Origin: a virus
Direction: 5' to 3' (one strand)
Virus record (IMG/VR): IMGVR_UViG_3300030060_003148
Location: 1-39,001 of that record
Length of the DNA stretch: 39,001 bases
Shown: positions 1 through 39,001 of the stretch, one piece after another
How positions within the stretch are numbered: the stretch's first letter is position 1
Layout: each line of letters starts with the position of its first letter
Notes under the pieces: model-generated
The model's input: only the letters and a program-made list of their open reading frames with translations
What the model was told of the DNA's origin: nothing
Databases searched by the model: none
Program-made: the position numbers and the translations under genes

Positions 1-471
1 GCACTAGTATTCTATGGAATGCCACTACTTGCAGAAAATAATAAACCAAGATTATTATACTATTTACGTAGAAGAGGTTATAGGGGTTTTAGTATGAATA
101 GACCTGATAAGATTTGGAATAAACTCTCTGTAGCAGAAAAGGAAGTTGGTGGAATACCAAACTCTAGTGAAGATATAAAACAAGCACATGCTGCTGCGAT
201 AGAGGCGTATATAAACGATCATGTTGGATTATTGGGTGATGGTACTTATGGTAATGTTTACTTTAATGAAACACTCAATGACTGGGCTAGATTTGATATA
301 AACAAAAGAACAAAGCATGATGCATCAATAAGTTCTGGATTAGCAATAATGGCTTGTAATAGACACTTATATAGACCAAATCCAAAAGTTGAAAAACCAT
401 CTTTAAACCTAAACATATCAAGATATAGTAATAAAGGATTTCAATCAACAATAATAAAAAATAAAGTATGA
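1..471 (+). CDS. terL: Terminase large subunit, C-terminal part (5' end outside window)
   Basis: The frame is open from base 1, so this is the last 156 residues of a longer gene; the Met codon at 19 is internal, not a start. TerL is the packaging motor ATPase/nuclease that docks on the portal and cuts concatemeric DNA. Only the nuclease end is present. The residues AENNKPRLLYYLRRRGYRGF followed by SMNRPDK, and the later KHDASISSGLAIMA stretch, resemble the C-terminal RNase H-like nuclease region of phage terminases; the Asp in KHDAS is a plausible catalytic metal ligand. The stop overlaps the portal start as ATGA (468-471), which is typical terminase-portal coupling. The ATPase half with Walker motifs must lie upstream. 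The identification rests on recalled family sequence plus position before the portal. Confidence 0.88.
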   Translation, partial: ALVFYGMPLLAENNKPRLLYYLRRRGYRGFSMNRPDKIWNKLSVAEKEVGGIPNSSEDIKQAHAAAIEAYINDHVGLLGDGTYGNVYFNETLNDWARFDINKRTKHDASISSGLAIMACNRHLYRPNPKVEKPSLNLNISRYSNKGFQSTIIKNKV

Positions 472-2864
472 CAGAGTCTGTTGTAAATTTTCCGTCTCAA
501 GCGGTTAGTGATTTAGAAAAAATAAGTGAAGACTACGGTTTAAAAATAGCTAGAGCTATTAAGCACGAGTGGTTCGCTGAAAATGCATCTAAATTTAGAA
601 ACAATCTTAATAATTTTCATAAGTTAAGATTATACTCTAGAGGAGAGCAGGATATTAAAAAGTATAAAAATGAATTATCAATTAATGGTGATTTATCTTA
701 TTTAAATTTAGATTGGACTCCGGTTCCAATAATTCCAAAATTTGTTGATATAGTTGTTAACGGTATGGCTCAAAGATCTTATGAGGTTAATTGTTTTTCA
801 CAAGATCAATTCGGAGTTAGTAAGCGAACTGAGTACATGGAGTCTATGATAAGAGATATGCAGAGTAGAGAATATAACGACTTGGCTAAAATAAATTTTG
901 ATATAGATTTATACGAAAACGAAAAAGACACTCTACCTGATTCAGAAGAAGAGCTTGCACTTCATATGCAACTTAATTACAAGCAAGCAGTTGAGTTAGC
1001 TGAGGAACAGGCTATAAATGTATTAATGGAGGGTAGCGACTATGATCTTATAAGAAGAAGATGCTTGTATGATTTAACAACACTTGGTATTGGCGCTACT
1101 AAAACTACGTTTAATTATAGCGATGGTGCTAAGGTTAAATATGTTGATCCAGCTAACTTAGTATACTCTTACACTGAGTCACCATATTTTGATGATATAT
1201 ATTATGTTGGTGAAGTAAAAGAAATACCAATAAACGAGTTGGTGAAAGAGTTTCCAGATTTAGGTGAAAAAGAAATTGATGAAATTACTAAAAAATCTAA
1301 AGATCCAATAACATACAGATCTAACAATAGAGATAAAAATAAAGTTCATGTGTTGTATTTTAATTTTAAAACTCATAGTAATGATGTTTACAAATTAAAA
1401 ACATTAGGTAGTGGTGCAGAGAAGGTTATTCAAAAAGATGATACGTTTAATCCACCTGTGGAAAACATGGATGGTGATTTTAGTAGACTAGAAAGAGTAA
1501 TAGAATCGCTTTACGAAGGTGTATATATACTTGGGGCGGACAAACTATTAAGATGGAGAATGTGTCCAAATATGATGAGGTCAGACTCTGATTTTAGTAG
1601 AGTTAAAATGAACTACCAAATAGTTGCACCTAGAATGTACAGAGGTAAAATAGAATCTACAGTTAGTAGAATAACTGGTTTTGCTGACATGATACAACTA
1701 ACTCATTTGAAACTACAACAAGTAATGGCCCGAATGGTGCCTGATGGTGTATTTTTAGATGCTGATGGTCTAGCAGAAATTGATCTTGGTAATGGGACAA
1801 ACTATAATCCACAAGAGGCTTTAAACATGTTCTTTCAAACTGGTTCTGTTATAGGTAGAAGTTTCACGTCAGAGGGTGATATGAATCCCGCTAAAGTACC
1901 AATTCAGCAAATTCAAAATGGTGCTGGTGGAAATAAAATACAAAGTTTAATTACAACTTACAATTATTATCTACAAATGATAAGAGATGTAACCGGGTTA
2001 AACGAAGCTAGAGATGGTAGTGTACCAGATAAAAATGCTTTAGTTGGTGTTCAAAAACTAGCTGCAGCAAACTCTAACACAGCTACAAGACATATACTAC
2101 AATCGATGTTATATTTAACAGCTGAAACAGCCGAGTGTTTAGCTCTTAGAATATCTGATATAATAGAATATTCACCCACAGCTAATGCTTTTATGAACGC
2201 TATAGGTGCACATAACGTAGCAACATTAAAAGAGTTAAAGGATTTACATCTTTATGACTTTGGTATATTTATAGAATTGTTGCCAGATGAAGAAGAAAAG
2301 GCAATACTTGAAAATAACATTCAAGCAGCTTTAGCACAACAGTCAATTGATTTAGACGATGCTATAGATCTTAGGGAAGTTAGAAATATAAAACTAGCTA
2401 ACCAACTGTTAAAGGTTAAAAGAAAAAAGAAACAAGAAAGAGATCAAAAAATAGCACAGCAAAATATACAAGATCAAGCTAGAGCTAATCAAGAAACTCA
2501 ACAAGTTGCAGCGCAAGCTGAAATACAAAAAAATCAATCTAGAACTCAAGCTGAAACACAGTTGGAGGAAACAAAAAATAATTTAAAAATAAAATATCTA
2601 CAAGAAGAGGCTCAAGTTAAAAAAGAATTAATGGCTTATGAATTTGAATTAAATTCTAAACTAAAAGGTATGGAAAATAGTACAAAAAGTATGATAGAGG
2701 CTGAGCGTGAAAATAGAAAAGATCAAAGAGTAGATAGACAAGCCATGCACCAAAAGGACATGGCGGCTCAAAGAAAGAGGGGTGAAACGTTTAATAAATT
2801 TGAATCTTCAGGTAATGATATAGTTACGGGAGGAGCAGGTATTGGAAAGTTCGGTCCTCGTTAA
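468..2864 (+). CDS. Portal protein
   Basis: A 798-residue protein directly after the terminase and before scaffold and capsid genes, the standard place for the dodecameric portal that forms the DNA entry and exit channel at one head vertex. The N-terminal ~600 residues look like a globular alpha/beta portal fold (for example the LDWTPVPIIPKFVDIVVNGM stretch near residue 80 and the helical IRDVTGLNEARDG stretch near residue 507, similar to portal stem/crown regions). From about residue 648 to 780 the protein becomes a highly charged, Gln/Lys/Glu-rich coiled coil, an extension that could form a barrel inside the head or bind the internal proteins. The start overlaps the terminase stop by four bases. 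Function is assigned from length, order and composition, not from an alignment. Confidence 0.85.
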   Translation: MTESVVNFPSQAVSDLEKISEDYGLKIARAIKHEWFAENASKFRNNLNNFHKLRLYSRGEQDIKKYKNELSINGDLSYLNLDWTPVPIIPKFVDIVVNGMAQRSYEVNCFSQDQFGVSKRTEYMESMIRDMQSREYNDLAKINFDIDLYENEKDTLPDSEEELALHMQLNYKQAVELAEEQAINVLMEGSDYDLIRRRCLYDLTTLGIGATKTTFNYSDGAKVKYVDPANLVYSYTESPYFDDIYYVGEVKEIPINELVKEFPDLGEKEIDEITKKSKDPITYRSNNRDKNKVHVLYFNFKTHSNDVYKLKTLGSGAEKVIQKDDTFNPPVENMDGDFSRLERVIESLYEGVYILGADKLLRWRMCPNMMRSDSDFSRVKMNYQIVAPRMYRGKIESTVSRITGFADMIQLTHLKLQQVMARMVPDGVFLDADGLAEIDLGNGTNYNPQEALNMFFQTGSVIGRSFTSEGDMNPAKVPIQQIQNGAGGNKIQSLITTYNYYLQMIRDVTGLNEARDGSVPDKNALVGVQKLAAANSNTATRHILQSMLYLTAETAECLALRISDIIEYSPTANAFMNAIGAHNVATLKELKDLHLYDFGIFIELLPDEEEKAILENNIQAALAQQSIDLDDAIDLREVRNIKLANQLLKVKRKKKQERDQKIAQQNIQDQARANQETQQVAAQAEIQKNQSRTQAETQLEETKNNLKIKYLQEEAQVKKELMAYEFELNSKLKGMENSTKSMIEAERENRKDQRVDRQAMHQKDMAAQRKRGETFNKFESSGNDIVTGGAGIGKFGPR

Positions 2865-2890
2865 TATTTAATATTTTATAAAATTTTATT

Positions 2891-4027
2891 ATGGCAGAAG
2901 AAACTAAAGAGGCAACTAAAAAAGTTGTTGAAAAAGAAAATATAACAAAAGTTAAAGTAAAACCAGATGATGGTGTTTACAAAGTGGATTTATCTAAACC
3001 ACAAACAGTAGACGAAAAGGTAGAAGAAAAACCCGTCGAAGAAGAAGTGGTCGTAGTTAATGAAGAACCCAAGGTTGAAAAAGAAGAGGTTGTTGAAGAG
3101 CAAAAAGAAGAACAACCCGTACTTCAAGAGATTACAGAGGAGGAGTTAATAGAAGAGGTTGAGGAAGCTGTAACAGAAGCAGAAACAACAGGGAAACCAT
3201 TACCAGAGAAAGTAGAAAAGCTAATTAAGTTTATGGACGAAACTGGTGGTGATCTAAGTGACTACGTTAATTTAAATAGAGACGTTTCCAAAATGGACGA
3301 CTCTGATATACTAGACGAATACTACCGTACAACAAAACCTCACTTATCAGCAGAAGAAAGAAATTTCATGTTAGAAGAAAGCTTTGGTGTAGATGAAGAG
3401 GTTGACGATGAAAAAGCTGTACGAAGAAAGAAAATAGCCCTCAAAGAGCAAGTTGCCGAGGCTAAAGCCCACTTAGACAGGCAAAAGTCTAAATACTATG
3501 AAGATATTAAAGCTGGAAGTAAGCTCACTGGTGAGCAGCAGAAAGCTATTGATTTCTTTAATAGATACAACAAGGAAACTCAAAAGCAGAATAAAGTAAC
3601 TGAAGCAAATAAAAAGAAGTTTAGACAAAGAACTGAAAATGTTTTCAATAAAGATTTCAAAGGTTTTGATTATCAAGTTGGAGACAAAAAATTTAGGTTT
3701 AATGTTAAAGACATAAATAAAGTTAAGGAGACACAAAGCGATCTTAATAATTTTGTCAACAAATTTGTTGGTGAAAACAAAGATACTATTGAGGACGCAA
3801 AAGGTTATCACAAGTCTTTATTTACAGCTATGAATGCGGATGCTATTGCTAGTCATTTTTATGAACAAGGTAAAGCAGATGCTACAAAAGCAAGAATTGC
3901 TAAGGATAAAAATATAAACCTAGATCCTAGAAAAACTCACGGCGAAACAGAAGTTGGTGGTGTTAAGTATAGAGTGTTAGGTGAAACTGCTAATGATTTC
4001 AAATTTAAAATTAAAAAGAAAAAATAA
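2891..4027 (+). CDS. Scaffold-like capsid assembly protein
   Basis: A 378-residue, very acidic protein between the portal and the major capsid gene. Residues 1-100 are low-complexity Glu/Val/Lys sequence, likely disordered. The rest is mostly charged helix, ending in a Lys-rich tail (FKFKIKKKK) that could contact the capsid inner surface. Position, charge and predicted helicity match tailed-phage scaffolding proteins, which template procapsid assembly and then leave or are degraded. No protease motif is visible here, so maturation cleavage, if any, would come from elsewhere. The start at 2891 is preceded by an A/T-only leader without a Shine-Dalgarno, like most genes here. The family is not recognised by sequence; the role is inferred from synteny. 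Confidence 0.65.
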   Translation: MAEETKEATKKVVEKENITKVKVKPDDGVYKVDLSKPQTVDEKVEEKPVEEEVVVVNEEPKVEKEEVVEEQKEEQPVLQEITEEELIEEVEEAVTEAETTGKPLPEKVEKLIKFMDETGGDLSDYVNLNRDVSKMDDSDILDEYYRTTKPHLSAEERNFMLEESFGVDEEVDDEKAVRRKKIALKEQVAEAKAHLDRQKSKYYEDIKAGSKLTGEQQKAIDFFNRYNKETQKQNKVTEANKKKFRQRTENVFNKDFKGFDYQVGDKKFRFNVKDINKVKETQSDLNNFVNKFVGENKDTIEDAKGYHKSLFTAMNADAIASHFYEQGKADATKARIAKDKNINLDPRKTHGETEVGGVKYRVLGETANDFKFKIKKKK

Positions 4028-4047
4028 TACTTAAAAAAATTTAAATT

Positions 4048-5553
4048 ATGGCAATTATAGGTGGAAATAGTTTGAATACAGTACCTGCTCCACAACAAGC
4101 GGCACTGTCTACAAACTACTTAGACCTTTCATCCACAAATGGATGGGGTCAACAATATGTACCAGACCTAATGGAAAAAGAGGCTGAAGTTTTCGGACCG
4201 AGAACTATCTCGGGTTTTCTTGCTCAAGTAGGTGCTGAAGAGGCTATGACGGCTGATCAAGTCATCTGGTCTGAACAAGGTAGATTACATCTATCTTATA
4301 CTGGAACCGTAGCGGCAGCTGGTGGTGTAAACGTTGATACTATTGGTGCTTTATCAAGAATAACTTTACAAAAAGATATTGATGGCAACACTATTAGTAC
4401 CGGCGCTGCAGTAGCTGATCACGGTGTTAGAGTTAATGATACTATTATAGTAGCTGATGCTGTTAACGGAGTTGTTAAATGTTTAGTTGTAAAAATAGCA
4501 GACAACGTTATTGATGTTGCTCCATACACTGTTGATAATTTATCAGCACAAGCAACTAACAACGCAACAACTATTTTAGTTTATGGTTCTGAATACGCAA
4601 AAGGAGTTTCGTACTTCGCTGATGCGGGAACTTCAACTCCACAAACACAAGCTGATGCAAGAAGATCTAATGAACCAGCGTTCAAGACTTTTCAAAATAA
4701 ACCAATTATTTTAAAAGACTACTACGAGGTATCAGGATCTGACGCTTCAAGAGTTGGTTGGGTAGAAGTTACTAGTGAGATGGGTGATACTGGATACTTA
4801 TGGTATTTAAAAGCTGAATCTGACACAAGAGCTAGATTTACTGACTATTTAGAAATGTCAATGTTAGAAGCTGTTAAAGACGGTACTTCTCACGCTGATG
4901 AAGTTGGTATAGCTGGTTCTACTCCAATTGGAACTCAAGGTTTATTTGATGCTATTGAAGATCGTGGTAATGTTACATCTGGTGTTACAGGTGTAAACGC
5001 TGCTACTGACTTAGCTGAATTTGATTCTATACTAGCTGAGTTTGACAAACAAGGTGCTATTGAAGAGTACATGATGTTTGTAAACAGAGCTACTAGTTTA
5101 GCTATCGATGACATGCTTGCTTCAATGAATTCTTATGGAGCTGGTGGTACTTCTTACGGAGTATTTGACAATGATGAAGATATGGCATTAAATTTAGGTT
5201 TCTCAGGATTTAGAAGAGGTTCTTATGACTTCTACAAATCTGACTTTAGATACTTAAATGATCTAGCTACAAGAGGAGGTATTAATGCTGCTGCTGGCGC
5301 TAACGCTATTAGAGGTGTTATGATACCAGCTGGTATGTCTTCTGTTTATGACCAACAAGTTGGTTCTAATATGAAGAGACCTTTCTTACATGTTAGATTT
5401 AGAGCTTCTCAAACTGATGATCGAAGAATGAAATCTTGGGTTACTGGTTCTGTTGGAGCTGCTACATCAGCATTAGATGCAATGCAAATTCATATGTTAT
5501 CAGAAAGATGTTTGATCACACAAGGTGCAAACAACTTTATGTTAATGAAGTAA
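4048..5553 (+). CDS. Major capsid protein
   Basis: A 501-residue protein, the fourth gene after terminase, portal and scaffold, followed at once by a strong terminator, which is the expected setting for the most abundant virion protein. The N-terminal arm contains the acidic helix VPDLMEKEAEVFGPRTISGF (residues ~32-50). The middle is rich in small residues (Ala, Gly, Thr, Asp) with an apparent beta-rich insertion around residues 85-180. The C-terminal third has the mixed alpha/beta pattern expected of an HK97-type fold. Length fits a large phage capsid subunit. The leader is an A/T run with ATG in the 'aaattATGgc' context. The fold is inferred; position makes the role likely. Confidence 0.82.
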   Translation: MAIIGGNSLNTVPAPQQAALSTNYLDLSSTNGWGQQYVPDLMEKEAEVFGPRTISGFLAQVGAEEAMTADQVIWSEQGRLHLSYTGTVAAAGGVNVDTIGALSRITLQKDIDGNTISTGAAVADHGVRVNDTIIVADAVNGVVKCLVVKIADNVIDVAPYTVDNLSAQATNNATTILVYGSEYAKGVSYFADAGTSTPQTQADARRSNEPAFKTFQNKPIILKDYYEVSGSDASRVGWVEVTSEMGDTGYLWYLKAESDTRARFTDYLEMSMLEAVKDGTSHADEVGIAGSTPIGTQGLFDAIEDRGNVTSGVTGVNAATDLAEFDSILAEFDKQGAIEEYMMFVNRATSLAIDDMLASMNSYGAGGTSYGVFDNDEDMALNLGFSGFRRGSYDFYKSDFRYLNDLATRGGINAAAGANAIRGVMIPAGMSSVYDQQVGSNMKRPFLHVRFRASQTDDRRMKSWVTGSVGAATSALDAMQIHMLSERCLITQGANNFMLMK

Positions 5554-5564
5554 TTTGTTTAAAT

Positions 5565-5597
5565 ATAGGGGCAGCCAAGTGCTGCCTCTATTTTTTT
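5565..5597 (+). terminator. Intrinsic terminator after the capsid gene
   Basis: An 11-bp stem (5565-5575 pairing with 5581-5591, one G-U pair) closes the five-base loop CAAGT and is followed by seven Ts (5591-5597). It starts 11 bases after the capsid stop. It should end or attenuate the head-gene transcript and may also protect the capsid mRNA 3' end. Confidence 0.9.
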
Positions 5598-5620
5598 ATT
5601 AATTTTTATTATATTATATT

Positions 5621-6508
5621 ATGGCAAAGAAAAAGAAAACAACAGTTGAGGTTGAAACTCCTCAAGTAGAAAATGAAACAAAACTACACGCCGAAGATCG
5701 GTATACTGTAGAAAAACCAGTGGTAGAAGAAATACCTAACGCTAGAAGAGTTTTAGACGACTTAAAACTAAAACAAAAAGAAAAGTCTAATGAATTCGAA
5801 TTAAAAGATAGGGTATATTATTTGAAGGGTAAGAAAAAACCACTATCTCTTTCAATTAGAACATCTAACTTATTTTACTTTGACGAAGAAAAAGGTTATG
5901 AAAGAGAAATAAAGTATTGTCAAAATCAAACAACTTGTTTTGTTGATGAAATGAAGGGTCAACAAAGATTAGAGCATGTTGTTTTTAGAACTGGAGTTCT
6001 TTATGTTCCTAGAGAAAAAGCTACTTTACAAAAGTTTTTAGCTATACATCCACACAATGGCTCTGTATTTTATGAACATGAACCAAAGAAGATAGCTGAA
6101 ACACAATTAGATAGTTTAGTTTTAGAAGTTAAAGCTCTTACTGAAGCTAGAAATATAGATATTGGAATAGCTGAAGCAATAATGAGAGTAGAAGTGGGAT
6201 CTGAGGTAGCTAATATGAGTTCTAAGGAGCTTAGAAGAGATTTACTACTATTTGCTAAGTCAAATCCTAATTTATTCCTAGAACTTGCTAGTGATGAAAA
6301 TGTTATGCTTAGAAACTTTGGTATAAAAGCTGTTGAAGCTGGAATAATAGCTTTAACACCAGATCAAAGACATTTCATGTGGACATCAAATAGAAGAAAG
6401 GTAATGACAATTCCATTCGATGAACACCCATATTCTGCATTAGCTTCATTTTTTAAGACCGACGAAGGTATGGAAATATACGCTAATTTAGAAAAAAGAT
6501 TAAAATAA
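5621..6508 (+). CDS. Conserved phage protein of unknown function, probably head-associated
   Basis: A 295-residue protein alone between two hairpin terminators, after the capsid gene and before the neck genes. Residues 1-60 are Lys/Glu-rich and probably flexible. Residues ~65-145 look beta-rich (SLSIRTSNLFYFDEEKGYER, then YVPREKATLQKFL). Residues ~165-290 are helical and contain SSKELRRDLLLFAKSNPNLF and a C-terminal block ending FFKTDEGMEIYANLEKRLK. I recall similar proteins next to capsid genes in marine myo- and podophages, always without a known function. A head-completion, decoration or DNA-binding role is possible, but no diagnostic motif is visible. The start at 5621 follows an A/T leader (attatattatattATGGC). 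Confidence 0.6.
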   Translation: MAKKKKTTVEVETPQVENETKLHAEDRYTVEKPVVEEIPNARRVLDDLKLKQKEKSNEFELKDRVYYLKGKKKPLSLSIRTSNLFYFDEEKGYEREIKYCQNQTTCFVDEMKGQQRLEHVVFRTGVLYVPREKATLQKFLAIHPHNGSVFYEHEPKKIAETQLDSLVLEVKALTEARNIDIGIAEAIMRVEVGSEVANMSSKELRRDLLLFAKSNPNLFLELASDENVMLRNFGIKAVEAGIIALTPDQRHFMWTSNRRKVMTIPFDEHPYSALASFFKTDEGMEIYANLEKRLK

Positions 6509-6536
6509 AATTAACAATATTTTAATTCAAGTAAAG

Positions 6537-6565
6537 ATAGCCACCCGAAAGGAGTGGCTATTTTT
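6537..6565 (+). terminator. Intrinsic terminator after the 295-residue gene
   Basis: An 8-bp stem ATAGCCAC / GTGGCTAT (6537-6544 with 6554-6561) is extended by an inner CC/GG pair around a GAAA tetraloop with one bulged A, then five Ts (6561-6565). It closes the single-gene unit that begins after the capsid terminator. Confidence 0.87.
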
Positions 6566-6593
6566 ATTTAAGTGCTAACCTTTACCGTTATTA

Positions 6594-6612
6594 TGTAACT
6601 ATAATAGAGTAA
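6594..6612 (+). promoter_or_regulatory. Candidate promoter or regulatory motif upstream of the neck genes
   Basis: Directly after the terminator and 11 bases before the 54-residue gene lies TGTAACTATAATAGAGTAA, which includes a perfect TATAAT. A 19-base sequence of the same length matching at 15 positions (TGTAACTATATAGTAGTAA) lies at 17579-17597, before the internal-virion block. New transcription is needed after the terminator, so a promoter here is reasonable. No -35 match or Bacteroidota TTTG box is clear, and the AT-rich background makes chance matches likely. Confidence 0.3.
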
Positions 6613-6622
6613 AATATATATT

Positions 6623-6787
6623 ATGAAATCAAAAGGATTAGGAGATACCGTGGAAAAGTTTACTACAGCCACAGGTATTAAACCATTAACAGAACTTGCT
6701 AGTAGTGCTTTCGGATTTAAAGATTGTGGTTGTGATAAAAGAAAGAATTGGCTTAACAAGCAATTTCCATATAATAATAAACAATGA
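6623..6787 (+). CDS. Small conserved-looking phage protein (54 residues)
   Basis: ATG at 6623 to TGA at 6785-6787. The protein begins MKSKGLGDTVEKFTTATGIK, contains CGCDKRKNWLN near residues 37-47, and ends PYNNKQ. The CxC followed by a KRKxWLN segment is a pattern I recall from very short proteins near tail genes in several marine phages. The function is unknown; a metal-binding or structural staple role is only a guess. The coding call is supported by the A/T leader with ATG in the local start context, by an ATGA overlap with the next gene (6784-6787), and by filling exactly the space after the terminator. Confidence 0.72.
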   Translation: MKSKGLGDTVEKFTTATGIKPLTELASSAFGFKDCGCDKRKNWLNKQFPYNNKQ

Positions 6788-7494
6788 TAAACATAGATAC
6801 AATATATCAAAAGGTTTTAGTATTAGCTAATAAAGAACAAAGAGGTTATATAACACCTCAAGAGTTTAACTTATTAGCAGATAAAGCTCAAATGGATATA
6901 TACACTAATTATTTTCACGCTTTAAAAATGGCATATGTAAAGCCAGTAAAAACACAAGTTGGAACAAGTGGTGATGATTTAGAAATGATTCAGGCAAAAC
7001 TACATCCTTTTAAAGCGGTTAATCTTTTTACTCTAAATGCAAATGACACTATAGCAACTATCCCAGCAAACGTGTACTTTATAGATATTATTTCACAAAA
7101 TAGTGTAGAAGTTGTTGAATTAACTAGACAAGAAGCGGCTTATACTCAAAACAATCCATTAACAATGGCTACTAATAGTAGAAGAGTTTATGTTAGAGAG
7201 CAGTGTGATACGCTTAATTGTTATATTAGTTTATATCCCACGCCAACTGTAGATACGGATTTTAAAATATATTATTATATTATTCCAACGCCACCTAAAT
7301 GGGGGTACGTTGTTGTTAATGACAAGGCTTTATATAACAATGCAACTAGTGTTGATTTTAAACTACATCCATCTGAAGAAGAAGTTTTAGTTAATAGAAT
7401 ACTAGAATTATCAGGACTATTAATAAGAAGTGAAGAGCTAGCTCAAGCAGCTATGGTTGATAAACAAAATACTAAACAAGAACAAAATAGTTAA
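6784..7494 (+). CDS. Probable head-tail connector / adaptor protein
   Basis: A 236-residue protein at the start of the neck module. The N-terminal half is helical with small structural residues (IDTIYQKVLVLANKEQRGYI, then PQEFNLLADKAQMDIYTNYF, residues 4-43). The rest is mixed beta, with a short C-terminal helix after residue 195 (HPSEEEVLVNRILELSGLLI). An N-terminal helical part plus a C-terminal helix that inserts into the portal is typical of adaptor/ring proteins between portal and nozzle. The start overlaps the preceding stop (ATGA), and two bases separate its stop from the next gene. The role is inferred from order and shape; no family is recognised with certainty. Confidence 0.55.
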   Translation: MINIDTIYQKVLVLANKEQRGYITPQEFNLLADKAQMDIYTNYFHALKMAYVKPVKTQVGTSGDDLEMIQAKLHPFKAVNLFTLNANDTIATIPANVYFIDIISQNSVEVVELTRQEAAYTQNNPLTMATNSRRVYVREQCDTLNCYISLYPTPTVDTDFKIYYYIIPTPPKWGYVVVNDKALYNNATSVDFKLHPSEEEVLVNRILELSGLLIRSEELAQAAMVDKQNTKQEQNS

Positions 7495-7496
7495 TT

Positions 7497-8411
7497 ATGG
7501 GATTATTAGATAACTTAAACCAAAGTACATATTATAATGTAACAGATCCTAAAGGTGATTATCAATTTACAACTTTAGATAACATTATAAATGCTTTTAT
7601 GTTTACCTATGTTGGAGAGAGTAAGTTAATTACGAAAGTAAATAGAACGGACGTTCAATTCCATGCTATGAGAGCTGTTCAAGAACTTTCTTACGATGTT
7701 TTTAGATCTATTAAATCTCAAGAAATTGAAGTTCCAGGAACATTAATTATGCCTCTACCTCATGACTATGTTAATTATGTAAAAATATCTAGAGTAGATA
7801 GAGATGGTATTGAAAGACCTTTGTACCCAACAGGTAAAACATCTAATCCTTTTGCAATTACTCAAGATGAAAACGGTACGTATCAATTTGAAGATAGTGA
7901 TGGTGATGCTATTGTTGACGCCTTAAATGAACAAGGTGAAGTAACGCCAGCTGGATTCGAAAGTAACACATGGACAAGTTTTCAAAATCAAGCTAATCCA
8001 AACGACGAAGACATTAGTCAAGCAACAGATATTGAGTACGATAATAGAGGTAGGAGATATGGATTAGATCCACAAAGTGCTCAATCAAATGGAACTTTTT
8101 TTATAGATACTAGAAAAGGATATATACACTTTGGAGCTTCACTAAATGGTGATACTGTGGTGTTAAGATATATTAGTGATGGTTTAGGAACTGATGCTGA
8201 AATGGTTGTACATAAGTTTGCTGAAGAAGCGGTTTATAAACATATAGCATATGGAGTTTTATCAACTAGATCAAATATTCCAGAATTTATAGTTCAAAGA
8301 TTTAAGAAAGAAAGATTTGCTGAAACAAGAAAAGCAAAAATAAGATTATCAAATATTAAGATTGAAGAATTTACTCAAGTGTTAAAAGGAATGGGTAAAC
8401 AAATAAAGTAA
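7497..8411 (+). CDS. Probable tail tubular / ring protein (T7 gp11-like position)
   Basis: A 304-residue protein between the adaptor-like gene and the nozzle-like gene. Residues 25-60 resemble the N-terminal helical element of podoviral tail tubular A proteins (TLDNIINAFMFTYVGESKLI, then VNRTDVQFHAMRAVQEL). The segment MPLPHDYVNYVKISRVDRDG (from residue ~83) is a common pattern in such proteins. A Ca-binding-like loop DSDGDAIVD lies at residues 133-141, in a probable insertion. The C-terminal helix-rich block (residues ~235-300) is basic. It would form a ring that joins adaptor and nozzle. It begins with a clean ATGGG in the 'taattATG' context, two bases after the previous stop. Confidence 0.6.
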   Translation: MGLLDNLNQSTYYNVTDPKGDYQFTTLDNIINAFMFTYVGESKLITKVNRTDVQFHAMRAVQELSYDVFRSIKSQEIEVPGTLIMPLPHDYVNYVKISRVDRDGIERPLYPTGKTSNPFAITQDENGTYQFEDSDGDAIVDALNEQGEVTPAGFESNTWTSFQNQANPNDEDISQATDIEYDNRGRRYGLDPQSAQSNGTFFIDTRKGYIHFGASLNGDTVVLRYISDGLGTDAEMVVHKFAEEAVYKHIAYGVLSTRSNIPEFIVQRFKKERFAETRKAKIRLSNIKIEEFTQVLKGMGKQIK

Positions 8412-8415
8412 TATT

Positions 8416-11400
8416 ATGCCAGAAATTAAACATACTTTTCAAGGCGGTAAAATGAACAAGGATCTTGATGAGAGACTTGTTCCAAATGGTGAGTTTAGAA
8501 GTGCTGAAAATGTTCAAGTTAGAACTAGCAAGACAGACGCCATTGGTACTGTTCAAAATATAAAAAGTAACAAAGAAATTGGTTCGTCTTATATCGACAC
8601 TACATGGATGGTTGATGAAAACGAACCTATTATTGTTGCTAGTGTTGCTGATGAAAAAAGTGATAAAGCATACTTTTTCTTTGCATCACCACCCGTTCCG
8701 CAATTACAAAATCAACAATTCAATGTTATTTCAGACACTATTACTTCTGAAATGATTTTTATCGATAGTATAATAGAACAAGATATTAATGGTAATGATG
8801 CAGCCGTTGTTGTTGATAGACATACTGTTATTAATACTTTTAGTGAGGTTTTAACAGCTGAACTTTTTGAGTCACAATCTCTAAACTTTCAAAGTAATTG
8901 GACTTCTTTTCAAGTAAATGATGCTTCTAAATACAGAGTGGGTATGACCATAAAAGCTTTAGGACCTAGTAATTTTGTTAACACTGAAGGACAATTGGTT
9001 GATTTATTTTTAAACTATGTTACTGAAGGTGGTGTTATTACTAACTCTCAAATTGGTAATGGTGCTAAAATTAAACATATAGATTTAGAAACAAATACTA
9101 TAACTCTTTATGAAGAACAATTTACAGATCTTAGTGGTGTAGCTTATTTTGTTTTTGAAGCTCCACCTGTTTTAAATTTTCAAGGTAATACAATAACAGG
9201 TGTAAACGTTATTGATAATTTATTGTTTTGGACAGACAATTTAACTGAACCTAAAAAAGTAAATATAGATAGATGCAAAGCTGGTACTATTAATAAATCA
9301 ACTCATACTAAACTATTTGTTGATCATCCAATGTTGTCTATTGGACCTGGAAATGAAAACTACGTTGTAGTTTCAGATATAAATCCTGGATTATCTACAC
9401 ACCCTGTAAATGAAGATTTATTAGAAAGACATATAACGGTATTACGTCAAGCACCTAGAACAGCTCCAACTCTTGAAATGAGAGACACACTAAGAACTGG
9501 TGAAATAAGAGCAGAATTTAATTATGAGTTTGAAGACACTGATCCAACAACTGATCCACTTGCTGAAAACGACGAGGTTATATTAGATAACTGGACATTT
9601 GCTAATACAGATTTTAAACTTGGAGATAGATTGGATATAGAACTTGTTCAGTCTATTGATCCTTTAATTGACGAAGGTGGATTTACTGTTACTTTTGTAA
9701 GCTACATGATTGACACGAATAGTGATGGAATTCCTGATCAAGAGGATGCTGGTCCTTCTAATTTTATAAAAATACGAATAAATACTAGAGTAGATCCTAT
9801 TGTTTCTGGAAATCAAGAATGGCAAATAACCTTAAAGCAAAAGAAACCTTTATTTGAACTAAAATTAGCAAGATTTGGTTATAGGTATAAATATGAGGAT
9901 GGTGAGTATTCAGCATTTTCACCTTGGTCTGAATTAGCTTTTATACCAGGAGAGTTTGATATGGTTGTTAGAAAAGCTTATAATCTAGGTATGGTTAATA
10001 AAATTCAAGAGTTAATCGTAAAGGATTTTATACCCTACAAAAGACCGCTTGATGTTGTTGCTGTAGACTTGCTTTATAAAGAAGCTTCTAAACCAAATTG
10101 CTACATCGTTAAAACCATAAACAGAACAAAAGACGACACATGGGAAGTTAATACGCCTAGTTTATTAAACCCAACAGAAATAAAAACAGGTAGACTTAAT
10201 GTAACGTCTGAAATGATACATAGAGTTCTACCATCAAATCAAATGCTTAGGGCTTTTGATAATGTTCCAAGATATGCTTTAGCTCAAGAAATAACTGCTA
10301 ATAGATTAATATACGGTAATTACACTCAGGGTTATCCATTTAATACTCCAGTTGGCCTAGAACAAACGTTATTTAGTAGTGACGAGGCAACTATTGAAGA
10401 TCCTAAAAAATCTATTAAATCAATAAGACAGTATAAGTGGGGAATGGTTTTTGGGGATAAGTATGGTAGAGAAACCCCTGTTATAGAATCGGGGTATACA
10501 GATTCTAATATTGAAGAAATAGAGTCAATGAGCGGTGAGATTGTTGTTGACAAAAACTTATCTCATTTTAAAAATTATTTTGAGTTAAAACAGAATTGGG
10601 ATAGTTTAACAGCTCCTAGTGGTACACCACCTGAATGGGCTGAATATGTTAAATACTATGTAAAAGAAACGTCCAATGAGTATTACAATTTAGTAATGGA
10701 CAGATGGTATTGGGCTAATGAAGAAAAGGATAATGTTTGGTTATCATTTAATTCAGCTGATAGAAATAAAGTAACGGAAGAAACTTATTTACTATTAAAA
10801 AATCAACATGGAAACGATACTCCAGTAGGAGACAAAGCTAGATATAAAATTATAGCTATAGAAAACGACGCACCTGATTTTATCAAAACCGTTAGAAGAC
10901 CTTTAGGTCAAGTAGAAATATTTCCAGCTGTTATGAACAAACATAGAGAGGCTAATGGATTTCAAGTTCCTCAACAAACTGGTTGGGGTATAGCGAATAT
11001 GTATGAAACTAATATCCCAGCGGACATGCCAGAGGGATTAATGTTTAGCACAACTTGTCAAATTTATATAGAAAACTGGAACTCCACTATTAGCGGTTGG
11101 GCTGCTGTAGCTGGTACATCAGATCCAATAGAGTATGCTGTTCAAGATTTTTCAAACTCTATATTTGGAAGAAAAATAGAGGGTAATATAAAAATGAGAA
11201 TTAAAGCTACTCAAGGAGCTAACACGCTGTACACTTCCTGGAGAAGTTTGTATCACTATAGAATGGTAGAAAACCCAGAAGATTTACCTGATGAATTTGC
11301 AGCTGGTTTTCCAGTTGGTGGTGGAGCTGGTGGCGCGTATGAGTATTGGCAACAAAAAATAGAATTAAATTGGGATAGTATTTGGGACAGTGAGGCTTAC

Positions 11401-14400
11401 ATGTATGAACGTTTTGAAATGGCTTTTGGTGTAGGTAGTACATCTGGTATGAAAATGTACTTTGAATTTGTTGAAGACGATATAGACCACAGACCTCAAT
11501 TTGATGGAAAATTTTTTGTTAAAGTAGAAAAAAATCTAGACTTAGAGGCTAATGTTTTATACGCGGAGGGTTCTGGTGGTGTTTACTTTAATAGAAGTGT
11601 TCATAGCTACACGTCTTTTAGTGGAATAAATGCTAACTGTGGTAGTAACAATGGAGTTAGAACACTGTGGAACTCTTGGACATATGTAACATATGGTGGA
11701 ACTTTTAGCACAAAAGCAGCTTTACCATTTATTGATCGCTGTCAACCACACTATGCTCAATTCACGAACGTGCCACAAGGCGGAAACTTGGGTCTAGATC
11801 CCAGCCAAAATACTTGGGCAACAGGTACTCAAACTTTTGGCGTAGCCGGTTTTGGAGCTGGTTTTGCTGGTGGTTTTCAACCTCTACCTGGTGTTACTGG
11901 AAACGCTAGAATGTATCTCAGTAGACAATTTATAGATATTTCACCTTGGGCTTATATAGATGCAGACAACGATGGTTTTGCAGATTTAACAATTGTTGGA
12001 GGATATACAACTAGCTATAACGATGGTGATAGTTATTTTCAAGCTATGGAAGATATGCCATTGGGTCACGCATACTTTATGGCTAAAATGTCTCAACCTG
12101 GAACAATGTTTAGATTTAGCGTTAATCCACAAGAAATATACGAGGTTGTAGACGCTGGATTTGCTAGTGGACTTGGTGGTGGTTTAGCTAGAAACTACGG
12201 TGGAGAAACGGGTACTAATAATGTTTTTGCTCCATATCAAACAGCAACAGTTCAAAGTGGTACAGGGCCTGGTGACCCTGCTTGCAACCCATGTTCAGGT
12301 TCTACAGGTGCCTGCTTGCGATATATGTTAAGGTGTGACTTTAGGCGTTTAAATATAGACACTGGTCAACCAATATACAATCAAGGTTTGTCAACATTAA
12401 CAAACCCAGAAAGTGGACTAGCATCTGCAACTGGTAGTGGTTTGAATAGAATATATATAGTTGAACCGTCAGATATATTTGGTAGTGCTGGTATTAAACA
12501 AGAGTTGGGTGGATGCTGGGAAACAGAACCTGTAGAAGACGTAGATTTAGAATTATATTACGAAGCGTCTAACGCTATTCCAATGAAACTAACGGAATAT
12601 AACGCTTTTGATTATGCTCCAATAAATTCAAAGGTTAAAATAAGAAGGTGGACACTAGATGATGATGGAGATTATGTTTTATCAGACGTAGAGTTAACAA
12701 ATAGTAATCACATAGTTAGTAATATTGAGTTTTTAAATGATTCACCACTAATACATATAACCTCTGTGGACACAAGTGAGTTTTTGAATGATGGTATAAC
12801 TCCAAACCCATTCTTCAATATTAGGGTTCCTCATATTTATAATATACAACCAGATGAAAATGCTAATGATGATGTTTATAGTGAGCAAATAGTTTTTGTT
12901 CACCCAGATGGTACAGAAACAACAAGTAATATAATAGGTGAGTATAGCCCAACGTCTACACCAGTTACTTCTGCAACTGGATTTGTTCCAACAACAGTGA
13001 CATATAATAGACTTGTTTATTCTGGACAAGATGAAAATATATATATAGAAGATGCTACTGGTTTAACACCAGGCATGAACATAACAGCAATAGACGGTGA
13101 GGTTCAACAGTTGGTAGGAATAACAACTGAGTTTAATAGTGTTATAATACCGAACGGAACTATAATTGAAGCTATATATCCAAATGAAACATTTCCATAC
13201 TCAAACTGGGATAATCCAGGTGTAAGAATAGAGTTGTCAGGATCTGTTCTTAATTGGAATACGTCACCTATACAAGATTATGTTGATAATGGAGCTCCTC
13301 AACAGTGGCCATATCAATTTAGGGTTAGACTGAGTAATAGTGCAGGTTATTATCAAATAGATCCTGATGCTTGGAAATTTAAAATAAAACTTGGTTGGCA
13401 CAACTGTTATTCATTTGGTAACGGTGTGGAATCAGATAGGATAAGAGATGATTTTAATGCATCACAACTAGATAATGGTGTTAGAGTATCTACTACATTT
13501 TCTGGTTATGGAGAGGAAAAGAAAAGTAGTGGAATGATATACTCTGGATTATATAATTCTACATCTGAAGTAAACGATCTTAATGAGTTTAACATGGGTG
13601 AAAAAATTCAAAAGGATTTAAACCCAACATATGGCTCAATACAAGCTTTAAAAACTAGAGACACGGATGTTGTTGTGTTTGCAGAAGATAAAGTTTTAAA
13701 AGTACTAGCTAATAAAGAAGCTGTATTTAATGCTGATGGTGATCCTAGATTAGTAGCAACAAATAGAGTTTTAGGGCAAGCCGTTCCGTTTGGCAGTAAT
13801 TATGGTATATCACAAAACCCTGAGTCACTAGCTGTTGATCAGTTTCGAATGTATTTTACAGACAAGCAAAGAGGCGCTGTATTGCGATTATCAATGGACG
13901 GTATAACGCCAATATCTGATGTTGGAATGAAAACTTGGTTTAGAGAGAATTTACCTTTATCATCTTCATTACTAGGTACATTTGATGGAGTTAATGGTGA
14001 ATATAATTTAACTGTAAACTATTATCCTGAGATGAGTCCTATAGTTCCTGAGCCCGAAAATAACACGGAGTCTTCACCACAAATTGAAAATTGGACATAT
14101 AGCGCTAAAACAGTTTCTTTTAATGAAGCTGCTAAGGGTTGGGTGAGTTTTAAATCATTTATACCTCAAGCGGGTGAATATGTTGGTGGTAAATATATTA
14201 CCGCTAGGTCTAATAAAATATGGGAGCATTACGCTGACGATGTTTATGATGGAGATGAAGACGCTGGATATAGTTACTTCTATGGAGTTAGATATGAATC
14301 TAGATTTTCTGTGGTGTTTAATGATTTACCTAGCACAATCAAACACTTTAACACTATAAACTATGAGGGTACGCAATCGTTTGTTAGGAAAAATTTAGAA

Positions 14401-14721
14401 GACAACGAGTACTACAATTTAGATGCTTATGATGGTTGGTATGTTGATTCTTTTAAAACAGATCTTCAAGACGGTTATGTTCCAGAGTTTATTAATAAAG
14501 AAAATAAATGGTTTAATAAAATTAGAGGTGTTGAAACAAATGTAAATAACGTTGATACTAGTGAGTTTACTGTTCAAGGGTTAGGAACCCCAGTTGTAGT
14601 TGCTGGTAACTATGAAACCCCAGAGTTTTTATTTACAGTTCAACTTGATCCAACTAATACACCTGATGTAGTCTTTAACGTTAATAGTCCATATAGTTCA
14701 TCATCAACATATGACGGATAA
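8416..14721 (+). CDS. Giant tail nozzle / stabilisation-type protein (2101 residues)
   Basis: The N-terminus (HTFQGGKMNKDLDERLVPNG, residues 6-25, then GEFRSAENVQVRTSKTDAIG and VQNIKS) matches the start I recall for 'stabilisation'/nozzle proteins of podoviruses, including P22 gp10-like and muzzle proteins of Bacteroidota phages. These build the distal tube through which DNA leaves. The C-terminal part (residues ~1740-1900: VVVFAEDKVLKVL, YGISQNPESLAVDQFRMYFT, and DKQRGAVLRLSMDGI) has the beta-propeller-like pattern of the family. The middle (~900-1500) is long, Gly/Asn/aromatic-rich and probably inserted domains. Ca-binding-like loops lie at 433-444 (DTNSDGIPDQED) and 1182-1190 (DADNDGFAD). 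It is much longer than T7 gp12 (~800 residues), so the insertions may carry host-binding or fibre-docking functions. Confidence 0.72.
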   Translation: MPEIKHTFQGGKMNKDLDERLVPNGEFRSAENVQVRTSKTDAIGTVQNIKSNKEIGSSYIDTTWMVDENEPIIVASVADEKSDKAYFFFASPPVPQLQNQQFNVISDTITSEMIFIDSIIEQDINGNDAAVVVDRHTVINTFSEVLTAELFESQSLNFQSNWTSFQVNDASKYRVGMTIKALGPSNFVNTEGQLVDLFLNYVTEGGVITNSQIGNGAKIKHIDLETNTITLYEEQFTDLSGVAYFVFEAPPVLNFQGNTITGVNVIDNLLFWTDNLTEPKKVNIDRCKAGTINKSTHTKLFVDHPMLSIGPGNENYVVVSDINPGLSTHPVNEDLLERHITVLRQAPRTAPTLEMRDTLRTGEIRAEFNYEFEDTDPTTDPLAENDEVILDNWTFANTDFKLGDRLDIELVQSIDPLIDEGGFTVTFVSYMIDTNSDGIPDQEDAGPSNFIKIRINTRVDPIVSGNQEWQITLKQKKPLFELKLARFGYRYKYEDGEYSAFSPWSELAFIPGEFDMVVRKAYNLGMVNKIQELIVKDFIPYKRPLDVVAVDLLYKEASKPNCYIVKTINRTKDDTWEVNTPSLLNPTEIKTGRLNVTSEMIHRVLPSNQMLRAFDNVPRYALAQEITANRLIYGNYTQGYPFNTPVGLEQTLFSSDEATIEDPKKSIKSIRQYKWGMVFGDKYGRETPVIESGYTDSNIEEIESMSGEIVVDKNLSHFKNYFELKQNWDSLTAPSGTPPEWAEYVKYYVKETSNEYYNLVMDRWYWANEEKDNVWLSFNSADRNKVTEETYLLLKNQHGNDTPVGDKARYKIIAIENDAPDFIKTVRRPLGQVEIFPAVMNKHREANGFQVPQQTGWGIANMYETNIPADMPEGLMFSTTCQIYIENWNSTISGWAAVAGTSDPIEYAVQDFSNSIFGRKIEGNIKMRIKATQGANTLYTSWRSLYHYRMVENPEDLPDEFAAGFPVGGGAGGAYEYWQQKIELNWDSIWDSEAYMYERFEMAFGVGSTSGMKMYFEFVEDDIDHRPQFDGKFFVKVEKNLDLEANVLYAEGSGGVYFNRSVHSYTSFSGINANCGSNNGVRTLWNSWTYVTYGGTFSTKAALPFIDRCQPHYAQFTNVPQGGNLGLDPSQNTWATGTQTFGVAGFGAGFAGGFQPLPGVTGNARMYLSRQFIDISPWAYIDADNDGFADLTIVGGYTTSYNDGDSYFQAMEDMPLGHAYFMAKMSQPGTMFRFSVNPQEIYEVVDAGFASGLGGGLARNYGGETGTNNVFAPYQTATVQSGTGPGDPACNPCSGSTGACLRYMLRCDFRRLNIDTGQPIYNQGLSTLTNPESGLASATGSGLNRIYIVEPSDIFGSAGIKQELGGCWETEPVEDVDLELYYEASNAIPMKLTEYNAFDYAPINSKVKIRRWTLDDDGDYVLSDVELTNSNHIVSNIEFLNDSPLIHITSVDTSEFLNDGITPNPFFNIRVPHIYNIQPDENANDDVYSEQIVFVHPDGTETTSNIIGEYSPTSTPVTSATGFVPTTVTYNRLVYSGQDENIYIEDATGLTPGMNITAIDGEVQQLVGITTEFNSVIIPNGTIIEAIYPNETFPYSNWDNPGVRIELSGSVLNWNTSPIQDYVDNGAPQQWPYQFRVRLSNSAGYYQIDPDAWKFKIKLGWHNCYSFGNGVESDRIRDDFNASQLDNGVRVSTTFSGYGEEKKSSGMIYSGLYNSTSEVNDLNEFNMGEKIQKDLNPTYGSIQALKTRDTDVVVFAEDKVLKVLANKEAVFNADGDPRLVATNRVLGQAVPFGSNYGISQNPESLAVDQFRMYFTDKQRGAVLRLSMDGITPISDVGMKTWFRENLPLSSSLLGTFDGVNGEYNLTVNYYPEMSPIVPEPENNTESSPQIENWTYSAKTVSFNEAAKGWVSFKSFIPQAGEYVGGKYITARSNKIWEHYADDVYDGDEDAGYSYFYGVRYESRFSVVFNDLPSTIKHFNTINYEGTQSFVRKNLEDNEYYNLDAYDGWYVDSFKTDLQDGYVPEFINKENKWFNKIRGVETNVNNVDTSEFTVQGLGTPVVVAGNYETPEFLFTVQLDPTNTPDVVFNVNSPYSSSSTYDG

Positions 14722-14737
14722 TATAAAATAATTAAAA

Positions 14738-15424
14738 ATGAGTATAATATTACCAAATTTAGCTAATTGCACAGTGAGATACCACGTGTCTACAGAGCAG
14801 TATTTAGATCAGACTACCCAAAATACGTTACCAAATATAGTTTTAATTGAAGTGTGGGCCAATCAAATATCACCCCCAATTGAAGCAATTGATGGTTCTG
14901 GTTTTTGGATTGTAGATGCTACAAACTTTAATATTGGTGGTTCAACACAGGTTAGTGCAATTACACCAACTTCATCATGGGCAACAGATCCACAATACGC
15001 TAATTTTGGTGCGGGAGATGGGTCGGTTTATAATAACGTTTTAGTTTATCCAAACCCTAATAATAACCCTTGGGGCATTAATACTATTGGAACTAATATC
15101 GTAGCTGGTGGTACTCCATTGGTAGAAACCACAGGGAAATGGTTTACACCCGAATCAATGAGCTTCGCTGTTGATAGTGATGGTAATGATATATCCGCGC
15201 AAGCTTTAGCTAATTGGGATTATAGGGTTAATGATATTTTTATATGCAACAATTATAGTAATGTTCAAGCAATGGTTGGCAATGGTGATGCGTGGAAAAA
15301 TATAGTTATGGTGTGGGTTAGATTAAGAGATGATTGGACTTTTCCAGCTGAAGACGTTACAATAAACATAGATATACAAGGTGGTCAACAGTGGATTGAT
15401 TACGCAGATTTCACTGATGGATAA
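14738..15424 (+). CDS. Beta-rich virion protein of unknown function (228 residues)
   Basis: Follows the nozzle gene after 16 A/T-rich bases. The sequence is dominated by alternating hydrophobic and polar residues, Asn, Thr, Gly and Trp, with very few Lys, as expected for a beta-sandwich virion protein. It has no signal peptide or membrane segment. A DSDGNDIS stretch near residue 147 might bind Ca. The C-terminus ends in VTINIDIQGGQQWIDYADF before the last residues TDG. The first residues (MSIILPNLANCTVRYHVSTE) suggest a compact beta domain. I do not recognise the family. A tail decoration or fibre-adaptor role is inferred only from position between nozzle and internal proteins. Confidence 0.55.
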   Translation: MSIILPNLANCTVRYHVSTEQYLDQTTQNTLPNIVLIEVWANQISPPIEAIDGSGFWIVDATNFNIGGSTQVSAITPTSSWATDPQYANFGAGDGSVYNNVLVYPNPNNNPWGINTIGTNIVAGGTPLVETTGKWFTPESMSFAVDSDGNDISAQALANWDYRVNDIFICNNYSNVQAMVGNGDAWKNIVMVWVRLRDDWTFPAEDVTINIDIQGGQQWIDYADFTDG

Positions 15425-15435
15425 AAAAAATAATT

Positions 15436-17088
15436 ATGGCTAAAAGATATATTGTAAATCGCAGACAACGAAGTTCTATACCGTTTGTTTTTCAAATGAA
15501 CAGTTTGGCTTATAACGGTGGAAAAGAAACATTAACAGCCAAACCTGGTTACACTTTAAACTCACAGGTTATTGGAGGTGGTTTTTCTACTGAATACACA
15601 AACTATATTATAAGTGGTAATGGAGTTTTTAACAAAGCTGTAGCCGTTGCTACATTAGAAATAAAAGCTGGTGATAAAAAATACATAAGTAAATCGCCAT
15701 ATTTATCTGGAAACTATAGTGACAATATCAAGTTAGTTTTAAAAAAAATAGATAAAGATTTAACTGGGGTTACTAACAAACAAAGAAACGCTTATACGTT
15801 TGACGTGTATTATATAAATAAAGAAGTAACACAACTTTCTGATGGACTAGTTTGTGATCTAGTTTATTCTTGTCAACCAACTGGTTATAGAGATAATATT
15901 ATAGATTTTATAAAAACTGGTTTTGAAAATACTGGTCAACTTATACTTCCTGGTAGAAACGCTAGTATCGTAAAGGTTATTGGAAAACCCGGCTCTAGTT
16001 TCGCTTTAGACATTAGTGAACACTTGTTAGATGTTGAGTTAGAAGAAGATGGATCTACGCCAACGGGTAGAATAATTTATAACAAAGACAATAGTACTTC
16101 TATACTATCTAGTGATTTACAAAACCACACATTAAATTTACATGGTAAATCGCGTAAAATTTTAAAAGACATAATACCTCAAAATGGTGTTTACCAATTC
16201 CAGCAAGAGTACCCAACTTATGTTTTAATAACAAATTTAGATGGAGCCGTTTCTAATTCTCCAAATTTAAACCTAGCCAATTCCACTGATGATTTAAAAG
16301 CAGGAGATTCTGTTTTTATAAAAGGGTATAGAGATAGATGTAAGGTAGTTAGTGCAAGTTCTAAGGCTGTAACGTTGGATAAAAACTTTACAGCCCCTGA
16401 TAATGCGGTAGTTAAGATAATGAGAGATAGAAAATTTAGTGTAGAGATACTACCAGATTTATCTTCGCCTTTAGGACCTGATATACCAACATCTAATCAC
16501 ATTGAGTTGAGTCATCATAAAGACATACTAGTGACTTTTAAGATTTCTAAAGCCGGTGGAGGCTTTACTATAACTCATGAAAAATTGTCAAAGTTTACCC
16601 TTGCAAATACTAGTGAGGGAGATGTTTATGGTACTGCATCAGATGCTCCAAGTTTAATGTATAAATTAACCGAGTTTTCAACAACTGGCTTGGGTGTTGG
16701 AGATCCTCATACTAATGTTGTACCCACTTTGGCTAGTGGAATAACTAATAGATCGGTTCAAGTAAGCTACTCAGTAAAATTACTTGCCGCTTCTGGAGGT
16801 TTTTCAACGGTTAGAGTACCAACGTTTTCAAATACAATACCAAATTCACTAACAAAGCCAGGTACCCCATCAACACCGCAACCAGATGGAGGTTCTGATT
16901 GGACCAACACTATTCCAAGTCAAAATGGTGGAACAATTATTAATGCGTATGGCGCGGAAATAGAAGTTTCAACAGCAAGTTCCGCAAACGATACATGCGT
17001 AATTAATCTTTCTTTTAATTTAGAACGTGGTGGACTAGAAGATGTTGTTTTAGAACTAGACTTAGATAAAATATTAACTATAACATAA
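15436..17088 (+). CDS. Probable tail-associated structural protein of unknown family (550 residues)
   Basis: A 550-residue protein 11 bases after the previous gene with start context 'aataattATGGC'. The first 16 residues are basic (MAKRYIVNRRQRSSIPFVFQ), perhaps a docking arm; the rest is beta-rich with Gly, Ser, Thr and Asn. Residues ~230-300 (LNLHGKSRKILKDIIPQNGV, later SVFIKGYRDRCKVV) look like a small barrel or SH3-like stretch. The final part (RGGLEDVVLELDLDKILTIT) ends in beta strands. No enzymatic motif is seen. The position between the nozzle and the internal-core genes suggests a tail or fibre-base protein. The family is not recognised. Confidence 0.5.
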   Translation: MAKRYIVNRRQRSSIPFVFQMNSLAYNGGKETLTAKPGYTLNSQVIGGGFSTEYTNYIISGNGVFNKAVAVATLEIKAGDKKYISKSPYLSGNYSDNIKLVLKKIDKDLTGVTNKQRNAYTFDVYYINKEVTQLSDGLVCDLVYSCQPTGYRDNIIDFIKTGFENTGQLILPGRNASIVKVIGKPGSSFALDISEHLLDVELEEDGSTPTGRIIYNKDNSTSILSSDLQNHTLNLHGKSRKILKDIIPQNGVYQFQQEYPTYVLITNLDGAVSNSPNLNLANSTDDLKAGDSVFIKGYRDRCKVVSASSKAVTLDKNFTAPDNAVVKIMRDRKFSVEILPDLSSPLGPDIPTSNHIELSHHKDILVTFKISKAGGGFTITHEKLSKFTLANTSEGDVYGTASDAPSLMYKLTEFSTTGLGVGDPHTNVVPTLASGITNRSVQVSYSVKLLAASGGFSTVRVPTFSNTIPNSLTKPGTPSTPQPDGGSDWTNTIPSQNGGTIINAYGAEIEVSTASSANDTCVINLSFNLERGGLEDVVLELDLDKILTIT

Positions 17089-17096
17089 TGTAACAT

Positions 17097-17567
17097 ATGG
17101 TAATTTTTGGTTTTAATGGAAATTTAAATTCATCGGTAAGCATTGGAGATCTTGTTTATACTGTTGAAACAACTACTGTTGGTTCTAATACAGACAACTC
17201 AACAGAGTTTACGGTTGGTAGTTGGACTGAGCCCACGTCAGGTTTTCCAATTGTTGTTGGAACTATAACGTCTATACAAACAAACGACATAAATAGTTCT
17301 TACTATACTACTATGCCTCTTAGCGTTACAGTTATAGATGATGAAGACGTAGAAACTGTTACAGCTGTCAACACGGTTATTGAGGTTCAAGAATTAAATC
17401 CAATACCTACACCAACAGCAACTAGTTTTGTTTTCTTTTCTAAAAACAATAAACACAATATGTCTTCGTTAACTGGTTACTATGGTGAGGTTGAATTTAG
17501 AAACAATTCAAAAACTAAAGCTGAGCTGTTTGCGACAGCTTGTGAAATAGAAGAAAGTAGTAAATAA
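17097..17567 (+). CDS. Small beta-rich hypothetical protein (156 residues)
   Basis: Nine bases separate it from the preceding gene, and the same beta-rich composition continues (Thr, Val, Asn, Ser). The N-terminal ~115 residues look like an all-beta domain. The last ~40 residues (KNNKHNMSSLTGYYGEVEFR, then NNSKTKAELFATACEIEESS) are different and helix-prone, with the segment MSSLTGYYGEVEFRNNS looking like a small conserved motif. The ATG sits in TAACATATGGTAA, unlike the usual local start context; no better alternative start is close by. It is probably co-translated with the 228- and 550-residue genes as one structural unit. The function is unknown. Confidence 0.5.
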   Translation: MVIFGFNGNLNSSVSIGDLVYTVETTTVGSNTDNSTEFTVGSWTEPTSGFPIVVGTITSIQTNDINSSYYTTMPLSVTVIDDEDVETVTAVNTVIEVQELNPIPTPTATSFVFFSKNNKHNMSSLTGYYGEVEFRNNSKTKAELFATACEIEESSK

Positions 17568-17578
17568 TCGCTAAAAAA

Positions 17579-17597
17579 TGTAACTATATAGTAGTAA
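17579..17597 (+). promoter_or_regulatory. Candidate regulatory motif upstream of the internal-virion block
   Basis: TGTAACTATATAGTAGTAA in the 52-base gap before the gene at 17620 is the second copy of the motif at 6594-6612 (15 of 19 positions identical, first ten bases TGTAACTATA exact). A weaker relative, TGTAATTATA, lies at 30417-30426 before the fibre block. All three sit at module borders. A phage promoter, operator or mRNA-processing site would fit. The evidence is only repetition and placement. Confidence 0.28.
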
Positions 17598-17619
17598 TAA
17601 ATAATAAAAGTAATATAAT

Positions 17620-18282
17620 ATGTTAGGTATAGGAGCAGCAATTACAGGTTTAAGCACAATAGGTTCTTTGTTAGCTGGTAGAAAAGCTAAAAAAGCGGCT
17701 GAAAAAGAAGAAAGGAGAGCACGTAGAGAAGAGATGAAAGCTAAAGCTGAAATGAATAGATTAAAAAACATATACACTCAATTAGACACTAGTAATCCAT
17801 ATCTCAATATGGAAAATAAATTTGAGGATCTAACTGTTAACCAGCAACAAGCACAGTTCCAACAACAAATGTTTCAACAGAGTCAAGCTAATATACTAGA
17901 CTCTTTGAGAGGCGCTGCTGGTGGAGGTGGAGTTGCAGCGTTGGCACAACAATTAGCTCAACAAGGACAACTAGCTTCTCAACAAGCTTCTATCTCAATA
18001 GGACAACAAGAAACAGCTAATCAAATGGCTGAAAGAAGAGAAGCTTCTAGATTAGACACGTTAGAAAGATCTGGGGTTGAAAAATCTAGACAGGTAGAAA
18101 GAGAAAAATACATGACATTATTAGGTATGTCTCAACAAGAAGCTGCAGCAAATAGACAAATGAGACTAGAAGCTCAAAGAGCTGGACACGCTGCTCAACA
18201 AAGCACGTACCAAACTCTTGGTAATACAGCAAGTAATATATTTAGTACCGTAAGTAGCGCTATTAATGCGGGTGGAATGTAA
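17620..18282 (+). CDS. Internal virion protein, T7 gp14-like position
   Basis: A 220-residue protein. Residues 1-24 are Gly/Ala/Ile-rich and hydrophobic (MLGIGAAITGLSTIGSLLAG), followed by a basic linker (RKAKKAAEKEERRARREE) and then long Gln/Ala-rich helices (for example FQQQMFQQSQANILDSLRGA and ALAQQLAQQGQLASQQAS). A short N-terminal membrane-active segment plus Gln/Ala coiled coil is the usual appearance of T7 gp14-type ejection proteins, which leave the virion first and form a pore in the outer membrane. It is the first of three consecutive genes with the size order small-medium-giant seen for gp14-gp15-gp16. The assignment is by architecture and synteny. Confidence 0.66.
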   Translation: MLGIGAAITGLSTIGSLLAGRKAKKAAEKEERRARREEMKAKAEMNRLKNIYTQLDTSNPYLNMENKFEDLTVNQQQAQFQQQMFQQSQANILDSLRGAAGGGGVAALAQQLAQQGQLASQQASISIGQQETANQMAERREASRLDTLERSGVEKSRQVEREKYMTLLGMSQQEAAANRQMRLEAQRAGHAAQQSTYQTLGNTASNIFSTVSSAINAGGM

Positions 18283-18299
18283 TAATTTAAATTAATAAT

Positions 18300-19553
18300 A
18301 TGTCAACAGGAACAGCAGGATTAGCATCAAAAATAATAGAAGGGGCAGGTGATTACCACAAGCTAGCCGAATATGAACCACTAGATGCTCAATTAAAAAC
18401 AGCATTAGCACAGGGCAAGGCTGTCGATCAAGCTATAGAAGGTTTTGGTGGTTTGGTAGACACTATAGATAAAAAGAATAAACAAGAAAACGCTATGTTA
18501 ATGCAACAGTGGGATTCTTTATCTAGTGATGCCTTAGACTCTGAAGAGTTTATGAGCGATCAAGAATACCAAGATTTATATAGTGATTTAGAAACTGAAA
18601 GAGAAGAGTTTATAAATGCTGATAAAAAACAAAAAGCTGTACTATTAAATAATTTAGAAAAAAGAAACGACAACATAGATGCTTACAAAGATTTTAAAAC
18701 TGATTTAGCAATGTCGGTTAAAAATGATAATGGTATTAAAAACAATGAAATGTTTTTAACTAGTACACTAGGTCAATCATATAAAGGTTTGTTTGATGGA
18801 TCAACACCTATGGTTAAAAATGAAAAAGGAGAATACGGTGGAATGATACACAATCCTAAGCTTCAAGAGGATAGAAAAACAGAACTGAATGATTTAAATA
18901 AAGCTATAGATGAATTAAGTGTAGAAACAGATGGTGATGCAATACTTGATTTAAATAAAAGAAGACAAAAACTTGAAGATGAAATATATGCATCAGATTT
19001 AAATCCATCTTTAGACGTGTCCTGGACATCAGTTGGAGACATGAGAAGAGAGTTAGAAAACCAAAGCTTTGATGAAGCAACTAATAATCTTATAACAGAA
19101 GCAGCTAGTGCTCAATGGAACACGGGTAGTAAAACACCTTTTGGAACAGGCCAAAGTTTTGATTACGACAGAACGTTAAGTGTTGTTAAAAAACAAATAG
19201 TTGGAGGAAGTAACGTTAATAAAAGATCTTTAATATATGATAAACATTTAGATGAAAGTTTTTACGACACTATAACAAATGAAATATCTCAATTAACAGA
19301 TCAAGATTTAGGTTTACAAAACTATGGTATATCTCCTGAAACTATATCTTCGTTAGATCCTGGCACCGATGGTGATCCAACTAGAATAATGCCTCAAGAC
19401 GCTAAAATAATAGCAAAGGCAATAGCAGAAAGTCAAGATGTTGACGAGTATTTAGCAACCTATTTTGCTAAACATATTGAAAAAAATTACATATCAGGTT
19501 ACAATAGTAGACCTGTACCTAGTAACGTAAGTAATCTAAATGAGTTTGCTTAA
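18300..19553 (+). CDS. Internal virion protein, T7 gp15-like position
   Basis: A 417-residue, soluble, acidic and strongly helical protein, 17 bases after the gp14-like gene. The beginning (TAGLASKIIEGAGDYHKLAE) resembles the first residues of several marine phage internal core proteins. Helical runs with charged heptads continue through residues ~60-250. There is no signal peptide, membrane segment or catalytic motif. As the middle member of the triad it would be the periplasm-spanning core/ejection protein that helps the giant protein enter the cell. It is shorter than T7 gp15 (~750 residues), so homology is not claimed; the role is inferred from order. Confidence 0.5.
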   Translation: MSTGTAGLASKIIEGAGDYHKLAEYEPLDAQLKTALAQGKAVDQAIEGFGGLVDTIDKKNKQENAMLMQQWDSLSSDALDSEEFMSDQEYQDLYSDLETEREEFINADKKQKAVLLNNLEKRNDNIDAYKDFKTDLAMSVKNDNGIKNNEMFLTSTLGQSYKGLFDGSTPMVKNEKGEYGGMIHNPKLQEDRKTELNDLNKAIDELSVETDGDAILDLNKRRQKLEDEIYASDLNPSLDVSWTSVGDMRRELENQSFDEATNNLITEAASAQWNTGSKTPFGTGQSFDYDRTLSVVKKQIVGGSNVNKRSLIYDKHLDESFYDTITNEISQLTDQDLGLQNYGISPETISSLDPGTDGDPTRIMPQDAKIIAKAIAESQDVDEYLATYFAKHIEKNYISGYNSRPVPSNVSNLNEFA

Positions 19554-19607
19554 AGCATAAGACATATACACAACATATTTAATAACGGGTAACTAACGAA
19601 ACAGTAA

Positions 19608-22600
19608 ATGAAAAAATATACAATAATTGTAAATGGAAAAACTATTGAAAAAAATGTTTCTCCAGAAAAAGAACAAGAATTCTTAGCACAGTATAAAAAC
19701 AACTCTCCCACTCTGGTATCTGATGAGTCGGGAAAGCAGAACAGTTCCGACAACAGCGCGAACGGAACGGTATCGAAAAACGCGCTGAAGTACGAGAAGA
19801 TTTCAAAAGAAAATATGGAATCCAACTCGGAAGATGCTTCATCGGACTTATCATTCGATGATGCACAATCTATGCTATTAGGATCAAGCGCTCCAGACGC
19901 TGACAAAGATGATCCATTTTCCTATTTAAAAAAACCAGAAGGTAGTGTCATGCAAAGTGACAAGTATAATGACTTTTTAGAATTAGATTCTGACGAGGCT
20001 ATAAAACAATTAAATGAAAATCCTAATTATCCAGGTTTAAAAGTCGAAAAAAAACATGGCTCTGGACAAATTTTAGAACTAACACTACCTGATGGTTCAA
20101 AGCTTGATATAGCTACAGGTAGTTTACCGCCAGCGGTATTAAAAGGTTCTCCTAGAGAGCAGAGTTTTAATGAGATAAAAACAGCATCTACCAACGCACT
20201 TAATCAACTTGATGAGTTTTATAAAAAAAATAAAAACGTACACGGTTCTATAGTTGGAACTATAATAGACGATGATATTGATATGAGTCTGTCTTGGGAT
20301 AGAGTGTTTAAAAAGAAGGATAGAAACGAATACACTAGTGTTAGTGAACAGAATGAGATTCTACAACACGCTGGCTACAGGATAGAAACAGGTGGTATGT
20401 TTTCAGATGGAAAAGTTAGATTATATAAAACTGGGGAAGATGGAGTAGAGAGCGTTGTTTTAGAAGAAGACTTAGTTGGCGGTAGTTTAGATCCTGTTAG
20501 AAAATATTTATATAATAACATGACGGAAGATGAAGCTAATAAAATAAAGTCTGTTGCTTCAATAATGACAGAGGATGTTTTAAACAAAGCTAAGCAAGAC
20601 GTTATTAACGAATACGGAGGAATAGTTAAAGAAGATGGCACTATAGATTATACAGATCCAGAATTTTCTAACGACAAAATAGCTTCTGATTTAATAAACA
20701 CACCAATTAGTGACACTAGAAGTAGTGTTACTAGAAGCATAGAAATAGCTTTAAACGATAATTATGGTTTAAATGAAGATGGTGAAGTTGTTGATAAAGG
20801 TGGTACACCAATGTCTCAAGAAGGTAGAGATTTAGTTAATAGTTATTTAAACGAACCTATAACGGAAACACAAACCGAATACGTTAAAGCTTCGAAACAA
20901 GTTGATAAATTTGATTACGTACAAAAACCAATTGAAGTGGAAAGGGAAGTTGATGGTTGGAGAAAAACAAAATACGACAATGTTTTAAATGAGTTAAAAG
21001 ATCAGTTAAGTCCTGAAGATTACAGTATACTTGAAAAAGTTATCAACGATAAAGTTGGTGTTAATCAAAGTAACATTAACGAAAGAAAAAGTAGTTTAGC
21101 TAATGAATACACAAGCAACTACGTAACCAGTTTAAACGCTCAAGCAACTGATGTTCAGGAGATAGCTTTTAAAATTGCTGTAGACAAAACCAACAAAGAG
21201 ATTGAAGGAGAGTTTGCTGTTAACGATGCTAAGATACAGAACGTCAAAAAAGACATGGATGTGAAACTTGAAGCTCACAATAACAAAATGGAGTCTGAGG
21301 TTTTTAACGTAGCAAAAAAACACAACCTAGGTATTGAATACGTTGGTAGTGGAACTGAGGGTTCTTGGGTTATTGATAGTAGTAACTATGTGGATCCAAG
21401 TTTAGAAAAAAAGGGCAAAAGAATTTTAAAGTATCAAGAAGATTTAAAATTAATCGAAGATAAAATTAAAAATGGTGATTATGAAAATAAACTTAACAAA
21501 CTTAACGAGCAAGCAAAACTAATACAAAGCAAAACATATACGACTCAAGCTAAAGCTGATGCGGCTAACTTAAGATTAAGTCAAATAAGTAAAGAGTATG
21601 AAACAATACAAACTGAATGGCAGAGTAATGTTGATGATTATAATACAACCCTAGGTTTACATAACGAACTGTTAGAGGATTATGAAACTAGCAGCAAGGA
21701 TAAAGGTGAAAAGTTAGAAAAAGAATTAAGTAAAAAGTTAAATGGTATATGGGGTGATATAAAATCCTTAACAAATGAATATGATAAAGGTATAACTGAT
21801 CTTCAAAGAGAGAGACGTAGCATATCTAAAAGAGCAGAAGAAAACGGTTTGCTTTCTGATGTTATAAATAGAGAAGAAGATTACGGTAAGTTGTTAAGTG
21901 CAGATTTTGGCAACGCTGTAGAAGGTATCATATATGGTGTTCCAGCTATGTTTGGTCATAAAGAAAGTATGGACTACCTAAACCTAATGAATCAAGGTTC
22001 ACAGGCCGGTTTAGAAAAGTACATGTCTGTATCTGAGGCTAGAGCTGTTTCTAAAGGTGTTGACGATGATTTATCTAGAATGCAATGGAGAAGAACTGGT
22101 AGAATGTTTGCTCAACAAACTCCTATGATTATAGGTGCTATAGGTTTTTCAATGACACCTTTGGGTCCTACGGGTGGTATGGCGGCATATAGTATATTAA
22201 CAGGTATTCAAACTGGTGGTAACACGAAGGCTCAACTATATAATTTAGTTGACATGAAGGACGATGCTCAAGCTCAATTAACTAAGTTAGAGGCAGTTAA
22301 AGATAAGATGGATCCTGAGGATTACAGAAAACAAAAAATACAACTAGAATCAACCGTAGCAATGGGAGATTTAACACCTATGGATATAAACAAAGCGGCT
22401 ACAGCAACAGCTATTATAGAGGGTGGTGTTATGATGGGATTTAGCATGGTTGGTGGTGGTACACTTGGTAACTCTAAGAAGTTTATAGATGATTTCTTAA
22501 AAACAAAACCTCAAACGTGGATAACACAAGCTTCTAGAACACAATGGAGTATAATGGCTAAGTCAGCTAAAGATTTTATAGGTCGAACAGGTAGTGAGAT

Positions 22601-25600
22601 AGCTGAAGAATCTATTATATATTTATCTAGTGAAGCTGCTCAAGCTGGTATACTACATAGAGAAGCTGACTTCAGTATGATAGGAGATGTTATATTAGAT
22701 TCTATGATGCTTGGAGGCGGTATGAATATATCACCCATATTATATACTGCTACCACTAGTTCAATGGTTACCTCTGAGATGAAAAATCTTTTAACAGATT
22801 ATCACACTGACCGTGATCGTATAAAAGAAAGTTTAGGTAATTTAAAAAAGGGAGAAAGCAAAAGAAGAGCACAGCTTCATAAAGAACTTAGAACTTTAAA
22901 TGAAAAAATAGGATTTTTACAAACTGGTTTAGAGGTTGATGTTTTATTAGCTGGAAAAGATGGTATAAAAACTATACTTGAAAACAGTGTTAACTTAACA
23001 AACTTATATGCTGACGCTGGTGTTCATTGGGGAGATAGTCAATCTACTATAGATCAAAAAATAGAAGATCATATTAAAACATTAAAACCCAATGAGGCTC
23101 AAGACTTTAAATTAAGACTAGAAGATGCCCAAAATACTATTAACGATATTAAAGATTCTAGTAGATTAAAATTAGAGGGTGATCCAGAAAATATTGTTAA
23201 AGATTTATATGGTAATAAAGGTTGGGATATATTTAAAAACATGCTAGGTAAAGATCCTAGTTTTGCTGACTTAGATATGAGAGACCAACTATCCCTTATA
23301 CATCAAAACATTCAAAAGAACTTTAACGCAGGTATACAAAGAGAAGCTAAAAGTAGTCCTATAATAAAATATCACGTTGAAAACGCTATATATGGAAAAC
23401 AGTTTCAACAGTGGATAGATGATAAGCTATACGGAGGTTTTAGAACAGCTGAAGAAAAAACTCAAGAAGATATTGATAACGAAAATAAACTAAGAGACGA
23501 AGTTTATAGTGGCAAAGGTATATTTGAAACACTAAAAAAAGATGGTTTAATAAAAAATAGAAAAACCTCTTTAGAAAATCAAATGTATGAATCAAACGCT
23601 AAGTGGATAAATTCACAAAGAGTTTCAGCTGCTCAAACATATATTGATAGTCAGAAGAGTTTGAATGAGGTTATAAAGGCCAACGGTGGTATTGATGCTA
23701 TAAGAAATCTAGAAGTAATGGCTGGTAAGGATATCGGCGAAATAAGTGACATGCTAGATACATTGCCTGATTATTACTTTGAACAAAAGGGTAAAACAAT
23801 ACAAGAGGTAAAAAAAGAAATGCTAGATTCATTTAAAGATGGTACTTCTAAAGGTATTATATTTGATGGTAAGTATATTGTTATAGGTGAAAAAGATGCT
23901 ATTCAAAAGGAATTAAATAGTATAGAATCTATAATGAGTATTAACCAGTCGCACATGTTGATGGGTACTGTTTTCTTACATGAGTTTTCTCATGCATTAG
24001 ATGGTATAACAATGAGAGAGGGTGAGTTGTCACAATTTGCTGAAAACTTAGGTAAATCACTAAGAGGTGATAAAAATTTAAATCAAGTTCACGAAGCTGC
24101 AATTGTAAGATTACAAAACTTAAACACTCCAGCTAAATGGATTGCTGGTGTTAAACTTGAGGATCAGTCTAGAGATACTAAAGACGAATACATAAAGTCT
24201 GTTCAAGAGATAATACAAAACCCCAACAATAGAGATTTACGTAGAGCCGCTGAAACTAAAGGTAAAAAGGGTTTTGGTTTGGGTAGATTAAGAAACATGG
24301 TTAATGGTCTTGTTGCTGGCAAAATACCAAGTCTTGGAGAATTTAATTTTGATAGTAAAAATACAGCTCTTCAATATATGGTTAGCCATATTAACTCATT
24401 TGAAAAAGGTAAATTATCTGGTTTTACCAAAGGAAAGATAGCAGCAAGGGGTGTTGAAGCTAAAAAATTAAAAACAAAAATAGCTAAACTTGAAGATGAG
24501 TTAAATAGAGTTGGTGCAAAAAAATTTAGTGCTGAAAAAACAAATGAATTAAATAACGCAAAAGAAAGATTAAATAAAATATCTGGTGCCGTAGAGGGAG
24601 ACGTAAAGAGATCTCAAGATATTAATAAAAGAAGAACTGAAAAAAGAAAGTTAGATCAGTTTGTTCAAAATCCAGATGGATCACCTAGATTCGATAATGA
24701 TTCTGAATTTAAAAATCATAGAAACGGAGATACTTTTGGTAGAGCTGGATTAGAAATAAAAGGTGTTGATATAAGTCCTGACGGAAAGTTAACAACTAGA
24801 AACTTTGCAGATCCATTATCATTAGATCTTCTTGATAGAGAAATAATGAAAGGTATGACAGCTAGAGGTATACCATCAGGAGCACCTATGGCTGAGTTTG
24901 TTAGAAGAGTAAGAAGTAGACTGTCTGATAAGTTTATATCTGAATATAACTATGATACTATTAAACCTATAATATCTGAGGTTGAAGGTATGGTCTTTTA
25001 TAAAAGAAACAACAAGGGTGACGTAACAGCTATAGAAATAGAAGATATTGAAGGTAAGACTACAACTTATAAATTACCAAAAACTAAAGATGCGATTGTT
25101 GCTGAAGGAACTGAAATACAAAAAGGAACACCACTAACAGAGGGTGCTAGTATATTTGGCTGGATGTATGGTGCTGGAATAATAGAGTTTGCTAAAGGTG
25201 ATGTAGCTAATAAGTACTTAAAAGATTTAGATGTAGGTTCTAGAGGAGCGGTTGATATAGAAGCTAGAACAGAAGAAGGTGCACCAAGAATACAGATTGA
25301 TGCTGGAGTAAATCTTGATACTGATCTAGATAACGCTTTAAGAACTAAACAAGAAGCCGAACAAATACTTCTAATGAAAGAGGAGTTAGGCTTTGATGAT
25401 AAATTTAAGAACGAAATAAAAAGAGTTGCTACGGAAATAGCTCCTAAAATAGGTACTTTCCCTGACTTTAATGATCCTAATTTTTTAGTTGAAATAGAAA
25501 AGTATGCCGTTAGTAAACTTACCGATAAGGTTAAAAAAGAATTAGGTACTAGAAGTAAGCATGTTGATTTTTTAAAGAATAATAGAGTGGCGTTTGTTAA

Positions 25601-28600
25601 CTTAATGCCTGTTCGTAGATTAGTTTCTATGGAGAGAGAACAAGATGTTAAAATACTTGCCAAGCTAGATGAAAGACTGGAAACAGTAGATGACATACAA
25701 AATGCTATTGAAGAAGGAATAATACCACCTGATTCTAAAAACAAAGAAAAGGTTGATACATATAATAAAATAATACAACAACCAGTCGTAAATGAAGATG
25801 GTAGTCGTAATATAGAGGGTGAAAAGCAAGAGACTGCTTTCTTAAAGTTCTTTTTCCCACCAACCAAAACACCTCAAGGTAATAAAGATAATTCAAGAGG
25901 TGAAAGAAAAACATCAATGTCAACAGAGTTGGCTAAGGTTATTGTAAAGCAAGAGTTAGATTTATTATTAGGTGATGCTGATTTTAAAAATACAGTTAAT
26001 GAAAAACTAAAAGCATTAGATAGAAATGAAATTGAAAACAGTATTGGCAAAATAAAAGAAGTTATACAAACAAATCCTAGGTACAAACACTCTATGGATG
26101 TTAAACATGTTGAAAAGCTTGCTAACTTTATTAAAGCTGATGGTCTACAAAACGTAATCAACAATGGTAGGTTAAACAAAGGTTATGAAATAGATGGTAT
26201 AAGTCAAACGTCTATAAATATAGCTCAATATCTTTTTGAAAAAGGAGATATTAATAATGACACTAGTAAGGGTTTTATAAAGGCAATGTTAGAGTCTAAT
26301 GTACCTGAAGATGTAAAAGCAGAGTTTTTAAGTCAAAAAACTTTAAACAGAGATAGTGAGTTTTTAAGGTTCTTTGCCGATGATATGCTTATACTAATGG
26401 ATGACTTACAGTTAAATATTCCTCAACAAAAAGGTTTAAGATTTGATATGTTTGGTTTCACTAGTACATACATGAATCCTGGTTTTGATACTAAGTACGA
26501 TGTTTCTTATAATGCCGAGTATCAAGGTATGTTAAACCTGCTTGGTGATGTGGAAACTAATATACCTGGTGTTGATATATCTAGTGTTAGTATTATGAAT
26601 AAGAATGCGGACGGTATATTTAAAAGTGTTATAAAAATACAAGAGTCTGATCTTAGTGTTGAACAAAAGATTGAAAAGCTTGAAAAACTAAAACCACAAA
26701 TACAAGCGGCTAATAGATCTAACATAAACCTATTTAAACATGTTATAAAAAGAGTTAGGCATTTAGTTAAAACAAAACAAATAAGTCCTGTTTCTGCTAT
26801 AAACTTTTTACAAATCCAAACAAACATAGTTATGGGTTTAAGAGGTTTGTCTAAATTGGATTTAATGTACTTAACTGACGGCTCACAAGCTGCTTATGTT
26901 AACAAAAAAGGTAAACCAACAAATAGTAAATTTAGAACGGAAAATAAAAAACGTATTGAAAACGATATAAATCCTAGGTTGTTACCACTAGTAAAAGAGG
27001 CTGCAGCTTTTTATGCTAAAAAAAATCCAAAGTTAACAAAAGAACAAGCTAGAGCTAAAGCTATTGAAAATTTAACTTGGAAAGGTGAACACCTAGGACC
27101 AAGTGCTAATACACTGGTAGATATGTTAGATCTTATATTTAACAATAATATATCTGATAAGCAAATGGATTTTGAAATGGACGATTTACTAGACGGTCAC
27201 TCTCAACTTATAGCTCCAAAGTATATAACAGATTTAATTGATGAAGGTGGTAGAAACAATCCTACTAATTTTCATAGAATTAAGTTCTTACCAAAAAGTC
27301 ATATAAGTAATATATACGATACAGAGGGTAGAGGATATAATGGTTTTATGTTAAACAGAATTAATCAAGAACAAAAGAACTTGTTAAGTGGCGTTCAAGA
27401 TCAGTCTGTTAAAAATGATAACTTACAAAGAGCTTTTGATAATGCCTCTAATATGGTTAAAGTACTTCAAGCTGATTTAGAAAAACGTGGTTATACGTTT
27501 ATTGAAAAAGATGTTGTTAAGTTTAGTAAAGATGTATCAAGAGGTATGTCTACTTTTGATTTTGACGAAACACTAATTATAGATGGTAAAAATTTTGTTG
27601 TAGCTACAAATCCTAAAACTGGTAAACAAATAAAGGTTAGTTCTGGTAAGTGGCCTATTGATGGACCTAAACTCGCTAAACAAGGATATGAGTTTAACTT
27701 TGATGACTTTGTTAATGTAAGGGGTGGCGTAAAAGGTCCTTTATTTCAAAAATTATTAAATAGAATAAAAAAGTTTGGACCAGAAAACAATTTTGTTTTA
27801 ACAGCAAGACCTCAAGAAGCTGCTGTTGCTATACATGGTTGGTTAAAATCTAAAGGTGTAAACATACCATTTCAAAATATAACTGGCTTAGCTAATAGTA
27901 CTGGCGAAGCTAAAGCACAGTGGATGATAGATAAGTTTGCAGAAGGTTATAACGATATGTATTTTGTAGATGATGCATTACCTAATGTTGCTGCTGTCAA
28001 AAGTGTAATGAAACAGTTAGATATAAAAGGTAGTTCAGTTCAAGCTAAAATTAAGTTTAGTCAAGATATGAGTTCTGAATTAAACTCAATGATAGAAAGA
28101 ACAAAAGGTATTGGAGCTGAAAGAATATATTCGTATCAAGAGGCTAAAAAGTTCGGTAAAGAAAAAGTTAGTTTTGATTTTATAGTTCCACCTTCAGCTG
28201 AAGACTTCAAAGGTTTATTATATAGATTTTTAGGTAAAGGTAAACAGGGTGACGCTGACTTAAAGTTTTTTAAACAAACACTGCTTGATCCATATGCTAG
28301 AGGTATGAGGGCTTATGATACTTATAAACAATCTATGTCTACTGATTATGAAAACTTATTAAAGAAATTTCCAGATATAAAAAAGAAATTAAATAAAAAA
28401 ATACCAGGTTATGAGTGGACATTAGATACAGCTATTAGAATGTATTTATATGATAAATCAGGTTTTGATATACCTGGTATTGATGAAAACTTAAAAAGAG
28501 ATTTAATAAATCACGTTGCTAGTAATTCTCAAATCAAAGCTTTTGCTGATTCTCTTAGTATAATTACTAAAGTGGAAGATGGATATGTAGAGCCAACAGA

Positions 28601-30413
28601 TAATTGGATGGTACAAACAATATCAAGTGATTTAAATGATATAGTTAAAAACGTTGGTAGAAGAAAATTTTTACAAGAGTGGCTAGATAATAAAAATAAT
28701 ATATTCTCAGATCAAAACATGAATAAAATTAGAGCTACTTATGGTGTTGATTTTTATGATGCACTAAAAGATATGCTCTATAGAATGGAAAACGGTTCTA
28801 ATAGATATAAAGGTAGAAATAAAATAGTAAACGGATTGTTAGATTGGATTAACGGTTCTGTTGGTGCAACTATGTTTGTTAATATAAGATCGGCTACACT
28901 ACAAACTATATCAATGGTTAACTTTCTTAACTTTGAAAACAATAATATATTTAGAGCTGCTCAAGCTTTTGCTAATCAACCTCAGTACTGGAAAGATTTT
29001 ACTACTATATTTAATTCAGACATGTTAAAACAAAGAAGAGCTGGTTTAGCTATTGACGTATCAGCCTCTGAGTTAACAAAGGTTTTTGCAGAGGGTGGAA
29101 CAACTCATATTCAAAAAATGAGATCTATACTTAGGTATATGCTTGAGAAAGGTTTTACACCAACTAGAATAGCAGATAGTTTTGCAATTGCAGCTGGTGG
29201 GTCAACATACTATAGAAACCAAATAAAAGCTTACACTAAGCAGGGTATGTCCAAAGCTGAAGCTGAAAAGCAAGCGTTTTTAGATTTTCAAGAAATAGCA
29301 GAAGAAACACAACAATCTTCTAGACCTGATTTAATATCAATGCAACAAGCTGGTGTTATGGGTAGGTTGATACTTGCTTGGCAAAATACACCAATGCAGA
29401 TGACTAGGTTAACTAAGAAAGCTGTTTCAGATTTAGTTAATAGAAGGGGTGATTGGAAGTCTAATGTTTCTAGAATAATTTACTACGGTGTCGTACAAAA
29501 TATAATATTTGGTACATTACAAACCGGTTTAGGTTTTATGATGTTCGGTAAAGATGATGATGAAGAGAGAAAAAAGAAACTAGAACAAAGAGTTTTAAAT
29601 GGTGCACTAGATAGTTTACTTAGAGGTACTGGTGTTTACGGTGCTATGGTTTCTACTATTAAAAATACAATACTAGAATATCAAGCACAAGAAGAAAAAG
29701 GTTCTTGGAGAGCAGATCATGTTTATACAATACTTCAAGCTATTAGCTTATCACCACCTATTGGTAGTAAGCTTCGTAAGTTATATGCAGCTAGACAAAC
29801 AGATGTTTTTAATAAAGGTGTTGGAGAAAAATTAGGTTGGAGAATAGAAAACCCTAGTTGGGCTATAGCTGGAAATTTAATAGAAGGTTTAACAAACGTG
29901 CCTGTAGCTAGACTAGTACACAAAGCTAATAACGTTGAAGAGGCTTTAACAAGTAACCATGAGATATGGCAAAGAGTAGCTTTATTAGCTGGTTGGAGTG
30001 CTTGGAGTGTTGGTGTTAAAGATGAAGAACTTGAAGCTGCTAAACAAGAGGTCAAAGCTGAAAAAGAACAAAAAAAGAAAATAGAAAAAGAAAAGAAAAA
30101 AGAAGAAAAGAAAAAACAAAAAGAAGAGGAAAAGAAAAAAGTTGAAGAAGAAAAGAAAAAGGAAGGTATAAAAAAAGTTAGATGTTCTGCTATAAGATCA
30201 AATGGACAGCGTTGTAACATGATGGTTGAAACTAAAAATAAAACAGCCAAGTGTATGTACCACAAAGAATTAACCGACAAAGAGAAAAAAGAAGGTACTG
30301 ATAGAGATAACGATGGAATAAAAGAGTTTAGATGTGTAGCTAATAAGAAAAATGGAGAGAGATGTAAAAATAGAACTGAGAATAAAAACAAAAAATGTTA
30401 CGCTCATCAATAA
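19608..30413 (+). CDS. Giant multidomain internal/ejected virion protein (3601 residues)
   Basis: Third gene of the internal-virion triad. Domains in order: an N-terminal 'KYTIIVNGKTIEKNVSPEKE' segment as in many phage ejection proteins (residues 2-21); a helical, partly coiled-coil region to ~800; hydrophobic Gly/Met-rich segments at ~834-868, 935-951 and 1025-1054; an HExxH zinc-protease-like motif HEFSH (1458-1462) in VFLHEFSHALDG; long helical stretches; a HAD-like hydrolase domain with D2651-x-D-x-T2655, motif II T2732 (VLTARP) and acidic pair D2788-D2789 (YFVDDA); a hydrophobic region at ~3286-3314; a Lys/Glu tract (~3485-3523); and two Cys/His clusters (C3526, C3536, C3549, H3552; C3576, C3586, C3597, H3600). 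It is likely ejected with the DNA and may work on the envelope or host targets. No lytic transglycosylase motif is obvious. Substrates are unknown. Confidence 0.72.
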   Translation: MKKYTIIVNGKTIEKNVSPEKEQEFLAQYKNNSPTLVSDESGKQNSSDNSANGTVSKNALKYEKISKENMESNSEDASSDLSFDDAQSMLLGSSAPDADKDDPFSYLKKPEGSVMQSDKYNDFLELDSDEAIKQLNENPNYPGLKVEKKHGSGQILELTLPDGSKLDIATGSLPPAVLKGSPREQSFNEIKTASTNALNQLDEFYKKNKNVHGSIVGTIIDDDIDMSLSWDRVFKKKDRNEYTSVSEQNEILQHAGYRIETGGMFSDGKVRLYKTGEDGVESVVLEEDLVGGSLDPVRKYLYNNMTEDEANKIKSVASIMTEDVLNKAKQDVINEYGGIVKEDGTIDYTDPEFSNDKIASDLINTPISDTRSSVTRSIEIALNDNYGLNEDGEVVDKGGTPMSQEGRDLVNSYLNEPITETQTEYVKASKQVDKFDYVQKPIEVEREVDGWRKTKYDNVLNELKDQLSPEDYSILEKVINDKVGVNQSNINERKSSLANEYTSNYVTSLNAQATDVQEIAFKIAVDKTNKEIEGEFAVNDAKIQNVKKDMDVKLEAHNNKMESEVFNVAKKHNLGIEYVGSGTEGSWVIDSSNYVDPSLEKKGKRILKYQEDLKLIEDKIKNGDYENKLNKLNEQAKLIQSKTYTTQAKADAANLRLSQISKEYETIQTEWQSNVDDYNTTLGLHNELLEDYETSSKDKGEKLEKELSKKLNGIWGDIKSLTNEYDKGITDLQRERRSISKRAEENGLLSDVINREEDYGKLLSADFGNAVEGIIYGVPAMFGHKESMDYLNLMNQGSQAGLEKYMSVSEARAVSKGVDDDLSRMQWRRTGRMFAQQTPMIIGAIGFSMTPLGPTGGMAAYSILTGIQTGGNTKAQLYNLVDMKDDAQAQLTKLEAVKDKMDPEDYRKQKIQLESTVAMGDLTPMDINKAATATAIIEGGVMMGFSMVGGGTLGNSKKFIDDFLKTKPQTWITQASRTQWSIMAKSAKDFIGRTGSEIAEESIIYLSSEAAQAGILHREADFSMIGDVILDSMMLGGGMNISPILYTATTSSMVTSEMKNLLTDYHTDRDRIKESLGNLKKGESKRRAQLHKELRTLNEKIGFLQTGLEVDVLLAGKDGIKTILENSVNLTNLYADAGVHWGDSQSTIDQKIEDHIKTLKPNEAQDFKLRLEDAQNTINDIKDSSRLKLEGDPENIVKDLYGNKGWDIFKNMLGKDPSFADLDMRDQLSLIHQNIQKNFNAGIQREAKSSPIIKYHVENAIYGKQFQQWIDDKLYGGFRTAEEKTQEDIDNENKLRDEVYSGKGIFETLKKDGLIKNRKTSLENQMYESNAKWINSQRVSAAQTYIDSQKSLNEVIKANGGIDAIRNLEVMAGKDIGEISDMLDTLPDYYFEQKGKTIQEVKKEMLDSFKDGTSKGIIFDGKYIVIGEKDAIQKELNSIESIMSINQSHMLMGTVFLHEFSHALDGITMREGELSQFAENLGKSLRGDKNLNQVHEAAIVRLQNLNTPAKWIAGVKLEDQSRDTKDEYIKSVQEIIQNPNNRDLRRAAETKGKKGFGLGRLRNMVNGLVAGKIPSLGEFNFDSKNTALQYMVSHINSFEKGKLSGFTKGKIAARGVEAKKLKTKIAKLEDELNRVGAKKFSAEKTNELNNAKERLNKISGAVEGDVKRSQDINKRRTEKRKLDQFVQNPDGSPRFDNDSEFKNHRNGDTFGRAGLEIKGVDISPDGKLTTRNFADPLSLDLLDREIMKGMTARGIPSGAPMAEFVRRVRSRLSDKFISEYNYDTIKPIISEVEGMVFYKRNNKGDVTAIEIEDIEGKTTTYKLPKTKDAIVAEGTEIQKGTPLTEGASIFGWMYGAGIIEFAKGDVANKYLKDLDVGSRGAVDIEARTEEGAPRIQIDAGVNLDTDLDNALRTKQEAEQILLMKEELGFDDKFKNEIKRVATEIAPKIGTFPDFNDPNFLVEIEKYAVSKLTDKVKKELGTRSKHVDFLKNNRVAFVNLMPVRRLVSMEREQDVKILAKLDERLETVDDIQNAIEEGIIPPDSKNKEKVDTYNKIIQQPVVNEDGSRNIEGEKQETAFLKFFFPPTKTPQGNKDNSRGERKTSMSTELAKVIVKQELDLLLGDADFKNTVNEKLKALDRNEIENSIGKIKEVIQTNPRYKHSMDVKHVEKLANFIKADGLQNVINNGRLNKGYEIDGISQTSINIAQYLFEKGDINNDTSKGFIKAMLESNVPEDVKAEFLSQKTLNRDSEFLRFFADDMLILMDDLQLNIPQQKGLRFDMFGFTSTYMNPGFDTKYDVSYNAEYQGMLNLLGDVETNIPGVDISSVSIMNKNADGIFKSVIKIQESDLSVEQKIEKLEKLKPQIQAANRSNINLFKHVIKRVRHLVKTKQISPVSAINFLQIQTNIVMGLRGLSKLDLMYLTDGSQAAYVNKKGKPTNSKFRTENKKRIENDINPRLLPLVKEAAAFYAKKNPKLTKEQARAKAIENLTWKGEHLGPSANTLVDMLDLIFNNNISDKQMDFEMDDLLDGHSQLIAPKYITDLIDEGGRNNPTNFHRIKFLPKSHISNIYDTEGRGYNGFMLNRINQEQKNLLSGVQDQSVKNDNLQRAFDNASNMVKVLQADLEKRGYTFIEKDVVKFSKDVSRGMSTFDFDETLIIDGKNFVVATNPKTGKQIKVSSGKWPIDGPKLAKQGYEFNFDDFVNVRGGVKGPLFQKLLNRIKKFGPENNFVLTARPQEAAVAIHGWLKSKGVNIPFQNITGLANSTGEAKAQWMIDKFAEGYNDMYFVDDALPNVAAVKSVMKQLDIKGSSVQAKIKFSQDMSSELNSMIERTKGIGAERIYSYQEAKKFGKEKVSFDFIVPPSAEDFKGLLYRFLGKGKQGDADLKFFKQTLLDPYARGMRAYDTYKQSMSTDYENLLKKFPDIKKKLNKKIPGYEWTLDTAIRMYLYDKSGFDIPGIDENLKRDLINHVASNSQIKAFADSLSIITKVEDGYVEPTDNWMVQTISSDLNDIVKNVGRRKFLQEWLDNKNNIFSDQNMNKIRATYGVDFYDALKDMLYRMENGSNRYKGRNKIVNGLLDWINGSVGATMFVNIRSATLQTISMVNFLNFENNNIFRAAQAFANQPQYWKDFTTIFNSDMLKQRRAGLAIDVSASELTKVFAEGGTTHIQKMRSILRYMLEKGFTPTRIADSFAIAAGGSTYYRNQIKAYTKQGMSKAEAEKQAFLDFQEIAEETQQSSRPDLISMQQAGVMGRLILAWQNTPMQMTRLTKKAVSDLVNRRGDWKSNVSRIIYYGVVQNIIFGTLQTGLGFMMFGKDDDEERKKKLEQRVLNGALDSLLRGTGVYGAMVSTIKNTILEYQAQEEKGSWRADHVYTILQAISLSPPIGSKLRKLYAARQTDVFNKGVGEKLGWRIENPSWAIAGNLIEGLTNVPVARLVHKANNVEEALTSNHEIWQRVALLAGWSAWSVGVKDEELEAAKQEVKAEKEQKKKIEKEKKKEEKKKQKEEEKKKVEEEKKKEGIKKVRCSAIRSNGQRCNMMVETKNKTAKCMYHKELTDKEKKEGTDRDNDGIKEFRCVANKKNGERCKNRTENKNKKCYAHQ
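30060..30170 (+). repeat. Near-homopurine tract encoding the Lys/Glu linker of the giant protein
   Basis: About 110 bases almost entirely A and G on the plus strand, with several A5-A7 runs, encode an EKEKKKEEKKK-type charged helix between the membrane-like C-terminal region and the two Cys/His clusters. Runs of A of this kind are prone to polymerase or ribosome slippage, and a shift here would remove the Cys/His tail. Confidence 0.75.
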
Positions 30414-30442
30414 GCGTGTAATTATAAATAAAAGAAGTAAAT

Positions 30443-30625
30443 ATGATAAATTGGATAAACTCCTGGAAATCAGGTAATAAAAAAGATAGATACGAAATAG
30501 CATTAAGAATAAGTACATTAACTGTATTTGAATTAATGTTTTGTCCTTGCTGGGTTTGTAAAAACAAAAAGAAAAGTTGTGTAAGGTTTAGATTTATGGT
30601 TTTAAACTTTGGTTTTGAAATATAA
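30443..30625 (+). CDS. Small cysteine-containing protein (60 residues)
   Basis: Begins MINWINSWKSGNKKDRYEIA and contains CPCWVC (residues ~34-39), then CKNKKKSCVRFRF, and ends LNFGFEI. Three closely spaced Cys plus a fourth eight residues on could bind a metal. The pattern 'IxLTxFExxxCxxWxC...RFxFxxLNFGFE' is one I recall from small proteins near tail genes in Bacteroidota phages, but I cannot name a family. It fills the gap between the giant protein and the fibre gene, three bases before the next start. The start context (aagtaaatATG) is A/T-rich like its neighbours. Confidence 0.6.
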   Translation: MINWINSWKSGNKKDRYEIALRISTLTVFELMFCPCWVCKNKKKSCVRFRFMVLNFGFEI

Positions 30626-30628
30626 ACA

Positions 30629-32566
30629 ATGAAATGGATAGGCCAACATATATGGGATTTTATATCTAGGTTTCGTAGTGATGTTTATTTAGAGCAGCTT
30701 ACTGAGTCAGCTCAAGACCACGTAGTAGGTATTGATGCTGCTGGTAAGCTATATAAACAAGATGTTTCTACTGGAGACATAACTGGTGTTACTATTACTA
30801 CAGATAGCGGTGGAGGCTCTGCGGCTTCAGACACTGGTGGTAGCGCTGATTTTAGTATACTAGGTAGTAGTGGTGTTAATGTTACAAATAGTGGAACAAC
30901 TATAACTGCTGTTTCTGTACCAGGAGAAATAGATCACGATTCATTACTTAACTTTGTAGCAGCAGAACATTATAGATGGGACAATAATATTAGTGGCACG
31001 GCAACCATACACACAAATAATATAACTGATTTACATGGAGCAGGTGTTGATGGATCTGCTAATCAATTACTCACCGATGGTGGTGATGGAACAGTAACAT
31101 CGGAGGCAAACGCTACTTGGGGGAGCGATGCGTTACAGTTATCGTCGTCTGGAAGTGGAAAACCGATTTTGCAGCTTAAAAACACAAATACAGATGCCGA
31201 GTCACCTGTGATTACGTTTCAAAAAACAGCAACTGGTGCGGACAATGATAAACTAGGTACAATATCTTTTTGGGGCGATGATGATAGTGATAATGTTGCT
31301 AACTTCGCAGAAATAGTATGTGACATAAAAACTGCAGCTGATGGATCTGAAGGTGGAAGATTATATCTCAGAGTTGCTTCACATGATGGAGAAATGACAC
31401 ACGGCATAGTAATTGCTGATGGTGATGCTGAAGACGAAGTAGACGTAACAATAGGTACCGGTTCAGCTTCAATTACCACTATAAATGGTGATTTAACTAC
31501 AAATGGTGATGATATACTATTTACATCATCTACTTCTCAACACCCTGTTGTTGAAATTAAAAATACAAATACAGATGGACACGGTCCAGAGTTAAAACTA
31601 AATAATACAAAAGGTGGTTCTACTGATGGGTCTGATGGTGATTATGCCGGTAAGGTAACATTCCACGCTATGGATGATGGTACGCCTGATACACAACAGT
31701 ATGGCGAAATAAATGTTAGGGCTAACGATGTTACTAGTACAGAAGAGAGTGGTAGTATGCAATTAATGGTTGCAACTCACAATGGGACTGTGCAAACTGG
31801 GATTTTTTTAGAAGGTGGTAGTCAAGCTAACGAAGTTGATGTTACGGTGGGCTCTGGTGCAGCCTCAAGTACAACGGTTGCTGGAGATTTAAGTATAACT
31901 GGAGTGGCGAATATTTTTAGTAATAACTATTTATATTTCTATAATTCTCTCAATGCTAATGCGACAAGATTAAATTCAAGCACCGCGTCTACCAATAGAA
32001 CAATAACACTTCCTGATGCTACTGGAACAGTGCAACTACAAGGAGAACAGACGGGACAAGTAATACATTTTACTTTAGATAACCCAGGTAGTTATGTATT
32101 TTACTGTTATAATGATGATTATTGGTATAGTTATGGCACAACTACTTTAGCTATATTAGGAAACTCTACAGCACCTGGTAGTATCACTAGCGGTAACAGT
32201 AAGTATCAAGCAAGGATGGGTGCTTATACTGCTCCTTCAAATTGTGTAATTAAAAAAGTTTGTTTCAGTTGGTTTTGGACCTCTAGTGTAGTAAACTCAG
32301 CAGATTTTGATTTTGCTTTTTCTAAATTCACACCAATAACAGATGGTACAGCAGCAAGTATAGCGATGAATGATATAACAGCCACAGATCATAATGGATC
32401 ATATACAGAGAATGCTCCTTATTATCATACATTTACACTTTCTGGTGCTAATGCAAGTTTATCAGCGGGTGAATCATTTGCTATGCATATGAGGACAACC
32501 GGTGGGTCAAACGCTCAAAGAGTAATTGTATACGGCACAATAACTGTATATTTAGAATTAACTTAA
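30629..32566 (+). CDS. Tail fibre / receptor-binding-type protein (645 residues)
   Basis: The N-terminus MKWIGQHIWDFISRFRSDVY is an amphipathic helix like those starting many marine phage fibres, presumably the virion anchor, and is followed by Gly/Ser/Thr-rich beta sequence (GDITGVTITTDSGGGSAASD). Two related modules follow: residues 178-289 (KPILQLKNTNTD ... ASITTINGDL) and 305-421 (HPVVEIKNTNTD ... SSTTVAGDL). The segment TITLPDATGTVQLQG (~455-470) is the common hinge before a fibre tip. The last ~170 residues contain an aromatic-rich beta domain (DNPGSYVFYCYNDDYWYSYG near the start) that is a good candidate receptor-binding tip. It is followed by two shorter fibre-like genes. No chaperone is recognised. 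Confidence 0.72.
   Translation: MKWIGQHIWDFISRFRSDVYLEQLTESAQDHVVGIDAAGKLYKQDVSTGDITGVTITTDSGGGSAASDTGGSADFSILGSSGVNVTNSGTTITAVSVPGEIDHDSLLNFVAAEHYRWDNNISGTATIHTNNITDLHGAGVDGSANQLLTDGGDGTVTSEANATWGSDALQLSSSGSGKPILQLKNTNTDAESPVITFQKTATGADNDKLGTISFWGDDDSDNVANFAEIVCDIKTAADGSEGGRLYLRVASHDGEMTHGIVIADGDAEDEVDVTIGTGSASITTINGDLTTNGDDILFTSSTSQHPVVEIKNTNTDGHGPELKLNNTKGGSTDGSDGDYAGKVTFHAMDDGTPDTQQYGEINVRANDVTSTEESGSMQLMVATHNGTVQTGIFLEGGSQANEVDVTVGSGAASSTTVAGDLSITGVANIFSNNYLYFYNSLNANATRLNSSTASTNRTITLPDATGTVQLQGEQTGQVIHFTLDNPGSYVFYCYNDDYWYSYGTTTLAILGNSTAPGSITSGNSKYQARMGAYTAPSNCVIKKVCFSWFWTSSVVNSADFDFAFSKFTPITDGTAASIAMNDITATDHNGSYTENAPYYHTFTLSGANASLSAGESFAMHMRTTGGSNAQRVIVYGTITVYLELT
31160..31495 (+). repeat. 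Fibre module repeat, copy 1
   Basis: Encodes residues 178-289 of the fibre. It opens with KPILQLKNTNTD, carries a GTISFWGDDD strand and EDEVDVTIGTGSAS, and ends GDL. It aligns by eye with copy 2 at protein level in the same order, with gaps, but DNA identity is low, so the duplication is old. Confidence 0.7.
31541..31891 (+). repeat. Fibre module repeat, copy 2
   Basis: Encodes residues 305-421. It opens with HPVVEIKNTNTD, has GKVTFHAMDDG, QANEVDVTVGSGAAS and ends GDL, matching the landmarks of copy 1. The strict KNTNTD and EVDVT(I/V)G(T/S)G(S/A)AS signatures mark the repeat borders. Confidence 0.7.
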
Positions 32567-32576
32567 ACTAAAGATT

Positions 32577-33161
32577 ATGGCATTAACAGGTAAAAAATAT
32601 TCAGCGGTACATAATAAAACAGGAAGTGACAAAGATAAGCTTAAAGCTAATTTTGATGAGGGACATATAAATACCTTTACTGATTTAGCGGATAATGGAA
32701 CTAGTCCTGAGTTTGGTGCATTAATATATCAAATACAGGAAATGCAAGAAGAGCTAGATTATCTTAGAACAGAGATATCAAACAACAAGGATAAGACTGG
32801 GATATCATCTAGTCAAGCTAGTGCTATTACAGCTAACACAGCTAAGACTGGGATAACATCTCAGCAAGCTACAGATATTAGTGATAATAAAACAGCTACG
32901 TCTGATAACCGAAATGAAGTTAAAAACCTTAGTGGTCTTATCACTACCAATACTAGTGATATAAAAAGTCAAGGTAATAGCGTAAATTTATTAACCGTTA
33001 ATAAGTTAGAAGTTGTACCAGATTTTAATAGCAGCAATAACCAAAGATTAACTTGTGGAGTTACACAAAGGCTGGGGATGTATAGTTTAAGTTTTACATT
33101 TAGAGATATAGATAAGAATGGTAAACTAATTACAAAAACAGGATCAATACAATTAAAATAA
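32577..33161 (+). CDS. Trimeric coiled-coil fibre-type protein (194 residues)
   Basis: The N-terminus (ALTGKKYSAVHNKTGSDKDK) is followed by a helical region and a repeat: TGISSSQASAITANTAK (~78-94) and TGITSQQATDISDNKTA (~95-111), then Asn-containing heptads (NTSDIKSQGNSVNLL). Asn at heptad core positions with Ile/Leu is typical of trimeric phage fibre coiled coils. The last ~50 residues (LTCGVTQRLGMYSLSFTFRD) form a short beta domain, perhaps the knob. The gene starts 10 bases after the 645-residue fibre in the 'agattATGGC' context, so the two are probably parts of one fibre apparatus. Confidence 0.62.
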   Translation: MALTGKKYSAVHNKTGSDKDKLKANFDEGHINTFTDLADNGTSPEFGALIYQIQEMQEELDYLRTEISNNKDKTGISSSQASAITANTAKTGITSQQATDISDNKTATSDNRNEVKNLSGLITTNTSDIKSQGNSVNLLTVNKLEVVPDFNSSNNQRLTCGVTQRLGMYSLSFTFRDIDKNGKLITKTGSIQLK

Positions 33162-33162
33162 T

Positions 33163-33474
33163 ATGGGAGCAACTAGCGGGGTATATAAAAACATTACATC
33201 AACAGGTATAACAACTTTAATTACAAAAGGTGGACCAGTGTCTGGTATAATTAATAAAATAACCATATCAAACAATAGCGCTAGTAATGCCGCTGTGGTC
33301 AGTGTTCAAATTTGGGATGGAACCAGTGTTGGTTATAATATTATTGGTAACATGACAATACCAGCTGGTGTAACTTTAGTGTTAGATGATAATTTGAGTT
33401 TTAGATCGAATGCATATAATTTAAGAATGGAAGTAACTGGAACCAGTCCAATATTGGACGTAATAATTAAATAA
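33163..33474 (+). CDS. Small beta-sandwich virion accessory protein (103 residues)
   Basis: A compact protein without Cys, rich in Ile, Val, Asn, Ser and Thr in alternating patterns. The order 'strand - KITISNNSASNAAVVSVQIW - DG - MTIPAGVTLVLDDNLSF - strand' matches a small beta-sandwich domain I recall next to fibre genes in marine phages, where 'IP.GvtLvLddnlsf' is the most conserved part. It probably decorates the virion or caps a fibre. There is no signal peptide. It starts one base after the previous stop and abuts the next gene directly (stop 33472-33474, start 33475). The exact role is unknown. Confidence 0.58.
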   Translation: MGATSGVYKNITSTGITTLITKGGPVSGIINKITISNNSASNAAVVSVQIWDGTSVGYNIIGNMTIPAGVTLVLDDNLSFRSNAYNLRMEVTGTSPILDVIIK

Positions 33475-33966
33475 ATGAATTTAGAAGTAATTAGATTTTC
33501 TAGTGGTACTGATAGTACTAATGGTGTATTGTTTGAAATAATAGAACAAGGTAACGATATAGATGGTAGTTTCAGACAAAGAAAATTTTTAGCATATACA
33601 CTTGAAGATGAACAAAGAGATACAAAAATATTTGGCGAGACAAGAATACCTGAAGGAACATACACGTTGGGTCTTCGTAAAGTTGGAGGATATCACGCAA
33701 AGTATTCTAAACGTTTTCCTCACATTCATATTGGTATGCTTCATGTGCTTGATGTACCTGGTTTTGAGTATATACTTATTCACTGTGGTAACACTGACGA
33801 ACATACAGCGGGGTGTTTGCTGGTTGGAGACTCCCAGGAAAACAATCAAATCACGACGAACGGTTTTATAGGTAAATCAACTCAAGCTTATAAGAGAATA
33901 TATCCACGCATAGCAGAAGCTATTGACTGTGGAGAAAAGGTAACAATAACATATAAAACAATATAA
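33475..33966 (+). CDS. DUF5675-type protein, candidate cell-wall-active enzyme
   Basis: A 163-residue, single-domain protein that resembles the DUF5675 family as I remember it: LAYTLEDEQRDTKIFGETRI (residues ~42-61), then RIPEGTYTLGLRKVGGYHAKY, FPHIHIGMLHVLDVPGFEYI, and a central ILIHCGNTDEHTAGCLLVG (~100-118). The HxGN...xxGC order is similar to the catalytic His/Cys of L,D-transpeptidase-like folds, so a peptidoglycan-related activity is plausible but unproven for this family. There is no signal peptide. It lies after the fibre genes where many phages place the lysis enzyme, and no other endolysin candidate is visible in the window. Family confidence is good; activity is inferred. Confidence 0.68.
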   Translation: MNLEVIRFSSGTDSTNGVLFEIIEQGNDIDGSFRQRKFLAYTLEDEQRDTKIFGETRIPEGTYTLGLRKVGGYHAKYSKRFPHIHIGMLHVLDVPGFEYILIHCGNTDEHTAGCLLVGDSQENNQITTNGFIGKSTQAYKRIYPRIAEAIDCGEKVTITYKTI

Positions 33967-33967
33967 C

Positions 33968-33985
33968 TATGGCTTTTAAAATGAA
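33968..33985 (+). repeat. MAFKM leader repeat, copy 1
   Basis: TATGGCTTTTAAAATGAA, exact 18-base repeat at the start of the 84-residue gene, encoding MAFKMN. Identical copies start at 36197, 37240 and 37871. Confidence 0.9.
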
Positions 33986-34223
33986 TGGCTGGAGTGGTTT
34001 TAAAAAAGCTACTGATCCACCCAAAGATGACGACTCAGTTAAAATGACAGAAGAACAAAAGGAAAAACATAGAGCTAATGTTCTTGAGTATAATAAAAAT
34101 AAAGCTAAACCCCTAAGTGATATTCAAAAAAATAAAATAAAAAAACAATTGAGTGGGATGAATCCAAATGATCCTGAAGCCAAGTTGTTGCAACAAATAT
34201 TAAACTTACCTAAAAATAAATAA
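33969..34223 (+). CDS. MAFKM-leader small basic protein (84 residues)
   Basis: Begins MAFKMNGWSGFKKATD, a leader shared with three other genes in this cassette. The rest is Lys-rich and helical (EEQKEKHRANVLEYNKNKAK, then PLSDIQKNKIKKQLSGMNPN). It is probably a small DNA- or partner-binding helical hairpin, but no known domain is recognised. I recall short 'MAFKM.G.SPF' proteins from Bacteroidota phages without function. The gene starts two bases after the DUF5675 gene, and its stop overlaps the next start by one base (TAATG), so it is translated as part of the same late unit. The repeated leader may be a virion-packaging or partner-binding peptide (inference). Confidence 0.7.
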   Translation: MAFKMNGWSGFKKATDPPKDDDSVKMTEEQKEKHRANVLEYNKNKAKPLSDIQKNKIKKQLSGMNPNDPEAKLLQQILNLPKNK

Positions 34224-34351
34224 TGGCAAGAGTTGTATTTAAATTTGAAGAAAAGAAACGTGTAAAAAGAGGTGTACACGCTAAATCAAAAACCTCAGTG
34301 TTTAAAGGTAGTGATAACTACAAAAAGAAATATAGAGGACAAGGAAAATGA
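34223..34351 (+). CDS. Tiny basic protein (42 residues)
   Basis: ATG at 34223, TGA at 34349-34351. The protein is MARVVFKFEEKKRVKRGVHA followed by KSKTSVFKGSDNYKKKYRGQ and GK. The pattern '(R/P)GVHAK.K.S..K.S.NYKKKYRGQG' is one I recall from very short phage proteins, always unannotated. It is strongly basic (about one third Lys/Arg), so nucleic-acid or capsid-interior binding is plausible. It is coupled at both ends: its start overlaps the previous stop (TAATG) and its stop overlaps the next start (ATGA, 34348-34351). That tight coupling and the recognisable pattern are the reasons to call it a gene despite its size. Confidence 0.72.
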   Translation: MARVVFKFEEKKRVKRGVHAKSKTSVFKGSDNYKKKYRGQGK

Positions 34352-35400
34352 AAAAACTAATTATATTATTTTTAATGATTAGTACTGTTTGTACTGCTCA
34401 ATTAAAAGATTTTTTTAAATATTCTACATTTTATACTTCCATGACAATGGGTACTTCTTTTACTGAAAGAGAGGATTATACTGCTATAAATAAAGGATAT
34501 GAAAATGTAACACAAGTTAATCCTTATGATTATAATTTAACAATTGGGTTGAGAAAAATAGCTCGCATGGATTATGAGTATAAGGTAAAGACTTGGTACT
34601 ATGGAACTGAAGATGGAGTAAGTGACAACGTTACTATTGGTAATGCTGTTGGTTGGGAGTATCTACTTAACTATTCTTTTATACGTGAGCGTGGAGAAAA
34701 ATTTAATAATCAAAATATTTGGCTACGGTACTTAGGTAACAGTTGTGTCACTAAATTACAATACACAGATAATCAAAGAGTTAATTTAAGGTTTGGTTCG
34801 TTTGACACTAGACTTAGATTAACAAAAGGTAATTGGGATTTCACTATTGGTGCAGTAGCAAGAATACATCCAGTTTATGGTATAACACCTATAGATGATT
34901 TTTGGGTGCCAGGAGAAAATACATTTCAAGATTTAGCGGAAGACTTTGGTTACGCTGCAGAACCTTGGATACAGGGATTTTATATCGACCAGAATTGGTA
35001 CGATGTTAGTGGTGGAGATTCCGTACTTATCGCTACCTCAAACGACGAGTTTTTCCACCACTATTTTGGCGACGCGGTTGCTAGGTTTAATGAAAGAGAA
35101 TTAGAAAAGTTAGGATTACAAAGAGAACTTAGCGCTGTTGTGGGTTTGGCTTATTATAAGTATACACCCAAACTATGGTTACACGTGTGGGCTAACTGCC
35201 TACCGCTACATTATGGATTAGATGAATATTCATTTGAGTATGGAGAAAAAAAGTATGACAATATCGAGTGGGATGCTGGTATTGTATTTGGTTCAAGGAT
35301 TACTAAATCACTTGGCATGTTTATTGAAGGAACTCATATGAAATACTGGGATAAACCAGTGTATGAAGTGAAGTTTGGTTTTAACTATTTAATATTTTAA
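34348..35400 (+). CDS. Phage-encoded outer-membrane beta-barrel-like protein (350 residues)
   Basis: Begins MKKLIILFLMISTVCTAQ: a classical signal peptide with probable cleavage after Ala17, leaving an N-terminal Gln as is common in Flavobacteriia. The mature part has alternating hydrophobic/polar strands rich in Tyr and Trp (for example NLTIGLRKIARMDYEYKVKT, WEYLLNYSFIRE, NWDFTIGAVARIHPVYGI) with polar loops. It ends YEVKFGFNYLIF, that is aromatic at the last residue with alternating hydrophobics, the usual beta-signal for barrel assembly. It has 12 or more candidate strands. It would be placed in the host outer membrane or be part of the virion. Possible roles are superinfection exclusion, receptor masking or nutrient/ion passage. 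No known porin family is recognised. The start overlaps the upstream stop (ATGA). Confidence 0.66.
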   Translation: MKKLIILFLMISTVCTAQLKDFFKYSTFYTSMTMGTSFTEREDYTAINKGYENVTQVNPYDYNLTIGLRKIARMDYEYKVKTWYYGTEDGVSDNVTIGNAVGWEYLLNYSFIRERGEKFNNQNIWLRYLGNSCVTKLQYTDNQRVNLRFGSFDTRLRLTKGNWDFTIGAVARIHPVYGITPIDDFWVPGENTFQDLAEDFGYAAEPWIQGFYIDQNWYDVSGGDSVLIATSNDEFFHHYFGDAVARFNERELEKLGLQRELSAVVGLAYYKYTPKLWLHVWANCLPLHYGLDEYSFEYGEKKYDNIEWDAGIVFGSRITKSLGMFIEGTHMKYWDKPVYEVKFGFNYLIF

Positions 35401-35402
35401 TT

Positions 35403-36191
35403 ATGAAGAAATATATTATAATACTATTTGCGTTTATTGGCTCGTTAGCTAATGCGCAAGAATACGATTTTCAGCAGTTGTGTTTAGACTGTGCAGAACA
35501 AAATGGCTTTTACTGTGGAGATGATCCAGCAAACTGGACGCAGTACTCACCTAATGGTTGTGTGCCAAACGGATTAGACGATCTATTTTATTTAAACGAT
35601 GGTTGGGAAGATTGTGCTGATGGTAGCGATGAAGCAGAAGCTGTACCAACGGTAATAGGTGATTGTGGTCCTATAGGCCCACCACAAGGTTGTGATACAA
35701 TATATGTTGAAATACCTGTTATAGAGGTGGATACAATAGAAGTTCCATTTTTTATATACGAAACAGAGTTTATATTTGATACAATTGTTGAAACAGAATA
35801 TATTACAAACATTGTTATAGATACGTTTGAGATTGAGACTTTTGTTCCGGAATACATTTATATAACTGATACAGTTTTTGTTTACGAGGATGTATTAGAT
35901 ACATTATTCGTTGATGTTGTTGAATATATCGATGTTATAATTTATGATACAATAGTTGAGACACAAACTGAGTACGTAGAAATATTTGTAGTTGATACAG
36001 TTGTAGAATATATTGAAGTAATAAATACAGAGTACATAGACTGTGACTCTGGTTTACCTTGTAACTCAGGAATACAAGAGTTAATAGATAAATCGCTTCA
36101 AAATTCTGTAATATATAATATACAGGGGCAAGCAATATTAAAAAGAGAGGGGTTGTACATAGAAGGCGGGAAAATTAATTATAAAAAATAA
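35403..36191 (+). CDS. Secreted protein with LDLa-like motif, DT-repeats and Bacteroidota-type C-terminus
   Basis: A signal peptide MKKYIIILFAFIGSLANA (cleavage after residue 18 before Gln) is followed by a Cys-rich part (~28-95) with D70-C-A-D-G-S-D-E77 preceded by NGW, the calcium-box pattern of LDL-receptor class A modules (DCxDxSDE). The region ~98-215 is a repeat of strands spaced by about 15-21 residues around D-T-(I/V/F) (VDTIEVPFF, FDTIVETEYI, IDTFEIETFV, TDTVFVYEDV, LDTLFVDVV, YDTIVETQTEYV, VDTVVEYIEV), extremely acidic. The end (VIYNIQGQAILKREGLYIEG and GKINYKK) resembles the C-terminal domain of Bacteroidota secreted proteins ('YNxxGQ...GLYIxxGK'). It starts two bases after the barrel gene, so the two may work together at the cell surface. 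The function is unknown. Confidence 0.66.
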   Translation: MKKYIIILFAFIGSLANAQEYDFQQLCLDCAEQNGFYCGDDPANWTQYSPNGCVPNGLDDLFYLNDGWEDCADGSDEAEAVPTVIGDCGPIGPPQGCDTIYVEIPVIEVDTIEVPFFIYETEFIFDTIVETEYITNIVIDTFEIETFVPEYIYITDTVFVYEDVLDTLFVDVVEYIDVIIYDTIVETQTEYVEIFVVDTVVEYIEVINTEYIDCDSGLPCNSGIQELIDKSLQNSVIYNIQGQAILKREGLYIEGGKINYKK

Positions 36192-36196
36192 AACAT

Positions 36197-36214
36197 TATG
36201 GCTTTTAAAATGAA
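36197..36214 (+). repeat. MAFKM leader repeat, copy 2
   Basis: TATGGCTTTTAAAATGAA, identical to the copies at 33968, 37240 and 37871; here it encodes MAFKMK. Confidence 0.9.
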
Positions 36215-36491
36215 GGGCTTTTCAGCTTTTACTAAGACGACTGATGGCAAAAAGAAAAAAGAAACAAAAGAAGATAGATTAACTAAGTCTATGAAACTTC
36301 ACGAAGGAGAGGATAAAGATACATGGACACCTGAAGGTAAACAACCTATGAGTGAATTAATAGGTGATATTGAAGATAGAATAGAATTTTTAGGTGAAGA
36401 TGTTAATTCTGGAAGAAAAACACAAAAAGAAGTTAATCCTGCAATAAGAAGACTTAGAAAAAGATTAAACTATTTAAGACAAAATAGATAA
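36198..36491 (+). CDS. MAFKM-leader small charged protein (97 residues)
   Basis: Begins MAFKMKGFSAFTKTTDGKKK, then a Lys-rich linker and helices (EDRLTKSMKLHEGEDKDTWT, PEGKQPMSELIGDIEDRIEF, RRLRKRLNYLRQNR). The leader is shared with three other genes. The remainder differs from the 84-residue protein, although both are Lys-rich with a 'PLSDI/PMSEL' turn before a helix, so distant relatedness is possible. It begins six bases after the secreted-protein gene, and its stop overlaps the next start (TAATG at 36489-36493). The function is unknown; it could be a small assembly or DNA-binding protein. Confidence 0.66.
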   Translation: MAFKMKGFSAFTKTTDGKKKKETKEDRLTKSMKLHEGEDKDTWTPEGKQPMSELIGDIEDRIEFLGEDVNSGRKTQKEVNPAIRRLRKRLNYLRQNR

Positions 36492-36835
36492 TGGCTAAAG
36501 AATTATCAGAAGATAGCAAGTTTCAGATAAGTGTTAAAACTTTAATTGCTATAGTTGCCGCTGTTGCAACAGTTATATCAGCTTATTTTGGATTAATGGC
36601 AACTATTAACTCTAAGTTTTCAGAACTAGAGAGTAAAGTTGAGCAAGCATTGGAGTTACCAAAACCTGGAACAGGTATTTATACTATAGACATGGGTGAT
36701 CCAGCAGCTACCAATACGTGGCCACCAACTCGTATGGAATTTAATATGAAAGATCAAATGGCTCGTAATAAAATAGATGCGCTAGTAAAAGAAGTTGATG
36801 AGTTGAAAGACGAAATAAAACTACTAAGAAAATGA
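36491..36835 (+). CDS. Single-pass membrane coiled-coil protein, holin/spanin-like candidate
   Basis: A 114-residue protein with a short charged N-terminus, one hydrophobic segment at residues 18-39 (LIAIVAAVATVISAYFGLMA), a first short coiled coil (INSKFSELESKVEQALELP), a loop with PGTGIYTIDMGDPAAT, and a second coiled coil at the C-terminus (KIDALVKEVDELKDEIKLLR). One membrane anchor plus a periplasmic or cytoplasmic coiled coil fits a holin-like, inner-membrane spanin-like or receptor-lock protein, but no family match is clear. Its stop overlaps the next gene (ATGA, 36832-36835), which also encodes a membrane protein. It lies about 2.5 kb after the DUF5675 gene, so a lysis role is possible but unproven. 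Confidence 0.6.
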   Translation: MAKELSEDSKFQISVKTLIAIVAAVATVISAYFGLMATINSKFSELESKVEQALELPKPGTGIYTIDMGDPAATNTWPPTRMEFNMKDQMARNKIDALVKEVDELKDEIKLLRK

Positions 36836-37239
36836 AAAAAAGAATTGATATAACAACTTGGGCGTATGTTGCTACTATAGTGATAATATATTTTCTAGGT
36901 ACAGCAATGGGTTTAGCTCAAGAAACTATAACGGCTAGTAACTTTGATAGTAAAATAGCTAAAGATGTAGTTGCTGTTGAGTTTTGGGCTGAGTGGAATA
37001 AAGCTAATCAATTTAACGAATTGGTTAAATTAAAAGATACCAACGTTTACAGAGTTGATATAATGCACTGTTCAGATTTGCAAGCTGAGTATGATATAAC
37101 AGCAATACCAACTGTAGTTATTTTCGATAACGGTGTAGAAAAAGAAAGGTTTAACGCAAATATAATGTTTCAATTAGAAGCTGATAAAAAAGTAATACAA
37201 AATTCTATTGATACAATAATATTAAATAAATTTCAATAG
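36832..37239 (+). CDS. Membrane-anchored thioredoxin-fold protein lacking the CxxC site
   Basis: A 135-residue protein. Residues 1-29 contain a hydrophobic segment (AYVATIVIIYFLGTAMGLAQ) that may be a signal anchor or a signal peptide cleaved before Gln30. The mature part has thioredoxin landmarks: VVAVEFWAEW (residues ~46-55), then N56-K-A-N59 where active thioredoxins have C-G-P-C, the strand VYRVDIM, and the cis-proline loop TAIPTVVIFDNG with P93. Only one Cys is present (in MHCSDL). It therefore cannot do dithiol exchange at the normal site and may be a binding or chaperone-like subunit, or use the fold for a protein contact. It is translationally coupled to the coiled-coil membrane gene before it. 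The fold call is firm; the role is unknown. Confidence 0.72.
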   Translation: MKKRIDITTWAYVATIVIIYFLGTAMGLAQETITASNFDSKIAKDVVAVEFWAEWNKANQFNELVKLKDTNVYRVDIMHCSDLQAEYDITAIPTVVIFDNGVEKERFNANIMFQLEADKKVIQNSIDTIILNKFQ

Positions 37240-37257
37240 TATGGCTTTTAAAATGAA
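37240..37257 (+). repeat. MAFKM leader repeat, copy 3
   Basis: TATGGCTTTTAAAATGAA, identical to the copies at 33968, 36197 and 37871. Together with the preceding TAG it extends to a 21-base match with the copy at 37871. Confidence 0.9.
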
Positions 37258-37372
37258 CTATAAAAACCTAGAAGAGGTTGTTAAAGAATTAAAAGGCGCT
37301 GTTAAAGCGCATGCTAACCAAGCTAGGGTAGTAGAAAAGCATATTAAAGATATGAAAAATAAAAAGAAATAA
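37241..37372 (+). CDS. MAFKM-leader mini-protein (43 residues)
   Basis: ATG at 37241, TAA at 37370-37372. MAFKMNYKNLEEVVKELKGA continues as a single amphipathic helix with heptads (VKAHANQARVVEKHIKDMKN) and ends in KKK. It is the shortest carrier of the shared leader and is otherwise only a helix, which suggests the leader itself matters. It starts one base after the thioredoxin-like gene stop and is separated from the next ATG by one base, so it sits inside a contiguous mini-gene series. The function is unknown; the coding call rests on the leader repeat, gene packing and helical pattern. Confidence 0.68.
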   Translation: MAFKMNYKNLEEVVKELKGAVKAHANQARVVEKHIKDMKNKKK

Positions 37373-37373
37373 C

Positions 37374-37568
37374 ATGGCATATATACAACCAAATAATCCA
37401 ATACCTAAAACAGGTTGTGGTAGAAGAAGAATGGAAGAAATGAATAACCCTTTTATGAAAAAAGTTCCTAATTGTGTACCAAGAGGTAGTGGTAGCAAAA
37501 GATTAAGCAAACCATCTGGTGATCCATGTTGGGATAATTACGTACAAAGAGGAATGAAAGATAAATAA
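37374..37568 (+). CDS. Small Cys/Arg-rich protein with VPNCVP and DPCWxxYVQxGM motifs (64 residues)
   Basis: Begins MAYIQPNNPIPKTGCGRRRM. It contains MKKVPNCVPRGSGS (~24-37) and then GDPCWDNYVQRGMKDK to the end. I recall 'CW.GY.QVG.KKK.GK.VPNCVP' as a motif in the tails of several marine phage proteins; here the two halves occur in the opposite order. Three Cys could bind a metal. The start follows the previous stop by one base. The function is unknown. Confidence 0.62.
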   Translation: MAYIQPNNPIPKTGCGRRRMEEMNNPFMKKVPNCVPRGSGSKRLSKPSGDPCWDNYVQRGMKDK

Positions 37569-37570
37569 TT

Positions 37571-37870
37571 ATGGCGTACGATAATAGAGGAGTTAGTCCA
37601 TTAAAAATATCTGAAAAAGCTTACGAAAGACAAAATCGTAAGATGAGATCTAAACACAAGTCTGAAACTGGTAAAACGCTAGGATCAAGACAAACTAGTG
37701 GTACAGGTAAACGCAGAATATCATTTGCTTGTAGATTTGCTGGTATGAAAGGTGGTATGAAAGATAAAAATGGTAGTCCAAGTAAGTTGGCTATGGCTTT
37801 GAAAAAATGGGGGTTTGGTAGTAAAGAAGCTGCTAGAAACTTTTGTAGAAAACATAAAAACAAGAAGTAG
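37571..37870 (+). CDS. Small basic phage protein, SFACRFAGMKG-type (99 residues)
   Basis: Begins MAYDNRGVSPLKISEKAYER, followed by a basic helical region (QNRKMRSKHKSETGKTLGSR), then RRISFACRFAGMKGGMKDKN (~48-67) and LAMALKKWGFGSKEAARNFC with a Lys-rich end. A pattern 'RR.SFC.R..GM.G.MKD..G.P...ALALK.W' is known to me from small, unannotated proteins of marine myo- and podophages, possibly DUF6321, but I am not certain of the number. It has a high Lys/Arg charge and two Cys. Its C-terminal part reads like a helix-turn-helix-sized basic segment, so DNA or capsid-interior binding is possible. The preceding context is the usual 'aataattATGGC'. Confidence 0.66.
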   Translation: MAYDNRGVSPLKISEKAYERQNRKMRSKHKSETGKTLGSRQTSGTGKRRISFACRFAGMKGGMKDKNGSPSKLAMALKKWGFGSKEAARNFCRKHKNKK

Positions 37871-37888
37871 TATGGCTTTTAAAATGAA
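37871..37888 (+). repeat. MAFKM leader repeat, copy 4
   Basis: TATGGCTTTTAAAATGAA, identical to the copies at 33968, 36197 and 37240; encodes MAFKMN of the 160-residue protein. Confidence 0.9.
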
Positions 37889-38297
37889 TGGTTTTAATCC
37901 AGGCGAGGGAACAGGTATAAACATGGGTATGTTACCCGAAGTAAAGGTAACAGACAAATATCCTAGTAAAAAAGCTAAACGAAAAGGTGAAGAAAGAAAG
38001 TTAAAACAAAAGCTACATTCTAATCCAGTTGTAAAAAATGTTCACGGTACTACAGATAAAGCAGCTGATGTTATTAAAAAAATAGGTTCAACAGCTGTAC
38101 AGTTATATACTGGTAGCGCAATTTTAAGTGGTGGTAGAAAACTTATTAAAGCGAGAAAATTAGCTAAAAATAAATTTAATCTTTCTAAAATTAAAGAATC
38201 TGTTTTAGATAAACTTAAAAAATCTACTAAAGTTGTTGCACCAATTATTGCTGATGATGTGATAGTAGGAGTAAGCACAAAAAAGAAAGACGAATAG
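37872..38297 (+). CDS. MAFKM-leader basic protein (141 residues)
   Basis: I place the start at 37872, not at the in-frame ATG 57 bases upstream (37815). The leader MAFKMNGFNPGEGTGINMGM begins there in the same TATGGC context as its three sister genes, and the upstream ATG lies inside the preceding gene. The protein has a basic middle (KYPSKKAKRKGEERKLKQKL), a short hydrophobic stretch (STAVQLYTGSAILSGG) and a Lys-rich C-terminal half (LIKARKLAKNKFNLSKIKES), with PIIADDVIVGVSTKKKDE at the end. The amphipathic/hydrophobic segment might associate with membranes. No family is recognised. It is the largest of the four leader-sharing proteins and the penultimate gene of the plus-strand unit. Confidence 0.66.
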   Translation: MAFKMNGFNPGEGTGINMGMLPEVKVTDKYPSKKAKRKGEERKLKQKLHSNPVVKNVHGTTDKAADVIKKIGSTAVQLYTGSAILSGGRKLIKARKLAKNKFNLSKIKESVLDKLKKSTKVVAPIIADDVIVGVSTKKKDE

Positions 38298-38298
38298 T

Positions 38299-38382
38299 AT
38301 GTGTCCGTGTCCAATATGTACAACCGCCGCAATAGTCGGTTTAGTAATTTTTAAAATAGCAATAAAAAAAGGGAGTCGTTAA
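38299..38382 (+). CDS. Tiny Cys-rich membrane peptide (27 residues)
   Basis: ATG at 38299, one base after the previous stop; TAA at 38380-38382 lies in the loop of the terminator hairpin. The peptide MCPCPICTTAAIVG followed by LVIFKIAIKKGSR has three Cys in a CxCxxC arrangement, a hydrophobic stretch of ~13 residues and a basic end, so a membrane-anchored metal- or thiol-binding peptide is conceivable. A CPCxxC also occurs in the 60-residue protein at 30443. Expression is unproven; tight spacing and start context make it plausible. Confidence 0.45.
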   Translation: MCPCPICTTAAIVGLVIFKIAIKKGSR

Positions 38383-38391
38383 ACTCCCTTT
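38368..38391. terminator. Bidirectional terminator between convergent units
   Basis: A 9-bp stem AAAGGGAGT / ACTCCCTTT (38368-38376 with 38383-38391) closes the loop CGTTAA. On the plus strand it is followed by TTATTATTTTA. On the minus strand the stem runs directly into seven Ts. It lies between the last plus gene and the minus-strand Hc1-like gene, so it should stop transcription from both sides. Confidence 0.85.
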
Positions 38392-38397
38392 ATTATT

Positions 38398-38577
38398 TTA
38401 GCTATTTTTTATAGCTTGAATTTGTTTCCTCACGTTCTGAGCAGCCTCCTTAATTGTTTGCATACTCTTTCTAGCCCTAGTTCCGGCTGATTTATTTCCA
38501 CCCATAAACTTTTCTATTTCTTCGTGAGCACTATGCATTTCATCTTGCATAGCATCTAATAATTCTTCTAAATTCAT
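38398..38577 (-). CDS. Hc1-type histone-like protein (59 residues)
   Basis: ATG is the complement of 38575-38577, stop 38398-38400. The protein begins MNLEELLDAMQDEMHSAHEE and carries GNKSAGTRARKSMQ (~27-40) followed by a basic helix (TIKEAAQNVRKQIQAIKN). 'GNK.AGTRARK.L...K...qeiRK.iq..K' is the signature of the short Bacteroidota histone H1-like (Hc1) proteins, which are nucleoid-associated. This one has the full length of the family. It starts 16 bases after the ribonucleotide reductase stop on the same strand and is probably co-transcribed. A phage could use it to compact or shield its DNA or to interfere with host chromatin. Acquisition from a host is likely; the motif match is by memory but strong. 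Confidence 0.75.
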   Translation of the reverse strand: MNLEELLDAMQDEMHSAHEEIEKFMGGNKSAGTRARKSMQTIKEAAQNVRKQIQAIKNS

Positions 38578-38593
38578 ATTTTATTTTATTAAA

Positions 38594-39001
38594 TTAAACA
38601 ACTTCACATGATCCACCAGCGCAAGCTAACTCACCTGATAAATCTGTGTTATCTTCAGCTTCAATAACTTTCGTTAAATCTACATTAGATAATACTTTGG
38701 ACATTTTATTATATTTAGCTTCGTCAATGTCCTCAAACGGAGCTTGAGTATATGTACCACCATCATATGGTAATACAGATAGCCCATTGTAATATTCTCT
38801 ATTTTCCCACATCCATTCACCTGCTTTTTTCCACTCATTCTCTTTTAAAGATATAGTTGCTGACACGTTGTGTGTATTACTACCTCGTCTATGACCAGGT
38901 CGTATCCACTCTTGTGCAACACGCTTAACTCTCTCAAGAGTATCAAATGGTGATTCAGTTCTAAGTATTGAACCATCAGGTGCTTTTTGTGGTATGGAAA
39001 T
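38594..39001 (-). CDS. nrdJ: Adenosylcobalamin-dependent (class II) ribonucleotide reductase, C-terminal part
   Basis: The frame stays open from the stop at 38594-38596 to the window edge, so the N-terminal, larger part lies beyond base 39001; the Val codon GTG at 38864-38866 is internal. The last 135 residues read ISIPQKAPDGSILRTESPFD, then RVKRVAQEWIRPGHRRGSNT, HNVSATISLKENEWKKAGEW, MWENREYYNGLSVLPYDGGT, YTQAPFEDID and end LACAGGSCEVV. NTHNVSATIS, NGLSVLPYDGGTYTQAPFED and a C-terminal CxxxxC are hallmarks of monomeric class II ribonucleoside-triphosphate reductases; the C-terminal Cys pair re-reduces the active site. It supplies deoxynucleotides for phage DNA synthesis. It stands on the opposite strand to the morphogenesis genes, so another module begins here. 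Confidence 0.9.
   Translation of the reverse strand: MSIPQKAPDGSILRTESPFDTLERVKRVAQEWIRPGHRRGSNTHNVSATISLKENEWKKAGEWMWENREYYNGLSVLPYDGGTYTQAPFEDIDEAKYNKMSKVLSNVDLTKVIEAEDNTDLSGELACAGGSCEVV

Follow-up and report, generated by a model that had tools for sequence, protein, structure and literature searches.

A short N-terminal peptide is shared by otherwise different small proteins of an uncultured marine virus with Bacteroidetes-type hosts and of a family of related viruses, and what is conserved in it is the peptide itself: it is modular, restricted to a single capsid lineage and encoded on the late (capsid) strand. On comparative grounds, a reading of this leader as a virion-loading address tag, carried by a changing set of small and mostly basic late proteins, is given a somewhat better than even chance of being right.

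The window, i.e. the whole 39-kb virus record analyzed here, represents part of the genome of a podovirus-like flavobacterial phage. Its capsid protein showed 34–46% identity to those of Flavobacterium Elemovirus, Maribacter phage Panino, an environmental podovirus record, Cellulophaga phi38:1 and Calle, and 23% identity to that of the Cellulophaga phi18:3 group. The portal (468-2864) and other head proteins matched PHROG head families, and a putative scaffold is encoded at 2891-4027. The end of the rightward gene block is formed by the tagged genes together with genes for DUF5675, thioredoxin-like and DUF6321 proteins; holin-like and secreted proteins, as well as the DUF5675 protein, are interspersed among the tagged genes. 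PADLOC returned no defence-related match.

The 18-mer TATGGCTTTTAAAATGAA was found in four exact copies in the window, at positions 33968, 36197, 37240 and 37871, just as the sequence-only reading had reported, each supplying the ATG of one of the four tagged genes of Table 1; allowing up to 3 mismatches, 0.19 matches were expected in shuffled sequences. The continuation of three of the four leaders with G(F/W), also pointed out in that reading, was equally borne out. The bodies of the four proteins fell into four different BLAST clusters, so they are not simple paralogues, and their description as otherwise different genes holds, with no homology found along their whole length. Relatives of the body of tagged protein 1 carry MGFKMKGFSPFT or YKQKGWSAFT tags. 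For tagged protein 2 a helical hairpin was predicted at residues 51–96, this C-terminal stretch being the sole usable part of the model; its nearest body relative, L339 (70% identity over residues 18–97), has the tag displaced downstream and followed by an insert of some 45 residues. Tagged protein 3 has relatives in L079, L092, L174, L180 and L326, whereas the IMG/VR search with tagged protein 4 yielded a single related locus, L361, whose match is confined to residues 1–17.

Table 1. Positions in the window of the tagged genes and of the features discussed with them
Feature	Position	Strand	Remarks
Major capsid protein	4048..5553	+	Calle_1 homologue annotated structural protein/major capsid protein; marks the tag-bearing phage lineage
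GLGDT..TGIK..CGC small protein	6623..6787	+	Untagged in the window; relatives L014 and L061 tagged
Internal-virion-type protein	17620..18282	+	Untagged; tagged paralogue in relative L427
Tagged protein 1, 84 aa	33969..34223	+	Tag MAFKMNGWSGFKK at ~33969-34007; body cluster 20
Tagged protein 2, 97 aa	36198..36491	+	Tag MAFKMKGFSAFTK at ~36198-36236
Tagged protein 3, 43 aa	37241..37372	+	MAFKMN followed directly by coiled-coil-like body YKNLEEVVKELKGAVKAH
Small Cys/Lys-rich protein	37374..37568	+	Probable variant tag MAYIQPNNPIPK; MAY[KTVI]Q starts recur in the lineage
DUF6321 protein	37571..37870	+	PF19846, E 2.7e-8; start MAYDNRGVSPLK, untagged or weak variant
Tagged protein 4, 141 aa	37872..38297	+	Tag MAFKMNGFNPGEGTG at ~37872-37916
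Bidirectional intrinsic-terminator-like hairpin	38368..38391	+	Closes the late gene block, 3' of the last tagged gene

Beyond the window, an exact 17-mer of the leader gave at least 120 matches in IMG/VR, against 10 in all for a permuted control. Among the matches listed, 106 of 109 distinct ones lay at ORF starts, mostly of small ORFs, and the same was true of 123 of 134 distinct matches to non-exact synonymous versions. One strict pattern detected as many as seven copies in a single record. Phage proteins starting with MAFKM were collected from IMG/VR, as had been proposed, and the leader was found, with variable synonymous codons, on bodies that BLAST separated into about 97 clusters among 279 distinct tagged proteins from the matches listed, a figure that may be too high because many bodies are of low complexity. 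Clustering by shared 5-mers had been dropped in favour of BLAST since low-complexity Lys-rich repeats fused everything. Tagged proteins had a median length of 115 aa and a median pI of 9.9, most being basic. Identifiable bodies included minigluzincin proteases, DUF6321, DUF5872 and coiled coils. The commonest was the minigluzincin (selecase-like) protease, a domain of about 100 aa in which the HExxH motif and the downstream Glu ligand are present, with H53, E54, H57 and E95 invariant in 45 sequences; the match to the selecase profile was weak (E 0.009), as were structural matches to abylysin, selecase and IrrE. The small genes of these uncultured phages are almost all unannotated, and literature searches on MAFKM and on DUF6321 retrieved nothing relevant.

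The distribution of the tag follows the capsid. Fifty long records were picked by the MAFKM pattern alone, and 43 of them encode a homologue of the window capsid protein (at least 52% identity); the corresponding proportion for the MAYKQKG pattern was 17 of 23. The seven long MAFKM and six long MAYKQKG records devoid of a capsid homologue were taken as chance matches, having been judged after inspection to lack the following G-aromatic or SP element or to be internal or terminal coincidences; with these set apart, the tag is confined to the capsid lineage of the window in 60 of 60 genuine long records. In the 43 MAFKM records, every one of the 80 matches is encoded on the same strand as the capsid gene. 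When capsid relatives were taken as the starting point instead, eight of nine records of at least 40 kb were tagged. A search of 84,980 prokaryote genomes for the MAFKMKGF pattern gave no match, nor was ATGGCNTWYAARMWR matched in four cultured or reference relatives from sister groups (including phi38:1, Elemovirus and Panino). The MAFKMN found at the C-terminus in L038, L116 and L218 was discarded as a tag, since a fibre-like protein ends naturally in these residues.

The peptide motif reads roughly [FY]-K-[MQL]-x-G-[FWS]-x-P-F, with a core that may be written [FY]-K-[MQL]-x-G-[FWS]-x-[PAG]-F, in a tag of about 8–16 residues. Position 7 is Gly in 49%, and in 31 of the 97 cluster representatives the hexamer is succeeded by a G-aromatic pair, versus 0.35 expected from internal positions, indicating that the motif reaches past the hexamer searched for. 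In some proteins it lies 8–14 residues inside (MPYFKENRGFKMKGFSPYTKK, MRKKGNRGFRMKGFSPFT, MPDFKKDTKGFKMKGWSPFT), displaced copies being present in L170, L321, L037, L339 and L427; together with the MAYKQKG-type variants of the tag, these copies indicate that the motif is not bound to the start codon. The same bodies were found tagged, untagged, variant-tagged or with a displaced tag. DUF6321 is a case in point, with tagged relatives in L317:356-670:- and L427 (MAYIQKGFTPFTK) and untagged ones in cyanophages and pelagiphages, where the body alone aligns. In modelled tagged proteins the first ten residues were predicted with low confidence (mean pLDDT of 54 and 51).

Links to virion proteins came from L427, a relative whose capsid protein is 76% identical to that of the window and whose gene content is that of the window's right end. 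This relative encodes both an untagged internal-virion-type protein (MSFAIVGG...LDTSNPYLDMENMMEDLTVN) and a tagged paralogue of it (MAYKQKGWTPFDKK...LDTSNPYDHMDNPYEDL), whose N-terminal segment is replaced by the tag and which is 38% identical to the internal-virion-type protein of the window. In phi38:1, Calle_1 and Panino, the proteins encoded at the corresponding place are annotated as structural, the similarity of phi38:1 gp099 to the internal-virion-type protein being limited to the N-terminus (E 1e-5). Likewise, phi38:1 gp080 and its Calle counterparts, also annotated as structural, are untagged homologues of the tagged L033 family; these structural labels are deposited annotations, and the gp numbers used in the Cellulophaga methylation proteomics paper differ from the GenBank numbering (PMC13288928). 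On the reading favoured here, the tag would bind one common receptor in the assembling particle, be it the capsid lining, a scaffold, the portal or an internal core, and would thereby load DNA-binding and enzymatic cargo into the virion, to be delivered with the DNA into the next cell. There would be one such receptor per phage, putatively phage-encoded because the tag follows the capsid lineage. Basic proteins might, however, also enter virions without a tag. An earlier suggestion had been a peptide tag for binding the capsid or a partner: the peptide tag is well supported, and virion loading is the purpose that fits it best.

Conservation at the level of DNA or RNA was weighed against conservation of the peptide. 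The exact DNA identity of the window leaders, earlier taken to suggest recent duplication, recombination or selection on the RNA, is real but is largely codon bias: given the codon usage of the window (GCT 0.62, TTT 0.88, AAA 0.77), the probability that the three synonymous sites are all identical in four independent copies of the peptide is 0.034. Leader codons in relatives comprised GCT 114, GCA 99, GCG 19 and GCC 11, TTT 215 and TTC 28, and AAA 228 and AAG 15. At identical residues, codon sharing within versus between genomes was 0.71 versus 0.70 for tag residues 2–6 and 0.42 versus 0.44 for residues 7–16, with 285 identical codons observed within genomes against 285.4 expected, and 115 against 123.2, respectively. 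Absence of an excess of shared codons within genomes excludes recent DNA copying. Thus, despite the four exact copies in the window and the swapping of bodies between leaders, the 18-mer is very unlikely to be a crossover point or a freshly copied 5' end, as recent duplication or recombination would have it: copies of one genome show no excess of synonymous identity, those of relatives differ in codons, and exact agreement is unremarkable under the window's codon usage. Parts have indeed been swapped downstream of the leader, but the swapping is old and left no trace of a recent crossover. By contrast, peptide similarity over residues 7–16 of tags on unrelated bodies was much higher within (+3.0) than between genomes (−4.1), a difference reached in 0 of 5000 permutations and nearly gone from residue 17 onward. 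Such a pattern suggests that selection acts on the peptide in each genome, with common ancestry as a further potential contributor, and it fits one receptor per genome. A conserved translation-start element, or other RNA-level selection at the start codon, was also put forward earlier and would suit the A-rich initiation of Bacteroidetes, given the A-rich upstream sequence, the A at −3, the T at −1 and the AT-rich first codons. It is hardly credible, however, because synonymous changes are tolerated, peptide similarity within genomes runs to residue 16, the motif can lie well inside the protein, so that no nucleotides are fixed relative to the start codon, and the capsid and large structural genes start otherwise.

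Descent of all tagged proteins from one ancestral gene, of which only the N-terminus would still be recognizable, finds some support in the many low-complexity, Lys-rich bodies with recurring short SP[LMF]K-type elements, among which BLAST may miss distant homology. Nevertheless, the tag occurs on clearly different domains, such as the minigluzincin (HExxH plus a conserved downstream Glu), DUF6321 and DUF5872, and the untagged DUF6321 of cyanophages and pelagiphages also speaks against it, making such descent improbable. The main alternative to virion loading is a partner outside the virion, the tag recruiting late proteins in the infected cell to a phage or host hub, a membrane or a lysis complex. 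Evidence at the peptide level and specific to each genome would suit any receptor, and the interleaving of the window's tagged genes with those of DUF5675, holin-like and secreted proteins agrees with such a partner. Yet the strict limitation of the tag to one capsid lineage, the tagged paralogue of a virion-type protein in L427 and the structural annotation of an untagged homologue of a tagged family argue for the particle, and recruitment elsewhere is considered rather unlikely, although far less so than the other alternatives.

Among known systems, the closest working parallel to the tag appears to be the capsid-targeting sequence (CTS) of the T4 internal proteins IPI, IPII and IPIII, although membership in the T4-CTS or the encapsulin class is not claimed. 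As in T4, a short conserved N-terminal peptide is common to small, basic, Lys-rich late proteins whose bodies are highly diverse and unrelated. The T4 CTS is cleaved by the gp21 protease. In 22 records, Peptidase_S77 (gp21-type) had no match, and control genomes likewise gave none; the Peptidase_S78 prohead protease was matched in one of the 22, far from the capsid gene, and in none near it. The two tags show no resemblance in sequence when compared by eye and belong to different phage lineages, and for the tag described here packaging is a prediction. The P22 proteins gp7, gp16 and gp20 are also comparable, as they lie inside the particle of a podovirus whose portal is of a related type; one relative of the window phage has an annotated 'P22 like portal protein'. 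The P22 ejection proteins are fixed and dedicated, and are not known to have a common tag. T4 internal proteins are small and diverse and share only the capsid-targeting sequence (PMC3012670). Encapsulin cargo-loading peptides, of about 10 residues, occur on unrelated cargo and suffice to bring it into an HK97-fold shell (PMC7355545); they resemble the phage tag as short peptides on unrelated proteins, but are mostly C-terminal and cellular, with a solved receptor pocket, hydrophobic and on the inner side of the shell, whereas the phage tag is viral and near the N-terminus, and its receptor is putative. A further Bacteroidetes podovirus, crAss001, stores cargo proteins in its capsid and tail, but these are large and conserved, and the parts of that source drawn on here mention no common short tag (PMC10172136).

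In a broader form, the virion-loading reading holds that a clade-wide peptide code, tuned in each genome, loads exchangeable proteins, among them proteases and DNA-binding modules, for injection, the tag co-evolving with its virion receptor; this we put forward tentatively, at somewhat less than even confidence. If true, any gene could become injected cargo by gaining a tag of about 12 residues. Should the tag load cargo, it would provide a second, independent case of the T4 internal-protein principle and a portable address tag with which to load proteins into a phage particle. It would also allow the injected or virion proteins of many uncultured phages, a large group, to be listed straight from sequence, and a search for the tag would directly find early-acting and counter-defence proteins.

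The thioredoxin-fold protein lies within the late block of the window, has a hydrophobic N-terminus and is also kept by L427, a relative of the window virus. The gene matching Hc1 is convergent with the block of tagged genes, i.e. those whose products carry the MAFKM-type N-terminal leader. The partial ORF at the window edge looks like the C-terminal end of a ribonucleotide reductase; a Pfam search of this fragment gave no match. The 3601-aa ORF, which probably encodes a giant virion protein, terminates in two Cys/His repeats (RCxAxxxxGxRC...CxxH), whose sole match was a weak one to a primase zinc finger. Among the relatives, the prohead protease and capsid genes of G027, the contig of locus L021, are separated by 67 kb, and this record is possibly a joined or unusual genome.

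Features in the window and in related records
Feature	Location	Strand	Details
Giant ORF	window 19608-30413	+	3601 aa; two Cys/His repeats at its end
Thioredoxin-fold protein	window 36832-37239	+	PF00085, E 2e-9
Small Hc1 (histone H1-like) protein	window 38398-38577	-	full-length Pfam match, E 4e-18
Partial ORF	window 38594-39001	-	ends in ELACAGGSCEVV
Internal-virion-type protein, untagged and tagged copies side by side	L427 nt 4806 and 5378	-	
Tagged mini-metalloprotease	L062:3215-3526 and about 90 relatives		~105 aa; HExxH and downstream Glu
Peptidase_S78 prohead protease and capsid gene	G027 7623-8024 and 75366-76757		93-kb record

Tagged proteins of four loci (L115, L203, L222 and L394) contain glycine-rich segments, e.g. 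GMIPGVGNIADAANTALSAGRAG, which resemble the pre-toxin segments of polymorphic toxins. The L013 copy of the glycine-rich tagged protein had no match in Pfam, and the L115 copy had none in PADLOC. The neighbouring copies in L427 apparently represent a natural swap of the N-terminal module. The tagged mini-metalloprotease family had no match in Pfam, and both HExxH and the downstream Glu are intact in it. Catalysis by these proteins is plausible, and they are possible candidates for cargo loaded into the virion.
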